Shown piece by piece: positions 1-64,000 of a stretch of 64,000 bases of DNA. A program made the position numbers and the translations under genes. The notes beneath the pieces were generated by a model. It was given only the letters and a program-made list of their open reading frames with translations, was not told where the DNA came from and made no database searches. Numbering within the stretch: the stretch's first letter is position 1; every line of letters starts with the position of its first letter. Origin of the DNA: Agrobacterium pusense (GTDB lineage Bacteria; Pseudomonadota; Alphaproteobacteria; Rhizobiales; Rhizobiaceae). The DNA lies in NCBI RefSeq assembly GCF_900102105.1, contig NZ_FNBB01000003.1, forward strand, positions 1 to 64,000. The letters are read 5' to 3'.

Positions 1-99
1 CAGACCAGGGCCAATGTTCCTGGAAATTTGGAAAGCAAGCAGATGGGACAAAAACCGCCTGTCGGATGAGGCGCTGAAGCAACGCTCAGACGGTGGATT

Positions 100-813
100 T
101 CATCGCGGAAATTTCGCCAGCCCTTTGGCCAAGATCGGTCCGGTCGGTCTGCCTGTCGGCGATCCTCCCGCTTGTTCGAGCGTGATCTCGTATAGCTGGT
201 TGTCACGCGGGGTGGGCAATGCGGGTCCATCAAGGCGAGCCGAGCGAACGCCTTTCAGCAATCCGAGCGAAACAGGCCCAATTTCTCGAGACGGAAGCGT
301 CCATACCTCTATCGTCTTATCGTTCGGCACCGCAAAGTCGGCCAGTATACGGATCATCGCCCGTTCATCGCCAAAGTCCTCGACAACCGCCTGAATATCT
401 CCAGCCTCATTGATCAAAACGGCGACGACAAGCGGCTCCGCCTTGTGAATGAGGCTGTATCCAAGACCGATGGCAAGCAACAATGCGGCGGCAATTGACG
501 AAAGCGCAGCGATCTTCCAGCCTTTGCTGTTATTGTCATTCGCGAGCGTGGAAACAGACATGTAGCGGGTCACAGGCTGCGAAGTCAGCCCAGATTCAAT
601 GCGATGCCACAGGCTCTCGTTGACGGTTGCCGGTGTGATAGCGGTGTCGAGCGGCAGGAAACGCTCACGGCTTGCAGCAATCGCGGCCTTGAGTTCGGAA
701 TCTCGTTCCATGGCGTCCTCGATTTCCGCGGCGGCGGTGCTTTCGGTCAAGCCCAACACATACTCGTCAGCGAGGTTCGGTATATCCTTGCGGTCGTAGA
801 TCATCCCATGCAC
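100..813 (-). CDS. Anti-sigma factor, RskA-like
   Basis: Membrane anti-sigma factor expected to hold the ECF sigma factor encoded just upstream. The first 90 or so residues form an acidic helical cytoplasmic domain (DEYVLGLTES, then a run of Glu/Ala) like the sigma-binding region of RskA proteins. One transmembrane segment lies near residues 98-118 (IAALSSIAAALLLAIGLGYS), followed by a periplasmic domain with the typical FAVPNDKTIEVWTLP and GPILAKGLAKFP stretches. No HxxxCxxC zinc motif is visible, as in many RskA members. The start overlaps the end of the sigma gene by 13 bp, so the two are probably translationally coupled. Family call is firm; the inducing signal is unknown. Confidence 0.85.
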   Translation of the reverse strand: MHGMIYDRKDIPNLADEYVLGLTESTAAAEIEDAMERDSELKAAIAASRERFLPLDTAITPATVNESLWHRIESGLTSQPVTRYMSVSTLANDNNSKGWKIAALSSIAAALLLAIGLGYSLIHKAEPLVVAVLINEAGDIQAVVEDFGDERAMIRILADFAVPNDKTIEVWTLPSREIGPVSLGLLKGVRSARLDGPALPTPRDNQLYEITLEQAGGSPTGRPTGPILAKGLAKFPR

Positions 814-1346
814 TCCCGAAGCGTCAGAAGCCCGCGCCTGATCCAGGATTTCGCTGTGCCAAGTGGAACGCGCAGCCTTCCGGCGATCTCGCCGTGAGAA
901 TAGCCTCCAACATAGGCCATCAGAATACCGTGCCGCTTTGTCTCATCGAGCGATCCCAGGCATTCGCGCAGGCGCGATTGTGTGTCCAGACGGTGCCACG
1001 CACCCATGATCGCGTCTGCCTGTTCGGCTTCCTGAAGCGCTTCTACCTCTTCGACCGAATGTTCAAGTTTGCCATCCCGCAGGAGATTGAGCGCTCTGTT
1101 TCGAACAATGGCATAAATCCATCCGCGCGCGGAGCCACGGTCCGCACTGTATTGATAAGCGTGGGTCCATATTCGGATAAAGGCTTCCTGCACGACCTCT
1201 TCGGCAAGTTCGCGACGTCCAACGATGCGTTGCGCCACGGCGACCAACCGCCCGGCCTCCTGATCGAAAATTCGGCGTAATGCCGAACGGTCACCCTTAG
1301 CGCAGGCAGCAAGCGCCTTATCCAGATCGTCCGGCCCGGAACCCAT
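801..1346 (-). CDS. ECF RNA polymerase sigma factor
   Basis: Extracytoplasmic-function sigma factor of 181 residues, the usual size. Region 2 is seen around residues 40-75 (AEEVVQEAFIRIW, then RGWIYAIVRNRALNLLRDG) and region 4 near 130-178, with the helix-turn-helix YSHGEIAGRLRVPLGTAKSWIRRGL. It is the first gene of a leftward pair with the overlapping RskA-like anti-sigma factor, so it is most likely of the SigK/RpoE-like group released by loss of the membrane partner. The divergent neighbour at 1544 encodes a secreted DUF4394 protein and is a natural candidate target. The two are separated by about 200 bp containing repeated TGCATCC. Confidence 0.9.
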   Translation of the reverse strand: MGSGPDDLDKALAACAKGDRSALRRIFDQEAGRLVAVAQRIVGRRELAEEVVQEAFIRIWTHAYQYSADRGSARGWIYAIVRNRALNLLRDGKLEHSVEEVEALQEAEQADAIMGAWHRLDTQSRLRECLGSLDETKRHGILMAYVGGYSHGEIAGRLRVPLGTAKSWIRRGLLTLRECMG

Positions 1347-1416
1347 TAATATCCTTCCATGATCCAGCGGTGAAAATCGTCAGCTTTCACGAACTATACC
1401 CATCCGGCGATCAAAT

Positions 1417-1453
1417 GGATGCATCCTGAGAATTATTTTTACGACCTGCATCC
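1417..1453. promoter_or_regulatory. Repeated TGCATCC in a divergent promoter region
   Basis: Between the sigma factor and the DUF4394 gene lie a 10-bp palindrome GGATGCATCC (1417-1426) and a second TGCATCC (1447-1453), 27 bp apart start to start. They may be promoter or operator elements shared by both genes. That role is inference; only the repeats are seen. Confidence 0.3.
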
Positions 1454-1543
1454 ATTCGCCTCCCTTGCGGTGTCTTCAATGATGAAGGGTCAAGCGCCGA
1501 GTGCCTGACGCCTTCTCGAATGTTAAACGCACGGGAGAAAGAC

Positions 1544-2332
1544 ATGAAGACCATCCTTTTCGCACTGACCGCCTCCGCCGCCTTTGCTGCCATGGCATCG
1601 ACAGCCTTTTCGGCACCCGTTCTCGGGCTGACGAGTGACAAAACACTTGTCATGTTCGATACCGCGAAGCCCGCCGTTACAAAGACCATGGAAGTAACCG
1701 GCGTCGATAAGCTCGTCGGCATTGATTACCGCCCCGCCAACAAGACAGTGATCGGTGTTACTGCGGACCATCGTATCGTTACCATCAACCTTGAAAGCGG
1801 TGCTGCCACTGATCTCGCAAAAATGGACAAGACGCTGACGGTGACACAGGCTCCGATCGTCGTCGATTTCAATCCGGTGGCTGATCGTCTTCGTTTCATG
1901 ACTGGCACCACCAACCACCGTGTCCATCCTGACACCGGTGCAGTGACGGTCGACGGTGTCCTGGCCTTCGAAGATGGTGACATGCACAAGGGCGAGACGC
2001 CGAACATTGTCGCAGCCGCCTATACCAACTCCATCGGCAAGCCTGAAAAGACCGCAATGTACAATATCGATGCGACGATTGGCGCCTTGATCCAGCAGAC
2101 CAAGCCGAATGACGGCACTTTGAAAGCAATTGGCAAGCTGGGTTTCAAAGACAAGCCAGCCACCTATGCTTTTGACATTCAGGGCACGGAAGCCGGAAAG
2201 AACACTGCCTATCTCGCTGCAAACAAAATGCTTTACACCGTTAATCTCGATACCGGCAACGCTACCGAAGTAGGCGCTATCACCGGCACGGACAACGAAG
2301 TCCGCGACATCGCTGTTCTTCCCGAAATGTGA
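1544..2332 (+). CDS. Secreted DUF4394 protein
   Basis: Exported protein of about 262 residues. The chosen ATG at 1544 follows GGGAGAAA (1533-1540) at good spacing and begins a standard signal peptide (MKTILFALTASAAFAAMAS) cut after AFSA. An in-frame ATG at 1520 lacks these features. The mature part matches DUF4394: repeated beta-strand units such as VGIDYRP, DFNPVADRLRFMTG and AFEDGDMHKGETPNIVAAAYTN, probably a propeller-like fold. No catalytic motif is visible and the function is unknown. It is divergent from the ECF sigma/anti-sigma pair, which fits a member of that regulon. It is followed by a hairpin terminator. Confidence 0.82.
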   Translation: MKTILFALTASAAFAAMASTAFSAPVLGLTSDKTLVMFDTAKPAVTKTMEVTGVDKLVGIDYRPANKTVIGVTADHRIVTINLESGAATDLAKMDKTLTVTQAPIVVDFNPVADRLRFMTGTTNHRVHPDTGAVTVDGVLAFEDGDMHKGETPNIVAAAYTNSIGKPEKTAMYNIDATIGALIQQTKPNDGTLKAIGKLGFKDKPATYAFDIQGTEAGKNTAYLAANKMLYTVNLDTGNATEVGAITGTDNEVRDIAVLPEM

Positions 2333-2342
2333 CACAGGAAGA

Positions 2343-2380
2343 CGGGCGGAGGCTGATGACCGGCAATCTGCCTCCGTCCG
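2343..2380 (+). terminator. Hairpin terminator after DUF4394 gene
   Basis: CGGGCGGAGGC (2343-2353) pairs with GCCTCCGTCCG (2370-2380) with one mismatch in 11 bp and is followed by a T-rich ATTTACTCTT. It starts 10 bp after the stop codon. Confidence 0.7.
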
Positions 2381-2418
2381 ATTTACTCTTCAAGTAATCA
2401 GGCCTCAATTGTCCTTGC

Positions 2419-2780
2419 GAGCTCGACCTGTCAACGGTCGAGCCGAGCCTTGCAGGTTTTTGCCGACCTCAGGACAAGATCCAGGTCTGCGGCACTCGCG
2501 ATGCAATCCTCAACATGCGAGAAGTGCTGGCCATTTTTGTCGAGAGTAGCCCGAATCATGGCGCAGTTGCGATCGCCGCAATTACCAGCTGTACAAATAC
2601 TTCGTATCCCCCGTTTGCTAGTTGCGCTGGCTTGCGCGCCTGGAAAGCGACGGAGCTTGGCATTCAGCCAGCGGAATGGGTCGAGACCTCACTGGCGCGA
2701 GGCTCGCTTACCGCGGAGCGATATCTCCGCCGCGCGGGCTTCCTGCCGATCTGGAAGCTTTGGGCTTGGGGGTGGTGCGA
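2419..2780 (+). pseudogene. Aconitase (AcnA-type) gene fragment
   Basis: This stretch has no intact gene but its forward reading is clearly from the middle of an aconitate hydratase. In order one reads ELDLSTVEPSLAG, RPQDKIQ, then GAVAIAAITSCTNTS, which carries the family's hallmark ITSCTNTS with an iron-sulfur cysteine. LGIQPAEWVETSLARGS and TAERYLRRAG follow. After a shift of frame near 2745 comes DLEALGLGVV. The order and spacing match AcnA, but the segment is only about 120 residues of a family near 890. It has no start, it lacks the later CTTCIGNSG segment, and it contains substitutions such as YPPFASC where the family has a conserved helix. It is a deletion remnant. Confidence 0.8.
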
Positions 2781-3055
2781 ATGTCACCCGCACCGTGCGA
2801 GGATCGGCTTTGAGGAAAAAGGCCTCCTTCCGTTCCGGTCGAATAAGTCCCACCCAAATTTGGGCACTAAGTCCCAATCGATGAACCCCTCCGCATAATG
2901 AGTGTTGATTGTTTGGAAGTTGTCGCTCGAGGAACTCCAGCCGGAAACGATCCGGAGAACTCGACACAAGCCAATCATGGGCGCATTTCGCGCCCGGCGT
3001 CTCGGATACGCAATCGATCGCACAGCATCTGATTGCAGAACGTAAAGAGGATAAG
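2781..3055. other. Unassigned spacer after the aconitase fragment
   Basis: The rest of this gene-poor stretch (2333-3055 overall) shows no convincing reading frame. Downstream of the fragment the aconitase match stops abruptly. The 3' end carries the ribosome site AAAGAGG used by the small gene at 3056. Confidence 0.4.
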
Positions 3056-3250
3056 ATGGACCAGAGCTTACGACCTGAGCCTTACACCGTTGAGCAACTT
3101 CAACAAAAATACTCTCTGAGCATTTCGAAGGCAGTCGACATTCTGGATCACTGTAACGGAGACAGGGCTCTGATCGACAAAATGTTGAAGAGATGCCACC
3201 AGAAGCAGCTCGATGCTCATCCGAAAAGCGATACGGACGGGAGCTGCTGA
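3056..3250 (+). CDS. Small DUF3606-like protein
   Basis: Protein of 64 residues starting at the ATG at 3056, preceded by AAAGAGG (3044-3050). A longer reading from 2909 has no such signal. The core YTVEQLQQKYSLSISKAVDILDHCNGDRALIDKMLKR looks like a short helical domain. It resembles the small DUF3606 proteins common in rhizobia, which have an amphipathic helix pair ending in an acidic-hydrophobic turn. No function can be given. It stands alone between the aconitase fragment and the Gly-rich gene. Confidence 0.6.
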   Translation: MDQSLRPEPYTVEQLQQKYSLSISKAVDILDHCNGDRALIDKMLKRCHQKQLDAHPKSDTDGSC

Positions 3251-3490
3251 CGCTTACTTTTGAGACGACGTTGCTTTTTTGGTCGCGCTGGACCAGCGGG
3301 AAAGTGCGGGGTTTCTTCACATTGTTTTATGCGCGGATCTTGTGCAACCATCACGTCAGTCGCTTTCAGACGGCGATTATTTCAGAACAAGCGGGTTCAA
3401 GACTACCCCAGGTCAGTTCTCAACTGAGCCAAACTCTGGCAGCCTGTGCAGAGATAATTGGTTCGCGTCCATTCCGGCAGGACGGCAGAT

Positions 3491-4039
3491 ATGGAGAACG
3501 GAGTGCGTACAAGAAGAAACATGCTTAAGTACCTCTTCACCTTTCCCATGGTCGGACGGCCCGTGGTTGCGTTGATCGCTGTCCAATTCTTGCAGGCCGC
3601 TGGTGTTCGGGTTGCTGTCGCTCAAGGTAATGGCGGCGGCAACAGTAACGGGAATAACGGTGGCAATGGCGGAGGAAACAACGGCGGCGGCAATGGAAAC
3701 GGGAATGGCGGTAGTAACAGCGGCGGAAACGGAAGCGCAAACGGTGGCGGCAACGGCAACGGTGGCAGCAATGATGGCGGACATGGAAATGGAGGTGGCA
3801 AAGGGAACGGAAAAGAGAGCGGAAGCGGGAAAGCACCAGATCCTGGAGCAGCCGGAAATTCCGGTCAGAACCGGGCTGGCGTTCAGCAGTCTGGCCAGGC
3901 TCTCGAAGTGCGTCACGCCAATGGCATCACCGAGACTTTACGAAAAGGCCGGTATTCGATGCGCGACAATAAGGGCCGTGTCATCGTTGATCGGCTTGCG
4001 ACGGTCAAGGATCGTTTAAGGTTTCAGGGCTCACGCTGA
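3491..4039 (+). CDS. Secreted Gly/Asn-rich protein
   Basis: Protein of about 182 residues with three parts. A hydrophobic export signal (MLKYLFTFPM... ending VRVAVAQG) comes first. About 85 residues of almost pure Gly/Asn/Ser repeats (GNGGGN, GGNGNG units) follow. The C-terminal 40 residues are conserved-looking and basic (VRHANGITETLRKGRYSMRDNKGRVIVDRLAT). The start is uncertain: ATG 3491 or ATG 3521, and the latter places the signal peptide at the very N-terminus. The last 16 bp overlap the 3' end of the convergent response regulator. Function unknown; the low-complexity middle suggests a surface or envelope-associated protein. Confidence 0.65.
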   Translation: MENGVRTRRNMLKYLFTFPMVGRPVVALIAVQFLQAAGVRVAVAQGNGGGNSNGNNGGNGGGNNGGGNGNGNGGSNSGGNGSANGGGNGNGGSNDGGHGNGGGKGNGKESGSGKAPDPGAAGNSGQNRAGVQQSGQALEVRHANGITETLRKGRYSMRDNKGRVIVDRLATVKDRLRFQGSR

Positions 4040-4671
4040 GCAGAGATACGATCTCTCCAAAGAAGTGCCGCCTCCGTGCGATTGCTGACCTTTAACTTGG
4101 CAAAAATCCTTGTCACGTGATGCTTCACCGTTTTCTCGTGGAGACCCAGTTTGCGGGCGACAAGCTTGTTGCTCATTCCGATGGCGATGAGGTCCATGAC
4201 TTGCCGCTCTCTTCTGCTCAGATCCTGACGCTGCTCGATCAGTTCCGATGCGGCCTTTCTTTCAGCCAGCAACTTGGCGCCCAGTTCGGGTGGAATGTAA
4301 CGCCCGCCGTCTGCGATGGTCCGCAGCATCTGTACCAGCTCACGAGAGCCGACGCCTTTCAAGGCGTATCCCGCCGCGCCCGACTGGATTGCTGTCTGAA
4401 GATCATCCACGCTCTCAGATGCTGTGAGAATGAGAATTCGAATGGACGGAGACAGGCTCAATATGGATTTGATCGCCGCTAGGCCGTTGCCGGGCATCGA
4501 GATATCCAGGAGGATGATGTCCGGCGCTAATCTGGTCGCAAGGGCTAGTGCCTCGTCGGCGTTTTCTCCTTCACCCAGGACGTCGAAACCACACTCTTTC
4601 AGGCTCTGCGATACACCCGAGCGAAACATCGGGTGATCATCAACGATGACGACCTTTATATTTTCTGTCAT
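4024..4671 (-). CDS. NarL/FixJ-type response regulator
   Basis: Two-component transcription regulator of 215 residues. The receiver domain has the acidic pair D11-D12, the phosphoacceptor D56 (IILLDISMPG) and the conserved Lys region (ALKGVG). The C-terminal LuxR-type helix-turn-helix spans about 148-208 (LSRRERQVMDLIAIGMSNKLVARKLG, HEKTVKHHVTRIFAKLKV). It starts inside the end of the kinase gene by an ATGA-type overlap, so the pair is co-translated. The 3' end overlaps the Gly-rich protein gene on the other strand. Targets are not evident. Confidence 0.92.
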   Translation of the reverse strand: MTENIKVVIVDDHPMFRSGVSQSLKECGFDVLGEGENADEALALATRLAPDIILLDISMPGNGLAAIKSILSLSPSIRILILTASESVDDLQTAIQSGAAGYALKGVGSRELVQMLRTIADGGRYIPPELGAKLLAERKAASELIEQRQDLSRRERQVMDLIAIGMSNKLVARKLGLHEKTVKHHVTRIFAKLKVSNRTEAALLWRDRISAQREP

Positions 4672-6038
4672 GGATCGCTCACATCGACGGTGTTCAGTCT
4701 CATGGTGAGGTGCGTTCCGCGTGCCGATGTCTGCACTTCGAAACGGCCTCCCAGACTTTCAATTCGTTCTTTAAGGCCTGACAACCCGATGCAATCGGGT
4801 CCAATCTCGTCGAACGAAAAACCACTGCCGCCGTCTGAAACAGTAGCGACGATCTCTGTGCCTTCCTGTCGTAGTGACACGCATTGATTTGTTGATGCTG
4901 CGTGGCGCCAACCGTTGTTCAGACCCTCCTGGACGAACCGATAAGCGCAGATTTTAACGGGAACTCCGACTTGCGCGTTCACATTCTCAATTGAGGTCGT
5001 TATTCGCGTGCCAGCACGGGACTGATGATGTTCAACCGCCCGACCAACAACGTCTTCGATGGGCAGATTTTCTATATCCGGCAAAACAAGGCCGCGGCAG
5101 ATGTTGCGGATATCCCGGATAGCTTCATCCAGACTGGCCTTGATCGATGTCGTCTCGGATTCTCGTTCATTCCGACTTGTCTGGTCGCTGACGAGCTTCT
5201 CGCTGTCCACCCGCAGTGCTGCGTAGGCGATGAGCTGTGCAGGCCCATCGTGCAGATCGGCACCGATCTTGCGCAACAGCCGCTCGTTCAAGGCCACCGT
5301 GCGCTGCGATCCTTTCTGCACGCGACGCGCCAGGTCCTCGATCTCACGCAGTTGATGCCGGATCATCCTGCTGCCCTTGAGCACAATTGTGGAAAGAACG
5401 GCGAAAAATGCAGAGGCAACCGCGATGACGACGATCCAGCTCTTCCAGCGCGCTCGCGCCAGGCTTTTTTCAAGATCCGTTGCCCGCTCATAAAACTCTG
5501 CGACGGCAACCACCTCTCCGGACCATGGCTGCAAGACGGGATTATATATCTCCAGGAGGGGTTCCCCGAGCGCTCGCTCCGCGTCGCTCTCTGGGTCTCC
5601 TGCCTCTTCGAAATTTGCGACGAGCTCGCCGGCGAACGCTTTCGTCCTGTTTTCGCCAGGCGGCACCACCATGTTCATCAGCCGCTTGTCGTTCGAGTAG
5701 ATAATAGTTCCGTCTTTCGTCCACAGCCGGAAGGAAACCAGTCGTCTGCCCAGTGCACCCTGTCCCAGAGTTTCATCCAGCGTTCGTTCGATGGAATCGT
5801 CAAGTTTTGTCGCACGGGTAAGATCCGGCAGGATAGGCGCAATGATGCTGTCGACGTAAAGCGCGGTTGTCGAGCCTGCATTCCTTGTTGCAGTCTCAAC
5901 AATCTGATCTGTCACCAGCAATCCAATCAAAACCGTCGCACCCAACGTAACAAGACCGCCGGCGAGGAAAAACTGTTGGGCGAGTGACAATGAGCCCAAG
6001 GTCTTCGATGAAAGACGAGTGATTGTGCGACCTGACAT
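4668..6038 (-). CDS. NarX-type sensor histidine kinase
   Basis: Membrane sensor kinase of 456 residues, partner of the overlapping response regulator. Transmembrane segments lie near 22-44 and 200-220, bracketing a periplasmic sensor of about 150 residues with no recognised ligand motif. The HisKA_3 dimerisation motif contains His263 (ADLHDGPAQLI). The ATPase domain keeps a usable N box (QEGLNNGWRHA), G1 (SDGGSGF) and a C-terminal glycine-containing loop (IGLSGLKERIESLGG), so it should be active. It is the first gene of the leftward pair. Confidence 0.92.
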   Translation of the reverse strand: MSGRTITRLSSKTLGSLSLAQQFFLAGGLVTLGATVLIGLLVTDQIVETATRNAGSTTALYVDSIIAPILPDLTRATKLDDSIERTLDETLGQGALGRRLVSFRLWTKDGTIIYSNDKRLMNMVVPPGENRTKAFAGELVANFEEAGDPESDAERALGEPLLEIYNPVLQPWSGEVVAVAEFYERATDLEKSLARARWKSWIVVIAVASAFFAVLSTIVLKGSRMIRHQLREIEDLARRVQKGSQRTVALNERLLRKIGADLHDGPAQLIAYAALRVDSEKLVSDQTSRNERESETTSIKASLDEAIRDIRNICRGLVLPDIENLPIEDVVGRAVEHHQSRAGTRITTSIENVNAQVGVPVKICAYRFVQEGLNNGWRHAASTNQCVSLRQEGTEIVATVSDGGSGFSFDEIGPDCIGLSGLKERIESLGGRFEVQTSARGTHLTMRLNTVDVSDP

Positions 6039-6187
6039 AGTGACACGCGTGCCTGTGACTTTGCCGCCGAGGGTCAGCCCAGCGAACTTCAGACAACAGT
6101 AAATTATGATCTCGAGGACGGAAAGCGAAGCCTAAAGGCATGAAGATTTTTATTTCTGAAAATACTAATTTATTCCCCTAGGAAAAG

Positions 6188-6214
6188 GCCTGCCGGGAAG
6201 AAAACCCGGCAGGC
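6188..6214 (-). terminator. Strong hairpin terminator
   Basis: GCCTGCCGGG (6188-6197) and CCCGGCAGGC (6205-6214) form a perfect 10-bp stem with a 7-nt loop just past the stop codon of the leftward gene at 6222. Read leftward it is followed by CTTTTCC. Confidence 0.8.
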
Positions 6215-6221
6215 AATGCCA

Positions 6222-6617
6222 TCAGTTGATAACCTGCACGACTTTGCGCGTGGTCGGTTCAACGATTACTCGCTGCTTGTTGACGATGGCATAAGAATAT
6301 TTCGGTTCGTCCGGAACCTGATGAATGACCACAGTCGAAGGAAGCGGCTCGCCCACAACGACCTTTTCCTTCACGACAACTGTCTCGGCCGGCATCGGAG
6401 CCTCCCGAACATAGGTAACGACGCGCGGGGGCGGCGGATCGATAGCTGTGCCTGCGACGGCGCCCACGACGCCACCAACGGCTGCGCCGACCGGGCCGCC
6501 TACGATTGCCCCGGTAATCGCGCCGCCAGCGGCGCCGGTTACAGTCGATTCCTGAGCCTGAGCTCCGCCGGCGACCAGTATTGCGAACGTCAGGAAAGAA
6601 AGCTGTTTCATCTGCAT
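6222..6617 (-). CDS. Secreted DUF1236-type protein
   Basis: Exported protein of about 131 residues. The start at 6617 is fixed by AGGAGG seven bases upstream on the minus strand; the longer reading to 6914 has no support. A signal peptide (MKQLSFLTFAILVAGGAQAQ) is followed by a glycine-zipper-like stretch (GAAGGAITGAIVGGPVGAAVGGVVGAVAG). The C-terminal domain ends YSYAIVNKQRVIVEPTTRKVVQVIN. That tail is the DUF1236-type motif common in rhizobia and is also found in the divergent neighbour at 6786. The Gly-zipper suggests envelope insertion or oligomerisation. Function unknown. Confidence 0.8.
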   Translation of the reverse strand: MQMKQLSFLTFAILVAGGAQAQESTVTGAAGGAITGAIVGGPVGAAVGGVVGAVAGTAIDPPPPRVVTYVREAPMPAETVVVKEKVVVGEPLPSTVVIHQVPDEPKYSYAIVNKQRVIVEPTTRKVVQVIN

Positions 6618-6785
6618 GGGTGTTCCTCCTTCGGGCAGAATTTCTACAGCCAAACAATATTTTTCGATCTGCATCAGTTCCGGGCATAGGACTTTGTGCC
6701 CTGTCTGGAACACTTTCCGCGCAATTTGCTTGAAATCCCACCTGCAACCGCAGGCAAAAAGCAACACTTGCCAAGGTGGAATGAT

Positions 6786-7091
6786 ATGAAAACCCGAGTC
6801 CTCGCAATGACGGCTGCAATGATCGTCATGGGCACGTCGAGCGTTCTGCACGCGCAGACCGTCGTGATCAGCCCGGAACAGGAAGTTGTGATCCAAAAAT
6901 ACGTGACTGCGCACACGGTCACCTCAGTGGATGTGCCAAATGTCGATGTCGTGGTTGGCACTGCCCTTCCGGAAACGGTGGAGCTGCACAGGATTGATGC
7001 ACCGGATGTCACCTACAGCTACGTCGTCGTTAACGGAAAGACCGCGATCGTCGATCCCGGCACCCGCAAGGTCATCAGGATCATGAACTAA
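6786..7091 (+). CDS. Secreted DUF1236-type protein
   Basis: Exported protein of 101 residues, start at ATG 6786 after AAGGTGGA. Signal peptide MKTRVLAMTAAMIVMGTSSVLHAQ, then a short domain with VVIQKYVTAHTV and the C-terminal DUF1236-like motif YSYVVVNGKTAIVDPGTRKVIRIMN. The tail is clearly homologous to that of the divergent gene at 6222-6617, but this one lacks the glycine-zipper segment. The pair probably arose by duplication and shares a 170-bp promoter region. Confidence 0.8.
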   Translation: MKTRVLAMTAAMIVMGTSSVLHAQTVVISPEQEVVIQKYVTAHTVTSVDVPNVDVVVGTALPETVELHRIDAPDVTYSYVVVNGKTAIVDPGTRKVIRIMN

Positions 7092-7316
7092 GCCGGTAAC
7101 CCGGGCGATCGATGGAGGCGAGATGTCACGTCGTCGTTCATCGATCCTGCAGGCTGTAAGATCATCTACGTTTTACGATCTGACAGCTTTCCCGGCCACT
7201 CAGCGTTGGTCGCGGTGGCGCGACCAACAATTTGATCGGCTACCCGTGTGCCGAGCGGCACGAAATTTTCCGTCCTGCTGCTCTGGCGATATTTCGATGC
7301 TTTTTAGTGATGCGCC

Positions 7317-7934
7317 ATGCAAAACGTTATCGTCGGCTCCCTACTGTTTCTCTGCTCATTACCCGTTGTTGGCGGTGGAATGAGGATTGCGTCCGATCTC
7401 AGGTCGCAGTCCCAGCCACCTGTCATTCTTGATGTAAATGAGGAGCCCTTGTGGACCACGCAGGTCAAGCGTGTTGATCCAAATGAGCAAGCCTATGAGC
7501 GTTTACCGTCCGACGTTGATGACGCGCTCCTCGCTTCCAATGATGTCCCGCGAAGCAAGCCATCCATACAAGATAGCGGTCTACCGCTTGGAAAAGCGAC
7601 TGGGATTGATGTCGCGGAGCACAAATCAGATGAATGGTGCTCCCGCAAATACCGGTCGTATGTGAAGGCCGATAAAAGTTACCAACCCTTCAGTGGCGGG
7701 CCACGCAGGCGCTGCGTCCCACCGATAGATCTGGTCGAGACGGAGAAGCGACCACAAATCGCCTCGCTGAACGACGACCATGTTGCCTGGTGTATGAGCC
7801 GGTATCGGTCTTACCAGCCTGAGGACAATTCTTATCAGCCGTTTTCAGGTCCGAGGAGAAAGTGCCAATCTGGTCTAGAAACGCCAGATCAGCGCTACCG
7901 GACAACTCTACTCGCCCAACAGGTTCCCAATTAG
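7317..7934 (+). CDS. BA14K-repeat protein
   Basis: Protein of 205 residues with an N-terminal hydrophobic segment (VIVGSLLFLCSLPVVGGG) and two copies of the BA14K motif. The first reads WCSRKYRSYVKADKSYQPFSG and the second WCMSRYRSYQPEDNSYQPFSG, each closed by PRR(R/K)C. BA14K proteins were described in Brucella as lectin-like immunoreactive proteins and are frequent in Rhizobiales, normally with a single C-terminal copy. The linker before the repeats is hydrophilic and without known motifs. It is probably membrane-tethered, facing the periplasm. The two Cys per repeat may form a disulfide. Confidence 0.75.
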   Translation: MQNVIVGSLLFLCSLPVVGGGMRIASDLRSQSQPPVILDVNEEPLWTTQVKRVDPNEQAYERLPSDVDDALLASNDVPRSKPSIQDSGLPLGKATGIDVAEHKSDEWCSRKYRSYVKADKSYQPFSGGPRRRCVPPIDLVETEKRPQIASLNDDHVAWCMSRYRSYQPEDNSYQPFSGPRRKCQSGLETPDQRYRTTLLAQQVPN

Positions 7935-8302
7935 ACAGACGACCTCTGCCGTCCTCGATGGCGGCTCTTTCAGTAGGCCAGCCAGCCAAGAAATTGCCGA
8001 TACTCCAACATCATTGTCTGAATTCCATTGGTTGTCTCCTTCCCCTCGCCGTTGCGCGCTGTCATGAGGGCGTATTGAGGAGGAGGGAATGCCGATGCGC
8101 CGGGCGAAGGCCACGTTCAAAGTGCTTGCTGAGCCAAATTGGCGCTGTTCGGCTACATCCTTAACTGCGGGTTCAGCGCTAAACTAGCAGGTATTTCACC
8201 GGTGAGCCCTGGGGCTGACAGTTGCAGTCGGCAGCCGTGGACGGTCGGTCGAAAACTGGTTTGCCGATCATGGTTGCCCCTCATCATGGCTTCGGCTCGA
8301 TG
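7935..8302. other. No gene seen
   Basis: A 370-bp stretch between the BA14K gene and the stop of the HWE kinase. I find no convincing coding frame, repeat or hairpin. A 32-codon frame at 8089 follows a purine-rich stretch but the spacing is too short and nothing is recognisable in it. Confidence 0.4.
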
Positions 8303-10618
8303 TCACTGCTCAAGCTGTGAAACCAGCGCCTGCATGGTCACGCGCAGTCCGTCAGGATCGTAATTGATCTCGACGCCCCCGGTTCCCAGAAGGCCCATGC
8401 GGATCAGCTTCGATCCAAACCCTTTTGCCGACGGCAGTTCCACCGGCGGGCCGTCCTGTTCGTTCCACTCCACAACAACCATGCCATCGCCACCGACGGG
8501 CTCAACCCTCCAGGTCACGATGACCTTTCCACCGTCGCTCGACCACGCGCCATATTTCAGGGCGTTGGTGCCAAGTTCGTGCATGAGAAGGCCAAGGCTG
8601 AGCGCAGTCCGCGGCCCGATTTCAAGGTCGGAACCTGACAGACGGTAACGATCCGGAAGAGAGAGTTGTCGAAGTGCGGTATCGATCACGGTCATCATAC
8701 GCGCCGATGACCAGTCGTGAGTGAGCAGTACTTCATGCGCTTTTGAAAGTGCGTGCAGCCTGCTGGCAAACGCTTCGACGGGCGCTCTGTCGGTGACGGG
8801 CCGAAGGGTCTGGGTCGCAATTGCCTGAACCATCGCCATCGTGTTCTTCAGCCGATGGCTTATCTCATGGTTGAGAACCTGCTGTTCCTGTTCCGCACGG
8901 ATCCGCGATATTGCTTCGCGGGTGCGATCGGCAATCGTCCGCACGAAATCCCGTTCTTCTGAAGAAAATTCGTGCGGCTTTTCGTAATGCACAAACATGA
9001 CGCCGACGAAAGCGCCCCGCTCAAGAATAGGGACGTTAACGAGGACGGAGATGCCCAGCGAGTTCAAAAGCTCCGCTGACGCCGAGGTTCTTGGATCGGC
9101 CGCAACGTCAGCTATGATGACCAGTTCGCCACGCTTCAGGTCTTCAATATAGGAACCGTAATCGCGAAATTGATGCTGGCCGGCAACGGTGAACATCCCG
9201 GGCGCGCGCCAGTCAGGCAGCATCTCCACGGTCTCGGCGATCGGATCGACGATGCCATAACCGGCCCGCGTTGCCCCTTGCAGGTTTCGAGCCATGATTT
9301 CCGCTGCTGCGAAAGCGACCTCGGCGACCGAGTCGAGTTCGCGGATCTTTTCGCCCAGCTCCAGAAAAGCGAGCTGCCGGTCTTCCGACAGCTTTTGGGC
9401 TGTCGCGTTTCTCGCAACCTTGATGAAGCCGGAAAGATGGGATGAGGAGTGATTGGGCATCGGGCGTATGGTGCCGTCAAGAAAAACCCGCGTACCATCG
9501 GCGGCAAGATGCCATCGGCGATCAAGTGCAACACCGTCGCGGCCCGCCGTTTCGATCTCAAACTGCGGAATATTCGCCGCCCGATCTTCCTGTGTAAAAA
9601 TTTCTTCGAACGGTCTGCCGAGCATCTGCGCTTCCGACCAGCCGAAAGTCTCCTCCGCGCCGCCGAACCAGCTGGTGATGCGGTGGTTTTCATCAAGCGT
9701 CAAGATAATGTAATCCTTGGCACCTTCGACGATCAGTCGCAGCTTCGTCTCGCTGTTGCGTAGCGCCTCCACCGCCCGCATCCGATCGGTGACGTCAACG
9801 AAGATGATGACGAATTTATCGTTGCCAGTCGCCTGGACATAGCCGTCGAACCAGCGATCCAGGGAGCGAATCTTTCGAGTGAAACGCTTGCTTTGCCTGG
9901 TCTCCATCGCTTCGGCGACATCGGAAATCCATTCTTCCTCGAAGTCGGGGAAGACATCCCGCATTGTTCGGCCCGGGACACCATCTCCGGGCAAGCCAAG
10001 GAGAACACTCCAGGCCGGGTTGATTGTATCAAACCGCCAGTCGATGATCGATCCTTCAAGATCGCGGATCACGGAGCCGACGACGATGCCTTCTTCCAGC
10101 TGTTGAAAGAGCGTTCCCCATCGACGCTCGGAGAGGAAGGTCGCAATTTGATTGGAGACGACGCGCCCGATCCGGCTCAGCAACTCCAGCTCGCTTTCGG
10201 TCCAGTTTCGCGGCTCTCCGTCGATTGCCGCGAGCGCACCGATTACCAGGCCATCCGGCATGGTGACCGGAACACCCATGTATGAAATCACGCCGAGATC
10301 GGTGATGGCCAGATTGTCCCTGACGAGGTCGTGGAGCGTCGCATCCCCGATAATGAGGGGTATCTTGTCGCGAACCACGTGCTGGCAGAAGGAATGCGTC
10401 AGCGGCGTTTCTGCCGCCTCGGCCCATTTTTCCGGAAGGCCGAGATGGGCGATGAAGACCTGCCGGTGCTCATCAAGAATGGAAATCAGTGCCACCGGAG
10501 ATTTCAGCCCGGCTTTGACAACCTCGATAATATCCTGGAATTCGGATTGGCCCTGAACATCAAGCAAACCAGAATTGCGAACGGCTTCAATGCGTTCAGA
10601 TGGTGAGTTCAAGGTCAA
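8303..10618 (-). CDS. GAF/PAS HWE-family histidine kinase
   Basis: Soluble sensor kinase of 771 residues. Order: N-terminal GAF (about 20-160, with SFCQHVV and ISYMGVPV), two PAS domains (about 165-285 and 290-410), a second GAF (about 430-570), then the HWE kinase core. The phosphoacceptor is His588 (EISHRLKNTMAM). The HWE signature is complete: His680 in MHELGTNALKYG and the WxE pair Trp718/Glu720 (VEWNEQDGPPV). It should therefore be an active kinase. It is the last gene of the operon beginning with the LOV sensor, 20 bp after the stand-alone receiver, which is its obvious substrate. No transmembrane segments are seen. Confidence 0.9.
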   Translation of the reverse strand: MTLNSPSERIEAVRNSGLLDVQGQSEFQDIIEVVKAGLKSPVALISILDEHRQVFIAHLGLPEKWAEAAETPLTHSFCQHVVRDKIPLIIGDATLHDLVRDNLAITDLGVISYMGVPVTMPDGLVIGALAAIDGEPRNWTESELELLSRIGRVVSNQIATFLSERRWGTLFQQLEEGIVVGSVIRDLEGSIIDWRFDTINPAWSVLLGLPGDGVPGRTMRDVFPDFEEEWISDVAEAMETRQSKRFTRKIRSLDRWFDGYVQATGNDKFVIIFVDVTDRMRAVEALRNSETKLRLIVEGAKDYIILTLDENHRITSWFGGAEETFGWSEAQMLGRPFEEIFTQEDRAANIPQFEIETAGRDGVALDRRWHLAADGTRVFLDGTIRPMPNHSSSHLSGFIKVARNATAQKLSEDRQLAFLELGEKIRELDSVAEVAFAAAEIMARNLQGATRAGYGIVDPIAETVEMLPDWRAPGMFTVAGQHQFRDYGSYIEDLKRGELVIIADVAADPRTSASAELLNSLGISVLVNVPILERGAFVGVMFVHYEKPHEFSSEERDFVRTIADRTREAISRIRAEQEQQVLNHEISHRLKNTMAMVQAIATQTLRPVTDRAPVEAFASRLHALSKAHEVLLTHDWSSARMMTVIDTALRQLSLPDRYRLSGSDLEIGPRTALSLGLLMHELGTNALKYGAWSSDGGKVIVTWRVEPVGGDGMVVVEWNEQDGPPVELPSAKGFGSKLIRMGLLGTGGVEINYDPDGLRVTMQALVSQLEQ

Positions 10619-10638
10619 TCCCTAATCACGGATGCGTT

Positions 10639-11064
10639 TCACGCCGACAGAGCGGCGAGCAAACGGGGTGACAAAACGAGGCTTGGAGGCGCGGTGACGG
10701 ATTGGTGCTCACCGTTCACAATGGTGTTGATGAATTCCAGCGCATTTTGCAGTCCGTTCATGGTGTAAGGTTTTTCGATCGCACCAAGGGCGCCCGCAAA
10801 ATCCTCAGGAATCCGCTTCAGATTTCCGGAAACGAAGACATAGGGAATCGAACGGGACGCGAGGTGACGGCCGACGTCGATACCCGTGGGACCGTCCAGC
10901 AACTGAATATCCACAAAGGCGAACTGTGGCGAGGACTTTTCGATCAAGGATAGAGCCTGCTTGCTTTCGGCGGCGACGCCGACGATCTCGTGCCCGGCCT
11001 CTTCGACCTCGCTCTCAAGCTCCATAGCCAGCAAAGCCTCGTCTTCAACAATCAAGATTTTCAC
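10639..11064 (-). CDS. Stand-alone receiver protein
   Basis: CheY-like single-domain response regulator of 141 residues. It keeps the acidic cluster (EDE at 7-9), the phosphoacceptor Asp in FAFVDIQLLDG and the active-site Lys in AIEKPYT. No output domain follows; the last 25 residues look unstructured. Such receivers commonly act with HWE/HisKA_2 kinases as phosphate sinks or relay partners. It lies 11 bp after the LOV gene and 20 bp before the HWE kinase, so all three are very likely one transcript. Confidence 0.9.
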   Translation of the reverse strand: MKILIVEDEALLAMELESEVEEAGHEIVGVAAESKQALSLIEKSSPQFAFVDIQLLDGPTGIDVGRHLASRSIPYVFVSGNLKRIPEDFAGALGAIEKPYTMNGLQNALEFINTIVNGEHQSVTAPPSLVLSPRLLAALSA

Positions 11065-11075
11065 GCGATATCCTT

Positions 11076-12185
11076 TCAGTCTTTTACAGAGAGCGTGACC
11101 CGCACGTCAGTACGGCGACCATCGACGGTCCTTACGATCGTTGCACGCAACTGCTTTAGTGACGCTTCCAGCATCTTCTTGCTGAAGGCGGCTTGTTCGC
11201 TATCCACTTCCACCGGGACAACGGTGTCAACGACCCGAATGAGGAAGTGACCGTTGAGTCGCTTCACTTCCAGATGCAGTTCACCACCGCCTTCTTTCAG
11301 TCCCCGGCCAATCGCGTCTCCAATGAGTTCGTTGATGATCAAGGCCAGAGGAGATGCCTTGGTTGCTGGAACCACGACCTCGTGAAGGTCTGTCGTGAGA
11401 CTGATATCGGTCCGTTTCAAGGCACCGATTTTGTCCAGCATCAGGGTGTTGGCGAAATCCGCCACGTCGAAATGGCCAACATCCTCATCGTTCAGAAGTT
11501 TGCGCTGAACGGTGCTCAGTGCTTCGACGCGGTTCAGCACGGACATCAGTGTCCGCTCGACGACCTCGTTGTCTGTCATTCGCGCCTGGAGCTTGACGAT
11601 GGAAGCGATCGTCAGAAGATTGTTTTTCACGCGGTGGTCGACCTCATGCACGAGCGCGGTTTTTGCGCGCAAGGCCTCGGTCAGATCGGCCGTTCTGAGC
11701 GCCACTTCTTCCTCGGCAATGTGCCGGGCGCGGGCGAGTTCGGCTTCCTTACTCTTGATATTGGTGAAGTCGAGCTGCGAGGCGAAAAAGTAGATCACGG
11801 CTCCGGACACGTCGCGCACCGGGCTTACGAAAAGTGCATTCCAAAATTTGGATCCATCTTTCCTGTAGTTGAGGATATCGACGGCAATGTCTTTTTGCGA
11901 TGCAACGGCGTCACGAAGTTTGGTGACGGCGTCCGGATCGGTCTGTGGTCCCTGCAGGAGTCGGCAGTTGCGTCCAATTAGCTCGCCAACCTCGTAGCCG
12001 GTGAGGGTGCAGAACGCCTTGTTGCAGAAAATGATGGGATTGTCCGGCTGCCGTGGGTCCGTAATCAGCATCGGCATGCGGGTGGCCTTGAATGCGGCCG
12101 CAAACGGATCTTCTGATGCATGCGCTGACACAAGACGCTCACCGGCGTCTTTGGCGTCCTGCCGGGAGTTCTGGTTGTCGATCAT
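11076..12185 (-). CDS. LOV blue-light sensor with HisKA_2-like region
   Basis: Soluble protein of 369 residues. Residues about 30-140 are a LOV domain: GRNCRLLQG carries the flavin-adduct Cys74, and NPIIFCNKAF, DILNYRKDGSKFWN and FFASQLDFT are the usual flavin-pocket strands. A coiled linker (145-175) leads to a HisKA_2 helix with His184 (EVDHRVKNNLL). The following ATPase-like domain is degenerate: the N box reads NELIGDAI with D290 in place of the metal-binding Asn, and the G1 and G2 glycine motifs are absent (VVDTVVPVEVD; FSKKMLEASL). It resembles Brucella LOV-HK in layout. It is first in the operon with a receiver and an intact HWE kinase. Light sensing is likely; autokinase activity is doubtful. 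Confidence 0.85.
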   Translation of the reverse strand: MIDNQNSRQDAKDAGERLVSAHASEDPFAAAFKATRMPMLITDPRQPDNPIIFCNKAFCTLTGYEVGELIGRNCRLLQGPQTDPDAVTKLRDAVASQKDIAVDILNYRKDGSKFWNALFVSPVRDVSGAVIYFFASQLDFTNIKSKEAELARARHIAEEEVALRTADLTEALRAKTALVHEVDHRVKNNLLTIASIVKLQARMTDNEVVERTLMSVLNRVEALSTVQRKLLNDEDVGHFDVADFANTLMLDKIGALKRTDISLTTDLHEVVVPATKASPLALIINELIGDAIGRGLKEGGGELHLEVKRLNGHFLIRVVDTVVPVEVDSEQAAFSKKMLEASLKQLRATIVRTVDGRRTDVRVTLSVKD

Positions 12186-12405
12186 TCAGCGCCCTGAGAA
12201 TTGTACGCCGATGAAATGGGCCACTTCCGATTTTGTTCCAATGTCGCGGAAAAAAGAGCCCTTCTCCGATGCTCCAACGGACTCGCTTCTTATGACGCCT
12301 GCGACAAGCTGCCAGTACACGGTACCAATTGGAGGGGCGTTCCCCTGGCGGGATTTGTCGCTCCAGGCCAAGACACCTAGTTTCCAAGCCAGGTTGGGGA
12401 CGCCG

Positions 12406-13785
12406 TCACGCCATCTCAGGATGCGGGGATGCCGTCCCCTGAGCGACGAGCGGCGCAGAAGACTTAGAATGCGGGTTGGAAGCGTTAAGTCGCCGGGCAA
12501 CAATATCGTGGTTGAGCCATAGGACGGGACCCGCGGGTTCAGACGATTCGCCAAAGATCAGTTGCCCTGTTGCAGTCACAACGAGACTGCTCAGGAGATC
12601 ACTAATCATCGTCTTGCCATCCCGATGCATCCGGGTGATCTCGTTTGACGTGCCGATGGTCAAATCGGCCTGCGCCTGGCTGTTTGCCATGGGCCATGCC
12701 GAAAAATCATAGAATGGACGCATGACCTCGCTGGCCTGCATGTCGGTGATCTTCCGGAAAACATCGTTCATGGTTAAGCCGTCCATGAGTAGCTGCTCGC
12801 AGGCCTGCCATTGTTCGTCGGCCCATTCGCTCCCGTTTTCCTTCTTCAACGCAAGCAGCAGCGGTATCAGGGGCAGCTCGATACCGGTGAACACGTCGGA
12901 CGAATTGGTCCGGATTTCAGGGCAGTTGTAGACGGTTGCCTTAATGCCTTTCGCCCAGGCATCCTCGGCGATGCCTTCGAGACGCATCTTCGCATATCCC
13001 TGGGTGTAGTTGGTATAGGTTTGCCAACGATAGCTCCCATCGATCAGGACCGCCGATCCGTGATAGCCATAGGCCGTATATCGCACTTGTCCGCCCGAGG
13101 CTTCGATGCGCTCGCGGATCGCTGTGCTGAAGTCGATGAGATGGCGAAAGGTGTTCGCAGAAACATCGTCAAAATTCTGCAGAATGAGCTTTCCCATATC
13201 GCTGTCGAGCAGCGTCTGAGAAGACATGTGGCGGGGGCCGGTTCCCTTGTAGATTCGATTGGCGACGACCAGGAATGTCTTCGCCTTCGGAATGCCGCCG
13301 GCCATTGTGTGGGCGAAGAAAACATTGCGGCCATTAGCGATCATTCCGTCCAGAGCGGTCATGACCTTTGACAGCGACGCCTTGAAACGCGCAGTGGCAA
13401 TGTCACGGCAGTGCTCGACATAGTCCCAGTCGAGCCTGTCGTGTTCCCAGCTCTCAAGCGTCATCTTTGCCAGAAGATCGGTTGGAGTCGGGCCACCTGC
13501 TGGCGCATCGAGATCGAAACCCGCCATAAGCGGTATGTTGATGATCCTACCGCCCAACTGGGCCTCCGCAGAAGACAGTTCCTCGGCGTCGAGCGGCCGC
13601 AGGGCGTTATTCTCGTCGCGCCGTCCGACGGTGATCCCCACGATCTCCATTCCAGCCCGTCTGGCTTCGTCTAGCAGGCCGGTGGCGTACCCGCGACCGA
13701 ACAATTCGCCGAAGAGTACGAAAACATCGCCCTTACGGAAGATCGTGTTTTCGGAAAGACGATTCAACGCAACCGGATTTTCCAT
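12406..13785 (-). CDS. Large conserved protein, possibly FabMG-type
   Basis: Protein of 459 residues with start at 13785, where AAAGAG lies eight bases upstream; the frame is open to 13875. The N-terminus (KGDVFVLFGELFGRGYATGLLDEARRAGMEIVGITVGRRDE) looks like a nucleotide-binding beta-alpha-beta unit but lacks a clean GxxxGxG. The rest (YTAYGYHGSAVLIDG, YNCPEIRTNSSDVFTGIELPL) is unlike classical dehydrogenases. I recall similar long proteins being auto-labelled enoyl-ACP reductase FabMG family; I cannot confirm this and no catalytic Tyr-x-x-x-Lys is evident. Neighbours give no pathway. Conserved and real, function uncertain. Confidence 0.45.
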   Translation of the reverse strand: MENPVALNRLSENTIFRKGDVFVLFGELFGRGYATGLLDEARRAGMEIVGITVGRRDENNALRPLDAEELSSAEAQLGGRIINIPLMAGFDLDAPAGGPTPTDLLAKMTLESWEHDRLDWDYVEHCRDIATARFKASLSKVMTALDGMIANGRNVFFAHTMAGGIPKAKTFLVVANRIYKGTGPRHMSSQTLLDSDMGKLILQNFDDVSANTFRHLIDFSTAIRERIEASGGQVRYTAYGYHGSAVLIDGSYRWQTYTNYTQGYAKMRLEGIAEDAWAKGIKATVYNCPEIRTNSSDVFTGIELPLIPLLLALKKENGSEWADEQWQACEQLLMDGLTMNDVFRKITDMQASEVMRPFYDFSAWPMANSQAQADLTIGTSNEITRMHRDGKTMISDLLSSLVVTATGQLIFGESSEPAGPVLWLNHDIVARRLNASNPHSKSSAPLVAQGTASPHPEMA

Positions 13786-14347
13786 ACTGTCAACTCTTTG
13801 CTTCGCGTTTCGTCGAGCAGGTGCCCATACGATCTGAGCAAGACATGACCGCATAGTTGGCCGATGGGAACTCATTTTCGGTGACTGCTCATTTCAAAAC
13901 GTGAAGAGCCGCGCAATCCGAAAACACCTCGGGATTACATCCGCCTTCCCCGCGGTTGCTTCAGTACGAACTAGCGACAGCATTGCCGGCGAAGAGTTGG
14001 CATGATACCCATATTGCCGGTTTTCTATACGCAGACAGATTTTCGCTAAGCGGTTTCAGCGCGTTATTTCTCTGCGGCCGCCAACCTGCTCTTGTCACGA
14101 GCACTCGGAAGCGCCGTCTATAAACGGCTGTCCTTGACACAATCGAATTACAGGCGACCGGCCAGTTCCCTTGCACGTTGCTCTCGATCACCTGGACCGA
14201 TTTTGGCGCGGCCGTATATTCGCCTGGCGAATGATGAATGAAAAAAACATTCATTTGATAAATCAGGCCGAGGCCGGAATAATACTTTACGAGCCAACGT
14301 GGCCAAGGCGGTTCATCGCTCAAAGAAATCAATAAAAAGGGAACGAA
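13786..14347. other. Regulatory region of the peptide ABC operon
   Basis: About 560 bp without a convincing gene. Its right half is AT-richer and holds two adjacent inverted repeats (14218-14254) described separately. A minus-strand frame at 13961-14332 has no family resemblance and overlaps these repeats, so I do not call it. Confidence 0.45.
14218..14254. promoter_or_regulatory. Two adjoining inverted repeats
   Basis: ATTCGCCTGGCGAAT (14218-14232) is a perfect 15-bp palindrome around a central T. One base later ATGAATG (14234-14240) and CATTCAT (14248-14254) flank seven A residues. They end about 93 bp before the substrate-binding protein gene. An operator role is inferred. Confidence 0.45.
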
Positions 14348-15910
14348 ATGAGGAAAAGTGCGGTTTTTCTATGCTTGGCGGCCTGCGCCAGCTTTGCGGT
14401 TTCTCCGGCTATTGCGAAGGATATTAAGGTAGGATTGAGCGGCACCGTGACATCGGTTGATCCGCATTTTTATAATGCCTCTCCAAACAACAGTATCGCC
14501 ATGCAGATATTCGACAGGCTGACCGAGCGGACAGCCGAAGGGCAGCTTGTCGAGGGCCTTGCAACGAAATGGGAGGCCGTTTCGCAAACCAAATGGCGTT
14601 TTACCCTTCGTGAGGGCGTAAAATGGCACGACGGAAAACCCTTCACCGCCGATGACGTTGTTTTCACGCTCAGCCGCGCTGGAAATGTTCCAAATAGCCC
14701 CGGCGGGTTCGGCGGTTTCATCAGAAATGTCGCAAGCGTCGAAACCGATGGAAATCTTGCGGTCCTCATCACCACGAAGGCACCGGCGCCTACCCTTCCG
14801 GGCGATCTTGCCAATATAGCGGTCATATCCCGGCACGTCGGGGAGGGCGCGGACACAGCAGACTACAATTCCGGAAAAGCGGCAATCGGCACCGGCGCCT
14901 TTCGCTTCTCGACTTTCAAGCAGGGCATCGAAGTTGGGCTGGAGCGCAATCCAGACTGGTGGGGCAAGAAAGTGGCCTGGGACCATGCGACCTACCGCAT
15001 GATCTCCAGCACCAGCGCGCGCACCACGGCTATTCTGGCGGGTGATGTCGACATTATCGACGCCCCCGCCGCAACCGATATCGCGCGATTCAAGTCGACA
15101 GCAAATCTTTCCTTCGTCTCCACGCCCGGTCTGCGCGTGATCTATCTGGCGCCGACGACCTCGGGAGAGAGCTGGAAAGCCAATGTAAAGGGGCCGAATG
15201 GTGAAGTGCTGGAGACAAACCCGCTTGCCGATGCACGCGTCCGCAACGCTTTGTCCGTGGCGATAAACCGTCAGGGTATCGTCGATAAGATCATGGAAGG
15301 TACAGCCACGGCATCCGGCCAGTGGCTGCCCAAAGGTGCCTTCTCCTACACCGACGACATTCAACCACCGAAGCCGGACGCGACAAGCGCCAAGAAGATG
15401 CTGGCCGATGCTGGCTTCCCGAACGGTTTCCAGCTGACGGTTCATGTGCCGAACGACCGCTATCCCAATGCGCCTGCCGTCGTTCAGGCCGTCGCGCAGA
15501 TGTGGACGCGCATTGGCGTGAAGACGAATGTGGAGGCCCTTCCATGGACCACCTTCTCTTCGCGCAAATCGGAATTCTCCATGAAGCTGCTGGGGCTCGG
15601 TAACGCCACCTATGATGCAAGCTCCATGTTGGTGAACGTTATCGGAACCGTTGATCCGAAGCGTGGACTGGGTGCTTCAAATGACAGCGGATACTCCAAT
15701 CCGGCACTCGATGATCTCGTCGCGAAGGCGATGACGATCTACGACGACAAGGCTCGCGAGACGGCCCTTGTGGAGGCGGTCAAGGTTGCGGTAAATGACG
15801 GCGCCATCATACCGCTTTACCAGCAGAGCAATGCCTGGGTTACGCGCAAAGGCCTGTCCTATGCACCGCGGATTGATGAGCGTACGCTCGTGAAGGATAT
15901 ATCCGAATAA
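14348..15910 (+). CDS. Peptide-type ABC substrate-binding protein
   Basis: Periplasmic binding protein of 520 residues, family 5 (DppA/OppA type). A signal peptide (MRKSAVFLCLAACASFAVSPAIAK) is followed by VDPHFYNASPNNSIAMQIFDRL, YTLREGVKWHDGKPFTADDVVFT-like and NPDWWGKK-like segments standard for the family. It is the first gene of an importer that includes two permeases, two ATPases and a serine hydrolase. The hydrolase at the end suggests the ligand is a short peptide, D-amino-acid peptide or other amide/ester. A stable hairpin separates it from the permease gene, which would favour high expression of the binding protein. Confidence 0.92.
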   Translation: MRKSAVFLCLAACASFAVSPAIAKDIKVGLSGTVTSVDPHFYNASPNNSIAMQIFDRLTERTAEGQLVEGLATKWEAVSQTKWRFTLREGVKWHDGKPFTADDVVFTLSRAGNVPNSPGGFGGFIRNVASVETDGNLAVLITTKAPAPTLPGDLANIAVISRHVGEGADTADYNSGKAAIGTGAFRFSTFKQGIEVGLERNPDWWGKKVAWDHATYRMISSTSARTTAILAGDVDIIDAPAATDIARFKSTANLSFVSTPGLRVIYLAPTTSGESWKANVKGPNGEVLETNPLADARVRNALSVAINRQGIVDKIMEGTATASGQWLPKGAFSYTDDIQPPKPDATSAKKMLADAGFPNGFQLTVHVPNDRYPNAPAVVQAVAQMWTRIGVKTNVEALPWTTFSSRKSEFSMKLLGLGNATYDASSMLVNVIGTVDPKRGLGASNDSGYSNPALDDLVAKAMTIYDDKARETALVEAVKVAVNDGAIIPLYQQSNAWVTRKGLSYAPRIDERTLVKDISE

Positions 15911-15917
15911 GTCTGCC

Positions 15918-15946
15918 TGACGGATCGGAATTGTTTCGATCCGTCA
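15918..15946 (+). terminator. Intercistronic stem-loop after the binding-protein gene
   Basis: TGACGGATCG (15918-15927) and CGATCCGTCA (15937-15946) form a perfect 10-bp stem with a 9-nt loop, 8 bp after the stop codon. No T run follows, so it is more likely an mRNA-stabilising or attenuating element than a full terminator. Confidence 0.6.
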
Positions 15947-16074
15947 CCGTCACCTCCTGCGCGCAGATGAGCGGCTTTTGCAAGAAGGCAAAGCCTGAAA
16001 TGCGGTATATCTGACAGCGCCCGCATGTCGAAAACGGCGGGCCTGCGCCACATCATCAATGTTTTGAGGGTATC

Positions 16075-17046
16075 ATGACCCTATGGATTATCCAGCGCCT
16101 GTTGCAAGCGATACTGGTCGCTCTGGCAATGGCCGTGATCGTGTTTGTTGGTCTTCACCTGATAGGCAGCCCGATCGAAACCCTGCTTCCGGCGGAAGCC
16201 ACGCATGAAGACCGCCTCCGGCTGATCGCCGATCTCGGCCTTGATCGCCCGCTTTACGAGCAGTTCTTTCTGTTTCTGAAAGGCGTCCTCCAGGGAAATC
16301 TCGGCATCAGCTATGTCTACAAGGAGCCGGCTGTCGAGCTGATCCTGTCCCGCCTGCCGGCCACGTTGGAGCTTGCCTTTGCGGCCGTCCTGCTGTCGCT
16401 CGTCTTCGGCGTGCCCCTCGGCCTCATGGCGGGTTGGAAGCCCGAGAGCCCATTTTCCCGCATGATCATGGTCGGTTCGATCTTCGGTTTCAGCCTGCCG
16501 ATCTTCTGGATAGCCATTCTGCTTATCATGATATTCAGCGTGCAGCTGGGCTGGCTGCCGAGTTCCGGTCGCGGTGCAACCGAAACCCTGTTTGGCATTC
16601 CATGGTCCTTCGTCACGCTGGATGGCCTCAGGCACATGGTGCTGCCGGCAATCAGCCTTTCGCTGTTTAACATTTCCATGGTGACGCGCCTGACGGAAGC
16701 CGGTGTCCGCGAGGCCATGTCCAGCGAATATGTGCGGTTTGCCAAGGCCAAGGGCCTTTCGCCACGGCGCATACTCGGCATTCATGTCCTCAAGAATGTC
16801 ATGATACCGGTCGTGACCGTCGTCGGGCTCGATATCGGCCAGACAATCGCTTTTTCTGTTGTCACTGAAACGATTTTTGCCTGGCCCGGCGTCGGGAAGA
16901 TCATCATCGACAGTATCGCCGCGCTCGATCGCCCCGTGATCGTGGCCTATCTCATGCTTGTGGTCATCATGTTCGTCATCATCAATCTCGTCGTCGATGT
17001 CACCTACAGGCTGCTCGATCCACGTATCCGACTTCAGGGAGAGTGA
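16075..17046 (+). CDS. Peptide-type ABC permease (DppB-like)
   Basis: Inner-membrane permease of 323 residues. N-terminal segment IIQRLLQAILVALAMAVIVFVGLHLI is typical of DppB; five further hydrophobic segments follow. The ATPase-coupling motif EAMSSEYVRFAKAKGLSPRRIL is intact (EAA loop). C-terminal VVTETIFAWPGVGKIIIDSI is family-typical. It sits 164 bp after the binding protein and 1 bp before the second permease, with which it should form the heterodimeric channel. Confidence 0.93.
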   Translation: MTLWIIQRLLQAILVALAMAVIVFVGLHLIGSPIETLLPAEATHEDRLRLIADLGLDRPLYEQFFLFLKGVLQGNLGISYVYKEPAVELILSRLPATLELAFAAVLLSLVFGVPLGLMAGWKPESPFSRMIMVGSIFGFSLPIFWIAILLIMIFSVQLGWLPSSGRGATETLFGIPWSFVTLDGLRHMVLPAISLSLFNISMVTRLTEAGVREAMSSEYVRFAKAKGLSPRRILGIHVLKNVMIPVVTVVGLDIGQTIAFSVVTETIFAWPGVGKIIIDSIAALDRPVIVAYLMLVVIMFVIINLVVDVTYRLLDPRIRLQGE

Positions 17047-17047
17047 C

Positions 17048-17947
17048 ATGCAAGCTATCCCCGTCTCCGCAAAATTCCGACCCGGGCTGCAATTCCTGCG
17101 GCAGTTTTCACGCTCACCGCTTGCGCTCATCGGCCTCATCCTGATCATCCTTATTGCCCTTCTGGCGATCTTCGCTCCGATGTTATCGCCTCAAAACCCC
17201 TACGACCTGATGCAACTGGACATCATGGATGGCCGCATGCCGCCGGGATCGGAGGCTTCCGCTGGCTTCACCTTCGTCTTCGGCTCGGACGATCAGGGGC
17301 GCGACATGCTCTCCGCCATTCTCCACGGTCTGCGGATCAGCCTGATCGTCGGTCTCGGATCGGCGGCTATCGCCTTCGTCATCGGCACCGCTTTCGGCCT
17401 GACAGCCGCTTATGTCGGCGGCAAGGTGGAGACGGCCATGATGCGCATTGTCGATCTTCAGCTCTCCTTTCCCACGATCCTTTCGGCGCTCCTCATTCTT
17501 GCGCTGCTCGGGAAAAGCGTCGGCAACGTCGTTTTCGCCATCGTGCTCGTGGAGTGGGCGACCTATGCCCGCACCGCCCGCGGCGCCGCACTGACCGAAC
17601 TGCGCCGCGAATATGTTGAAGCGGCAAGGTCGTTGCGCCTTCCCCACCGGAATATCCTGTTTCGCCAGCTTCTGCCGAACTGTCTGTCGCCGCTGGTGGT
17701 CCTCCTGACAATGCAGGTCGCGCGCGCCATCACGCTTGAGGCGACGCTCAGCTTTCTTGGCCTTGGCGTGCCCGTTACCGAACCGTCGCTCGGGCTCCTC
17801 ATTTCCAGCGGCTATGAATTCATGTTGTCGGGCACCTACTGGATCGCGCTTTTCCCCGGAATAGCGCTGCTCGTAACCATCTTTGCGATCAACCTCGTCG
17901 GCGACCGCATGCGTCAAATGCTCGATCCGAAGGCTGCACAGAAATGA
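17048..17947 (+). CDS. Peptide-type ABC permease (DppC-like)
   Basis: Second permease, about 299 residues. Start ATG 17048 follows the stop of the preceding gene by one base with GGGAGAG-like sequence upstream; the frame is open further left but overlaps the first permease. N-terminal FSRSPLALIGLILIILIALLAIFAPML and SDDQGRDMLSAILHGLRISLIVG are hallmark DppC features. The EAA loop reads ELRREYVEAARSLRLPHRNIL. Overlaps the next gene by 4 bp. Confidence 0.92.
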   Translation: MQAIPVSAKFRPGLQFLRQFSRSPLALIGLILIILIALLAIFAPMLSPQNPYDLMQLDIMDGRMPPGSEASAGFTFVFGSDDQGRDMLSAILHGLRISLIVGLGSAAIAFVIGTAFGLTAAYVGGKVETAMMRIVDLQLSFPTILSALLILALLGKSVGNVVFAIVLVEWATYARTARGAALTELRREYVEAARSLRLPHRNILFRQLLPNCLSPLVVLLTMQVARAITLEATLSFLGLGVPVTEPSLGLLISSGYEFMLSGTYWIALFPGIALLVTIFAINLVGDRMRQMLDPKAAQK

Positions 17948-18918
17948 CCGCCATGCTCGAAATCAAAGGTCTGAAAACTGAAGTCGTGACCGCCGAAGGC
18001 CGCGTCACCCTTATCGACGACATCAATCTCGACCTCGCGGCCGGTGAAGTTATGGGCCTTGTGGGAGAATCAGGATCGGGGAAATCGGTAACCGGCCTGT
18101 CGATCATGGGGTTGATCGATAAACCAGCGCAGGTGACGGGTGGCCAGATACTTTTCAAGGGCAGGGATCTGCGGACGCTCTCTGAACGGGAGTTTCGCTC
18201 CATTCGCGGCAACCGGATTGCCATGATTTTCCAGGATCCCATGTCCACGCTCAACCCCGTGCTGCGTATCGATACGCAGATGATCGAGGTGGTGCGTGCC
18301 CATGAAACGATCAGCAAGCAGGCGGCCCGCGAGAGGGCGCGTGATGCCTTGGGCATGGTCGGCATTCCAAGCCCTGAGGAGAGGCTGAGCGCCTACCCGC
18401 ATCAATTCTCCGGCGGAATGCGGCAGAGAGTGGCCATCGCCATCGCACTCTTGATGTCACCGGATCTCATTATCGCCGATGAACCGACCACGGCACTTGA
18501 TGTCACCATCCAGGCGCAGATCCTCTCGATCGTGCAGAAGCTCGCGCGCGAAAGGGGAACTGCTCTCATCTGGGTTACGCACGACCTCTCGGTTGTCGCT
18601 GGCCTCGCCGACCGCCTTTCGGTCATGTATGCCGGCCGCATCGCCGAACAGGGCAAGACGGCCGATCTGCTTCGACGCCCCATGCATCCCTATACGAACG
18701 GCTTGATGGCGAGCCTTCCCGCGCACAACAAACGCGGTTTCAGGCTCAAACAGATATCGGGCACGACGCCCTCCGTTTCCAATATGCCGAAAGGTTGCGC
18801 CTTTCACCCCCGCTGTTCGTCAGCGACCGAGCTCTGTCTCAGTCCACCGCAGCTTGAGCCCGTAGAAGGCCGACTTCTTCGCTGTTTTCACCCCGTCATG
18901 GAAGGAGCGCCAGCATGA
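17944..18918 (+). CDS. Peptide-type ABC ATPase (DppD-like)
   Basis: ATP-binding subunit of 324 residues. Walker A GESGSGKS near 40, signature [15 protein letters not shown] near 155, Walker [13 protein letters not shown] near 180, and the C-terminal oligopeptide extension with [10 protein letters not shown] and a further cysteine pair seen in this family. Overlaps its neighbours on both sides by 4 bp (ATGA), so translation is coupled. Confidence 0.94.
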
Positions 18919-19904
18919 GCAATCGACTGGAGGTCCGCAACGTCAGCAAGCGCTTCAGCCGCAAATCCGGCCTGATCGAACGTGGCGCCGAATTTATCGG
19001 CCTGAAATCCCCCAATCCCGTCGTCCGCGCTCTGGATGATGTCAGTCTTACCGTCGCAGAAGGTGAAGTCGTCGGTATCGTCGGTGAATCCGGCTGCGGG
19101 AAGTCGACGCTCGGACGGGTGGTGGCTGGTCTGCTGCAGGCGTCAGACGGAACCGTGCTCTTTCGGGACAAGCGCCTTCAGGACATGCAGGGCGACGAGG
19201 CAGAGACGGCGCGGCTGAAGGTCCAGATGATCTTTCAGGACCCGTCCTCCTCCCTCAATCCGCGGCAGCGGGTGCGTGAGATCATTGGTGCTGCGCCACT
19301 GCATCATGGGCTGACCACGGCGCGGGAGCTGGATGACTACGTCAACCAGCAGATGGCGCGCGCCGGCCTTGATCCGTCAATGGCGTCCCGCTTCCCTCAC
19401 CAGTTCAGCGGCGGGCAGCGCCAGCGTATCGGCATCGCACGCGCGCTTGCGGTTCAACCGGACATGCTGATCTGTGACGAGTCGGTCGCGGCTCTTGATG
19501 TGTCGATCCAGGCGCAGATACTCAACCTTTTTCTCGACCTCAGAGAACAGCTGGACCTGACTTACATCTTCATCAGTCACGACCTCTCCGTTGTTGAGCA
19601 TATCTCCGATCGTGTGGTGGTGATGTATCTCGGCCGTGTCGTGGAGGAGGCGACCGTCGAGGAGTTGTTCGCCCATCCCAATCACCCCTATACCCGCGCC
19701 CTTCTTCAGGAACGACCAAGCCTCGATCCCGTGCAGCGCAGTTTTTCTGCGATCGAAGGGGAAATACCAAGCCCGCTTTCACCGCCGTCAGGATGCCACT
19801 TCCACCCGCGTTGTCCGCTGGCGATGGAACGCTGTCGTGTCGAGCGGCCGGAGCTGCGTTCGGTTGGTTCGCGCCACAAGAGCGCCTGCCATCTGAACGA
19901 CTGA
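18915..19904 (+). CDS. Peptide-type ABC ATPase (DppF-like)
   Basis: Second ATPase of 329 residues: Walker A GESGCGKS, signature [15 protein letters not shown], Walker [13 protein letters not shown]. The usual DEP is DES here, but the catalytic Glu is kept. The C-terminal [15 protein letters not shown] segment is family-typical. It pairs with the preceding DppD-like protein to drive the importer. The next gene follows after 40 bp. Confidence 0.94.
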
Positions 19905-19944
19905 CGTCGGCAAATCCAAAACCAAAACCGCAAAAGGAAGAAAT

Positions 19945-21024
19945 ATGTCTGTTTCAGCACCTCTGGAACATTTGTCTGCCGAGCAAGGCCAGGAATTTCC
20001 CTCACAGGAATGGAAGCAGGTAGCTAATCCTGCCGACCACGGTCTTTCCGCCGATGTTCGCTCGAAAGTCGATGCGGCTCTGGAGGCCTTGCCGACCACG
20101 TCGTTTATCGCGGTTGCCGGTGGCGAAATCCTCTATAGCTACGGTGATATTTCCGAGGTGAGCTATCTCGCCTCGACCCGCAAGAGCATCCTGTCGATGC
20201 TGATGGGCAAAGCCGTTGCCGAAGGAAAGATCGATCTCGATCTGACCATGGCGGACCTCGGCATCGATGAGGATCACGGCCTGTTGCCTATCGAAAAGAC
20301 GGCGACGCTGCGGGACCTTCTGATCAGCAGTTCCGGCGTTTACCATCGGCCTGGGAGCCCCGGCAGCAATACCAAGAACATTCCCGAGCGCGGCTCGAAG
20401 AAACCCGGCACGTATTTCCACTACAACAACTGGGATTTCAACGTTCTCGGGGCCGCTTTTGAACAGTTGACCGGCCGCAGTGTCTTCAAGGCATTCGAGG
20501 AAGATTTCGCAGGCCCGATGCAAATGCAGGATTTCGACCTTTCTCGCCAGCGGATGATGGGTTACGAGGGCGCATCGCGATACCTTGCCTATCACTTCTT
20601 CCTGTCCGGGCGCGACATGGCGCGGCTGGGGCTTGCGATGGTCCGACAGGGTCGTTGGGGCGACACGCAGGTGATGCCGACCGAATGGGTTGCAGAAAGC
20701 ACAAAGATCCGCGTTCCTGCGGAAAGCATGAATGAGAGCGAAAAGTCGCGGATTGCCGGCTACAGCTATCTCTGGTGGATTCCCGTGGTGACGGATGAGA
20801 CGCCGGAGTGGCAGGGCGCCTGTGTTGCCGCCGGCCATTTCGGGCAGTTCATCCTGTGCCTGCCAGCGCTCGACATGGTTTTCGTCAACAGGAGAGCAAT
20901 CCCTGATCATCTGGCGATTGCCCGCAATGACGGCAGCTTCAAGGAAGAATTGCCGGCGGTGACCATGGAAAATTTCCTTGGCGTCGCCGATCATTTCATC
21001 CGCGCAAAGTTGACGACCGGATGA
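19945..21024 (+). CDS. Beta-lactamase-fold serine hydrolase
   Basis: Protein of 359 residues of the class C beta-lactamase/esterase superfamily. The three active-site motifs are visible: SxxK in STRKSILSML (near 78), YxN in FHYNNWDFNVLG (near 155) and HxG in AAGHFGQFILCLP (near 295). A start ATG follows GGAAGAAAT. No signal peptide is evident, so it is probably cytoplasmic and acts on imported material. As the last gene of the ABC operon it likely hydrolyses the imported ester, amide or peptide; a true antibiotic-resistance role is less likely. Confidence 0.85.
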   Translation: MSVSAPLEHLSAEQGQEFPSQEWKQVANPADHGLSADVRSKVDAALEALPTTSFIAVAGGEILYSYGDISEVSYLASTRKSILSMLMGKAVAEGKIDLDLTMADLGIDEDHGLLPIEKTATLRDLLISSSGVYHRPGSPGSNTKNIPERGSKKPGTYFHYNNWDFNVLGAAFEQLTGRSVFKAFEEDFAGPMQMQDFDLSRQRMMGYEGASRYLAYHFFLSGRDMARLGLAMVRQGRWGDTQVMPTEWVAESTKIRVPAESMNESEKSRIAGYSYLWWIPVVTDETPEWQGACVAAGHFGQFILCLPALDMVFVNRRAIPDHLAIARNDGSFKEELPAVTMENFLGVADHFIRAKLTTG

Positions 21025-21045
21025 TGCTGCAAGGCCGCTGATCCA

Positions 21046-21996
21046 TCAGGGCGCGTCCCCGATGAAACAGTCGGAAATCTGCTCCCGCAGCCACTGACTT
21101 GCCGGATCGCGTTCCTTTTCGGCAAGCCAGATCATGCTGGTCGACTGTTTTTCTTCTGCAAAGGGAGATTCCAGCAGCAGCAGTTCGTGCGAGCGTTCGA
21201 AGAGTTTCGCAACGCTTTCCGGCATGATCGCCACAAGATCGCTGCGGGCGATGATCGCCACCGCTGCAGAAAAATGCGGCACGACGGCAACGACTCTTCG
21301 CTCAAGCCCCATGGCGTCCAGCCGGTCGTCGATCCAGCCACGACGGCTTGGCGCGGAGGTTACCTTGACGTGTCCAAGCGACAGCAGCGCATCCAGCGTC
21401 AAAGGCTTCTGCGCGGCCGGATTGGTGGCCGACATGATGCAGACGCGCCTTTCTGTAAACAGCGAGGTGCAGCGGTAACGGGCCGGAAAATTGTCCGCCG
21501 TCATGACGGCGACATCAATCGTGCCTTCATCGAGATGCTCCTGGACGACGGGGAGAAAGTTTCGATTGTTGGCTACGCCCGTGCGCGGCATGTGAATGAC
21601 TTCCAGCACGCAATGCTTAGCCCGTGCTTGTACACGTTCAATCAGGCGAGGCATCAGTACGACGGAGAAATAGTCGTTCATTCCGATCCTGAAGGCGCGG
21701 TGCGATGTTTCCGGTTCGAATTTGAGATGTGACAACATCACGGTTTCGGTATCTTCGATGATACGCCGCACTGCCGGAAAAATCTCCGCGCAGAACCGCG
21801 TCATCACGAAACCACCTGACGTCTTCCGGAACAATTCGTCACCCGTGATGGCACGAACGCGCTTTAGCGCATGGCTCATGGCGGGTTGGGAGAGACCGAT
21901 ATACTCGCCTGCTGCCGTCATATTGCCTTTGACGACGAGGGCATAGATGACCTTGAGTAGATTGAGATCGATGGATCCCAATGAAAATCGCTGCAT
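21046..21996 (-). CDS. LysR-family regulator
   Basis: Transcription regulator of 316 residues. N-terminal winged helix (LNLLKVIYALVVKGNMTAAGEYIGLSQPAMSHALKRVRAI) and a periplasmic-binding-like effector domain. The DLNLL start and TRFCAEIFP segment resemble the NodD/LinR-like subgroup. It is convergent with the serine hydrolase gene, 21 bp apart, and so is a candidate regulator of the peptide ABC/hydrolase operon, though not divergent from it. Confidence 0.9.
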   Translation of the reverse strand: MQRFSLGSIDLNLLKVIYALVVKGNMTAAGEYIGLSQPAMSHALKRVRAITGDELFRKTSGGFVMTRFCAEIFPAVRRIIEDTETVMLSHLKFEPETSHRAFRIGMNDYFSVVLMPRLIERVQARAKHCVLEVIHMPRTGVANNRNFLPVVQEHLDEGTIDVAVMTADNFPARYRCTSLFTERRVCIMSATNPAAQKPLTLDALLSLGHVKVTSAPSRRGWIDDRLDAMGLERRVVAVVPHFSAAVAIIARSDLVAIMPESVAKLFERSHELLLLESPFAEEKQSTSMIWLAEKERDPASQWLREQISDCFIGDAP

Positions 21997-22147
21997 GCGA
22001 ACCTGCCTTAGCCTTCAAAACGTGCATGAACACAATGGCATGGACCGCGCCTGGCGAAAATAGGCGGCAGCCTTTCGCTTGCGGTCTCAGGCGTCGGCTG
22101 CCTGGCTCGCGCGACACCGGCCGAAAACAACGGGGTGGAGGAAACCT

Positions 22148-23074
22148 TTAGCCGGCTTTCTGCCCGTTGACACGAGCTGCGGCCCTTTCCGGCACGAAAA
22201 GATTATCAGCCATGAAGTCAACGAACACGCGGATTTTTGGCGATAGATAACGGCTTGTCGGCCAAAGGACGCGGAAAACACCCGCTTCCGCTGTGAAGTC
22301 TTCGAGTATTGAGACCAGCGTGCCCTGTTCAATCTGTTGAGCCACGGCGAAATGGGGCAGGCAGGTTATGCCAAAGCCGTTTTCTGCAAGGTGGATAAGC
22401 GGTTCAAGTGTGCTGGCCACCGTCGTCGTTGGCAGCGTGATGCGCAAATCTTTGCCGCTTCTGGCCAGCGGCCATGGCTCCAGTTTGCCCGAGTTGGCAA
22501 ATCGGTGATGCATGCAGCGATGACTTGGCAGGTCCTCGGGAACGAGCGGCATGCCTTGTCTCTCCAAATAGGCAGGCGAGGCGACGATCCGGTGTCGGAA
22601 AGAACCAAGTTTGCGGCTCATCAGCCGCGTGTCGCGCACCTCGCCAGTGCGGACAACGGCATCGAAACCTTCTTCTATCACGTCAACCAGTCGGTCGGTA
22701 AAATCGAGATCCAGCGTGATGCCGGGATATGCTTTCATGAACGCGGATATTGCCGGCATGAGCAGCATTCCCGTCAGCGGAAAACTCACGCGCAACAGGC
22801 CATGAGGTTCGCTGTGGGACCTTGAAAGCTGCGCCTGCGCCCTGTCCAGCTCAGACAGAACGCGCCGACAGGTATCGAGAAAAAAGCTCCCTTCCTCCGT
22901 CAGCGTCATGCTGCGAGTCGAGCGATGGAAAAGCCGTACCCCCATCTCCTGCTCAAGCCGCGCAATGGCCTTGCCAACGGCGGAGCTGGAGAGACCCAGC
23001 CTTTGAGAGGCTGCAACGAAGCTGCCGCCTTCGGCGGCCTGAACGAAAATACTCAGCGTCCCAAGCTTATCCAT
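22148..23074 (-). CDS. LysR-family regulator
   Basis: LysR regulator of 308 residues with typical N-terminus MDKLGTLSIFVQAAEGGSFVAASQRLGLSSSAVGKAIARLEQEMGVRLF and a sugar-binding-like effector domain ending in a Lys-rich tail. It belongs to the group with ISAFMKAYPGITLDLDFTDR. Divergent from the monooxygenase gene at 23199 across 124 bp, which it probably controls together with the now broken exporter. Confidence 0.92.
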   Translation of the reverse strand: MDKLGTLSIFVQAAEGGSFVAASQRLGLSSSAVGKAIARLEQEMGVRLFHRSTRSMTLTEEGSFFLDTCRRVLSELDRAQAQLSRSHSEPHGLLRVSFPLTGMLLMPAISAFMKAYPGITLDLDFTDRLVDVIEEGFDAVVRTGEVRDTRLMSRKLGSFRHRIVASPAYLERQGMPLVPEDLPSHRCMHHRFANSGKLEPWPLARSGKDLRITLPTTTVASTLEPLIHLAENGFGITCLPHFAVAQQIEQGTLVSILEDFTAEAGVFRVLWPTSRYLSPKIRVFVDFMADNLFVPERAAARVNGQKAG

Positions 23075-23198
23075 ATCGCTCCCATTAAGGAATATTCTTC
23101 CGCTCTGATTGGAATACGCGACTGTTTATCGCTTATCGCTCGGCCGGTATCCAGTGGGGACCCGACAATGGGTACTGATTTTCACGAAAGGAAAGCAT

Positions 23199-23555
23199 AT
23201 GGACAGGACATTCACCGCCGGATTTGCCATCTCCCCGGAGCCAACAACTTTCATCGTCAATGTCATTCATGCCCATCCGGGCAAGCAGGATGAAGCGTTT
23301 CAAATCATTCAGGACGTGGTCCACTACGTGGCAGAACGAAAGTCCGGATTTCTGTGGAGCAATCTTGCGAAGAGCACTGACGGGCTGACCGTGGTCAATA
23401 TCGAAGCAATTCAGGGGGCGGGCAACGTAGACGAATTCTTTTCAGATCCGGTTTTCGTTGAAAAATTCCGTAAGCTCGACACCGTCTCCACCAGCGAATT
23501 CCATGCATACACTGTCGGCGATCTCGTTCTGCCCAAATTGGACAAGACGGGCTGA
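23199..23555 (+). CDS. ABM-domain (antibiotic biosynthesis monooxygenase-like) protein
   Basis: Small protein of 118 residues, start at ATG 23199 behind AAAGGAAAG. The ABM dimeric alpha-beta barrel is seen in TFIVNVIHAHPGKQDEAFQIIQDVVHYVAERKSGFLWSNLAKSTDG and DEFFSDPVFVEKFRK. Members are cofactor-free quinol monooxygenases or heme-degrading-type enzymes; which one cannot be told. It is divergent from a LysR gene and only 4 bp before the disrupted MFS transporter, suggesting an original detoxification pair. Confidence 0.8.
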   Translation: MDRTFTAGFAISPEPTTFIVNVIHAHPGKQDEAFQIIQDVVHYVAERKSGFLWSNLAKSTDGLTVVNIEAIQGAGNVDEFFSDPVFVEKFRKLDTVSTSEFHAYTVGDLVLPKLDKTG

Positions 23556-23559
23556 CACC

Positions 23560-24680
23560 ATGTCACATTCGTTCCCGGACAACCGCAAAACGGCCGCAGG
23601 ATCAGATGGCAATCGATTGCCGATGGCGGCACTGCTTGCCCTTGCCACGGCCGGCTTCATCACCATTTTGACGGCGTGGACCTTGGCGTCAGCCCGTCCG
23701 TTATCGGCCAACTCGTCACGGTTTACGCCATAGGGTCTCTGGTGGCGGCCATTCCGCTCACCGCAGCCACCCAGCGGTTTCGCCGCAAACCACTTCTCCT
23801 CTGCGCCATTGCCGGTTTTGCCGTGGCCAATACGATAACATCCGTCACCGACAGTTTTGGCATCCTGCTGCTGGCGCGATTTTTTGCCGGCGTATCCGCA
23901 GGCCTGCTTTGGGCGATGGTTGCCGGTTACGCGGCGCGCATGGTTCCGGATCAGCTCAAGGGGCGCGCCATTGCTGTCGCGATGGTCGGTACGCCGCTGG
24001 CCCTGTCATTGGGTATTCCCGCCGGTACGCTGATAGGGTCCGAGATCGGTTGGCGAAGTACATTCTCGGCCATGACCGCGTTGACCGTGGTTTTGATCGG
24101 CTGGGTACTGGTGAAGGTGCCCGATTATCCGGGCACCACGATCAACGAACGGATCACGATCAGCGGAGCATTGGCAACAGGTGGGATCAAGTCTGTCTTG
24201 ATGGTGACGTTGCTGTTCGTCCTGGCGCACAACATCCTCTATACCTACATCGCCCCGCTCGTGGCTCCTGCGGAATTAACTCAGAAGCTCGACGTTGTTC
24301 TGCTGTTGTTCGGGGTAACGGCCATCGCAGGGATTGGTATTGTCGGCTATCTGATCGGGCGCTGGCTGCGCGAACTTGTGCTAGCAAGCATCATGCTCTT
24401 CGCTGGCGCCGCCTTGACCTTCGGCCTCGGAGGAACCGTGCCTGCACTCTTCTGGCTGGCAACCGGTGTATGGGGATTGGCCTTCGGTGGCGCAGCCACA
24501 CTGTTTCAGACCGCTGCCGCCAAAACCTCGGGAAAGGCGTCGGAGGTTGCGCAAGCCATGATCGTGACCGCCTGGAACCTTGCGATTGCGGGCGGCGGCA
24601 TCATTGGTGGCCTGTTGCTCGAACACTTTATAGCTTACCTAGAAAAGGAGAGGGCATTTCCGTCGAAGCAATCTACTTGA
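23560..24680 (+). pseudogene. MFS exporter gene broken by an internal deletion
   Basis: The ATG at 23560 opens a frame with MAALLALATAGFITILT, the usual first helix of a DHA1/AraJ-like MFS exporter. At about 23671 the helix is cut short and the match continues in another frame as DLGVSPSVIGQLVTVYAIGSLVAAIPL. The expected linker of about 12-13 residues (in this family EALPAGLLPQM-like) is missing and the frame is shifted. From there the gene reads intact through RFFAGVSAGLLWAMVAGYAARM. It ends early after GGIIGGLLLEHFIAYL, about 25 residues short of the family. A GTG at 23676 could in theory start a protein lacking helix 1. Most likely a decayed transporter. Confidence 0.75.
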
Positions 24681-24768
24681 TGTCAGATTTGAGCCGAACG
24701 GGACATGATTTCCGCAAACGGTTCACGTCTGTCATAAAAGTCGTCATTGCGAGCGCCTCGGACCAATT

Positions 24769-25353
24769 TCACGGCGCCTCGCCTGATGCCTGTCGCCATC
24801 GTTGCAGCTCAGCAAGTGTAAAGCGCGGCGTTATGTGCTGGGGGCAGTTCCAGTCGAAAGCTTCCACGCCGATGAGGACAAGACGTTCCACCCGAGCGGA
24901 ATAGTCTGGCATGGTCAGCCTCTCCGCCAGCGACGGATCATCAGCTGCGTCGATGATGCGGATTCGGCCAAAGATTTTCAGGCGTTGCCGGTGCGCGTAG
25001 TCCATCAGGAACAGTGACACGCGGTCATTTGCCGTCACATTACCTGTCGTAATGTATTGCCGGTTGCCGCGAAAATCTCCAAAGCCCAGGAGCGCCGGCT
25101 CGAGAACGGTGAGAAAACCGGCTGGTCCGCCCCTGTACTGGACGTAAGGCCAGCCCGTTTCCGAGACGCTGGCAAGATAAAAACCGTCACGCTCCCCAAT
25201 GAAGCCTGCCTCTGCGGGGCCAAGGCGCTGGCTCCGGGTCGTTTCATCCACACCACCGCGCGCGGCAATCCGCGCCCATTGCTCCGCGCTTCCATACTTA
25301 TCCTGCGCGGCCGCGACGGAAGGAGTCGTGGCAATATCGAGATATCTGCTCAT
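24769..25353 (-). CDS. Pyridoxamine-phosphate-oxidase-fold protein
   Basis: Protein of 194 residues of the FMN-binding split-barrel (PPOX-like) family. Typical stretches are FIGERDGFYLASVSETGWPYVQYRGGPAGFLTVL, NRQYITTGNVTANDRVSLFLMDYAHRQRLKIFGRIRI and the FDWNCPQHITPRF end. Members of this subgroup are FMN or F420-type reductases of unknown substrate. It is leftward like the MBL gene at 25387, about 33 bp apart, so both could share one transcript. Confidence 0.82.
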   Translation of the reverse strand: MSRYLDIATTPSVAAAQDKYGSAEQWARIAARGGVDETTRSQRLGPAEAGFIGERDGFYLASVSETGWPYVQYRGGPAGFLTVLEPALLGFGDFRGNRQYITTGNVTANDRVSLFLMDYAHRQRLKIFGRIRIIDAADDPSLAERLTMPDYSARVERLVLIGVEAFDWNCPQHITPRFTLAELQRWRQASGEAP

Positions 25354-25386
25354 TTTCCATCTGCCTTTCCAGAGGCCTGAACGGCC

Positions 25387-26358
25387 TCAGTCTTGCAAAG
25401 CCCAGTCCGCAACCTGCCAGCGGATTTGTCCCCGATCGGCAACGACGTGGCCCAGCCCCGGGAACGGCATGTGCGTCGCCGCTATGAGTGTGCCTTCCGA
25501 AGCAGCGCGGGGAAAGAAGCGGTCGCGCATTGCCTTGGCCGCTGCCCGGTCCTGTTCGAATAGAAAGAACACGTCAGTCGCTGCCGGATGTACGACCGGG
25601 AAGATCATGTCTGAAACCATGATAAGGCTCTTTCCCTCATCTTCCACGCGAACACCGATATGGCCGGGTGTGTGGCCGGTCAGGTCGACAATCGAGACGC
25701 CCCGCGCGATTTCGCGCTCCCCGTCGATCGCCTGAAGTCTGGGGTAGAGACGCACGACCTCTTCCGCCATCTGAAAGCTGGTCTGAAGGTAATCCGGCGC
25801 GCCACTACGCTTGGCCGGGTCGGTCCAATGCTTGACGTCGCGCCGATCGATATAGACTTCCGCGTTCGGATAGTTGTTCCTGCCGCCGGCGATCAGGCCG
25901 CCCATGTGGTCCTGATGCATGTGCGTCACGATCACCGCGTCAATCTGATCAAGCCGCAGACCGAGCCTGGCAAGCGCCTGCGGCAGGTTGCCGGTTTGCC
26001 CGATGGAGCCCGCTGCGCCGGCATCAATCAGGATGCGGCGTTGGCCGTCATCGACGAGATACTGATTGAACAGAAATCGCACTCCGCTTGGCCTGGCGGT
26101 GAACTGGGCGGCAGCCGCCTGTTCCACCTCGGCCGGATCCCGCCCCGGGAAAAAGTTGTAGGGCATATCCGCATAACCATCCGTCAGCGCCGTCACCGTA
26201 AAGCGGCCGATGCGGATCTGTGCCAGCGGGGGTACGCTGGCCAACGTCGCGACCGGTTCCGGCGTTGCGGCGATGGCCTGCGCACTATGGATCAGGCCTC
26301 CCGCGAGGAGGCCAAAAGGAAGAGCGCTTGCAAAGGCACGACGCGAAAGATCGGGCAT
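25387..26358 (-). CDS. Exported MBL-fold hydrolase
   Basis: Metallo-beta-lactamase-fold enzyme of 323 residues. The N-terminus (MPDLSRRAFASALPFGLLAGG) has a twin-arginine-like SRRAF followed by a hydrophobic stretch, so it is probably exported. Metal ligands: THMHQDHMGG (HxHxDH), the HTPGHIGV loop and a later ATHMPFPGLGHV. The KxxFFPGRDPAEV region is common in quorum-lactonase-like and arylsulfatase-like members, but the substrate is open. Divergent from a LysR gene at 26482 and followed by a PPOX protein. Confidence 0.85.
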   Translation of the reverse strand: MPDLSRRAFASALPFGLLAGGLIHSAQAIAATPEPVATLASVPPLAQIRIGRFTVTALTDGYADMPYNFFPGRDPAEVEQAAAAQFTARPSGVRFLFNQYLVDDGQRRILIDAGAAGSIGQTGNLPQALARLGLRLDQIDAVIVTHMHQDHMGGLIAGGRNNYPNAEVYIDRRDVKHWTDPAKRSGAPDYLQTSFQMAEEVVRLYPRLQAIDGEREIARGVSIVDLTGHTPGHIGVRVEDEGKSLIMVSDMIFPVVHPAATDVFFLFEQDRAAAKAMRDRFFPRAASEGTLIAATHMPFPGLGHVVADRGQIRWQVADWALQD

Positions 26359-26412
26359 GATGTCTTTCTCCTTATTGTGGCAATGGGGAAGATCCCCGGC
26401 ATCACGAAAGCT

Positions 26413-26440
26413 AGGATATCCAAAACCAATAGGGTATCCT
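26413..26440. promoter_or_regulatory. Inverted repeat between MBL and LysR genes
   Basis: AGGATA (26413-26418) and TATCCT (26435-26440) face each other in the 123-bp divergent spacer; GGATATCC overlaps the left arm. Position suits a LysR binding site. Function inferred. Confidence 0.4.
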
Positions 26441-26481
26441 GCGATTTCAGGAGATTACCTCTCAATTTATGGAAGGATGGA

Positions 26482-27378
26482 ATGGATCGGTTTGAAGCGA
26501 TGTCAGTGCTGCTCGCGGTGGTCGATGCCGGCAGCCTCTCGGCCGGCGCACGGCGATTGCAGGCGCCGCTCGCCACGGTCAGCCGCAAGGTCGCCGACCT
26601 CGAAAAGCATCTTGGAGCCCGTCTGGTACTGCGTACCCGCCGCGGGCTGACCTTGACGGAGGAAGGGCGAAATTACGTCGCCGCTTCCCGGCGTATTCTG
26701 GGGGAACTGGACGCGGCTGAGCGGCAGGCGAGCGGCGATTACGGCGCGCTGCGCGGAGGGCTGCATATGACCGCTCCGATCGCGTTCGGGGAGCGCCACG
26801 TTCTGCCCATAGTGCTCGAATTCCTGAAGGAGCAACCCGAAATCGACATGCGGCTGACGCTGACGGACCGCCAGATAAGTCTGGCGGATGAACCCGTTGA
26901 CGTGGCGCTGCGCATCGGCCATCTGGCCGATAGCGCGCTGATCGCAACCCGTGTCGGTTCGGTCCGTCGGGTCGTCTGCGCCAGTCCTGACTATATCGCC
27001 CGGCGAGGCGTTCCGCTTGATCCCGATGACCTCGCCCGGCACGACGGTATAAGCTTCCAGGGCTTCGCGACCGCGCCCGAAGTTCGTTACCGGCGCGACG
27101 GGACGACCTTCAATGTCGAACCCCGCCCCAGGCTTGCGGTCAACACGACAGAGGCCGCAATTCAGGCAGCCACGTCCGGTATTGGCATCATCCGGGTGCT
27201 CTCCTACCAGGTCGCCGATCAACTGCGTTCCGGCGCCTTACAGGAAATTTTGACCGAGTTCGCACCTGAACCGCTGCCTGTTAATGTCATTCATGGGCCG
27301 GCCGAGCCCTTGTCGATGAAAGTGCGCTGCTTTCTCGACTGGCTCACACCCCGCCTGCGCGAACGGATGGCTCAATGA
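26482..27378 (+). CDS. LysR-family regulator
   Basis: Regulator of 298 residues. ATG 26482 follows GGAAGG (26471-26476); the frame is open far upstream but only by read-through of the antisense of the MBL gene. Winged helix MDRFEAMSVLLAVVDAGSLSAGARRLQAPLATVSRKVADLEKHLGARL, effector domain with the DSALIATRVGSVRRVVCASPDY and GIGIIRVLSYQVAD motifs. Divergent arrangement points to control of the MBL/PPOX pair. Confidence 0.92.
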   Translation: MDRFEAMSVLLAVVDAGSLSAGARRLQAPLATVSRKVADLEKHLGARLVLRTRRGLTLTEEGRNYVAASRRILGELDAAERQASGDYGALRGGLHMTAPIAFGERHVLPIVLEFLKEQPEIDMRLTLTDRQISLADEPVDVALRIGHLADSALIATRVGSVRRVVCASPDYIARRGVPLDPDDLARHDGISFQGFATAPEVRYRRDGTTFNVEPRPRLAVNTTEAAIQAATSGIGIIRVLSYQVADQLRSGALQEILTEFAPEPLPVNVIHGPAEPLSMKVRCFLDWLTPRLRERMAQ

Positions 27379-27445
27379 GGTCCGCTCCGGACCCACGGCC
27401 GATTTGCTTCATTTCTGCAGCCAACCGAGCGCAAGGTCGCCTGCC

Positions 27446-27820
27446 TCATGTCGTCGGAGGCGTCCGCGCAGTCAGTTTATTTCCATCGGGATCGCGAAGA
27501 TATGCGACGAACGCCCCGTTCGGCCGCGCCGTCGGCGGGCTCTCGATTGCCGTGCCGCCATGCGCGACGCCGGCGGCATGCCAGGCTAAAACATGATCGG
27601 GGGTCGCCGCCGCAATACCGATCGTTCCGCCATTGGCAGCAGTCGCCGGCTTGCCATCGATCGGTTTCGTGATCATGAGCCGCCCACCCTCATGGGCGTA
27701 AATCAGCCGACCTCTTGCATCCATTTCGCCGGGCTTGCCGCCCAGAGCGACAAAGACGGCATCGTAGAATTTCCTGGCCCGCTCCAGGTCGTTGCTGCCG
27801 ATCATGACGTGGGTGAACAT
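27446..27820 (-). CDS. VOC-family (glyoxalase-like) protein
   Basis: Protein of 124 residues with the paired beta-alpha-beta-beta-beta units of the VOC superfamily: FTHVMIGSNDLERARKFYDAVFVALG at the N-terminus and AFVAYLRDPDGNKLTA at the C-terminus. Possible metal ligands are the His near residue 4 and a later acidic residue, but the usual Glu at the end is Lys/Leu-rich, so activity is unclear. It lies between a LysR gene and an AraC gene; GGAGAGGAGA-like sequence precedes the start. Confidence 0.8.
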   Translation of the reverse strand: MFTHVMIGSNDLERARKFYDAVFVALGGKPGEMDARGRLIYAHEGGRLMITKPIDGKPATAANGGTIGIAAATPDHVLAWHAAGVAHGGTAIESPPTARPNGAFVAYLRDPDGNKLTARTPPTT

Positions 27821-27859
27821 GTTTTGTCTCCTCTCAGGTGTGGCGGTGTTTTCTGACGT

Positions 27860-28666
27860 TCAGCGGTCGAAATTTCCCAGATATCGGGCAGGTGATGTAC
27901 CAAGCGCCTTCTTGAACATGGTTATGAACGCAGACACGGATTGATATCCAAGATCGCCCGAAACCTGCTGCACCGTTGCCCCCGCGGCAAGGCTTCGGAT
28001 AGCGACAATCACCTGCAATTGTTGTCGCCAGCGGCCGAAGGTCAGGCCAGTCTCGTTTTGGACGAGGCGGGCAAGCGAATTCTCGCTCATCGCCATTCGT
28101 TTTGCCCATTGTGCCATCGTACTACGGTCGGATGGATCTTCCGCCAGTTCCGATGCAATGCGTGCAAGCCGGGGCTCATCCGTCAGCGGCAGATGAAGAT
28201 GCTCAACCGGCATCCGCGACAAGGCCGACAGAAGCAGCGTTGCCATGACTTCCGAGTCAGCAGTCGCCACAGCGGACTGGTCGGCCATCTCGATGATCAA
28301 CTCTCTGACGAGCGGGGACAGGGAAAGCGTGCAGCACCGGTTCGGCAGATCGGCGGCCCCCGGCTCGATGAACAGGAAGAACAAACGCGCGTTGGCGGTC
28401 GCCACATTGCTGTGACGCATGCCTCCTGGAACCCAGACGCCACAATGAGGCGGAACCATCCACATGCCGCTTGGGACGCGACATGTCACGCCTCCCCGCA
28501 GGGGCATAACAAGCTGGCCTTTGCGGTGCTGGTGTTCCGGAGCCTCGCGTTCGTTCTGCGACACGTCGATTCTCACAGCGCGAGCGCGGGACGAGGAGCT
28601 TTCGAGATCATGGTCGGCGAGGGCACCGGACAGGGATATAGGCGTCTGGTGGTATTTAGTGATCAT
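27860..28666 (-). CDS. AraC-family regulator with cupin domain
   Basis: Regulator of 268 residues. An N-terminal cupin (EHQHRKGQLVMPLRGGVTCRVPSGMWMVPPHCGVWVPGGMRHSN) precedes a C-terminal AraC double helix-turn-helix (MAMSENSLARLVQNETGLTFGRWRQQLQ and VSGDLGYQSVSAFITMFKKALGTSPARYL). Of the YdeC/YqhC-like group. It runs in the same direction as the VOC gene and is divergent from the gene at 28740, which begins an efflux operon and may be its target. Confidence 0.9.
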   Translation of the reverse strand: MITKYHQTPISLSGALADHDLESSSSRARAVRIDVSQNEREAPEHQHRKGQLVMPLRGGVTCRVPSGMWMVPPHCGVWVPGGMRHSNVATANARLFFLFIEPGAADLPNRCCTLSLSPLVRELIIEMADQSAVATADSEVMATLLLSALSRMPVEHLHLPLTDEPRLARIASELAEDPSDRSTMAQWAKRMAMSENSLARLVQNETGLTFGRWRQQLQVIVAIRSLAAGATVQQVSGDLGYQSVSAFITMFKKALGTSPARYLGNFDR

Positions 28667-28739
28667 TAGAGAGAATATCTAAATTCTTCTTCCGGTTTTG
28701 TCGATAGGGTCATCCGGAAAGATGCTGGAGAAGAAGATT

Positions 28740-29111
28740 ATGGCACTTCAAAAATATGACGACCGCTGGTGGTCGGATATTATCCGGACTGAAATTCGTC
28801 TTCCCCTGAAAGGTCCTCGCGGGTTCTGCGTCCTTCTCCCGTTACGACCCAGGGCAAGGTTGGCCCGCGCTACGGTGCTGAAAAGGATGACAGACGGGCT
28901 CGTTTCGAAAGTCCGAGCGCTCGTTGCCCGCCATCCACCGGTCATGTCGACCGGTGTGTCCGCCGACCCGGCCGAAGCCTATCTGCACGCCTGCCTTGCA
29001 GTACCCTTCTTTTGTTATGTGTCGCCAGCGACTTATGGCCTCGCAGACGAGATCACCAGCAATAAACAAGGCATTGAGCGCAGCGCCCCCGCACCGGAGG
29101 ATGCGGTGTGA
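28740..29111 (+). CDS. Unrecognised protein ahead of the FUSC gene
   Basis: Predicted product of 123 residues from ATG 28740, preceded by GGAGAAG; an earlier ATG at 28722 is possible. Basic N-terminal half (RTEIRLPLKGPRGFCVLLPLRPRARLARATVLKRM) then VVP-like FFCYVSPATYGLADE near the end. No known domain or membrane segment. It overlaps the start of the FUSC gene by 4 bp (GTGA), which argues that it is translated and coupled to it. Function unknown. Confidence 0.45.
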   Translation: MALQKYDDRWWSDIIRTEIRLPLKGPRGFCVLLPLRPRARLARATVLKRMTDGLVSKVRALVARHPPVMSTGVSADPAEAYLHACLAVPFFCYVSPATYGLADEITSNKQGIERSAPAPEDAV

Positions 29112-31111
29112 GCAGCCGGCCAGTTGTCACCAGCGGGAACGTCATCTTTTCGCTGAAATCATTCCTTGCGGCCATGCTGGCATATCTTGTTGCCATCAGC
29201 TTCGATTTGAACCGACCGTCCTGGGCAGTTGCAACCGTCTATATTGTCGCTCATCCCCTCTCCGGTGCGATATCGTCGAAATCGGTATATCGGCTTCTGG
29301 GCACGGTCATCGGCGGCGGTGCGACGATCCTCATGGTCCCGAACCTGGTGAACGAACCGATATTGCTTTCCGGCGCGATCATCGTATGGGTCTCCGGGTG
29401 CACCTTTGTCAGTCTTCTTGATCGCACACCACGCAGTTATGTTTTCCTGTTAGCCGGCTATACCGTTCTTCTCGCAGGACTGCCGCTCGTCAACGCCCCG
29501 GCAAACACCTTCGACATTGTCGTTTCCCGCACCGAAGAGATCGGGCTCGCGGTCATATGCGCATCGATTGTCAGTCACGTCGTTTTTCCGGTTCACGTGG
29601 GGGCAGCGCTTCTCAACCGGATCGATGGATGGATGGCCAGGGCGCAGAAGCTTTTCGAAGCCACAGCAACCGGCAAAATGGACGAAACCCAAAATCGGAT
29701 GGAACGCCACGCGCTAGCGGGGGAGGCGGCCGATCTGCGGTCGTTCGCGGTGCATCTTCAGTATGACGGATCCAGATACCGAAGCAGAGTGGCGCTGGTG
29801 AAGTCGCTGCAGCACCGAATGGTTTCCTTCCTGCCCCTACTGAGCGAACTGGAGGATTTGCGACGATCGCTGGGGAGGTTGGACCCTGCCTGCCGGGAAA
29901 AGGCATTGGCGATAGTCGCGGAGGCGGATTCGCGTCCGGGAGGCTCCTTCTCCACGATCGGTGCGCTTGCCTTCCCCGCCTCGCTGCCGACATGGGAAAA
30001 ACTCCTCCTTGTCAATTTCGCCCGAGACTTGCGGACTGTTTCTCGGCTCTCTGACGAGTGCCTTACTCTTCGAAAATCCATTGAAGATGAAAACGGAGCA
30101 AGAGGCGCCCGCGCGCCCGACAGAGCGCCCGCACCGCATCGCGAAATCGGAATGGCGTGGCTGTCGTCGGTGGCGGTTGCAGTATGCCTCGTAACATCGC
30201 TCTTCTTCTGGATTGCCACCGGCTGGTCCGACGGAGTTACCTTCGCCCAGATATCCGGTGTCCTTTGCTGCCTCCTTGCCACCATGGACGACCCGGTTCC
30301 TGCCATGCGCAAGTTTGTTAATGTGACGATCGGTGCAGCCATTGCGGCATTCGTCTACGGCTTTGCAGTTCTTCCGGTAATCGACGGGTTTGCATCGCTC
30401 TCTGCTGCTTTGGGGTTGTTTCTGATACCGGCGGGCATATGTCTTGCAGTGCCTTCACTCGCCATTGTCGGCATGGGGCTTTGCATAAACTTTCCCCTTT
30501 TTCTCACCCTTCAGGCATATCCCGCGACAGATTTCGGCACATTCGTGAATGCCGCGGGGGCGACCATACTCGCAATGGTGTGGACGATCACGGTTTGCGG
30601 TCTCTTTCGATCCGTGCGAGTTGAGACAAATGCGAGAAGGCTTCTTTCTGTTGTACGGAAACATGTCGCGAACATCGCCGTTGGTAAACAGACCGACGTT
30701 CTCGCCGCCCATTATCGCATGATTGACGTATCCGGCCTCTTCGCCTCAAGACTGGCGAAACTGCCTCCGGTGTCGGAGGTCGGCGGCTATGATCCGTTAA
30801 GGGATATCCGGGCAGGGCTGCATCTGATTGCAATGCAGGAGCTTTTACCCAAGGTTTCGAACGGTATTCACCTCGCTGCACAACCGGTCTTTCAGGCGGT
30901 CACAATTCTATACCGCGGCCGTGCCGGTAAAGGTGGAAAAATCCTGGAAAGCGCCGTCCGGGCGCTGGATGATCTGATCCTTTCTCCTGCGGCCATCACC
31001 GTGATGGATAACGAACTTCTGCTGCGCGCCGCTGCTCTTCGCCTGTGCATTTCTCCGGACGCTGACGCGCCCGCTCCCCAGATACCCGGGTCTTGGAGGA
31101 AAGCCGCTTGA
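29108..31111 (+). CDS. FUSC-family aromatic acid exporter subunit (AaeB-like)
   Basis: Inner-membrane protein of 667 residues starting at GTG 29108. Two blocks of transmembrane helices are seen, about 15-175 and 350-500, separated by and followed by hydrophilic domains, as in AaeB/FUSC proteins. NRPSWAVATVYIVAHPLSGAISSKSVYRLLGTVIGG is the signature first block. With the adjoining DUF1656 and HlyD-type genes it forms an efflux unit for aromatic carboxylates or similar compounds, driven by proton gradient. Overlaps both neighbours. Confidence 0.9.
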   Translation: MSSRPVVTSGNVIFSLKSFLAAMLAYLVAISFDLNRPSWAVATVYIVAHPLSGAISSKSVYRLLGTVIGGGATILMVPNLVNEPILLSGAIIVWVSGCTFVSLLDRTPRSYVFLLAGYTVLLAGLPLVNAPANTFDIVVSRTEEIGLAVICASIVSHVVFPVHVGAALLNRIDGWMARAQKLFEATATGKMDETQNRMERHALAGEAADLRSFAVHLQYDGSRYRSRVALVKSLQHRMVSFLPLLSELEDLRRSLGRLDPACREKALAIVAEADSRPGGSFSTIGALAFPASLPTWEKLLLVNFARDLRTVSRLSDECLTLRKSIEDENGARGARAPDRAPAPHREIGMAWLSSVAVAVCLVTSLFFWIATGWSDGVTFAQISGVLCCLLATMDDPVPAMRKFVNVTIGAAIAAFVYGFAVLPVIDGFASLSAALGLFLIPAGICLAVPSLAIVGMGLCINFPLFLTLQAYPATDFGTFVNAAGATILAMVWTITVCGLFRSVRVETNARRLLSVVRKHVANIAVGKQTDVLAAHYRMIDVSGLFASRLAKLPPVSEVGGYDPLRDIRAGLHLIAMQELLPKVSNGIHLAAQPVFQAVTILYRGRAGKGGKILESAVRALDDLILSPAAITVMDNELLLRAAALRLCISPDADAPAPQIPGSWRKAA

Positions 31112-31314
31112 AGGAACAGGTCGATCTCTATGGCATTTTTCTGCCCTCGTTCGCAGCGCTCGCACTGTTTGCGTATGCAGGATTTCGTCTTCTCACATCA
31201 CTTCTCGAAAAGATGGGGTTTTACCGGATGGTCTGGCACCGCTCCCTGTTCAACCTTGCGCTTTACATTACCCTTGTCGGCGGATTTTCTGCCGCTATCG
31301 ACTGGTTTCCATGA
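31108..31314 (+). CDS. DUF1656 small membrane protein (AaeX-like)
   Basis: Protein of 68 residues starting at TTG 31108, which overlaps the FUSC stop codon and has GGAGGA seven bases upstream. Sequence VDLYGIFLPSFAALALFAYAGFRLLTSLLEKMGFYRMVWHRSLFNLALYITLVGG shows two transmembrane helices and the DUF1656 WHRSLFNLALY motif. Such proteins accompany FUSC/HlyD exporters; exact role is unknown. Confidence 0.9.
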   Translation: MKEQVDLYGIFLPSFAALALFAYAGFRLLTSLLEKMGFYRMVWHRSLFNLALYITLVGGFSAAIDWFP

Positions 31315-32237
31315 TCATGAAAAATCTGACGTTTACTGCGGGTCGACTGCTTCTCACCTTCTCCATGACGGGATGCGCTGCGGTGCTGGCCTGGCACTTA
31401 TGGTCTTTCTACATGGAGGCACCATGGACGCGTGATGCCCATGTGCGGGCGGATATCATCCGATTGGCACCAGATGTTTCCGGGCCTGTCGCCGAGGTTC
31501 TGGTGTCGGACAATGCACAGGTGGAGAAAGGAACGCCGCTGTTTCGCATCGAAACAGATCGCTTCGAGCTCGCGCTGCGCGAGGCAGAAGCGCAGGTAAC
31601 AGCGACAAGGGCGGCGGCGGAGTTGGCGAAAACCGATTTCGAACGGTATCAACTGCTTGCGTCAAAGGAGGCGGCAAGCCTCAAGGAGCGTCAGTACGCC
31701 GAAAGCCGGATGTATCAGGCAGAGGCCGCCTATCAATCTGCGCTGGTTGCCCGGGATCTGGCAAGGCTCAACCTTGAGCGCACAACGGTCAGGGCACCGG
31801 CATCCGGTGCAATCACCAACTTTTCCCTGCGCAGGGGTAACTATGTCGTTTCCGGCAACGCCGTGGGAGCCTTGGTGGAAGAAGAATCCGTCTATGTCGC
31901 AGGATATTTTGAAGAAACGAAGCTCCCCCGGATTCACATTGGTGATCCGGTAACGATCAGTATCATGGGCGAAGCTCAGTCGGTCACCGGACGTGTTGCA
32001 GGCATTGCCGCGGGCATTGAGGATCGGGAGCGAAGCGATAATGCGGGTTCTCTGGCAAGCGTCGCCCCGACATTCTCATGGGTCCGACTTGCCCAGAGAA
32101 TCCCGGTGCGGATCGAGATCGATGACGCCCCAAAGACGGTTCGGCTCGTTGCGGGAAGGACCGCAACCGTTTCGATCGAGCAGAGGAGTAACCAGGCGGG
32201 ACTTCGTCATCCATCACCCTCCGCAATCACACCCTGA
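31311..32237 (+). CDS. HlyD/EmrA-type membrane fusion protein (AaeA-like)
   Basis: Periplasmic adaptor of 308 residues with one N-terminal anchor (LLLTFSMTGCAAVLAWHLWSFYM). The biotinyl-lipoyl-like segment APWTRDAHVRADIIRLAPDVSGPVAEVLVSDNAQVEKGTPLFRIE is followed by a helical hairpin and the return strand LERTTVRAPASGAITNFSLRRGNYV. Links the FUSC pump to an outer-membrane channel, which is not encoded here. Start overlaps the DUF1656 stop; ATG 31317 is an alternative. Confidence 0.92.
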   Translation: MIMKNLTFTAGRLLLTFSMTGCAAVLAWHLWSFYMEAPWTRDAHVRADIIRLAPDVSGPVAEVLVSDNAQVEKGTPLFRIETDRFELALREAEAQVTATRAAAELAKTDFERYQLLASKEAASLKERQYAESRMYQAEAAYQSALVARDLARLNLERTTVRAPASGAITNFSLRRGNYVVSGNAVGALVEEESVYVAGYFEETKLPRIHIGDPVTISIMGEAQSVTGRVAGIAAGIEDRERSDNAGSLASVAPTFSWVRLAQRIPVRIEIDDAPKTVRLVAGRTATVSIEQRSNQAGLRHPSPSAITP

Positions 32238-32345
32238 TCGCTACCGAAGCCGAGTTTTGAGGGGCCCGCGGTTCCAAGCCACGGCAGGCCGAGATGGAAC
32301 CACTGGTGGCAGAGACCGTTCGTTCCATGATCCAGGGGGAGCGCG

Positions 32346-33206
32346 ATGTTTGAAAATTTCAGGCTGGAAATGATCAATGTCCCGGAAACGACGCTCCGGG
32401 TTCGCCATGGCGGCAAGGGCCCGCCGCTTCTTCTGCTTCACGGACATCCTAGAACACACACAACCTGGCACAAGGTGGCTCCCATTCTGGCCGACAAGTT
32501 CACGGTTGTTTGCCCCGATCTGCGAGGTTTTGGCAAGTCTGGCAAGCCGTCTGACCCCTATGATCATGAAGCGTCGTCAAAGCGGGCCAAGGCTCGTGAC
32601 TGTGTTGCGCTCATGGAACATCTCGGTTTCGACCGGTTCTTTCTGGCCGGCCACGACCGTGGAAGTTACACGGCATTTCGCACCGCGATGGACCACCCGG
32701 CAAGAGTCGAGAAGCTCGCGATCCTCGACGGTGTTCCGATCCTCGAAGCGCTGGAGCGGTGCAATCTTCGCTTTGCACAGCGATGGTGGCACTGGTTCTT
32801 CTTTGCTCAACACGACAAACCCGAGCGGGCCATCCTTGCCGATCCCTTGGCATGGTATGGCGGGAGCGAGGCTTCGATGGGAAAAGAAAACTTCGCGGAC
32901 TTCCGCTCGTCCGTCGAAGACCCCAGGACTGTTCAGGGCATGCTGGGTGATTATCGCGCGGGTATCCACATAGACCATCTCCACGATCTTGATGATCGAA
33001 ATTGCGGAAGAAAGCTGACATGCCCACTTCATGTCCTCTGGTCGCTGCAGGACGATCTGGAAATGTTGTACGGAGATGTCCTGTCGGTATGGCAGCCCTG
33101 GTCAACCCTTCCCGTTTCGGGTCTGGGAATAGACAGCGGACATCACATGGCAGAAGAGGCTCCAGCGGAACTGGCGCGCGAGCTCATCTCGTTTTTCACC
33201 GAATGA
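32346..33206 (+). CDS. Haloacetate-dehalogenase-like alpha/beta hydrolase
   Basis: Hydrolase of 286 residues of the fluoroacetate dehalogenase/epoxide hydrolase group. Visible: oxyanion HGHPRTHTTWH, nucleophile Asp104 in GHDRG, second acid Asp128 (ILDGVP), halide-pocket H149-W150 in RWWHWFFFA, and catalytic His near 266 (GHHMAEEAP). In well-studied fluoroacetate dehalogenases two Arg following the nucleophile hold the carboxylate. Here the first is kept (R105) but the second position is Tyr108. Substrate may therefore differ from haloacetates. About 108 bp after the efflux operon, same strand. Confidence 0.78.
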   Translation: MFENFRLEMINVPETTLRVRHGGKGPPLLLLHGHPRTHTTWHKVAPILADKFTVVCPDLRGFGKSGKPSDPYDHEASSKRAKARDCVALMEHLGFDRFFLAGHDRGSYTAFRTAMDHPARVEKLAILDGVPILEALERCNLRFAQRWWHWFFFAQHDKPERAILADPLAWYGGSEASMGKENFADFRSSVEDPRTVQGMLGDYRAGIHIDHLHDLDDRNCGRKLTCPLHVLWSLQDDLEMLYGDVLSVWQPWSTLPVSGLGIDSGHHMAEEAPAELARELISFFTE

Positions 33207-33316
33207 GGCTGTCGATTTCGTCTGCGCCTTGCTGTGTAGGCGATGGGTATTGTCGCCGGATTTTACCGCCCCGCAGTCGACACCCGAGACCATAGAGTTG
33301 CACCTCTTCCATTCGA

Positions 33317-35287
33317 TCAGGACCGCGACCTCAATCCGGAACGGAGCAGCAGCATAAAGGCGGGCGCGCCTATAATTGCGGTGATGATGCCCGCCGGAAG
33401 TTCGAGTGGCGCGATAATGCTGCGACCGATCGTGTCGGCGAAAGCGAGCATCACAGCGCCGAGCGCCATCGCGACTGGAAGGCTTTTGGCATGGCGCGCC
33501 CCGGTCAGGAGCCGAGCCGCGTGGGGCGCGAGCAAGCCAACGAAACTGACGGCTCCGATGGAAGAAACGGCGATTGCCACCGCGACGGCGGCATAGAGCA
33601 TCGCGTATTTGCTCGCATCTCCCGTCGCGAGGCCCAGTGAGCGGGCTTTTTCGTCCCCAAGTAAAAACGCATCAAGATGACGGCTGAACAACAGGCCGAT
33701 GGCCGACAGGGCGAAGACCCATGGCATCAGTACGACGGCGTCGGCGTAGCCACGGGCGTGCGTCGAGCCGATGAGCCATGAAAGTGCCTGAGCCGTTTGC
33801 AGGCGAGCCTCCACGACGATGATCGTTGCGGCCGCGCCCAGGCTTGCTGCGATTGCGACACCGGCCAGAACGAATTTCTCAGGAGAATATTTCGGCGCCA
33901 GCAACCGGAGCAGCAAGAGCACGGTGATGGCCCCGGCCAGAGCGACCGTCTGGAAAGTTGGCGTTGCGGGTGCAAATCCCAACAGGAGCGCGACGAGGCT
34001 AAACAGCGCTGCTCCCTGTGTAAGGCCCAGCGTCTCCGGCCCACACAGCGGATTGCGCGTCACCGCCTGAAGGACGGTGCCGGCAGCAGCCAGCAATGCA
34101 CCACAGCCAAGTGCCACAAGAAGGCGAGGCGCGCGCAGGTCGAGGTTTCCCGTCACCTCGGCAATCGTCAGTGACAGCCCGTCGCCTGCCGCGAGACTTG
34201 CCGCGATGGCTATCAGGCCCAAGGCGGCAAGCGCTGCCGCGGCAAGTGGCAGGGGCGCTATTCCTACGGGCAAGCCGATTCGGCGCTCCCCCCCGATCTT
34301 TGCCTTCCGGAGCAGGAGCAGCATGGCCGGTGCACCAAGGCAAGCAACCGTAACGCCTGTGGGTATGCTCGTGCCATTGCGCGCGAGGCACTGCGTGACG
34401 ACATCTGCGAGGAGCAGGGTGTTTGCTCCCCAAACCATCGAAAGCGGCAAATGGCGATGATGCCGAATTATACCCAATGCGCGCAAAACATTCGGAACTG
34501 CAAGGCCGATGAAGCCAATCGGCCCTGCGAGGGTAACGGCGGCGCCGCAGAGAAGAACGCCGACGAGCAGACCGAAAAGTATGACGGCCCGTGTCACCCC
34601 GAGACTGGCCGAGGCCTGATCTCCCAGTCCCAGCAAGTCCAGGGCGCGCGCCATCACCATGAGCATCAGGAAAGACAGGAGCACCAAGGGGATTGTCGTG
34701 GTGATCCTGCCCCATCCGGTCTGGTCCAGGATACCGGAGGACCAGAGCAACAGACCGGACGCCCGTTCGTCGGCGAGAAGCACGATGGCCGATGATATGG
34801 CGGAAAAACAAAGTGATACGGCGATACCCGAAAGAGCCAGCCGGCCGGGCGCCGCTTGAAAGCCGCCTGCCAGCGCGAGACATGCAGCTGCGCCGGCGAG
34901 GCCGCCTGCGCTTGTCGCGATGATGGGTGGCAGAGTCAAGGGCAGCAACAAGGTTGATACGACGAGGAAAAGCTGCGCGCCGCTGGTAACGGACAGTATA
35001 TCCGGAGCCGCCAAAGGGTTTCGCAAGACGGTCTGGAGAACCGAACCTGCCAGCGCTAGGGCGGCGCCAGTTGATATTGCTGCGACCATACGGGGCACCC
35101 GGGTCGTTTCCAGAATTGCCTGCGCGAGTGTTTCCGGGGCTGTCGGAAAAAGAAACACGTCCCTCCAGCCCACCAGACTGCTCCCCACTCTGAGTTCCAG
35201 CGCCGCCAGGAGCAGCAAAAGGATCACGCCAACGGGCCAGACAAGAGATGGAGCCAATCGATGAAGGGCGAGGCGAGACAAAGTCAT
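33317..35287 (-). CDS. fhuB: Ferric-hydroxamate ABC permease, fused FhuB
   Basis: Inner-membrane permease of 656 residues made of two FecCD-type halves in tandem, about 1-330 and 340-656, as in FhuB. Each half carries the family features: VGSSLVGWRDVFLFP... then AAISTGAALALAGSVLQTVLRNPLAAPDILSVTSGA in the first, ALGCGALLAAAGTVLQAVTRNPLCGPETLGLTQGA in the second, and the VSFVGLLAPHAARLLTGARH loop near the end. It overlaps fhuC by 4 bp and is last in the AraC-fhuC-fhuB transcript. It imports siderophore-bound Fe(III) from FhuD. Confidence 0.93.
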   Translation of the reverse strand: MTLSRLALHRLAPSLVWPVGVILLLLLAALELRVGSSLVGWRDVFLFPTAPETLAQAILETTRVPRMVAAISTGAALALAGSVLQTVLRNPLAAPDILSVTSGAQLFLVVSTLLLPLTLPPIIATSAGGLAGAAACLALAGGFQAAPGRLALSGIAVSLCFSAISSAIVLLADERASGLLLWSSGILDQTGWGRITTTIPLVLLSFLMLMVMARALDLLGLGDQASASLGVTRAVILFGLLVGVLLCGAAVTLAGPIGFIGLAVPNVLRALGIIRHHRHLPLSMVWGANTLLLADVVTQCLARNGTSIPTGVTVACLGAPAMLLLLRKAKIGGERRIGLPVGIAPLPLAAAALAALGLIAIAASLAAGDGLSLTIAEVTGNLDLRAPRLLVALGCGALLAAAGTVLQAVTRNPLCGPETLGLTQGAALFSLVALLLGFAPATPTFQTVALAGAITVLLLLRLLAPKYSPEKFVLAGVAIAASLGAAATIIVVEARLQTAQALSWLIGSTHARGYADAVVLMPWVFALSAIGLLFSRHLDAFLLGDEKARSLGLATGDASKYAMLYAAVAVAIAVSSIGAVSFVGLLAPHAARLLTGARHAKSLPVAMALGAVMLAFADTIGRSIIAPLELPAGIITAIIGAPAFMLLLRSGLRSRS

Positions 35288-36141
35288 GGTTGAGCCGAAG
35301 CCGGGCGGTTTTGCCGATTGCCGGTGCCGACCCAGTCAACCATGCAATAGGTTCGCCCGCTTCCGTCGGGATGTGGAACGAGATCGACGTCACACTCAAA
35401 GGCCTGCCGCAGCAGGTCAGCCCGAAGCACCTGGTGTGTCGGCCCAGCCGCGAGAACCTGACCCTTCTGCATCAGGACGACGTCATCGGCGACATCCATA
35501 ACCTGATTGAGATCGTGAAGCACCGCGATGATCGTGAGCCCTTCCTCCGAGTTGAGTTTGCGCAGGAGTGTCAGCAGCTCGGCCTGATGTCTGATGTCGA
35601 GAAAGCTCGTGGGTTCATCAAGAAAGAGGACACGCGGTTCCTGCGCCAGAGCCATGGCCAGCCAGGCGCGCTGCCTTTCACCGCCGGAGAGGGTCGTGAG
35701 TTGACGCGCACGTAAGTCCTGGAGGCCGACGCGAAAGATGGCGCTTTCGATAATTCCGCGGTCCCGTGTCGACAGGCGTCCCAGCCAGGGGCGATGAGGA
35801 TAACGGCCTTGTTCAACGAGTTCCTCGACGCTCAGACCGATCGGAATCTCCGGCGTCTGGCTCATGACGGCAACCTGACGGGCGACGGTGCGCCGTGACA
35901 AAGCGTTGAGCTGCTGCCCGGCCAGGTGGACCTCACCCTCCGTCGGTTGTTCGAGCCCGGCGAGGCATTTGAGCAGCGTGCTTTTCCCGGAACCGTTCGC
36001 GCCGCATATGACGGTAATACGGCCTTCGAATGCAATCGCATCGACCTGCCGAAGCGCTTGAGCCTGATCATAGACGACGCTGAGACCAATCGCCTGAGCG
36101 GCGATTGTCTGCGTCTTCTGTTTGCTTGCGAGCCCCGTCAT
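35284..36141 (-). CDS. fhuC: Ferric-hydroxamate ABC ATPase
   Basis: ATP-binding subunit of 285 residues. Start 36141 gives the family N-terminus and overlaps the stop of the AraC gene by 4 bp; the longer frame to 36273 is antisense-free but lies inside the AraC gene. Walker A GANGSGKSTLLKCLAGL, signature LSGGERQRAWLAMAL, Walker B VLFLDEPTSFLDI. SVEELVEQGRYPHRPWLG is typical of siderophore and cobalamin ATPases. Confidence 0.93.
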   Translation of the reverse strand: MTGLASKQKTQTIAAQAIGLSVVYDQAQALRQVDAIAFEGRITVICGANGSGKSTLLKCLAGLEQPTEGEVHLAGQQLNALSRRTVARQVAVMSQTPEIPIGLSVEELVEQGRYPHRPWLGRLSTRDRGIIESAIFRVGLQDLRARQLTTLSGGERQRAWLAMALAQEPRVLFLDEPTSFLDIRHQAELLTLLRKLNSEEGLTIIAVLHDLNQVMDVADDVVLMQKGQVLAAGPTHQVLRADLLRQAFECDVDLVPHPDGSGRTYCMVDWVGTGNRQNRPASAQP

Positions 36142-36884
36142 CCGGCAGCCTCGCGCATGGCTTTGCGCAGGGAGGACAGGCTGCGATAACCAACGTCTGC
36201 GGCTGCCTCTTCCAGACGCGCTCCCTCCGCCTGCCGGCGCATGACATGCGCCATGCGCAAGCGACGCCGCCATTCGGCGAAACTCATGCCCGTCTGAATT
36301 CGGAATTTCCGGGTCATGGTGCGCCGGCTCATGCCGAGATTGTCTGCCCAGCGGTCAATATCAAGATCGAGCGATGGGGTTTCGGAAAGGTCCCGGCACA
36401 GCCGCTGCAATCGCTTGTCACTTGGCATTGGAAGCGCAAACGGGCCTTCCTCCGCATTGGCAATTTCTTCGAGTATCAGAGCTGCCAGATGTCCGCCGCG
36501 GCCATTTTCGTCATAAAGGGTTGGTTCCTTCAGGAACGCTCCAACCGTGGCCGAAAGGAGCGTCGAGGTCGAGATGACACGTGGCGGCTCCCACGGCATG
36601 GCGATCCCCGGGTCCGGCTCGATATAGACCGACTGCATGGAAACCCGCCCGTGTGAATGGACGGCATGTGGTATCTCGGGCGTTATCAGCAAACCGTAAC
36701 CACAGGGGATGATGAATGAGGTGTCGGGGGTGCGGGCGGTCATGAAGCCGTCGATGATCTGGAGCAATTGCCCTCGGCGATGGCTGTGCCAGCCAAAATC
36801 GACGCTTTGCTCGTAGGTCCGCGCCATGGCAGCGACAGGCCGCGGCACATTTTGAAGATCGGCTGCCCTTTGCGGCTGTTTCAT
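36138..36884 (-). CDS. AraC-family regulator of the siderophore locus
   Basis: Regulator of about 248 residues: an N-terminal cupin-like sensor (FGWHSHRRGQLLQIIDGFMTARTPDTSFIIPCGYGLLITPEIPHAVHSHG) and C-terminal AraC helices (NLGMSRRTMTRKFRIQTGMSFAEWRRRLR). Start 36884 is chosen because GGAAAC precedes it; 36935 is an alternative. It is first in the leftward transcript with fhuC and fhuB and divergent from the receptor gene, so it likely responds to the siderophore and activates both arms. Confidence 0.88.
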   Translation of the reverse strand: MKQPQRAADLQNVPRPVAAMARTYEQSVDFGWHSHRRGQLLQIIDGFMTARTPDTSFIIPCGYGLLITPEIPHAVHSHGRVSMQSVYIEPDPGIAMPWEPPRVISTSTLLSATVGAFLKEPTLYDENGRGGHLAALILEEIANAEEGPFALPMPSDKRLQRLCRDLSETPSLDLDIDRWADNLGMSRRTMTRKFRIQTGMSFAEWRRRLRMAHVMRRQAEGARLEEAAADVGYRSLSSLRKAMREAAG

Positions 36885-36982
36885 CGTGTTTCCAGGCAAT
36901 GGGATTCCCCACGGGGGCCTTGTGGCCGCATCCAACGGGAAGAGCCATAGTCGCGTCGCGTCTGTATTTCAAAAGGAAAAAT

Positions 36983-37026
36983 TGGCCCGATGGAACAGAA
37001 TAATATCATTTACCAGGATCGGGCCA
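36983..37026. promoter_or_regulatory. Paired GGCCCG-type half sites
   Basis: TGGCCCGAT (36983-36991) and ATCGGGCCA (37018-37026) are perfect 9-bp inverted arms 26 bp apart; a third, partial copy ACGGCCCGCA starts at 37031. They lie between the AraC regulator and receptor genes. Binding by the AraC protein is inferred. Confidence 0.45.
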
Positions 37027-37167
37027 CAAAACGGCCCGCAAGAGCTCGATTTTGACCTGACAATGCTGATAAAAAAAGTCTAGTTAAGCGGCAAGCGTGC
37101 GGGAAAAGAAATCACTGCGGACAGTCCGGAGTAGCCTTTACGCAGTATTCCTATCACAGGTCCTCCA

Positions 37168-39363
37168 ATGCAGAACACCCACCTTCGCCTTCGCACATCA
37201 ACCTGCCACGTCACCAGACAGCAGCTCCTGTTTCTGGTGTCAGGCGTTGCGTTGGGAGCGCTTGTCCTCCAGCCGGGAAGGGTTGAGGCGCAAGAGGCAA
37301 GTGGGTCCACCGTGCTTGAGCCAATCGTCTTACGGGGAAAGACGGGCACCAAAGGGGCGCGTGTCGAACAGCGTGGTTACGTTGCGACGCAATCGGCTTC
37401 GGCCACCAAGACTACGACGGCGATTGCCGAGACGCCGCAATCCGTCTCCGTGATCACCCGGGGCGCGATGACGGATCGAGCCGTGCAGACGGTGGCGGAC
37501 AGCCTGCTCTATAGCGCGAACGTCAACGGCCAACGCTACGGTAACGACCCCCGTTCGGATTACTTCAGCATTCGCGGCTTTAGCGCCGATCTCTATCTCG
37601 ACGGCTTGCGCGTGCCGCAGATTGCAAACCAGACCGGTGGCTATGCCGGCTTTCGAGTGGAACCCTACTTCCTTAATCGCGTGGAAGTGCTGCGCGGACC
37701 AAGTTCGGCGCTTTTTGGACAAACGAATGTCGGCGGCGTCGTCAACATGATCAGCAAGGATCCGTCAGAGACCGCTGGCGGAGAAGTCTATGCGCGGTTC
37801 GGAAGTTATAATCAGAAGGAAGCAGGGTTTGACGTCACGGGCCCTGTCGGTGCGGATTCAAATCTTACCTATCGCCTGGAAGGCATTATCCGCGACAGCG
37901 AAACAATGAATGATTTCGGCAAGAACGACCGTTTCGCCATCAGCCCGACGGTCAGGTGGTCGCCGGATGAAGATACCAGTCTCACGGTTTATGGGGCCTA
38001 TATGAAGGATGACGCCGGCCAGGTGCCCTCGCTTATTCCAGCACTCGGGAGCATCTATCCCAATCGTCTCGGTTTGACGATACCGCGCAGCTTTTCGGAC
38101 GGCGATCCCTCGTTGGCGATTTACGACAAGGAAACGGCCTACATTGGATATCGGCTCGAACACGCAATTAGCGACGATCTCATTCTACGCCAGAATTTCC
38201 GGTACTCATATCTGGACGTCAATTATCAAAACCTTTTCGGCAACGGCCTTTCCGCCAACCAGCGCACGCTTTCACGCCTCGTTTACAATGCGCAGCCAAC
38301 GCTCAACGCCGTGGCGCTGGATACCAATCTTGAGTACAAGTTCGACAGTGGGCCAATCAGCCATACGCTTCTCGGCGGTATCGACGTGCAGTGGCAAAAC
38401 CTTGTGAACAGGACAGGATCACGCAGTGGCCCCACACTCGACCTGTTCAATCCGGTCTACGGCATTGGCGTACAGCCGGCAGCACTGACGACACGTCTTG
38501 ATCAGACGCAGCGTCAGGTCGGTTTTTATCTCCAGGATCAAATGGAACTCGGCGGGCTTCGACTGACGGTTGGCGGCCGCCAGGACCATGTCAGCAACGA
38601 TTCCGACAGCACCACGCTTGCCAGCGGTCTTACTACCCGATACCGGCAGGACGATAGTGCCTTCACCGGCAGGGTCGGTGCCGCTTATGTCCTTGATAGC
38701 GGTCTTGTGCCCTACGCGCTTTACTCCACGTCCTTCTCCCCGGTGCTGACATTGGCGCCAACGCCGCTGAAGCCAACCAAAGGCGAGCTGAAGGAAATGG
38801 GCGTGAAATTTGCGCCACAGGGCGAGGACTTCAGCCTTACTCTTTCCGGCTTCGAGGCGACACAGCAGAATGTCGTCAACCGTGTTGCAGGCGTTTATTA
38901 CCAGACTGACGAGGTGCGCGTCCGCGGGATCGAACTGGAGGCCAACGCCACCCTCTGGGACAGTCTCAATGTTACTGCGGCGGCGAGCTGGCAGGATCCT
39001 GTGGTAACCGAGAGCCAGACGCCCACCCAGATCGGGAAAATGCCGTATACCGTTCCAAAGCAGCAGCAGTCGCTGTTCGTGAGTTATGATCTGCCGATGC
39101 CGGACAGCTGGAACGGCAAGCTGACAGTCGGTGGTGGTGTCCGTCGCATCGGCAAGACTGCCGGGGATACCGCGAACTCATTCTTCGTTCCCGGTTATAC
39201 GCTGGTCGATGCCTTTGCCCGTTACGAACATGATCGCTATTCGTTCCAGCTCAACGGCTACAATCTCGGAGACAAGACCTACATCGCCGGTTGCAACACC
39301 ACCACGCAGTGCTATTACGGGCAGGGTTTGACTGTTGTCGGAACAGTGAGCGTGAAGTGGTAG
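37168..39363 (+). CDS. TonB-dependent siderophore receptor
   Basis: Outer-membrane receptor of 731 residues. A signal region (MQNTHLRLRTS... VSGVALGALVLQPGRVEAQ) is followed by a plug with ETPQSVSVITRGAMTDRAVQTVADSL, FSIRGFSADLYLDGLRVPQ and VEVLRGPSSALFGQTNVGGVVNMISKDP, all standard. The barrel ends with the aromatic C-terminal strand GTVSVKW. Similar to FhuA/FoxA-type receptors for ferrichrome or ferrioxamine; the exact ligand is open. It overlaps the start of fhuD, and its divergent promoter faces the AraC gene. Confidence 0.92.
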   Translation: MQNTHLRLRTSTCHVTRQQLLFLVSGVALGALVLQPGRVEAQEASGSTVLEPIVLRGKTGTKGARVEQRGYVATQSASATKTTTAIAETPQSVSVITRGAMTDRAVQTVADSLLYSANVNGQRYGNDPRSDYFSIRGFSADLYLDGLRVPQIANQTGGYAGFRVEPYFLNRVEVLRGPSSALFGQTNVGGVVNMISKDPSETAGGEVYARFGSYNQKEAGFDVTGPVGADSNLTYRLEGIIRDSETMNDFGKNDRFAISPTVRWSPDEDTSLTVYGAYMKDDAGQVPSLIPALGSIYPNRLGLTIPRSFSDGDPSLAIYDKETAYIGYRLEHAISDDLILRQNFRYSYLDVNYQNLFGNGLSANQRTLSRLVYNAQPTLNAVALDTNLEYKFDSGPISHTLLGGIDVQWQNLVNRTGSRSGPTLDLFNPVYGIGVQPAALTTRLDQTQRQVGFYLQDQMELGGLRLTVGGRQDHVSNDSDSTTLASGLTTRYRQDDSAFTGRVGAAYVLDSGLVPYALYSTSFSPVLTLAPTPLKPTKGELKEMGVKFAPQGEDFSLTLSGFEATQQNVVNRVAGVYYQTDEVRVRGIELEANATLWDSLNVTAAASWQDPVVTESQTPTQIGKMPYTVPKQQQSLFVSYDLPMPDSWNGKLTVGGGVRRIGKTAGDTANSFFVPGYTLVDAFARYEHDRYSFQLNGYNLGDKTYIAGCNTTTQCYYGQGLTVVGTVSVKW

Positions 39364-40232
39364 CGGGTATAGGCAGACGATCGTTCTTGAGTGGCGCGGT
39401 GGCTTTGATTGCGGCGCCAGGGTCGCTTGCCGCCTCAGGACCCTCACGCCTGGTCACGCTCGATTGGACTGCTACCGAGATTGCGCTTTCCCTTGGAATA
39501 TCGCCGGCTGGATGCGCGGAAATCTCCGGGTACAGAACATGGGTCGATGTCGCAAATGAAGGCCTTGCCGATGCCATCGACGTGGGACGACGACAGCAGC
39601 CCAGCCTCGAGGCGGTCCGCAAGCTGCAGCCTGACCTTATCTTGACGTCGCGGTATCGGCACGCGTCCATCGCTCATGCGCTCGGTGAGATCGCTCCGGT
39701 TCATCTGATCGATGATCAGGAAAATGGCAGTGACATGCTGGCGAGCGTCTATCAGAGCGCCCGTCAGGCGGGCGCAGCGCTTTCGCGATCGGATGACGTC
39801 GCAAGGCTCCTCGGACGTTTCGATGATGAGATCGAAAACCTGAAATCGCGCCATGCCGGGCAGGTGGCAGGCCGCAAGCTGGTCGTGGCGCAACCGTTGC
39901 CGGGCGTTCCGCGGTTGCGCGTCTTTGCGCCCAACGCCGCAATTTCCGGCCTTCTCAGGAAGATCGGTTTTGCCGATGGCATTGAAATGTCACCGCAACC
40001 TTTCGGTTTTACGACAATCGATCTTGAAGGACTTGCCTCCCTTGGGAGCGACAGCACCTTGTTCATCCTTGGAGAGACCGTTCCGGCTGATCTTCTAAAT
40101 GCTTCGCTCTGGCCTATGTTGCCGGTCGTAGCGCAAGGAAATGTCCGTTTGACCGGCTTGCCATCCTGGCCATTCGGTTCCACGGCCTCACTGCAGCATC
40201 TGGCTCGCCAGATTGTCACCCGGTTCGTTTAG
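39357..40232 (+). CDS. fhuD: Ferric-hydroxamate binding protein
   Basis: Periplasmic binding protein of 291 residues. The GTG at 39357 overlaps the receptor stop and yields a short N-terminus with a twin-arginine signal (GIGRRSFLSGAVALIAAPGSLAA), so it is probably Tat-exported. PBP family 8 features: RLVTLDWTATEIALSLGISPAG, LEAVRKLQPDLILTSRYRH, VIDLEGLASLGSDSTLFIL-like. It delivers the siderophore from the receptor to FhuB/FhuC encoded on the other arm. A longer reading starts at 39291 inside the receptor gene and is unlikely. Confidence 0.88.
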   Translation: MVAGIGRRSFLSGAVALIAAPGSLAASGPSRLVTLDWTATEIALSLGISPAGCAEISGYRTWVDVANEGLADAIDVGRRQQPSLEAVRKLQPDLILTSRYRHASIAHALGEIAPVHLIDDQENGSDMLASVYQSARQAGAALSRSDDVARLLGRFDDEIENLKSRHAGQVAGRKLVVAQPLPGVPRLRVFAPNAAISGLLRKIGFADGIEMSPQPFGFTTIDLEGLASLGSDSTLFILGETVPADLLNASLWPMLPVVAQGNVRLTGLPSWPFGSTASLQHLARQIVTRFV

Positions 40233-40246
40233 GCGGGCGGGAGCGT

Positions 40247-40987
40247 ATGCGACGGTCGGAGGTTCTTGGCGAATTGCTGCGGCAGTCGGCACCTTCGCAG
40301 TGGCGGGATTGCTTCCGGCGCAGGCGGCCCGCCGATCTGGCTTTCACTGAATTGCTGGAGCCCGATTGTCTTTTGGCGGTCCTTAACAGTTACGGTCGCC
40401 GCCACGGGTCGAACGCGCCCATTGCCGCCGTTGCCGGTGAGTGGTCAAAGCGGTACTTCGCAAGGGTGATGAGACCGATTGCCACCGCAGCCATGTTACT
40501 GGATTGGCGGGTACCTCTGACACCGGCAGACATGAGCATCGAAATAAGCGGTGAAGGGGAGGTCGTTTCGCTCGGCCTGACTGATTTCGGCCACCCGGTC
40601 CGAGCGAAGTCCGCAGAGGACCGTTTCGATTTTCTGATCAGTGGCAATATCGAAGCAGTTATCCGAGCTGTGTCCGAGGTGAGCGGGCTGTCTCGCAACG
40701 TCCTTTGGTCAAATGCCGGCAACCTGTTCGAAGGTATCGCCCGCGGTTACGCCGTGGATAATGATTGCCCTGGTGCAGGCGTCGCGGATGCATTGGCACT
40801 GCTTGAACTGCCTCAGATGGCAGATGGCTCACGTAACCCGCTTTTCAGACCTATCCTTTACCCTGAAAGCGATGGCCAGCCGGAGCGGCTCCGCCGCGTC
40901 TGTTGTATCCGATATCTGATCGACGGACTGGATTACTGCAAGACGTGCCCGTGCCCGGGGCGGCACTGTTCTTCGGGAAAAAATTAA
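40247..40987 (+). CDS. fhuF: Siderophore-iron reductase, 2Fe-2S
   Basis: Cytoplasmic protein of 246 residues of the FhuF family. The C-terminal iron-sulfur motif CC-x10-C-x2-C is exact: RVCCIRYLIDGLDYCKTC. It reduces and releases Fe from imported ferric hydroxamates. It starts 15 bp after fhuD and ends the receptor-fhuD-fhuF transcript. N-terminal half is poorly conserved, as usual for the family. Confidence 0.88.
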   Translation: MRRSEVLGELLRQSAPSQWRDCFRRRRPADLAFTELLEPDCLLAVLNSYGRRHGSNAPIAAVAGEWSKRYFARVMRPIATAAMLLDWRVPLTPADMSIEISGEGEVVSLGLTDFGHPVRAKSAEDRFDFLISGNIEAVIRAVSEVSGLSRNVLWSNAGNLFEGIARGYAVDNDCPGAGVADALALLELPQMADGSRNPLFRPILYPESDGQPERLRRVCCIRYLIDGLDYCKTCPCPGRHCSSGKN

Positions 40988-41296
40988 GGGCCTGCCGAAA
41001 GCACATGGCGTGCCCCCTTTCAGCAAATTTGCAGGATCTCAAACAACCGAAACGACGGGGCTCTGGCTCACGGCACCACGCAGCGGCCCTGTCGACCAAA
41101 CTGGCGCGCCATGGTACGGTTGCGATCTGTCCGGTAGGTAACGGCAAGTTGAGGATCAATCCGGGACGCCGTCGCGGCCTATCTTCCGGCTTTCCTTCGG
41201 ACGTGTCGACCGAGGATGGCCAAGACGGGCAAGGGAACTGTCAACTGCGCATCAGCCGGGCGCCGCGGCATGCCGATTTAGCTTAGGGGGATCTGA
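40988..41296. other. No gene seen
   Basis: A 309-bp stretch between fhuF and the membrane protein gene. Frames here carry no recognisable domain. Nothing clear as promoter beyond a GGGGG just ahead of the next start. Confidence 0.4.
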
Positions 41297-41758
41297 ATGC
41301 TCATTCTTCTCGCAATGCTGATAGGGCTTGTCGCCGGTCTGCGCACCATGACCGCCCCGGCCGCAGTCTCCTGGGGCGCTTATCTCGGGTGGTTCGATAT
41401 TTCTCCAAGCGTTCTCTCCTTCATGGGCTCGCTCTGGGCCGCGGCGATTTTGACTGTGCTTGCCATCGTGGAACTGATTGCCGACCAGCTTCCCGGCACG
41501 CCCTCACGCAAGGTACCCGTTCAGTTCGGAGCACGGGTTATAATGGGCGCTCTCAGCGGTGCGACGGTCGCCGCAACTGCAGGAATGGTGGTTCCCGGGC
41601 TTCTCGCGGGGGTCATCGGCGCTGTCGTCGGAACCTTCGGCGGTGCATCCGGCCGCGCTAATCTCGCCAGGCATTTCGGCCGCGACCTTCCCGCCGCCCT
41701 GATCGAGGATGCGGTCGCCATCCTACTCGCATTGATCGTCGTGGTGTCCGTGTCATGA
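41297..41758 (+). CDS. DUF4126-like membrane protein
   Basis: Membrane protein of 153 residues with four hydrophobic segments: LLAMLIGLVAGLRTMTAPAAVSW, WAAAILTVLAIVELIADQLP, GATVAATAGMVVPGLLAGVIGAVVG and AVAILLALIVVVS. The GLRTMTAPAAVSWGAYLGW start and TPSRKVPVQFGARVIMGALSG resemble DUF4126. Function unknown. Overlaps the next gene by 4 bp, so it is probably linked to the flavoprotein. Confidence 0.75.
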   Translation: MLILLAMLIGLVAGLRTMTAPAAVSWGAYLGWFDISPSVLSFMGSLWAAAILTVLAIVELIADQLPGTPSRKVPVQFGARVIMGALSGATVAATAGMVVPGLLAGVIGAVVGTFGGASGRANLARHFGRDLPAALIEDAVAILLALIVVVSVS

Positions 41759-43116
41759 GGGAGTATGACGCGATCTTCATCGGGGCCGGTCAGGCCGGAC
41801 CATTCCTCGCCGCCCGCATGGCGGCGATGGGCCGCAAGGTGGGCCTGATCGAACGCAAATATCTCGGCGGCACCTGTGTCAACGCCGGGTGCATGCCGAC
41901 CAAGGCATTGGTCGCCAGCGCGAAGACCGCGGAGGTTGCGCGGCGCGCATCCGAATTCGGCGTCACCATCAGCGGTGAGCCGATAGTGAACATGCCGGCC
42001 GTAGCGGCCCGCGCCAGGAAGGTAACCCTTGATGCGAGAAACGGTTTGGCATCCTGGTTTGACAGTCTCGAGACGATGGATGTGATCCACGGCCAGGCCA
42101 AATTCGTCGGTGCGAATGCTGTGTCCGTGGACGGGACAGACTATACTGCGCCGCAGATTTTTATAAATGTCGGCGCGCGGCCGCACATCCCCGACATTCC
42201 TGGCCTTGAGGACGTGCCGTACCTCACGAGCACATCGGTGATCGCGCTCGAGAAATTGCCGAAACATCTGATTGTTCTTGGTGGCAGTTACATCGGACTG
42301 GAATTCGCCCAGATGTATCGGCGCTTCGGCGCCGAGGTGACGCTCATTGAGCGTGGGCAGCAACTGGCACCCAGGGAGGATACTGATATCTCGCAAGCCA
42401 TTGCGGAGATTCTGAGTAGGGATGGCATCGAGGTTCTTTTGAACCGCAGACTCCTGTCCTTCACCAAGGAAGATGTGGGCGTCGTCGTGCGGACCGATCA
42501 GGGCGAAGTCAGTGGGAGCCATGTCCTGGTCGCCCTCGGACGGCGGCCGAACACCGATGATCTCGGTCTCGATCTTGCTGGCATCGAGACTGATCAACGC
42601 GGCTTCATCACGGTGGATGAGCGCTTGCAGACCACCGCAGAAGGCATTTGGGCCCTTGGTGACTGCAACGGGCGAGGCGCATTCACGCATACGTCCTACA
42701 ATGATTTCGAGATCGTCGCGGCAAACCTCCTTGATGGCGGCAATCGAAAAGTGTCAGACCGTACCCTCGGTTACGGCCTCTACATTGATCCGCCGCTCGG
42801 ACGCGTTGGCATGACGGAGCGTCAGGCGAAGGAGGCCGGTCACCGGATCAAGGTCTCGACCCGACCGATGAGCCGCGTCGGCCGGGCCGTCGAGAAAGGT
42901 GAAACGCTTGGCCTCATGAAACTCGTCGCCGACGCCGAAACCGACCGGATACTCGGTGCTGCTTTCCTGGGGGTCGGAGGTGACGAGGCGATCTATGGCG
43001 TGCTCGACGCCATCAACCTGGGGGCCACAACTGAAGAACTGCGCTGGACGGTGCCAATCCATCCAACGGTCGGAGAGCTGGTGCCGACACTGATCGGCGA
43101 CCTCAGGGAAACCTGA
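41755..43116 (+). CDS. Mercuric-reductase-like flavoprotein
   Basis: Pyridine nucleotide-disulfide oxidoreductase of 453 residues. FAD motif GAGQAGPFLAARMAAMG; redox-active pair in GGTCVNAGCMPTKALV; NAD(P) motif VLGGSYIGLEFAQMYRRFG; second FAD site GIWALGDCNGRGAFTHTSYND; C-terminal dimer interface IHPTVGELVPTLIGDL. It lacks the N-terminal heavy-metal domain and the C-terminal Cys pair of mercuric reductase, so mercury reduction is unlikely. Substrate unknown. Coupled to the DUF4126-like gene. Confidence 0.85.
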   Translation: MREYDAIFIGAGQAGPFLAARMAAMGRKVGLIERKYLGGTCVNAGCMPTKALVASAKTAEVARRASEFGVTISGEPIVNMPAVAARARKVTLDARNGLASWFDSLETMDVIHGQAKFVGANAVSVDGTDYTAPQIFINVGARPHIPDIPGLEDVPYLTSTSVIALEKLPKHLIVLGGSYIGLEFAQMYRRFGAEVTLIERGQQLAPREDTDISQAIAEILSRDGIEVLLNRRLLSFTKEDVGVVVRTDQGEVSGSHVLVALGRRPNTDDLGLDLAGIETDQRGFITVDERLQTTAEGIWALGDCNGRGAFTHTSYNDFEIVAANLLDGGNRKVSDRTLGYGLYIDPPLGRVGMTERQAKEAGHRIKVSTRPMSRVGRAVEKGETLGLMKLVADAETDRILGAAFLGVGGDEAIYGVLDAINLGATTEELRWTVPIHPTVGELVPTLIGDLRET

Positions 43117-43275
43117 TCCCAGCCGACCCGGCGAGGAGCGCAAAGGCTTTTCCGGATCGATAAGGCTACTGTCGCTCGTTTCGTTGGTGCAACGTCGGCC
43201 TTCTGACGTCTATGGCGCCGCCGTTTCGCTGGACGAGGGTGACGATCTTACTATCCGGCTGGGCCTTTCGACCGA

Positions 43276-43452
43276 CTACCAGAACAGAGACCCGGACGCT
43301 CGAAACTGCCGGCCGGTGGTCGTGAGGTCGGATTCTCGCTGGATTACCGCTTCGATGAGTTCTTCCTTGTTTGCAACGCGCGAATAGGTTTTCGCCTTCG
43401 ATACGTTCGCATGGCGGGCAATTTCTTCAAGCGTGAGGATGGGATCGGCCAT
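43276..43452 (-). pseudogene. TetR-type helix-turn-helix fragment
   Basis: A 58-codon frame reads TLEEIARHANVSKAKTYSRVANKEELIEAVIQRE, which is the recognition region of a TetR-family regulator (normally IAxxAGVSKGTLYxHFxxKEELxxAV). The first helix before it and the whole ligand-binding domain are missing; after residue 40 the sequence is unrelated and stops. Most likely a remnant, though a tiny DNA-binding protein cannot be excluded. Confidence 0.55.
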
Positions 43453-43475
43453 TTAACTCACAACGCAGGATGCTT

Positions 43476-43512
43476 ACAAAAAGAGCGCCGGTAAAGCCGA
43501 CGCTCTTTTTGT
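43476..43512. terminator. Bidirectional hairpin terminator
   Basis: ACAAAAAGAGCG (43476-43487) and CGCTCTTTTTGT (43501-43512) form a perfect 12-bp stem with a 13-nt loop; both strands end in a T run. It closes the leftward monooxygenase transcript, whose stop codon is 3 bp away. Confidence 0.88.
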
Positions 43513-43514
43513 GC

Positions 43515-45317
43515 CTAGGCCAGGTGATGCGGCTTGGTCATTCCGTAGATGGGCGTCTCGATGCCCACCTGGCGGGCTTTCAACTGCAGCGACAGATATT
43601 GGGAATAATGGCGTGACTGATGCAGGTTGCCGCCGTGAAACCACAGGGCTTCCTGCTGTGTCGGTTTCCACATGTTGCGCTGCTCGCCTTCCCAGGGGCC
43701 TGGATCCTTGGTGGTGTTGGAGCCGAGGCCCCAGCATTTTCCGACCTTGTCCGCCACGTCGCGCGAGATGAGATCGGCGGCCCAGCCGTTCATTGAACCG
43801 TAGCCGGTGGCGTAGACCACGAGGTCAGCCGGCAGCTCCGTCCCATCCTTCAGGACGACTGCGTTCTCTGTCAGATGCGAGACGTCGACGCCAGACTTCA
43901 GTTTGATCGAACCGTCGATGACCAGATCGCAGGCCCCCACGTCGATGTAATATCCCGATCCCCTCCGCAGGTATTTCATGAACAGGCCCGAATCGTCGTC
44001 GCCGAAGTCGAGCATGAAACCGGCCTTTTCGAGCGCTTGGTAGAACTCGGCATCCCTTTCCCGAATCCTGTTGTAGATCGGGATCTGGAACTCATGCATG
44101 ATCCGGTAGGGCAGGGACGCAAAGATCAGGTCGGCCTTGCGCGTCGTCATGCCGCCCTGAACCGCCCGCTCGGAATAAAGATCGCCAAGGCCGATCTCCA
44201 TCAGCGAGTCCGACTTGACGATATGGGTCGACGAGCGCTGCAGCATGGTGACATCGGCGCCGGCTTCCCAGAGCGCTGCGCAGATATCGTGGGCCGAGTT
44301 GTTGGAGCCGATGACGACCACCTTCTTGCCGGCATAGGCATCCGGACCCGGATGCTGGGAAGAATGCTGCTGCTCGCCCTTGAAGATGTCCTGACCGGGG
44401 AATTTCGGCACATTGGCCTTGCCCGACATGCCGGTTGCCAGCACGAGCTGCTTCGGCTTGAGGACGACCTCTCTGCCGTCGCGATCGACGACGACGGTCC
44501 ATTCGCCGGCCTTCTCGTCGTATTGGGCGGATTTGCAGGTCGTGGAGCCCCAGTAATTCAGTTCCATCACCTTGGTGTACATTTCCAGCCAGTCGCCCAC
44601 CTTGTCTTTTGGGGTGAATACCGGCCAGTTTTCCGGGAAGGGAATGTAAGGAAGGTGATCGTACCACACAGGGTCGTGCAGGCAGAGTGACTTGTAGCGC
44701 TTGCGCCAGCTGTCACCGGGCCGCTCGTTCTTCTCTATGATGATCGTCGGAACGCCGAGCTGGCGAAGGCGTGCGCCGAGCGCGATGCCGCCCTGGCCGC
44801 CACCGATGATGACGACATAGGGCTGGGACGTGTAACCGAGTTCCACCGCCTCGCTTTCGCGCTTTTCCTTCCAGGTCGTGCGGTTTCTGTCATGGCCGTG
44901 CTCCGCCCCCATCGGGCGGCGGAAGCCCTTCGGCTCCTCATGGCCCTTCAGTTCGGTCATGGTGGTCAAGAGGGTCCAGATCAGACCATCCTTCAAACGG
45001 ATATGGCCATAGCCGCGGGCAACCCCCGTTTCGAATTCGAACCAGCCTTCGGTAACGCCGCCCGCTTCGGAAGCGGCCTCCCTGGTGTCCTGCACAAAGT
45101 TGGACGGTTTGGTTGCGGCAAGCTGGCTGGAAAGCATGTCGCGGACCTGCTCGCGGCCTTCGAGGGTCTTCAGGTTCCAGGTAAAGGTCACCAGATCTCG
45201 CCAGTAGCAATCCGCCTGAAACAGGTTGGCGGCGGCGTCCACGTCGCCTTTCGCCAGCGCTCCTTCGAGCTTCGCAAGGGCCGTGTCGATCTTGGTTCCG
45301 GGGCTGATATCGAGCAT
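43515..45317 (-). CDS. Flavin monooxygenase with N-terminal SnoaL-like domain
   Basis: Protein of 600 residues. The first 130 residues look like a SnoaL/NTF2-type domain (KIDTALAKLEGALAKGDVDAAANLFQADCYWRDLVTFTWNLKTLEGREQVRDML). The rest is a class B flavin monooxygenase: FAD site GGGQGGIALGARLRQLG (near 175), the FMO motif region FPGQDIFKGEQQHSSQH with a variant ending, NADPH site VVIGSNNSAHDICAALWEAG (near 345) and ATGYGSMNG near the end. It resembles YUCCA-like and Baeyer-Villiger-type enzymes. Start 45317 follows GGAGGAGA. It is the second gene after the sigma-54 promoter at 46548. Substrate perhaps a ketone formed by the preceding dehydrogenase. Confidence 0.85.
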   Translation of the reverse strand: MLDISPGTKIDTALAKLEGALAKGDVDAAANLFQADCYWRDLVTFTWNLKTLEGREQVRDMLSSQLAATKPSNFVQDTREAASEAGGVTEGWFEFETGVARGYGHIRLKDGLIWTLLTTMTELKGHEEPKGFRRPMGAEHGHDRNRTTWKEKRESEAVELGYTSQPYVVIIGGGQGGIALGARLRQLGVPTIIIEKNERPGDSWRKRYKSLCLHDPVWYDHLPYIPFPENWPVFTPKDKVGDWLEMYTKVMELNYWGSTTCKSAQYDEKAGEWTVVVDRDGREVVLKPKQLVLATGMSGKANVPKFPGQDIFKGEQQHSSQHPGPDAYAGKKVVVIGSNNSAHDICAALWEAGADVTMLQRSSTHIVKSDSLMEIGLGDLYSERAVQGGMTTRKADLIFASLPYRIMHEFQIPIYNRIRERDAEFYQALEKAGFMLDFGDDDSGLFMKYLRRGSGYYIDVGACDLVIDGSIKLKSGVDVSHLTENAVVLKDGTELPADLVVYATGYGSMNGWAADLISRDVADKVGKCWGLGSNTTKDPGPWEGEQRNMWKPTQQEALWFHGGNLHQSRHYSQYLSLQLKARQVGIETPIYGMTKPHHLA

Positions 45318-45349
45318 TTATTCTCCTCCATGATTGCTTGGTGATGGTC

Positions 45350-45376
45350 ACGGAACGCCGCTGCCGGGCGTTCCGT
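45350..45376 (-). other. Intercistronic stem-loop
   Basis: ACGGAACGCC (45350-45359) and GGCGTTCCGT (45367-45376) form a perfect 10-bp stem with a 7-nt loop, between the dehydrogenase and the monooxygenase. No T run; it may tune expression or stability of the two parts of the transcript. Confidence 0.55.
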
Positions 45377-45435
45377 CAAAGCCTCCAAACCGCCGCCCTC
45401 AAGGCTCCTCTCCCTTCAGGCCTTGGCCGAGATGC

Positions 45436-46509
45436 TTATTTCGAGAGATCGATCAGGATCTTCAGGTGGGTGCCGGCCGGATCGAGGAGGGCGTCGAAGC
45501 CCTCTTTCACGGCCGTTTCAAGCGTGACGCGCTTGGTGACAATCTTCGTCGCCGGCAGGAGGCCGGATGAGATCAGGCTGATGACACGCGGCCAGTAATG
45601 GGTCGGATAGGCCCAGGAGCCTTTGACCTCGAGATCGCGGAACGTGACCTGGAACCAGTCGATCGGATTCTCATGCGGATGCAGGCCTGTCTGAACGACG
45701 ACGCCCTGCTTGCGCACAGCATCCACGCATGCCTTCAGGGCGTGTTCGTTGCCGACGCATTCGATCGCAACGTCGCATCCCACCCGGCCCTCGGTCTGGG
45801 CGCGGACGACATCGCCAACCTTTTCGCGCTTCGGATTGATGGCGACAAGGTCAGGCAGGACTTTCTTGGCAAGCCCGAGGCGGGCATCGTTCAGGTCCGA
45901 GACGAACAGCTTGGTGGCACCGGCCGCTCGGGCCGCCAGCAGTGTCAGCATGCCGATCGGGCCGGCACCCGTAACGAGAACGCTGTTACCGGCGGTGACG
46001 CCGCCACGGTCGCAGGCATAGACGGCAACCGCCGTCGGCTCGACGAGTGCGGCCTCTTCATCGGTCATCTCGTCTGGGATCTTCTGGACATTATATTCGT
46101 GAACCAGCGCGGCTTCAGCCATGCCTCCGCCATTCCAGCTGAGACCCACGAGTGCGAGTTGCGGGCTGAGATGGAAAAGGCCGCGGTCGGCGAAGTAGTC
46201 GCCGGAGCGCGGCATGACGAGAGGCTGGATCGAGACGCGGTCGCCGATGGCGACCGAGGTCACGCCTTCACCGATGGCTTCGACAACGCCGCCGAACTCG
46301 TGGCCGAGGACCTGCGGGCCGTGGGCGCCGGTAAACGGATGCGGCTCGGTCGGGATGAAGATCGGGCCATAGCTGTATTCGTGAAGATCCGTTCCGCAAA
46401 TTCCGACGAAGCGGTTGCGGACGATGACCTGGCCCGGTCCCGCCTGTCTCGGCTCGGGGATGTCCTCGAGCCGCAAGTCCTTTGCGGCGTGAAATCTGAG
46501 GGCGCGCAT
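45436..46509 (-). CDS. Butanediol-dehydrogenase-like MDR oxidoreductase
   Basis: Medium-chain dehydrogenase of 357 residues. Catalytic metal ligands: Cys38 in ICGTDLHEY, His70-Glu71 in LGHEFGG and the Glu in LVEPTAVAVYAC; NAD site VTGAGPIGMLTLLAARAAGA near 180. It matches (R,R)-2,3-butanediol dehydrogenases, but the structural-zinc lobe, which normally has four Cys, contains none here (SIQPLVMPRSGDYFADRGLF). Start follows AAGGAGGAAAC. It is the first gene after the sigma-54 promoter. Likely oxidises a vicinal diol, hydroxyketone or sugar alcohol. Confidence 0.87.
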   Translation of the reverse strand: MRALRFHAAKDLRLEDIPEPRQAGPGQVIVRNRFVGICGTDLHEYSYGPIFIPTEPHPFTGAHGPQVLGHEFGGVVEAIGEGVTSVAIGDRVSIQPLVMPRSGDYFADRGLFHLSPQLALVGLSWNGGGMAEAALVHEYNVQKIPDEMTDEEAALVEPTAVAVYACDRGGVTAGNSVLVTGAGPIGMLTLLAARAAGATKLFVSDLNDARLGLAKKVLPDLVAINPKREKVGDVVRAQTEGRVGCDVAIECVGNEHALKACVDAVRKQGVVVQTGLHPHENPIDWFQVTFRDLEVKGSWAYPTHYWPRVISLISSGLLPATKIVTKRVTLETAVKEGFDALLDPAGTHLKILIDLSK

Positions 46510-46547
46510 GTTTCCTCCTTAAGGCTGCTTTTCATGCCATCAGGAGG

Positions 46548-46563
46548 AGCAACCGCCGTGCCA
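46548..46563 (-). promoter_or_regulatory. Sigma-54 (-24/-12) promoter
   Basis: On the minus strand TGGCACGGCGGTTGCT is a perfect match to the RpoN consensus TGGCACG-N4-TTGCW. It lies 39 bp ahead of the dehydrogenase start, directs leftward transcription, and stands downstream of an activator gene of the matching type. Start of RNA should fall near 46537. Confidence 0.9.
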
Positions 46564-46624
46564 GCCGAGCCGACCGTCGAGAGGGCTGGAAATCACAGCG
46601 TTTTCAAGGAGGGTGACGACGATT

Positions 46625-46642
46625 GCGCCACAGCTGTGGCGC
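46625..46642. promoter_or_regulatory. Palindrome, likely activator binding site
   Basis: GCGCCACAGCTGTGGCGC is a perfect 18-bp palindrome centred about 96 bp upstream of the expected RNA start. That is the usual place for the upstream activating site of a sigma-54 enhancer-binding protein, here the AcoR-like protein encoded immediately upstream. Confidence 0.75.
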
Positions 46643-46673
46643 GACAGGTGTGGTGGATGCCGCAATGAATGGC

Positions 46674-48563
46674 TTAGTGCGGACGCTCTATACCGAACCG
46701 TCTCATCCGGCGATGGAGCGTCGTGCGATCGATACCAAGACGGCGGGCGGCTTCGGAGACGTTGCCCTTGCAACTCGTGAGGACGGCACGCAGGTCTGCT
46801 TCGAGGCTGTCGCCGATGCGCACGCTGGCAGGCTGCGACAAATGATCCGGCAGGTCCGTGATCTCGATCACACCATCGTCGCACAGCGCTGCGGCAAAGG
46901 CGATGGCATTGTCGAGTTCGCGGATATTGCCTGGCCAGCGATGGTTGAGGAGCAGCAGCCTCGCCGCGCCCGACAGCGTCAGGCGGCCGTCCTTCGTATT
47001 GTGTTTATCGAGCAGCTGCTCGAGGAGCCACGGCAGATCCTCGCGTTCATGGAGCGGCTGTAGCGACAGGACGGCGGCGTTGAGCCGATAATAGAGGTCT
47101 TCGCGGAACCCGCCTGCCGCGACCATGCTGGCCAGCGATCGATGCGAAGCGGAGACGACACGGAAACCGACCTTGCGCGCGACCGAGCCGCCGACGGGAA
47201 GTACCTCGCCCTCGGCGAGAACCCTGAGCAACCGGCTCTGGGCGGCATAGGACATGTCGCCGATCTCGTCGAGGAACAGCGTTCCGCCCTCGGCCTCCTC
47301 GATCAACCCCTTTTTCCCCTTGGCCAGCGCCCCGGTAAAAGCCCCCGGGACGTAACCGAAAAGTTCGCTCTCGATCAGCTGCTCCGGAATGGCGGCGCAA
47401 TTGACTGCCACGAAGCGGCCAGAAAGCCCGCTCATCTCATGAATGATGCGGGCGAGATATTCCTTGCCCGTCCCGGTCTCTCCCTGCAGCAATATCGGCA
47501 GTCTGCTGGGTGCAAGTTTGACTACCTTGCGCCTGAGGTCGTCGATCGCCGGCACATTGCCGCCGAGCCTGTTGATCGCCGGCGATCGGCCGGAAGTGCG
47601 GGCAGAGGGCACGTTGCCTGTGCGTTGCTGCGGTTCTATGGCATGGGCAAAGAGCAGCGAGCCGTCGCGAACGGCGATCCGCCGTTCCTGGGGCAGGCTG
47701 GCGCGGGTCAGCGAGGCCAACTCGTCGAGCCCCGCATGGAAGAAGTCCGTGACAGGCTGGCCGATCAGAAGCTCGGGCGTGCGCCAGTCGAGACCGCGCG
47801 ACGCGGCAAGAAGCCGGGCGCCGCCGTGAGTCATGCCGGTGATGCGCCCCGCACCGTCTACGGATATCGCCGCTTCCGGATCGACGTCGAGAAACTCCGG
47901 CGCTCCCGCAAAGCGCAGGACCAGATCGTGACGGCTGTTTGCCATGAGATTGGCAAGCTCGATCCGCCGCACCGTCGACGAAACGAGATGACGCGCCATG
48001 TTCTGGCTGGCTTTCAGGATTGGCGAACTCAGGAGTGAAATGTCGAGAACGGCCGCCAATGATCCTTGCGTATCATAGATTGGAGCTGCCGTGCAGGACA
48101 GGGGCGTGTGGGTGATGTCAAAATGGTCGGTCTGGTGGATCGTCAGGGCCTCGCCCGTGGCAATGCAGGCGCCCACCGCGCAGGTACCGGCCCGGGGCTC
48201 GGACCACTCGGAACCGAGATAGAGCCCCGCTTTGCGCAGATTGTTGTTGAAGGAGGGGTCACCCAGGAATTCAACGGTGACGCCAAGCCGATCCGACAAC
48301 AGCAACACGTAATTCTGTTCGGCAACCTGCCGGTAGAGCCGCTCCAGGCCGGAGCGGGCGATGTGTACCAGATCTTCCGCCTGCTGACGGTGTTCCCGCA
48401 GCCGTGTTTCCGAGACGATCACTGCCTCGCGCGCCTGCGCCGGATCGAGCTGGTAGGCGTCCAGACAGCGCCGCCAGGACTCCAGGACAACGGCGTCGCG
48501 GCCCGTGTTGGTTCCCTGCCCGACCCGCTCGATTTCCTTGACGTGATCCGTAAAACCCATCAA
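46674..48563 (-). CDS. AcoR-like sigma-54-dependent activator
   Basis: Enhancer-binding protein of 629 residues. An N-terminal GAF-type sensor (about 50-210) with SEWSEPRAGTCAVGACIATGEALTIHQTDHFDITHTPLSCTAAPI is typical of AcoR regulators of acetoin catabolism. A second small PAS-like segment comes next. The AAA+ core has Walker A GETGTGKE, the sigma-54 contact motif GAFTGA and Walker B GGTLFLDEIGDM. A Fis-type helix (GNVSEAARRLGIDRTTLHRRMRR) ends it. It lies just upstream of, and in line with, the palindrome and RpoN promoter of the dehydrogenase/monooxygenase pair, which it should activate in response to a small ketone or diol. Confidence 0.93.
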   Translation of the reverse strand: MMGFTDHVKEIERVGQGTNTGRDAVVLESWRRCLDAYQLDPAQAREAVIVSETRLREHRQQAEDLVHIARSGLERLYRQVAEQNYVLLLSDRLGVTVEFLGDPSFNNNLRKAGLYLGSEWSEPRAGTCAVGACIATGEALTIHQTDHFDITHTPLSCTAAPIYDTQGSLAAVLDISLLSSPILKASQNMARHLVSSTVRRIELANLMANSRHDLVLRFAGAPEFLDVDPEAAISVDGAGRITGMTHGGARLLAASRGLDWRTPELLIGQPVTDFFHAGLDELASLTRASLPQERRIAVRDGSLLFAHAIEPQQRTGNVPSARTSGRSPAINRLGGNVPAIDDLRRKVVKLAPSRLPILLQGETGTGKEYLARIIHEMSGLSGRFVAVNCAAIPEQLIESELFGYVPGAFTGALAKGKKGLIEEAEGGTLFLDEIGDMSYAAQSRLLRVLAEGEVLPVGGSVARKVGFRVVSASHRSLASMVAAGGFREDLYYRLNAAVLSLQPLHEREDLPWLLEQLLDKHNTKDGRLTLSGAARLLLLNHRWPGNIRELDNAIAFAAALCDDGVIEITDLPDHLSQPASVRIGDSLEADLRAVLTSCKGNVSEAARRLGIDRTTLHRRMRRFGIERPH

Positions 48564-48877
48564 TCACCGGCCCTCGAAGGCCGCCTCCCGTGATCTGCCA
48601 CAATAACATAGCCGCAATTGTTCAGTGTGACTAATGCTTCGGCGAATGCCGGACATCATTTGGAACCTCGATCTCCGCGCGGGACGGAATGAATGATTTC
48701 CGTGGCGCTCTCGTTGAGGTTCACAGTATTCATGCACCGCCCTCGTTGACTGTCCAGTCAACTTCGGCCAGCTTGCTGAAATCTGGGCCTGCCAGCGCCG
48801 GCAATGTCGAGTACGCACCATGCAATCGCAACCGGCGTCTTAATCCTCCCGCAAGCAGCGGTGTGTAGTATTAGATA
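48564..48877. other. Spacer with an orphan palindrome
   Basis: A 314-bp divergent spacer between the activator and the diguanylate cyclase. No gene is seen; the notable element is the palindrome at 48745-48762. Confidence 0.45.
48745..48762. promoter_or_regulatory. TetR-operator-like palindrome
   Basis: GTTGACTGTCCAGTCAAC has perfect 8-bp arms around TC. The TTGACTG/CAGTCAA form is reminiscent of TetR/AcrR operators. It lies about 115 bp upstream of the diguanylate cyclase start. No intact TetR gene is in this window. Confidence 0.5.
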
Positions 48878-50644
48878 ATGAGAATAAGCGCGATCACCAA
48901 CTGGGCTTACGGAGTGACAGTCGTCTTGACGGCTTTGTCTGGCGCGGCCTTCATCATGTCGTCTCGCAGCGCCGTCGAAGAGCGTGTCGCGGTGGAAGAG
49001 CATCTGACGCTGGATAGTCTGGCGGAAGACCTCGCACTTGGCGCAGAGGTCCGCTCCGACGAGGCCAGGCTGTTTGTCATGCGTGGTGAAGAACGCCATC
49101 TCAACGCGTTCCGGGCCGAAGATGGAAGCGAGCGAAGCCGGGAAGCCGCAGTTGACCAGCTCTTGTCGAAAGCGCTGCCGAAGGCCGAGGTCGATGCGCT
49201 GCGAAAGATCGAAACGGATGCGGACGCACTCGACAAGTTCGAGATCGCGGCGGTCGAAGCATTTCAGCGCGGTGAGAGGAGCGCCGCCCAGTCCACGTTG
49301 TTCGGCCCCGAGCATGAAAGACTGCAAGGGGATCTTCTGGCGACTGTCGCGCATTTTCGAGATTTGACAGCCGCAAGAACCGGATCGCAGTTGGCCGTGG
49401 CGCGAGCGCGTAGCGACTGGTGGAGCGTCATCGCCAAGATCATGCTGGGGCTGACGGGGGGGCTGTTCCTGGCGGTGCTCTATTTCATCCTGAGACGCCG
49501 GATCGCCATGCCATTGGTTCGGATGAGCGGGATCATCGACCGGCTTGCAAAGCAGGATTATTCCGTCGAGGTGCTGCCCGACAGTCGCCGGGACGAGATC
49601 GGCGAGATGAACACCGCGATTGAAATCTTCCGGGCGAGTGGCATTGAGCGCGATCGGCTCGACGCGGAACGACGGGCAGACCAACAGACCAAGGATCTCA
49701 TCCTGCAGATGATGCACCGTCTGCAGGCCTGTCAGAACCAGGGCGAGCTTGCCAGCATCGTCGCGCGCTTTGCGCCGCAAATCTTTCCCGGCATTGCCGG
49801 CGGCCTTTATATCCTGAACGAAAACAAGAATATCCTCAACCGCAGTTCGGACTGGCTAGCGCCTGACAATGCCGGAGACAGTTTTCCTGCGTCTGCGTGC
49901 TGGGGGATGCGCCGCGGGCGGGCGCACGCCAACGGGTTCTCCGACACCGATGTGCCGTGTCAGCATCTGGATGATCCGGATGCTATCGCTCTTTGCGTCC
50001 CGTTGACCGCGCAAGGCGACATGATCGGGCTTTTTTACCTGGAAGAAAAAGAAGGGCAGGCGCTGCACCTCGATGCGTCACGGCTTTATCTCGAACTGAT
50101 TGCCGAAAATGTCGGGCTTGCCATCGCCAATCTGCAGCTGCGTGAGAAGTTGACGCTGATGGCTATCGAAGACCCTCTGACCGGGTTGTTCAATCGCCGG
50201 CATCTGGATGAAAGGGTACAACGTTTCGCAAGCGACGAACTAAAGACACCACTTGCCTGCCTGATGATCGATATCGACCACTTCAAGCGCTTTAATGACG
50301 AATATGGTCATGATGCCGGCGACAAGGTCATGCAGTATGTGGGCCGAACGCTTCGTGACACGCTGGGCGATCACGGTGAGGCTTACCGTTATGGGGGAGA
50401 GGAATTTACCGCGCTCTTGCCGGGGATGCTCAAGGGCGACGCTGCTGGTTTGGCCGAAAAAGTCAGAACAGCAGTAAGTGCTACAGCGATTTCCCATGCT
50501 GGGAAACTTCTTGGAACCGTAACAATTTCCGTGGGTGTGGCAACCTCGCCGGAGGCCGGCCCGCTGGACACGCTGCTGGCACGCGCGGATGCGGCCCTTC
50601 TGCTCGCCAAGGCACAAGGACGCAATAGAGTTGTGGCCTCGTGA
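48878..50644 (+). CDS. Membrane diguanylate cyclase (HAMP-GAF-GGDEF)
   Basis: Protein of 588 residues that should make cyclic di-GMP. Two transmembrane segments (about 8-30 and 188-207) bracket a helical periplasmic sensor. A HAMP linker follows (RIAMPLVRMSGIIDRLAKQDYSVEVLPDSRRDEIGEMNTAI), then a GAF domain (about 280-420) and a GGDEF domain with the active site RYGGEEF. DPLTGLFNRRHLDE and DIDHFKRFNDEYGHDAGD are standard. The inhibitory I-site RxxD expected five residues before the active site reads DHGE, so product inhibition is probably lost. It stands alone. Confidence 0.9.
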   Translation: MRISAITNWAYGVTVVLTALSGAAFIMSSRSAVEERVAVEEHLTLDSLAEDLALGAEVRSDEARLFVMRGEERHLNAFRAEDGSERSREAAVDQLLSKALPKAEVDALRKIETDADALDKFEIAAVEAFQRGERSAAQSTLFGPEHERLQGDLLATVAHFRDLTAARTGSQLAVARARSDWWSVIAKIMLGLTGGLFLAVLYFILRRRIAMPLVRMSGIIDRLAKQDYSVEVLPDSRRDEIGEMNTAIEIFRASGIERDRLDAERRADQQTKDLILQMMHRLQACQNQGELASIVARFAPQIFPGIAGGLYILNENKNILNRSSDWLAPDNAGDSFPASACWGMRRGRAHANGFSDTDVPCQHLDDPDAIALCVPLTAQGDMIGLFYLEEKEGQALHLDASRLYLELIAENVGLAIANLQLREKLTLMAIEDPLTGLFNRRHLDERVQRFASDELKTPLACLMIDIDHFKRFNDEYGHDAGDKVMQYVGRTLRDTLGDHGEAYRYGGEEFTALLPGMLKGDAAGLAEKVRTAVSATAISHAGKLLGTVTISVGVATSPEAGPLDTLLARADAALLLAKAQGRNRVVAS

Positions 50645-50826
50645 ATAACCGGCAACATTCGCGTCGGGCCAATCCCAGCCATGACGGAAAGCGCTCACTT
50701 AACGCGCTATGCCGTAACGATGACTGAGCCTGCCCAGTTGCTCATGTAATCGATCCAGGACTGCGGTTTGCGTGCCAGCCCGCCGTTGCAGGAAGCCGAT
50801 CTCTCTCAGAATCTGCGGATCGCCAA

Positions 50827-50845
50827 AGGGCCGCTGAAAGGCCCT
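50827..50845 (-). terminator. Possible weak terminator
   Basis: AGGGCC (50827-50832) and GGCCCT (50840-50845) form a 6-bp stem about 10 bp beyond the stop codon of the leftward dehydrogenase gene, with TTT following on that strand. Confidence 0.4.
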
Positions 50846-50853
50846 CTGCTCCG

Positions 50854-51927
50854 TTAAAATCCGCTCTCGCAAAGCTCCCGCAGCTCGCTCGGACCGAGAT
50901 GATCAAGTGAAAGCTCCGGCAGCAGGTCATTGTCTGCCTCCAGATTGTGTGCGACCGATGCGGTAAAGATGCGAACGCCTGCCTCGTGCAGGATCGCAGG
51001 CCGGTTGACTATGCGGCCGAGAAGCACGGTTGGCAGTAGACCGAACGGCACATCTTCGAAAATGTAGCGACTTTGGATGGAGGATGGGCCCATTCCGCCT
51101 CGTCCTTCACGATGCATCTGCTGGTTCATTTCGGAAACAGAGGCGAGCGGCACATGGAAGGAGAGAGAAAAGTGTTCGCGAACTGTTTTGACCTCCAGGC
51201 CGAAGCTCTCGGCAATTGACAGTCGCTCGGCGTCGAGCGCCTCAATCAACTGACCGACCGCCGGTGTGACATGTTCGCCCTGTCCCCAGCTCTCCGCCTT
51301 TTCCATCCTTGTCAGGTTGAGCAATGCGATGCCGAGATGATTTTGAGGATTGAGGTTTGAGAGCGCGATGGCAAGCAAACCGTCACGTTCGACGAAGCGA
51401 TCACCGAAGAGTTCAGTGCACAGGCTCCGACCCTCAGCGGCTGCCGACTTCGGCAGGGTGGCAAAGTCCACCTTCTGGCGGATGGTGTTGACAACGACGC
51501 TGCGCCCGTCGGTTTGACGGCGGGCCGTCAGAAGCGTGGTCCCCCACGCAATGATCGGCAGCCGGAGCTGTCGTTCGGAAAGCCGCTTCGACAGATAGAG
51601 CGCTCCAAAGGAGCTATGGGAGCTGATGATGACGGGCAGTCCCGACCGCAAATGCGGCAGCGCCGCGTCGATAGCGGCACGATGACCGTTGGCCGGCATT
51701 GCAATGATGACCGCATCTGCATCCGCAACAGCGGCCTCGCAGGTTGCCGCGACGTCGACTGGACCGACGAAGTCCAACGCGCCGGTAGCAATGAGCGGTT
51801 TGCCTTCCGACAAGGGCGTAGCACTGCGCCCGGAGGGCGACCACAGTGACGGGCGATGTCCCGCTTCGGCGAGAAAAGCCGCCATGCCATAAGCAATCGA
51901 ACCCGCACCGAGAATGGCTATCCGCAT
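50854..51927 (-). CDS. Octopine/nopaline-dehydrogenase-family enzyme
   Basis: NAD(P)-dependent enzyme of 357 residues. The N-terminal Rossmann motif is ILGAGSIAYGMAAFLAEAGH, and VIIAMPANGHRAAIDAALPHL ends the nucleotide domain. The C-terminal half (NPQNHLGIALLNLTRMEKAESWGQGEHVTPAVGQLIEALDAERLSIAESFGL) matches the octopine/nopaline dehydrogenase domain, with the expected His and Asp region. Members join or split an amino acid and a keto acid (opine type). It is divergent from the LysR gene at 52315, beyond which lies the polyamine-type importer. It may act in the same pathway, making or degrading the imported compound. Confidence 0.85.
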   Translation of the reverse strand: MRIAILGAGSIAYGMAAFLAEAGHRPSLWSPSGRSATPLSEGKPLIATGALDFVGPVDVAATCEAAVADADAVIIAMPANGHRAAIDAALPHLRSGLPVIISSHSSFGALYLSKRLSERQLRLPIIAWGTTLLTARRQTDGRSVVVNTIRQKVDFATLPKSAAAEGRSLCTELFGDRFVERDGLLAIALSNLNPQNHLGIALLNLTRMEKAESWGQGEHVTPAVGQLIEALDAERLSIAESFGLEVKTVREHFSLSFHVPLASVSEMNQQMHREGRGGMGPSSIQSRYIFEDVPFGLLPTVLLGRIVNRPAILHEAGVRIFTASVAHNLEADNDLLPELSLDHLGPSELRELCESGF

Positions 51928-52314
51928 GTCATCTATCCTTTCGGTTGTAGGAGTAGGCGTGGCGCCACCCTCTGGTCTCTATCTTTCGCGCAGCACACAA
52001 ATCGGTTCTGTACATTGCCCGCCGATCGTTGCGCAAATGCATCATTTTTTCTGGCACGCCGGAAACCGCGTTCTCGGTTCTCCTGCCTCATTTAACAGCG
52101 CACCTGCCTACACCCTCAGCAAGTCTTGGCTCCTTCGAGTAAATGCATGTGCTGCATGAGCAAAAGCCGCGTCCTGAGGCTTAATTTTCTGCACAGTTCG
52201 AAGTCAGCGAGCCATCTTTTTCATCTTCTGCCCCTCGAACGAAAAATTCTCTTTTGTCACTAGCAGATATCATGCGTTTAATGCACATTAAATTTGTCAT
52301 AATGCAAAGGATGC
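51928..52314. other. Divergent promoter region
   Basis: Nearly 390 bp with no gene, between the opine-dehydrogenase-like gene and the LysR gene. It becomes AT-rich near the LysR start and contains the palindrome at 52277-52292. Confidence 0.5.
52277..52292. promoter_or_regulatory. Palindrome ahead of the LysR gene
   Basis: TTTAATGCACATTAAA has perfect 7-bp arms around CA and fits the T-N11-A form of LysR boxes. It ends about 23-32 bp before the possible LysR starts. Likely autoregulatory and/or shared with the divergent dehydrogenase gene. Confidence 0.6.
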
Positions 52315-53295
52315 ATGATAGCGATGGAGATACGCGAGCTCGAGGCGTTTCTGGCGGTAATGTCCGCAGGCAGCATTACCGGTGCTGCGCGCCTCCTAGA
52401 CCGTTCGCAATCTCAGGTGACGCGCCTCATTCAAGATCTCGAGACATCGCTCGGATTTCCGCTGTTCGATCGCAATGGCCCGCGTATTACGCCGAGTGAC
52501 AAGGGGGTGGCTTTCCACGCCGAAGCGGAGCGTTTCATCAGCGGCATCGAGCATCTGCGCAACCGTGCCCAACGGATCAGCCTCAAGGAGCCCGAGCCGG
52601 TCGAGATCGCGGCGACACCTGCTTTTGCAACCGGAATGGTGCCGCTAGCTCTCGCCGAACTACCGGAAGCCCTTCTTCCGCATACGGTCTTTTTAAGAAG
52701 CATGCCTGCCGAAGCCGCCGTTCAGGCGGTGCTGGGGCGTACCGCCGATTTCTGTGTGACGTCGCTCCCGGCCGAACAGCCCGGCCTCGAAGCGCACGGA
52801 TATTTTCAGGGCCGCTGTGCAGCCGTTCTGTCCGTTCACGATCCGCTGGCCGCCAAGGATGTCATTTCCGTGGCCGACCTGGCCGGCCAGACAGTCATTA
52901 CGCTTGCTAATCCGTTCCGTCTGCGTCGCCGGGTGGACAAGGCTCTGCAGGAGGCAAATGTTCGCGCACAACGGATCATAGCGACGAGCGCGGCGATGAG
53001 TGCGGTGCAGATCGCGTCGACCGGGATGGGGATTGCGATTGTCGAACCGGCAACCGCTTACGGTCCCCTGACCGCGGGCGTGACTGTGCGACCGCTCGAC
53101 GTCGACATCCCGTTCCTCTGGGGAATCTTCTCGGCAACAGCGCGCCCGCTGTCGGCCACTGCCCAGGAGCTGATCCAGTTGATCATCCGTGTTGCTTCCG
53201 CACGCATGCCCGATTTCACCGCTCACGATCCTGGCGCATCAGGACGTGTTGCGGATGTCACCTATGGGGGAACCGTCGAAGGAGACGTTCCCTAA
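52315..53295 (+). CDS. LysR-family regulator
   Basis: Regulator of 326 residues from ATG 52315 (AAAGG upstream); ATG 52324 gives the more family-like MEIRELEAFLAVMSAGSITGAARLLDRSQSQVTRLIQDLETSLGFPLFDR. The effector domain resembles that of amino-acid/opine-type regulators (OccR/NocR-like group) in length. It is divergent from the opine-dehydrogenase-like gene and 53 bp before the ABC importer, and is the clear candidate to control both. Confidence 0.9.
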   Translation: MIAMEIRELEAFLAVMSAGSITGAARLLDRSQSQVTRLIQDLETSLGFPLFDRNGPRITPSDKGVAFHAEAERFISGIEHLRNRAQRISLKEPEPVEIAATPAFATGMVPLALAELPEALLPHTVFLRSMPAEAAVQAVLGRTADFCVTSLPAEQPGLEAHGYFQGRCAAVLSVHDPLAAKDVISVADLAGQTVITLANPFRLRRRVDKALQEANVRAQRIIATSAAMSAVQIASTGMGIAIVEPATAYGPLTAGVTVRPLDVDIPFLWGIFSATARPLSATAQELIQLIIRVASARMPDFTAHDPGASGRVADVTYGGTVEGDVP

Positions 53296-53348
53296 AAATG
53301 CAAGTGCTCTGCCCATCAAACCGGTCAAACAAAAACAAGGAGATTGCC

Positions 53349-54449
53349 ATGAAAGAGTTTAAAGCGACCCGTCGTTCCACCCTCAAGCTGCTCGCTGCCG
53401 GCTCTGGCATCCTGGCGGCGCCCAGCCTGATGCGCTCCGCCCACGCGCAGGGCAAGGTCGTCAATATCACGACATATGACAAGTTCGTGCCGCAGTCTTT
53501 CATCGACCAGTTTCAGAAGGACACGGGGATCGAGATCCGCATCCGTCTGACGGACGATCAGGGCAAGCAATATAACATTCTGACGGCCGAAGGCGCCACA
53601 CCATCGACCGATATCGTGACGGTGACCGGCCACCGGCTCTCCCAGTTCATCGGTTCCAACCTCCTTTCGCCGCTTGATACCAGCCGACTGAAGAATTGGG
53701 ACAAGCTGGCAGCAGCTTACAAAGGCGCACCGCAGCTCACCATCAACGGCTCTACCTACGGCGTTCCGCTTTTGGCGGGCTTTGAAGGTCTGGCCCGTAA
53801 CACGGAGTACACCAAGCCTTCCGATAGCTGGGGCATGATGTTCGACGATGAATACAAGGGCCTGACATCCTACATCATTTCGGACTTCCTTTCGCTGACC
53901 ATGCTCTATCAGGGCAATGACGGCGATTATGTCACCTATGAAGGCAAGGAAGCCGTTGCCCAGGAAGCCACCAACAAGGCGCGCGACTTCCTGATCAGCC
54001 AAAAGGACAAGGTTCGCAAATACTACGATGCGGGCTCCGAGGTTCAGCAGATGTTCCTGAATGAAGACATCTACGTTGCGCAGGCCTGGTCCGGTCCAAC
54101 GTCCAAGCTGATCATGGACGGTCACCCCATCGAGCTGTCCGTTCCGAAGGAAGGCACCTACGGGTTCCTCTACTCCTTCAACGTGGTGAAGAACGGTCCG
54201 AATGCGGACGCTGCCTATACCTTCCTGGACGCTATCCTCGCCTCGCCGGAAATCGGGGCTGCCATGGTTCGGCAGTCGGGCTTCGCCTCGGCCTTTGATG
54301 GCGTCGACAAGCTGCTCAACGACCGCGAACGGGCCGCCATGGCGCTTCCACAGGACCAGATGGAGCGCATCAAGTTCTTCAGCTCGGTCAACCGGGCCAT
54401 GAAGAACGCGATGATCGATAAGGCAGCTGCCGAAATCAAGGCTGCCTGA
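53349..54449 (+). CDS. Polyamine-type ABC substrate-binding protein
   Basis: Periplasmic protein of 366 residues, family 8 (PotD/spermidine-putrescine type). ATG 53349 follows AAGGAGATTGCC; the N-terminus ATRRSTLKLLAAGSGILAAPSLMRSAHAQG is a Tat-type signal. VNITTYDKFVPQSFIDQFQKDTGIEIRIRLTDDQGK and VQQMFLNEDIYVAQAWSG are typical. The charged ligand may be a polyamine, an amino acid derivative or an opine. A stable hairpin follows the gene, as with the peptide-binding protein at 14348. Confidence 0.9.
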   Translation: MKEFKATRRSTLKLLAAGSGILAAPSLMRSAHAQGKVVNITTYDKFVPQSFIDQFQKDTGIEIRIRLTDDQGKQYNILTAEGATPSTDIVTVTGHRLSQFIGSNLLSPLDTSRLKNWDKLAAAYKGAPQLTINGSTYGVPLLAGFEGLARNTEYTKPSDSWGMMFDDEYKGLTSYIISDFLSLTMLYQGNDGDYVTYEGKEAVAQEATNKARDFLISQKDKVRKYYDAGSEVQQMFLNEDIYVAQAWSGPTSKLIMDGHPIELSVPKEGTYGFLYSFNVVKNGPNADAAYTFLDAILASPEIGAAMVRQSGFASAFDGVDKLLNDRERAAMALPQDQMERIKFFSSVNRAMKNAMIDKAAAEIKAA

Positions 54450-54463
54450 GTTACGGCTGCGAT

Positions 54464-54491
54464 GCGAACCCGACCTCGGCCGGGTTCGCAG
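54464..54491 (+). terminator. Stem-loop after the binding-protein gene
   Basis: TGCGAACCCG (54464-54473) and CGGGTTCGCA (54482-54491) form a perfect 10-bp stem with an 8-nt loop, 14 bp after the stop. Probably a partial terminator or mRNA stabiliser that lets the binding protein be made in excess. Confidence 0.65.
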
Positions 54492-54529
54492 GACCCCAAT
54501 AAAAAGCTTGTCCAGAGCTGGGAACGATC

Positions 54530-55513
54530 ATGGTGAACACGACAATGACTGAACTCCGAGAGGAAAGCGCGCCAGCCCCGGCGCATTATTCCGGATGGAT
54601 TGGCAAGGTGACAGGCTCAGCCCTTTACCGAACCACCATAGGCCGGCTGGCAGACAGTCGCCATGCGCGCCTCGCACTCCTTGCCGGGATACCCGTGATA
54701 TGGCTTTTCGTCCTGCATGTCGGGCCGATCCTGCAAATGGCCAATATCAGCTTCACGGACAACTATCCGCCTCAACCGAACGAGGCCACGCGCTATACGC
54801 TCGCCAACTATGCCCTGTTCTTCTCGGATTCGATTTACGTGCTGCCCTTCATACGCAGCCTCGTATTTGCCGCCGTCGTTACCGTGTCGACCCTGGTGAT
54901 CGTTTATCCGGTTGCCTATTACGTGGCGAAGGTGCTTCAGCCGAAGCAGCGTATGCGGGCGCTGCTGCTCCTGCTCATCCCATTCTGGGCCGGAGAACTG
55001 ATCCGTACCTTCTCGGTCATCATGCTTCTGGCCAATCGGGGAGCCGTCAACGTCCTGTTGCGCGAGATCGGCGTCATCGATCGGCCCATCCCGATGCTCT
55101 ACACGTCCTTCTCGCTGAGCTTCGGCGTTATCTACCTCCTGGCGCTCTACATGCTGCTCCCACTTTATTCAGCCATAGAAAAGATCCCGGTACAGCTGGT
55201 GCATGCCGCTGCCGATCTTGGCGCGAGCCCTTTCCAACGCTTCCGCCGCGTTATCCTGCCGCTGTCGAAAGACGGTATCGTGTCCGGCTGCAGCCTGGTT
55301 TACCTCACCGCCGTCGGAGTCTTCGCCGCCCCGCTGCTGCTCGGCGGGCCGAACGCCGTCATCTTCCCGGAGGTGATCGCGACGCTTTTCCACTCTTCCA
55401 ACGACAAATGGCCTGAAGGCGCTGCCTTCGCCATGCTGATGCTCGCCGTGTCGCTGACGACGGTTGGTCTCTTCATGCGCGTCGTTGGCGGTCGCTCTGT
55501 CCGGCTGATGTAG
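54530..55513 (+). CDS. Polyamine-type ABC permease (PotB-like)
   Basis: Permease of 327 residues. After a hydrophilic N-terminus of about 45 residues come six hydrophobic segments (LALLAGIPVIWLFVLHVGPIL onward). The EAA motif is AADLGASPFQRFRRVILPLSKDG. Family PotB. The second permease gene follows within 10 bp. Confidence 0.92.
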   Translation: MVNTTMTELREESAPAPAHYSGWIGKVTGSALYRTTIGRLADSRHARLALLAGIPVIWLFVLHVGPILQMANISFTDNYPPQPNEATRYTLANYALFFSDSIYVLPFIRSLVFAAVVTVSTLVIVYPVAYYVAKVLQPKQRMRALLLLLIPFWAGELIRTFSVIMLLANRGAVNVLLREIGVIDRPIPMLYTSFSLSFGVIYLLALYMLLPLYSAIEKIPVQLVHAAADLGASPFQRFRRVILPLSKDGIVSGCSLVYLTAVGVFAAPLLLGGPNAVIFPEVIATLFHSSNDKWPEGAAFAMLMLAVSLTTVGLFMRVVGGRSVRLM

Positions 55514-55522
55514 GAGATGATG

Positions 55523-56314
55523 ATGCGGTCCCCCTTAAACGACCTTCCGAAGACGGCACTTGGCGCCTGTTATGCCGTTTTCGTTATCTATCTGCTTTTG
55601 CCGCTGGCCCTGATGATGGCGATGAGCTTCAAGGATGCAAACTTCATCGCCTTTCCGATCAGTAACTGGACCCTGGACTGGTATGGCAAGGTACTTCAGG
55701 ACAAGCAGTTCATCGAAGCCTCGCTTTATTCGGTCGGAATAGCGTTTGCCACCACGATCGGAGCGACCGTCATCGGTGTGTGGATTGCCCTGCTGATTTC
55801 TACCGAGGGCATCCGCGGCAAGGCCATCCTCTTTGCGCTCGCCTGCCTGCCTGCCGTTGTTCCCGGCCTGATCAACGCCATCTCAATGCGGATATTCATC
55901 CGGATGGTCGATATCCCCACGGGCACCTTCGCGATTATCCTCTCCCATACCGTCCATGCGGTGCCGTTTGTCGTGATCATGGTGCTGACGCGCCTGCGTT
56001 CCATGCCCGCCAATCTCGTGGATGCGGCAAGAGACCTCGGGGCTGATGCATTTATCGCCTTCATGCGCGTTACGGTCCCCTACATCCTGCCGGCCCTGAT
56101 CGGCGGCATGATTTTCTGTGTTTTGACCAGCATCGATGATTTCGTGCGCACCTTCTTCCTGGGTGGATACAAGCCGACGCTACCGATGCTCATCTTCGCC
56201 AAAGTCCAGGGCGGCATGTCGCCAGAGATCAATGCGATGGCGACCATCGTCCTCATCGTCACCGCCGCCATCGGCCTTTATGCCGAGCACTTCACCCGCC
56301 GTTCGAGGAGCTGA
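55523..56314 (+). CDS. Polyamine-type ABC permease (PotC-like)
   Basis: Permease of about 263 residues. Three ATGs in a row occur at 55517, 55520 and 55523; GGAG at 55513-55516 favours the last by spacing. Segments include LGACYAVFVIYLLLPLALMMAMSFK and the EAA loop DAARDLGADAFIAFMRVTVPYILPAL. Forms the channel with the PotB-like protein. The ATPase gene starts 4 bp downstream. Confidence 0.92.
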   Translation: MRSPLNDLPKTALGACYAVFVIYLLLPLALMMAMSFKDANFIAFPISNWTLDWYGKVLQDKQFIEASLYSVGIAFATTIGATVIGVWIALLISTEGIRGKAILFALACLPAVVPGLINAISMRIFIRMVDIPTGTFAIILSHTVHAVPFVVIMVLTRLRSMPANLVDAARDLGADAFIAFMRVTVPYILPALIGGMIFCVLTSIDDFVRTFFLGGYKPTLPMLIFAKVQGGMSPEINAMATIVLIVTAAIGLYAEHFTRRSRS

Positions 56315-56317
56315 GTT

Positions 56318-57388
56318 ATGCAGCCGGTTGTTCATTTTAAAAACGTCAACAAGTCTTACGGCGCTTCTCTTGCTGTCGATGATCTGGACCTGGCGGTCGC
56401 GCCGGGCCAATTCGTTACCCTGCTTGGCCCCTCCGGCTGCGGCAAATCCACGACGCTGAGAATGCTGGGCGGGTTCGAAACGCCATCTTCCGGCGAAATC
56501 TACCTCGACGGGCAGCCGATCTCGCATCTGCCGCCCAATAGGCGCAACGTCAATATCGTCTTTCAGGATTATGCCCTGTTTCCGCACCTGTCAGTTCAGC
56601 GCAACATTGCCTTCGGACTTGAACTGAAGGGGCTGGATTCGGCGTCCATCCACCGCCGGGTCATGGAACTCCTCGGTCTCGTCAAGCTGCAGGATTTTGC
56701 CGGGCGAATGCCTGAGCAACTGTCGGGCGGTCAGCGCCAGCGCGTGGCCCTCATGCGGGCGCTGGCGCCGGACCCGAACGTCTTGTTGCTCGACGAGCCG
56801 CTATCGGCACTCGACGCCAAGCTGCGCCATGAGATGCAGATCGAGTTGAAGTCGATCCAGCAGACGACCGGCAAGACCTTCATCTTCGTCACCCATGATC
56901 AGGAAGAGGCCCTGACCATGTCTGACGTCGTGGTGGTGATGAACAAGGGGCGGATCGAGCAGATGGGAGCGCCTGATGATCTCTATGCCCGCCCCCGTAG
57001 CCGCTTCGTCGCCGACTTCATCGGTCAGAGCAACTTTCTCGAAGGCCGATTGGTGTCTGCCGAAGGCGATGTTGCAACAATTGAATGGCAGGGCAGTCTG
57101 ATCCGGGCCGATCTTAACGGCCACCATCACGCGGTTGGCAGCCACGTCACGATCGCGCTGCGTCCGGAAGCCCTGTTCTGTCTTCCCGAGCAGCCGAGTG
57201 ATCGTTTTGCCCTCAAGGGCCAGATCGAGCGGCGCGTGTTCAAGGGCGCGCACACGACGTTGACGATCCGCCTCGATAACGGCGCACTCCTGTCGGCCCA
57301 GCTCGATCCGGTGGCGCTCTCGCATCTTGATGGCGAGACGGTCTGGGTGAGTTGGCGCGATCGCGACGCCGTGGTGCTCGCCGATTAA
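56318..57388 (+). CDS. Polyamine-type ABC ATPase (PotA-like)
   Basis: ATP-binding subunit of 356 residues. Walker A GPSGCGKSTTLRMLGGFE, signature LSGGQRQRVALMRAL, Walker B VLLLDEPLSALDAKLR, then the C-terminal TOBE domain (IALRPEALFCLPEQ). It energises the importer formed by the two preceding permeases. The monooxygenase gene follows after 53 bp. Confidence 0.94.
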   Translation: MQPVVHFKNVNKSYGASLAVDDLDLAVAPGQFVTLLGPSGCGKSTTLRMLGGFETPSSGEIYLDGQPISHLPPNRRNVNIVFQDYALFPHLSVQRNIAFGLELKGLDSASIHRRVMELLGLVKLQDFAGRMPEQLSGGQRQRVALMRALAPDPNVLLLDEPLSALDAKLRHEMQIELKSIQQTTGKTFIFVTHDQEEALTMSDVVVVMNKGRIEQMGAPDDLYARPRSRFVADFIGQSNFLEGRLVSAEGDVATIEWQGSLIRADLNGHHHAVGSHVTIALRPEALFCLPEQPSDRFALKGQIERRVFKGAHTTLTIRLDNGALLSAQLDPVALSHLDGETVWVSWRDRDAVVLAD

Positions 57389-57441
57389 TCCTCATGCCCT
57401 TCGGTGCCGATGGGCAACAGTGAATTTCAGGAGATCACCTG

Positions 57442-58923
57442 ATGACTTTAGAACAGCAAGACCGGACCGAGCAGCAGAGACTAGCTGCGCTCAACGCCCG
57501 GGTGAGGCAGGATTTGTCCTACCTCAACTATCCCGCAGCAAACTGGTCGCAACCGGTCTCGACCTCAGACGGTCAGCTTGCCAGCGATGTCGTGATCATC
57601 GGCGGCGGCATGTGCGGCCTCGTCGCCTGGCATGCCCTGACAAGGGCAGGGATCGCCAATATCCGGATTGTGGACCGCGCCGCAAAAGGTGAAGAGGGGC
57701 CCTGGGTGACTTACGCGCGCATGGAAACCCTGCGCTCGCCCAAGAACCTGCTCGGGCCGGCGCTCGGTATGGCATCGCTCACCTTCAGGGCTTGGTACAC
57801 CGCCCGCTTTGGCGAAGAGGCCTGGGAAGAACTCTTCCGCATCCCGCGACCGATGTGGATGGAATATCTGAGCTGGTACCGGCAGGTGATGGAAATCCCG
57901 GTTGAAAACAACATCCACGTCACCCGCGTCATCCCACGGCCCGATGGGCTTCTGGAGCTGGAGATCGACGGCGGGAAGGCTCACCCGATCATCACCCGGA
58001 AACTGGTGATGGCAACAGGGCGCGATGGCCTTGGAGAACCGACGATCCCTGATTTTGTGAGGGGCATGCAACGTCACGTCAGCTGGGCGCATTCCGCCGA
58101 CATGATTGATTTTCAGCGTCTGAAGGGAAAACGCGTCGTTGTCATCGGGGTAGGGGCGTCCGCTGTGGACAATGCAGCGGAAGCGCTCGAGCAGGGGGCC
58201 GGTGAGGTGCGTCTTCTTGCCAGACGCAAGACAATGCCGACGATCAACAAGTTGATGGGCATCGGATCATACGGTGTCACCGCCGGCTTCGCGAAAATTG
58301 ACCCTGAGTGGCGCTGGCGTCTCATGGATTATTCCGTCAAGCAGCAGACCCCCGCGCCACACAATTCAACGCTGAGGGTGAGCCGACATCCCAACGCCTA
58401 TTTCCATTTCGACTGCGGTATCCAATCGATGAAGGAAGAGGGCGGCGAGGTTGTGATCACTACAATCAACGGCCGCGTTTTTCGGACCGATTTCGTGATT
58501 TTGGGAACGGGATTCTCAATCGACCCCGTCAGTCGTCCCGAACTCGAAATGTTCAACGGGCAGATCGCCTGCTGGGACGACCGCTACACGCCGCCACCAG
58601 GTGAGGAAAACCCTGGGCTCGGGCGATTCCCCTGGCTGCAAGACGACTTCTCTTTCACCGAGAAAGAGCCGGGTACCGCCCCTTGGCTGCAGCAGATCCA
58701 TTGTTTCAATTACGGTTCATCGGTCAGTCTGGGCAAAGTCAGCGGCGATATTCCGGCCATCAGCGAAGGTGCGCTCTGGCTCGCGCGAGGTATCGCCGCT
58801 TCGCTGTTCATCGCCGACATCGATCATCACTGGGAGGCGCTGAAGGCTTACGAAAAGCCTGAACTCGATGGGTCCGAATGGACCGATGCGGATGCCGACC
58901 CCACCATGCAGAAGACAGCCTGA
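57442..58923 (+). CDS. Flavin-dependent monooxygenase
   Basis: FAD/NAD(P)-binding protein of 493 residues. First Rossmann motif VVIIGGGMCGLVAWHAL (near 53), ETLRSPKNLLGPALGM common in N-hydroxylating and FMO-type enzymes, second Rossmann VVVIGVGASAVDNAAEAL (near 235), and the ILGTGF end motif (near 355). Start follows CAGGAG. It lies right after the ABC ATPase and before the isomerase-like and CMD-fold genes, suggesting that it oxygenates the imported compound. Possible N-hydroxylation of an amine is a reasonable but unproven idea. Confidence 0.82.
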   Translation: MTLEQQDRTEQQRLAALNARVRQDLSYLNYPAANWSQPVSTSDGQLASDVVIIGGGMCGLVAWHALTRAGIANIRIVDRAAKGEEGPWVTYARMETLRSPKNLLGPALGMASLTFRAWYTARFGEEAWEELFRIPRPMWMEYLSWYRQVMEIPVENNIHVTRVIPRPDGLLELEIDGGKAHPIITRKLVMATGRDGLGEPTIPDFVRGMQRHVSWAHSADMIDFQRLKGKRVVVIGVGASAVDNAAEALEQGAGEVRLLARRKTMPTINKLMGIGSYGVTAGFAKIDPEWRWRLMDYSVKQQTPAPHNSTLRVSRHPNAYFHFDCGIQSMKEEGGEVVITTINGRVFRTDFVILGTGFSIDPVSRPELEMFNGQIACWDDRYTPPPGEENPGLGRFPWLQDDFSFTEKEPGTAPWLQQIHCFNYGSSVSLGKVSGDIPAISEGALWLARGIAASLFIADIDHHWEALKAYEKPELDGSEWTDADADPTMQKTA

Positions 58924-58933
58924 GGTTAAGGCG

Positions 58934-59527
58934 ATGAGCAGAAAAACCGTTTATTATTACCATGCGCTCAGTTCGCCCTGGGCCTATCTGGGCTGGCCAC
59001 AGTTCAAGGCGCTGATTGAAAAGCACGATCTTGATATCGTCGTCCGCCCTACCCGCATCGTCACCGAAAACGGTGGTGTTCCACTTCGTTCCAGACCGCA
59101 GCCGCGGCAGGACTATCACGCCGCCGAACTGGAGCGCTGGCGCAAGCGTCTCAGTATGCCGTTGGTGCTGAAGCCCAGATATTATCCCACCAACAACGAG
59201 TTTTCCGCGCGCATGGTGATTGCGGCCGACAGGCAGGGTTTGCCTGCACTGGAACTCAGTCATGCACTTCTGCGGGCACTGTGGGCGGAGGAGCAGGACG
59301 TGACCGATCCGGACGTTCGCATCGCCGTGGCAAACGGCCTGGGTCTTGATGGTCGTGCGCTGCGTGCGCTCGAAGACACGCCCGAGATCATGGCGGCCTG
59401 GCATGACAGCCACGCCGAAGCACAGGCGCGTGGTGTCTTTGGAACCCCCACCTGGATTTACCGCGACACGCTCTATTGGGGGCAGGACCGCCTGACCTTC
59501 CTGGATGACGCTCTTTCCGAGGATTGA
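58934..59527 (+). CDS. DsbA-fold 2-hydroxychromene-carboxylate-isomerase-like protein
   Basis: Protein of 197 residues, start ATG 58934. YYYHALSSPWAYLGWPQFKALIEKHDLDIVVRPTRI is the thioredoxin-like N-terminus of the HCCA isomerase/kappa-GST group, with Ser in the active position (SSPWAY). An all-alpha insert follows, then GVFGTPTWIYRDTLYWGQDRLTFLDDAL, the cis-Pro region and end. Members are glutathione-dependent isomerases or transferases. In this operon it may process a product of the monooxygenase. Confidence 0.85.
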   Translation: MSRKTVYYYHALSSPWAYLGWPQFKALIEKHDLDIVVRPTRIVTENGGVPLRSRPQPRQDYHAAELERWRKRLSMPLVLKPRYYPTNNEFSARMVIAADRQGLPALELSHALLRALWAEEQDVTDPDVRIAVANGLGLDGRALRALEDTPEIMAAWHDSHAEAQARGVFGTPTWIYRDTLYWGQDRLTFLDDALSED

Positions 59528-59534
59528 AAAAACA

Positions 59535-60041
59535 ATGACAGCTACACCTCCAGAAGACGTGATCGACCGCGTCCTCGGCCTTGATGAAAGCTCCGATCTG
59601 CTGAAACTCCGCGAGCGGCGCTCTAAGCTCAAACACCTGACGCAGACCAGCTATCTTGCAGCTTTGCGGCCGGCAGAGCCACGCAACTTTTCCTACGCCC
59701 TGCGGGCGGCACTTGCCGCGCGTATGTCCGCTTTGTGGAAGGCGAAAGAACTTCATGCGCACTACATCGAGCGGCTTGCCGAGGAGGAGGGAGGCTCCGA
59801 CCACGCATCAGTCGCTGATCCGTCATCGGTCCTTCAGCACGCGGATTCCCGCCTGCAAGCCATCCTGAACCACGTCGATCTCGTGACCCTTACGCCGAAG
59901 AACGCGACCCGGGAAAACATTGAGAAACTCTATGCCGTTGGTCTCGACGACCGCGATATCGTCACGCTCGCCGGCCTGATTGCCTATGTGAATTATCAGG
60001 TGCTGGTCGTTGCCGGCCTCAAGATGATGAGGGACAATTGA
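59535..60041 (+). CDS. CMD-domain protein, Avi_7170-like
   Basis: Protein of 168 residues, start ATG 59535. The C-terminal half (LTPKNATRENIEKLYAVGLDDRDIVTLAGLIAYVNYQVLVVAGLKMM) is a carboxymuconolactone-decarboxylase/AhpD fold. The CxxC catalytic pair is absent. It matches the family I recall as CMD domain protein Avi_7170. The next gene encodes the companion with an intact CxxC, and the two probably form a complex or a successive pair. Confidence 0.78.
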   Translation: MTATPPEDVIDRVLGLDESSDLLKLRERRSKLKHLTQTSYLAALRPAEPRNFSYALRAALAARMSALWKAKELHAHYIERLAEEEGGSDHASVADPSSVLQHADSRLQAILNHVDLVTLTPKNATRENIEKLYAVGLDDRDIVTLAGLIAYVNYQVLVVAGLKMMRDN

Positions 60042-60042
60042 T

Positions 60043-60621
60043 ATGTCACAGCCCGTCCATGAATTCACCCTCGATGCGCTTGACTGGCATCCTTACGTCC
60101 AGCCTGTGGACCTTGCAAACGCGACCCCCGAGCAATTGTCGGCCCTGAAGGTCACCCCTTCCAATACCAAGGTATCGGCCTATGTCCTCGTACTCGCTAA
60201 CGAGGCGGAGGCGCTGAACGAGCGCACCCCGCTCTTCAACGATATCATGTATAGTGAAGGCGGATTGTCACGCGGTGGGCGCGAGATCGGCGCGCTGGCG
60301 GCATCCTTCGTCAATCACTGCATTTACTGCGCCGCTGTTCACGCCAACCGTTATATCCAGCTGGAGAAACGGCCCGAGGTCGTGGACGAAATATACAAGA
60401 ACGGGCTGGATGCGGACCTTCCTGATTTCGAGCAGGCGCTGTTCAATTTCGGTGTCGATCTGACCGCCCATCCAGACAATGTGGGGGTCTACCAATTTTA
60501 TCACTTGCGGGAAATCGGTCTGGATGATCTTGAAATTCTCGATCTCATCCATTCCATCGCCATCTTCGGCTGGGCGAACCGGCTGATGCATACGTTGGGT
60601 GAACCACATCGGAAAGAATAA
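60043..60621 (+). CDS. Alkylhydroperoxidase-domain protein, Avi_7169-like
   Basis: Protein of 192 residues, one base after the preceding gene. The AhpD-type redox centre is complete: FVNHCIYCAAVHANRYIQLEKR has CxxC followed by the His, and EIGALAASFVN supplies the Glu. Such proteins reduce peroxides or act as thiol-linked decarboxylase-like enzymes. In TIGRFAMs terms it is Avi_7169-like, usually paired with Avi_7170. In this operon it may detoxify hydroperoxide made by the monooxygenase or act on its product. Confidence 0.82.
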   Translation: MSQPVHEFTLDALDWHPYVQPVDLANATPEQLSALKVTPSNTKVSAYVLVLANEAEALNERTPLFNDIMYSEGGLSRGGREIGALAASFVNHCIYCAAVHANRYIQLEKRPEVVDEIYKNGLDADLPDFEQALFNFGVDLTAHPDNVGVYQFYHLREIGLDDLEILDLIHSIAIFGWANRLMHTLGEPHRKE

Positions 60622-61959
60622 GTGAAGGCAACGGCAATCACGGGGACCGAGGCAGCTGTCCGCCCGTTCGGCGTCGCGCATCGCGATGTCCTCAAAATCG
60701 CGATACCAATGATGATCGCCTATCTGTCGACCCCGCTTGTGGGTCTTGTGGCGACGGGCGTCATCGCGCATATGCGAAACGAGGCGCTGGTGGGCGGGGT
60801 GGCGCTGGCCTCGGTTATCTTCGATGTCATCTTCGTGACATTCAATTTTCTGCGCGGTGCCACCACCGGCTTTACGGCACAGGCAATGGGTGCCGGTGAC
60901 CGGGTAGGTGAACAGCGCATGTTGCTGAGCGGCCTTATCATCGCACTGGTGGCCGGTCTGTTGTTGCTGCTGCTCCAGGGCCCGATCGGTGCGCTTGGCA
61001 TGAGCGTCATGGGCGCAGAAGGGATTGTCGCTGAAGCCGCCTCGACCTATTTCCACTGGCGAATCTGGTCGGCCCCCTTCGTTCTCTTCAATTTTGTCGC
61101 CTTCGGCTGGCTCATTGGCCGCGGTGAGGCCATGTGGAGCATGATCCTCCAGACGCTGCTGAATGGCCTGAATGCCGCCCTCAGCGTTCATTGGGTCATA
61201 GGGCTCGGCTGGGGAGTGGAAGGTGTTGCTATCGCCACTTTGGTTGCAGAAGCCGTGACCGCCGTGGCAGGCGCAGCTTTGATCCTGGCCAAGACCGATC
61301 GCTCCTCCTGGCGGCTTCCTGATATACCGGCGATCAGACGATCCTTTGCGGTCAACGGCGACATGATGATCCGCTCGTTCGCATTGCTGATCGGCCTGTC
61401 CTTCTTCACCCGCCAGAGCGGCTTCCTCGGGATCGACGTGCTTGCCGCCAACACCATTCTGCTGCGTTTTTATTTCTTCGGGGTCGCCTTCCTTGACGGT
61501 GTCGCTACGGCAGCGGAACAGCTTGCCGGCCGCGCTGTCGGTGCACGTTATCGGCCGGCCTTTGACCGCACGATCAAGCTGACGACATTCTGGGGCCTGA
61601 TTTTTGCAGCGCTGGTTTCCCTGGCCTTCCTGGCCGCCGGGGATTGGGTGATTGCGCTGACAGCGCCCTCCGACGCCGTTGCGAGACTGGCCGATACCTA
61701 CCTGATTTACGTGGTGGTCTTGCCGGTTGTCGGCATCATCGCGTTTCAGATGGACGGCGTCTATATCGGGTCCACCTGGTCTCGGCAAATGCGCAACCTC
61801 ATGGTGGCATCCCTGATCATCTATTTCGCCGCCTGGGCGATCCTGCAGCCCCTTTACGGCAACGATGGCCTATGGATTTCGCTTCTCTTGTTTCAGGGCG
61901 CCCGCAGCATCGCCTTCCGGTTCATGCTTCCGAAACTTGCGGCGGCGACGTTCCGGTAA
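60622..61959 (+). CDS. MATE-family exporter
   Basis: Membrane protein of 445 residues starting at GTG 60622, directly after the previous stop, with GGAAAG upstream. Twelve hydrophobic segments; FGVAHRDVLKIAIPMMIAYLSTPLVGLVATGVIAHM and AIGL-like NFLRGATTGFTAQAMGAGD are MATE/DinF features. As the last gene of the cluster it may expel a toxic intermediate or a finished product. Proton or sodium antiport is expected. Confidence 0.9.
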   Translation: MKATAITGTEAAVRPFGVAHRDVLKIAIPMMIAYLSTPLVGLVATGVIAHMRNEALVGGVALASVIFDVIFVTFNFLRGATTGFTAQAMGAGDRVGEQRMLLSGLIIALVAGLLLLLLQGPIGALGMSVMGAEGIVAEAASTYFHWRIWSAPFVLFNFVAFGWLIGRGEAMWSMILQTLLNGLNAALSVHWVIGLGWGVEGVAIATLVAEAVTAVAGAALILAKTDRSSWRLPDIPAIRRSFAVNGDMMIRSFALLIGLSFFTRQSGFLGIDVLAANTILLRFYFFGVAFLDGVATAAEQLAGRAVGARYRPAFDRTIKLTTFWGLIFAALVSLAFLAAGDWVIALTAPSDAVARLADTYLIYVVVLPVVGIIAFQMDGVYIGSTWSRQMRNLMVASLIIYFAAWAILQPLYGNDGLWISLLLFQGARSIAFRFMLPKLAAATFR

Positions 61960-61983
61960 AGATGGGACAAAATGAGTTCCCCA

Positions 61984-62247
61984 TCACGGCTGTTTCTTCC
62001 TTGCCAGATTGAGGAAGGCTTCCGACGCCCTCACCAGATCCTTATGTGAAACGTCGGCGCGGACAATCAAACCCTGCTCAATTCCGCCTTTGTCAACATT
62101 TGCAGGGGTATGGCCGGCGTTTTCCTCCGATCCCTGATCGTAGGTTTTGACCTTAATGATGCGGCGATCCACGCCGATGTTCTCCAGATATTGGACGGCG
62201 CGCTTGGCGCCTTCTTCGTCTTCAAAAAGTCCCGTAACGATTGGCAT
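61984..62247 (-). CDS. Small general-stress-type protein
   Basis: Protein of 87 residues. The start at 62247 is fixed by GGAGGAAACA upstream; the longer frame to 62658 is not supported. MPIVTGLFEDEEGAKRAVQYLENIGVDRRIIKVKTYD resembles the N-terminal alpha-beta half of general stress protein 17M-type domains. The C-terminal half (ADVSHKDLVRASEAFLNLARKK) is a helix. Cytoplasmic, function unknown. Convergent with the MATE gene. Confidence 0.6.
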   Translation of the reverse strand: MPIVTGLFEDEEGAKRAVQYLENIGVDRRIIKVKTYDQGSEENAGHTPANVDKGGIEQGLIVRADVSHKDLVRASEAFLNLARKKQP

Positions 62248-62391
62248 TGTTTCCTCCTTCCTCGCGTCCCGGCCTGATGGTGAACCACGGGCGTGCCTCA
62301 TCGTTCCTTCACAGTGATCACGGGTTGTTGTCCCGATCGTGAGCAAAGAGGGGAACGCATCTCCGCAAGCGGAGTTGGGTGAGGGGTAGAA

Positions 62392-63162
62392 TTGACATGG
62401 GGGCTCGAGACTTTGAGCGAAACAACTGTTCCGTACTGCGGACCAGCACCTGATTTCACCGACCTTGCATATGCATGGAACCTCGATCCGGTTCTCATCG
62501 CGATAATAGCGCTCGCAACCGTTCTGCTGTTTGGGACAGCGACCCAACAGGGGTCTTTCTTGCAGTGCGCCGCCATAATCTGCATTCTTGTCGTTGCGTT
62601 CGTATCGCCGCTTTGTGCGCTGACGACGGCACTTTTCTCCGCACGGGTTTTCCATCATTTCATATTGATTGCCGTCCTTGCGCCATTGCTTGCGCTAAAC
62701 CTTGAAGGACGCCTGCCGCGCTTACCCTGGCGGCTCCCAGCCCTGACGGAAATTCCGTTTCTCGCGCATACCATCGTCTATTGGGCCTGGCATCTGCCGC
62801 CGGGTTATTCATTCGCGCTTTCAAACTCCCTTGCTTACTGGGGCATGCAGCTCGCCTTGATTGTAACCGCTGTCTGGCTATGGAGGACGATGCTCGTCTC
62901 TGCCGGACCGGGAAGGAGAATTGCGCTCGCACTTGCAACGATGGCGCAGATGGGCTTCCTCGCAGCCATCCTGACATTTGCTCCTTATCCGCTTTTTGCA
63001 GAGCATCTGCTCACGACCGAGTCTTATGGGATGACAGCGCTCGAAGATCAGCAGCTTTCGGGCCTCATCATGTGGACATTCGGTCTTGTCCCCTATCTCG
63101 TCGTTGCGCTTTCCTCCGTCCGGACCATGCTGCACATGACTGCATGGCGGGGGGTGGAATGA
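62392..63162 (+). CDS. CtaG-like cytochrome c oxidase assembly protein
   Basis: Membrane protein of 256 residues of the caa3-type CtaG family. Start TTG 62392 follows GAGGGG; TTG 62413 is another option and the ATG at 62397 is out of frame. About seven hydrophobic segments; the HHFILIAVLAPLLAL (near 90), HTIVYWAWHLPPGY (near 128) and YGMTALEDQQLSGLIMW (near 220) segments carry conserved His, Asp and Gln residues that may bind copper. Overlaps the next gene by 4 bp. Confidence 0.82.
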   Translation: MTWGLETLSETTVPYCGPAPDFTDLAYAWNLDPVLIAIIALATVLLFGTATQQGSFLQCAAIICILVVAFVSPLCALTTALFSARVFHHFILIAVLAPLLALNLEGRLPRLPWRLPALTEIPFLAHTIVYWAWHLPPGYSFALSNSLAYWGMQLALIVTAVWLWRTMLVSAGPGRRIALALATMAQMGFLAAILTFAPYPLFAEHLLTTESYGMTALEDQQLSGLIMWTFGLVPYLVVALSSVRTMLHMTAWRGVE

Positions 63163-63659
63163 TCGCGCTCTTCAAATTTGTCCATTTTTTAGCGATCTCT
63201 GTCTGGATCGCAGGCCTTGTCAGTCTTCCCGGTCTCTACGTGCAACGTGCGCATGTCCAAAACGATGACGATCGTTTCCGCCTGCAAAAGATCGTGCGGT
63301 TTTCCTATGTAAAGGTGTTGTCGCCAGCCGCTTTTTTCGCAGTCGCGTCCGGAACCACGCTTATTTTCCTGCAATCCACGTACTTATCATGGTTCAGCGC
63401 AAAGCTCGCCCTTGTGGCTATTCTTGTGTTTCTACACGTGCTTACGGGCTTGGTCATTCTCCGTCTCTTTAACGACGGCGAGATCTATCCTGTGTGGCGT
63501 TTCATTGTCGTCACGGCGTTCACCAGCATCATAGCCCTTGGCATCGTCTATCTGGCGCTCGCGAAACCGGAGATACCCGCACTGCTGCCTGACTGGTTCC
63601 ATGAGCCTGGGGCACTAAAGCGTAACATCGCCCCCCTCATTCCTTGGGAGACACCATGA
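63159..63659 (+). CDS. CopD-like membrane protein
   Basis: Protein of 166 residues with four hydrophobic segments. FVHFLAISVWIAGLVSLPGLYVQRAHVQ at the N-terminus is typical of CopD/DUF2269-type proteins, with the His on helix 1 kept. ATG 63159 overlaps the CtaG-like stop, so both are co-translated and probably serve cytochrome oxidase or copper handling. The 3' end overlaps the convergent gene at 63637 by 23 bp. Confidence 0.7.
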   Translation: MIALFKFVHFLAISVWIAGLVSLPGLYVQRAHVQNDDDRFRLQKIVRFSYVKVLSPAAFFAVASGTTLIFLQSTYLSWFSAKLALVAILVFLHVLTGLVILRLFNDGEIYPVWRFIVVTAFTSIIALGIVYLALAKPEIPALLPDWFHEPGALKRNIAPLIPWETP

Positions 63660-64000
63660 GGCCGATGCCGTGATCGAATATCAGCTTTCCGCCGTGCCAG
63701 CCCGCGAGCGCGGTAAGGACCGAAGCAAGGAGGGACAGGCCGAGCCCATGCGGCAAAATCTCGATCATGCCGAATGTCCTCCCTCCCCAATTGGCGCCTG
63801 CCACGGAGATCAGCGCTATTGCGGCCACACCATGCGCCCAGCTGGCAACCCGGGCGCGAATTCCCGCGACAAGAAGCAGTTCCGCCGTGCCGATGATGCC
63901 GGCTGCGACGCCGCTGAAAAAAGCGCCTCCAGATGCCCAGACTCCGGCGCGAACCCAGAACTCGTCTGCGGACCACCAATAAAGGAGGTCGCAAGCCAAT
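63637..64000 (-). CDS. DUF2231-like membrane protein, partial
   Basis: C-terminal 120 residues of a membrane protein; its start lies beyond the window. Three hydrophobic segments are seen (GVWASGGAFFSGVAAGIIGTAELLLVAGI, HGVAAIALISVAG, GLGLSLLASVLTALAG), with LLYWWSADEFW before them, as in DUF2231 proteins that accompany oxidase-type genes. Possible heme or copper involvement is not shown by the sequence. Confidence 0.6.
   Translation of the reverse strand, partial: LACDLLYWWSADEFWVRAGVWASGGAFFSGVAAGIIGTAELLLVAGIRARVASWAHGVAAIALISVAGANWGGRTFGMIEILPHGLGLSLLASVLTALAGWHGGKLIFDHGIGLMVSPKE

Follow-up and report, generated by a model that had tools for sequence, protein, structure and literature searches.

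A conserved gene module combining a Pot-like importer, an opine-dehydrogenase-type enzyme and a flavin monooxygenase, and its possible role in the catabolism of an amino-acid-like compound

The closest described counterpart of the locus reported here is the SMb20278-SMb20285 cluster on pSymB of S. meliloti 1021, which is the same operon and comprises genes for a LysR-type regulator, a Pot-like ABC set, a flavin monooxygenase (FMO) and two CMD-fold proteins, CMD1 (given as 'hypothetical') and CMD2. In the available part of that report (PMC3596328) these eight genes, from the LysR gene to CMD2, form a co-regulated cluster labelled polyamine transport, with higher expression on ammonium than on glutamate. 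The open-access full-text literature searched yielded no description of the pathway, and for the copy in A. fabrum C58 (guessed locus tags) the one mention in the parts available is of a deletion range that ends at Atu5408. A sequence-only reading of the present locus knew of no described pathway with this exact gene set; the searches agree as regards the pathway, but the cluster had already been noticed in S. meliloti (PMC3596328, part available).

We report on eleven genes within a 64-kb stretch of Agrobacterium pusense DNA (positions 1 to 64,000 of contig NZ_FNBB01000003.1; referred to as the window). All eleven are open frames at the coordinates given here, and the families named are backed by Pfam/NCBIfam matches, in the case of CMD1 by NCBIfam but not Pfam. 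The gene for an opine-dehydrogenase-type NAD(P) enzyme (OpDH; 50854-51927, minus strand) is divergent from that for a LysR-type regulator (52315-53295, plus strand; HTH_1 and LysR_substrate in Pfam), with 387 bp between them, and nine co-directional plus-strand genes follow 3' of the latter. These encode a solute-binding protein (SBP) with a Tat-like signal (53349-54449; SBP_bac_8, 1.1e-28; longest ORF from 53298), a PotB/PotH-like permease (54530-55513) and a PotC/PotI-like permease (55517-56314), both with BPD_transp_1, a PotA-like ATPase with TOBE_2 (56318-57388), the FMO, a class-B-type FAD monooxygenase (57442-58923; Pyr_redox_3 4e-19, Lys_Orn_oxgnase 2e-11), a DsbA-fold protein of the HCCA-isomerase/GST-kappa type (58934-59527; DSBA 2.3e-30), CMD1 (59535-60041; TIGR04029, 1.4e-28), the peroxidase-related CMD protein CMD2 (60043-60621; TIGR01926, 237.9 vs 81.8) and a MATE family exporter (60622-61959; TIGR00797, 187.2 vs 147.4, and MatE in Pfam). 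The starts of the SBP (53349), DsbA-fold (58934) and CMD1 (59535) genes were set according to how RefSeq annotates the C58 copy; with these starts the gaps are 53 bp between LysR and SBP, 80 bp between SBP and PotB, and 0-53 bp from PotB onward. The gene set and the arrangement with mostly tiny gaps are thus as the sequence-only reading had listed them.

Just 5' of lysR lies a T-N11-A dyad, TGCGTTTAATGCA (52273-52285), a probable LysR box that occurs once in the window and in none of 100 shuffles. The box form TRCGYTTNATGCA is present in all 11 LysR-type intergenic regions (near-duplicates included) and in 0 of 13 other loci checked. In the window's clade, LysR may bind this box 5' of its own gene and drive the operon.

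The conserved module is real, and its core consists of eight genes, i.e., those for SBP, the two permeases, the ATPase, FMO, CMD1, CMD2 and OpDH. Its carriers are various soil-dwelling, plant-associated and marine bacteria, including A. fabrum C58 and S. meliloti 1021, and identities across orders are 44-90% (30-73% for CMD1). FMO at 76-100% identity with an adjoining OpDH at 69-100% was found in 6 of 61 genomes (the window's own and 60 relatives), an adjacency that argues against chance linkage; in two of the six the DsbA-fold gene was not seen, and in one an Lrp/AsnC gene replaces LysR. Among 80 loci fetched by FMO similarity, which represent the top 80 out of 494 confirmed candidates and are therefore biased to near kin, matches at E <= 1e-5 at any position of the locus were obtained for FMO in 80, CMD2 in 79, PotA in 78 (a number inflated by other ABC ATPases), SBP in 77, and CMD1, PotB, PotC and OpDH in 76 each, the last including locus L101, where OpDH lies apart on the opposite strand. 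The full set is patchy, with the whole core in one (L203) of 52 further FMO-family regions taken from the class and phylum samples. Unlinked genes in relatives or unrelated transcription units, which would have refuted the sequence-only reading, were not seen for the core; the core genes are kept together, and eight genes are co-regulated in S. meliloti (PMC3596328, part available). Moreover, OpDH is co-directional and within the operon in Rhodobacterales, which bears out the proposal that it belongs to the same functional unit.

The accessory genes vary. MATE and DsbA-fold genes were present in 20 and 11 of the 80 loci, respectively, and the S. meliloti locus showed neither; since most loci are without them we do not count them to the core, and we rejected them as essential steps, contrary to the earlier view of a pathway that includes an isomerase and an exporter. 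The nearest solved relative of the DsbA-fold protein is 2-hydroxychromene-2-carboxylate isomerase, and its identity as a DsbA disulfide enzyme (thiol oxidoreductase) was rejected since it is without CxxC, a motif present in 0 of 11 relatives. An MFS gene is present in 38/80 loci. The regulators and extra genes are amino-acid-related, with Lrp/AsnC in 47/80 and an Asp/Glu-racemase-like gene in 9/80.

OpDH scores 108.7 bits with Octopine_DH (3.5e-31; Pfam cut-off 30), and its N-terminal NAD-binding domain has ApbA and F420_oxidored matches above cut-off. Its sole solved relative by sequence is N-(1-D-carboxyethyl)-L-norvaline dehydrogenase (CENDH; 1bg6, 2.7e-35), which is also nearest by fold (TM 0.88; model pLDDT 91.3). 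CENDH residues His202 and Asp297, which we take to be catalytic, align with H197 and D292 of OpDH, and both are invariant in 33/33 sequences. In 102 FMO loci with CMD2, where OpDH was called at >=40% identity anywhere in the locus, it was present in 81 of the 83 loci with a Pot-type set, the two exceptions lying at contig ends, and in 3 of the 19 without (one of these, L125, is a contig-end fragment), suggesting that OpDH tracks the importer rather than FMO/CMD. Counted over loci this association gives Fisher p = 7e-14, while on the FMO tree it corresponds to 3-4 changes (sign test p = 1); with so few changes shared ancestry could explain the Pot-OpDH link, and co-evolution was therefore dropped as independent statistical evidence. 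The importers of sister FMO/CMD operons are of the polar-amino-acid, branched-chain-type, peptide-type and TRAP classes ('branched-chain-type' and 'peptide-type' are labels assigned in this analysis).

FMO carries the two Rossmann motifs expected for class B, GGGMCG at 54-59 (FAD) and GVGASA at 236-241 (NADPH), and G54, G56, G59, G236 and G238 are invariant in 30 sequences. It scores 44.1 bits with PF13434 (cut-off 21.3), and PF13738 scores higher. The best fold matches are N-hydroxylating monooxygenases, although weak (TM 0.54-0.58, rmsd about 6-7, model pLDDT 79.8), and thioredoxin reductase is also among the first ten. Outside the core group the gene contents around FMO relatives are too varied to indicate a single substrate. 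As for the CMD pair, CMD2 has CxxC with a nearby His (CxxCxxxH) in 79/79 relatives and falls outside TIGR04030 (perox_Avi_7169; 151 vs cut-off 233.15), and CMD1 lacks CxxC, as do 63 of 64 relatives (one has it), and is barely over the cut-off of TIGR04029 (CMD_Avi_7170; 100.8 vs 100.75 bits). Peroxide handling by the pair, as suggested previously, hence fits CMD2, where the redox motif is kept, but not CMD1.

Together these data lead us to propose, tentatively, that an amino-acid-like compound is taken up, oxygenated and catabolised, the likeliest candidate being a secondary-amine amino acid (opine-like, N-carboxyalkyl); we regard this as quite possible while falling somewhat short of probable, 'opine-like' being our best guess. 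The substrate, the direction of OpDH and the atom oxidised are what we infer. The SBP, exported via its Tat-like signal, and the Pot-type ABC importer, whose families and linkage are established, would take the compound in, whereupon OpDH, judging from its family, would cleave it in an NAD(P)+-dependent step, giving a 2-oxo acid together with an amino acid or amine. FMO may then oxygenate the released amine- or sulfur-bearing part, and the thiol pair of CMD2, with CMD1 as a non-catalytic partner, might reduce or clear the reactive oxygenated product; MATE or MFS pumps, the DsbA-fold protein and racemase or PLP enzymes would be lineage-specific add-ons. In favour of opine-like catabolism we count the conservation of the core across orders with OpDH in or next to the operon at almost every locus, the proximity of OpDH to CENDH with both catalytic residues kept, its tracking of the Pot-type importer while sister operons use other importer classes, the amino-acid-related regulators and extras, an FMO fold nearest to amino-acid/amine N-hydroxylases, the co-regulation in S. 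meliloti and the conserved box. Against it stand the few Pot-OpDH changes on the tree, the weak FMO fold match, the patchy full set and the usual reductive running of opine dehydrogenases in vitro. Further points against are that OpDH is not among the eight S. meliloti genes and that these are more highly expressed on ammonium (PMC3596328, part available); because of the latter, nitrogen scavenging is disfavoured, and the reading as uptake for nitrogen supply found no support.

The main rival, which we consider unlikely yet worth weighing, is salvage of a sulfur/selenium amino acid, in which FMO would S-oxygenate a thioether amino acid, the CMD pair would reduce the sulfenic product, a PLP enzyme or general metabolism would free the sulfur and OpDH would handle the carbon-nitrogen skeleton. 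It owes this rank to a SufS-like class V PLP enzyme encoded 5' of FMO in 38 of the 80 loci (motif RGGCACAG in 36 of the 38; the protein P0014 matches the SufS model at 2.5e-39, far under cut-off). However, loci of the window's own clade have no PLP match, and a close partner elsewhere in the window's genome was rejected, there being two distant matches only (27-29%; best 27% full-length). Three genomes with a closer homologue (47-62%) have no FMO match, so the PLP enzyme has no fixed tie to FMO. Sulfur is also suggested by a Blh-type persulfide dioxygenase (2.1e-161, under cut-off, dioxygenase half only) alongside a TauE/SafE-annotated transporter at the Rhizobium sp. TAL182 locus, an arrangement seen in that one locus only, and by a TauE/SafE-annotated gene adjoining S. 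meliloti OpDH, whose protein is without any NCBIfam model match. A rather improbable alternative is that OpDH works reductively, as opine dehydrogenases usually do in vitro, and captures a reactive keto acid or imine, forming an opine-type product for export by MATE or MFS, so that the operon would detoxify rather than feed. The exporter counts given above and the S. meliloti cluster not being raised under nitrogen limitation (PMC3596328, part available) are consistent with this, but it is an importer, not an exporter, that nearly every copy has, and the S. meliloti locus yielded no MATE gene.

We hold it very improbable that the operon serves polyamine uptake and oxidation, the role annotated in S. 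meliloti. The label is found in the literature (available parts of PMC3596328 and PMC3484140), the best models for permeases and ATPase are PotB (1.9e-55), PotC (2.2e-45) and PotA, and the nearest solved relatives of the SBP are Lmo0810 and PotF/SpuD-type proteins. Yet of the polyamine models only TIGR01187, matched by the ATPase, is above its cut-off (357.2 vs 355.6), and the counterparts of PotF D247, D278 and W37 are P267, Y292 and Y60, each invariant in 72/72 sequences; D39 corresponds to K62 in the window SBP (D in 35, K in 21, N in 15 and E in 1 of the 72). According to PMC8666671 (part available), W37 is 100% and the binding acids (D39, D247, D278) are >=96% conserved. We therefore rejected a polyamine importer, and the earlier designation 'polyamine-type' fails for the ligand pocket; the importer is Pot-like by descent with the polyamine-binding residues replaced. 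Biosynthesis and export of an opine-type (staphylopine-like) metallophore seems the least credible of all: OpDH resembles metallophore opine dehydrogenases distantly in fold (TM 0.64-0.72) and some copies have an exporter, but it is far closer to CENDH, the operon is dominated by an importer and its periplasmic binding protein, and no nicotianamine synthase is present in the gene lists of the window's operon or the annotated copies examined.

In the much-studied A. fabrum C58 and S. meliloti 1021, and likewise in various Rhodobacterales, the module goes under a probably wrong 'polyamine' label, and the literature searched gave no functional test of it. Identifying the substrate would name a compound used by plant-associated and marine bacteria, assign a function to the CMD pairs of TIGR04029/TIGR04030, which accompany other flavin monooxygenases too, and correct how binding proteins and importers are annotated automatically.

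Compared with known systems, the S. meliloti operon differs in that no DsbA-fold or MATE gene was found there and OpDH is not listed in the available part of PMC3596328, which gives the polyamine-uptake label. The importer has its subunit families in common with PotFGHI and PotABCD, from which the SBP differs by its replaced acids and Trp37 and by the Tat-like signal, and OpDH has fold, length and the catalytic His/Asp in common with CENDH at 30% identity in the structural alignment. SidA, PvdA, KtzI and putrescine N-hydroxylase, the best fold matches of FMO, are only 13-18% identical to it, and its setting looks catabolic, not one of siderophore synthesis. The KPN_01858/Avi_7169-7170 modules (TIGR04028-TIGR04030; A. 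vitis, Erwinia) likewise combine an ABC importer and a flavin-dependent monooxygenase with CMD1/CMD2, but the importer is of another class, a luciferase-like FMN monooxygenase takes the place of the FAD enzyme, and no opine dehydrogenase is annotated in the two stretches examined. The locus may represent, at not quite even probability, an undescribed catabolic pathway with OpDH and FMO in series on one imported amino-acid derivative and a CMD heteromer of one dead and one active subunit for redox clean-up, where FMO-CMD would be a reusable oxygenation cassette to which importer and first enzyme are fitted per substrate.

All eleven genes named in the sequence-only reading were found at 50854-61959, and Pfam/NCBIfam-type domain searches returned the domains that it had given them. 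LysR diverges from the gene for an opine-dehydrogenase-type enzyme (OpDH; 50854..51927, minus strand) and heads nine co-directional genes. The core consists of OpDH, the binding protein (SBP), two permeases (PotB, PotC) and ATPase (PotA) of a Pot-like ABC importer, a class-B-type FAD monooxygenase (FMO; 57442..58923, plus strand) and two CMD-fold proteins (CMD1, CMD2). The starts of SBP (53349), the DsbA-fold gene (58934) and CMD1 (59535) were corrected after the C58 copy as annotated in RefSeq. The window also carries a second flavin monooxygenase-like gene (43515-45317; SnoaL_2 and FMO-like domains) together with an alcohol dehydrogenase (45436-46509) and a sigma-54 activator (46674-48563), an iron-uptake-like cluster (33317-39363, with two FecCD stretches in a single gene and with a TonB-dependent receptor) and a FabMG-type enoyl-ACP reductase (12406-13875).

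Conservation of the gene set across genomes, which the same reading had proposed as a check, was observed: 6 of 61 genomes (the window's own and 60 relatives) pair an FMO at 76-100% with an adjoining OpDH at 69-100%. Named copies are those of A. fabrum C58 (pAtC58, ATU_RS25880-25930), Shinella sp. WSC3-e and S. meliloti 1021 (pSymB). For two of the six (L035 and L038; L-numbers denote loci fetched from other genomes) no DsbA-fold gene was seen in the interval from FMO to CMD1, and the LysR place of L038 is taken by an Lrp/AsnC gene. The FMO alignment was also scanned against bacterial genome contigs, and in the best 80 of 494 confirmed candidate loci any match with E ≤ 1e-5 anywhere within the locus was counted. 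Among these 80, core matches were FMO 80, CMD2 79, PotA 78, SBP 77, and CMD1, PotB, PotC and OpDH 76 each; OpDH was not found in L075 and L078 (contig starting just upstream of LysR), L116 and L119. Regulators were Lrp (47) and LysR (21), and accessory matches MFS (38), PLP enzyme (38), MATE (20), DsbA-fold (11) and aspartate/glutamate-racemase-like genes (nine loci, directly upstream of SBP). The usual order in Rhodobacterales is FMO-CMD1-CMD2-OpDH-SBP-PotB-PotC-PotA on a single strand, and OpDH, lying within it, truly belongs to the set. The distribution of the module is patchy: an FMO profile (E ≤ 1e-40) matched 28 genomes among the 385 of the class sample and 23 among the 398 of the phylum sample, the window's own counted in each, and among the 52 regions read of 56 distinct non-own matches the full core was present in one, L203. 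Three FMO-family loci (L181, L183 and L193) have one in-frame stop apiece (TGA, TGA and TAG), and a contig titled Enemella evansiae, an actinobacterial name, bears a Rhodobacterales-type operon (L117); the title may be wrong.

Model searches placed both permeases and the ATPase in the Pot family. According to PMC8666671, W37, D39, D247 and D278 of PotF are ligand contacts, W37 being conserved at 100% and the acids at at least 96%. By alignment these correspond to Y60, K62, P267 and Y292 of the binding protein (taking, on our own reckoning, the chain index and the PotF number to differ by 26). A polyamine pocket therefore failed the test, the counterparts of W37, D247 and D278 being replaced by invariant Y60, P267 and Y292 in 72 of 72 sequences; at position 62, K in the window's protein, 35 sequences have D, 21 K, 15 N and one E, so that loss of D39 is not general. 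The importer is of Pot descent but, judged by these residues, without a polyamine-type pocket. R83, D86, D87, K90 and Q91 are kept in at least 93% of the 72 sequences, and the ligand may be zwitterionic or acidic. In 63 of 71 relatives the signal region fits a loose twin-arginine pattern.

The sole solved structure matched by the OpDH sequence is N-(1-D-carboxyethyl)-L-norvaline dehydrogenase (1bg6), to which its predicted fold aligns with a TM of 0.88; the catalytic residues H197 and D292 are conserved. FMO matches Pyr_redox_3 and Lys_Orn_oxgnase, both above cut-off, and has only remote sequence relatives in the PDB; in the fold search N-hydroxylating monooxygenases rank first (TM 0.54-0.58; model pLDDT 79.8), with thioredoxin reductase within the top ten. 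The CMD pair is asymmetric: CxxC is absent from CMD1 in 63 of 64 relatives, and CxxCxxxH is present in CMD2 in 79 of 79. Because a single 1083-bp gene in Azospirillum matches both, CMD1 and CMD2 likely form a heteromer. CxxC is missing from the DsbA-fold protein, whose nearest match is HCCA isomerase.

We tentatively read the operon as an opine-like catabolic pathway, a possibility that we would put at somewhat below even. The substrate class would be opine-like, and the direction of the OpDH reaction, the atom oxidised by FMO and the role of the CMD pair are putative elements of the scheme. Of the CMD2 loci, 81 of the 83 that have the Pot set also have OpDH, compared with 3 of the 19 that lack the Pot set (L101, where OpDH is set apart on the opposite strand, L204, and L125, whose contig ends inside SBP); the pattern corresponds to few changes on the FMO tree and is therefore taken as a hint only. 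A sulfur pathway, in which FMO would S-oxygenate a thioether amino acid, was proposed because a PLP enzyme, a persulfide-dioxygenase-like protein and a TauE/SafE-annotated transporter adjoin the FMO cluster of Rhizobium sp. TAL182, but a PLP homologue occurs, at 47-62%, in three genomes without any FMO match. We regard this alternative as less likely than the opine-like reading.

FMO-CMD operons elsewhere have polar-amino-acid, branched-chain-type and peptide-type (the latter two labels being ours) or TRAP importers, and CMD pairs also occur with a luciferase-like monooxygenase and a different ABC importer. In Ensifer canadensis and Pararhizobium the genes that come after OpDH are those for glycine C-acetyltransferase and threonine dehydrogenase. 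At L101 (15552-19702) a TRAP-type FMO-CMD copy precedes a transporter that by eye is tripartite-tricarboxylate-like and then, on the opposite strand, the opine-dehydrogenase gene. The neighbours of Lrp and the CMD pair at L156 (4938-9833; TAL182) include a TauE/SafE transporter, the dioxygenase half of a Blh protein and a PLP enzyme resembling SufS. On pAtK84b (L155, 5817-16415) a distant FMO (34%) is flanked on one side by a gene annotated as nitrilotriacetate monooxygenase and on the other by a peptide ABC importer with acyl-CoA dehydrogenase; a similar FMO is on a 214-kb contig of genome G006.

Upstream of the longest LysR frame, by 29 bp, is a 13-bp T-N11-A dyad (52273-52285), to which LysR binding is putative. 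Its degenerate form is present in 11 of 11 LysR-type intergenic regions (about eight independent, given the near-duplicates L036/L077, L079/L161 and L072/L080), 29-39 bp upstream of the LysR match start, and in none of 13 other loci checked. TGTCACT[AG]GC lies upstream of the dyad in all 11 regions, and a ATAATGCA-like element downstream.

Co-regulation in S. meliloti is the result of others. PMC3596328 describes SMb20278-SMb20285 as eight co-located genes with a common expression pattern, within a group whose wild-type expression on ammonium chloride exceeds that on glutamate and which is up in a glnD mutant and repressed in a glnBglnK mutant under nitrogen limitation, and interprets them as polyamine transport; SMb20284 is listed as a possible polyamine transporter in PMC3484140. 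From gene order, the eight would run from CMD2 to LysR, with OpDH not among them. The FMO-OpDH-Pot-CMD combination was not found as a pathway in full-text searches of an open-access collection with few subscription journals; the component families are already known.
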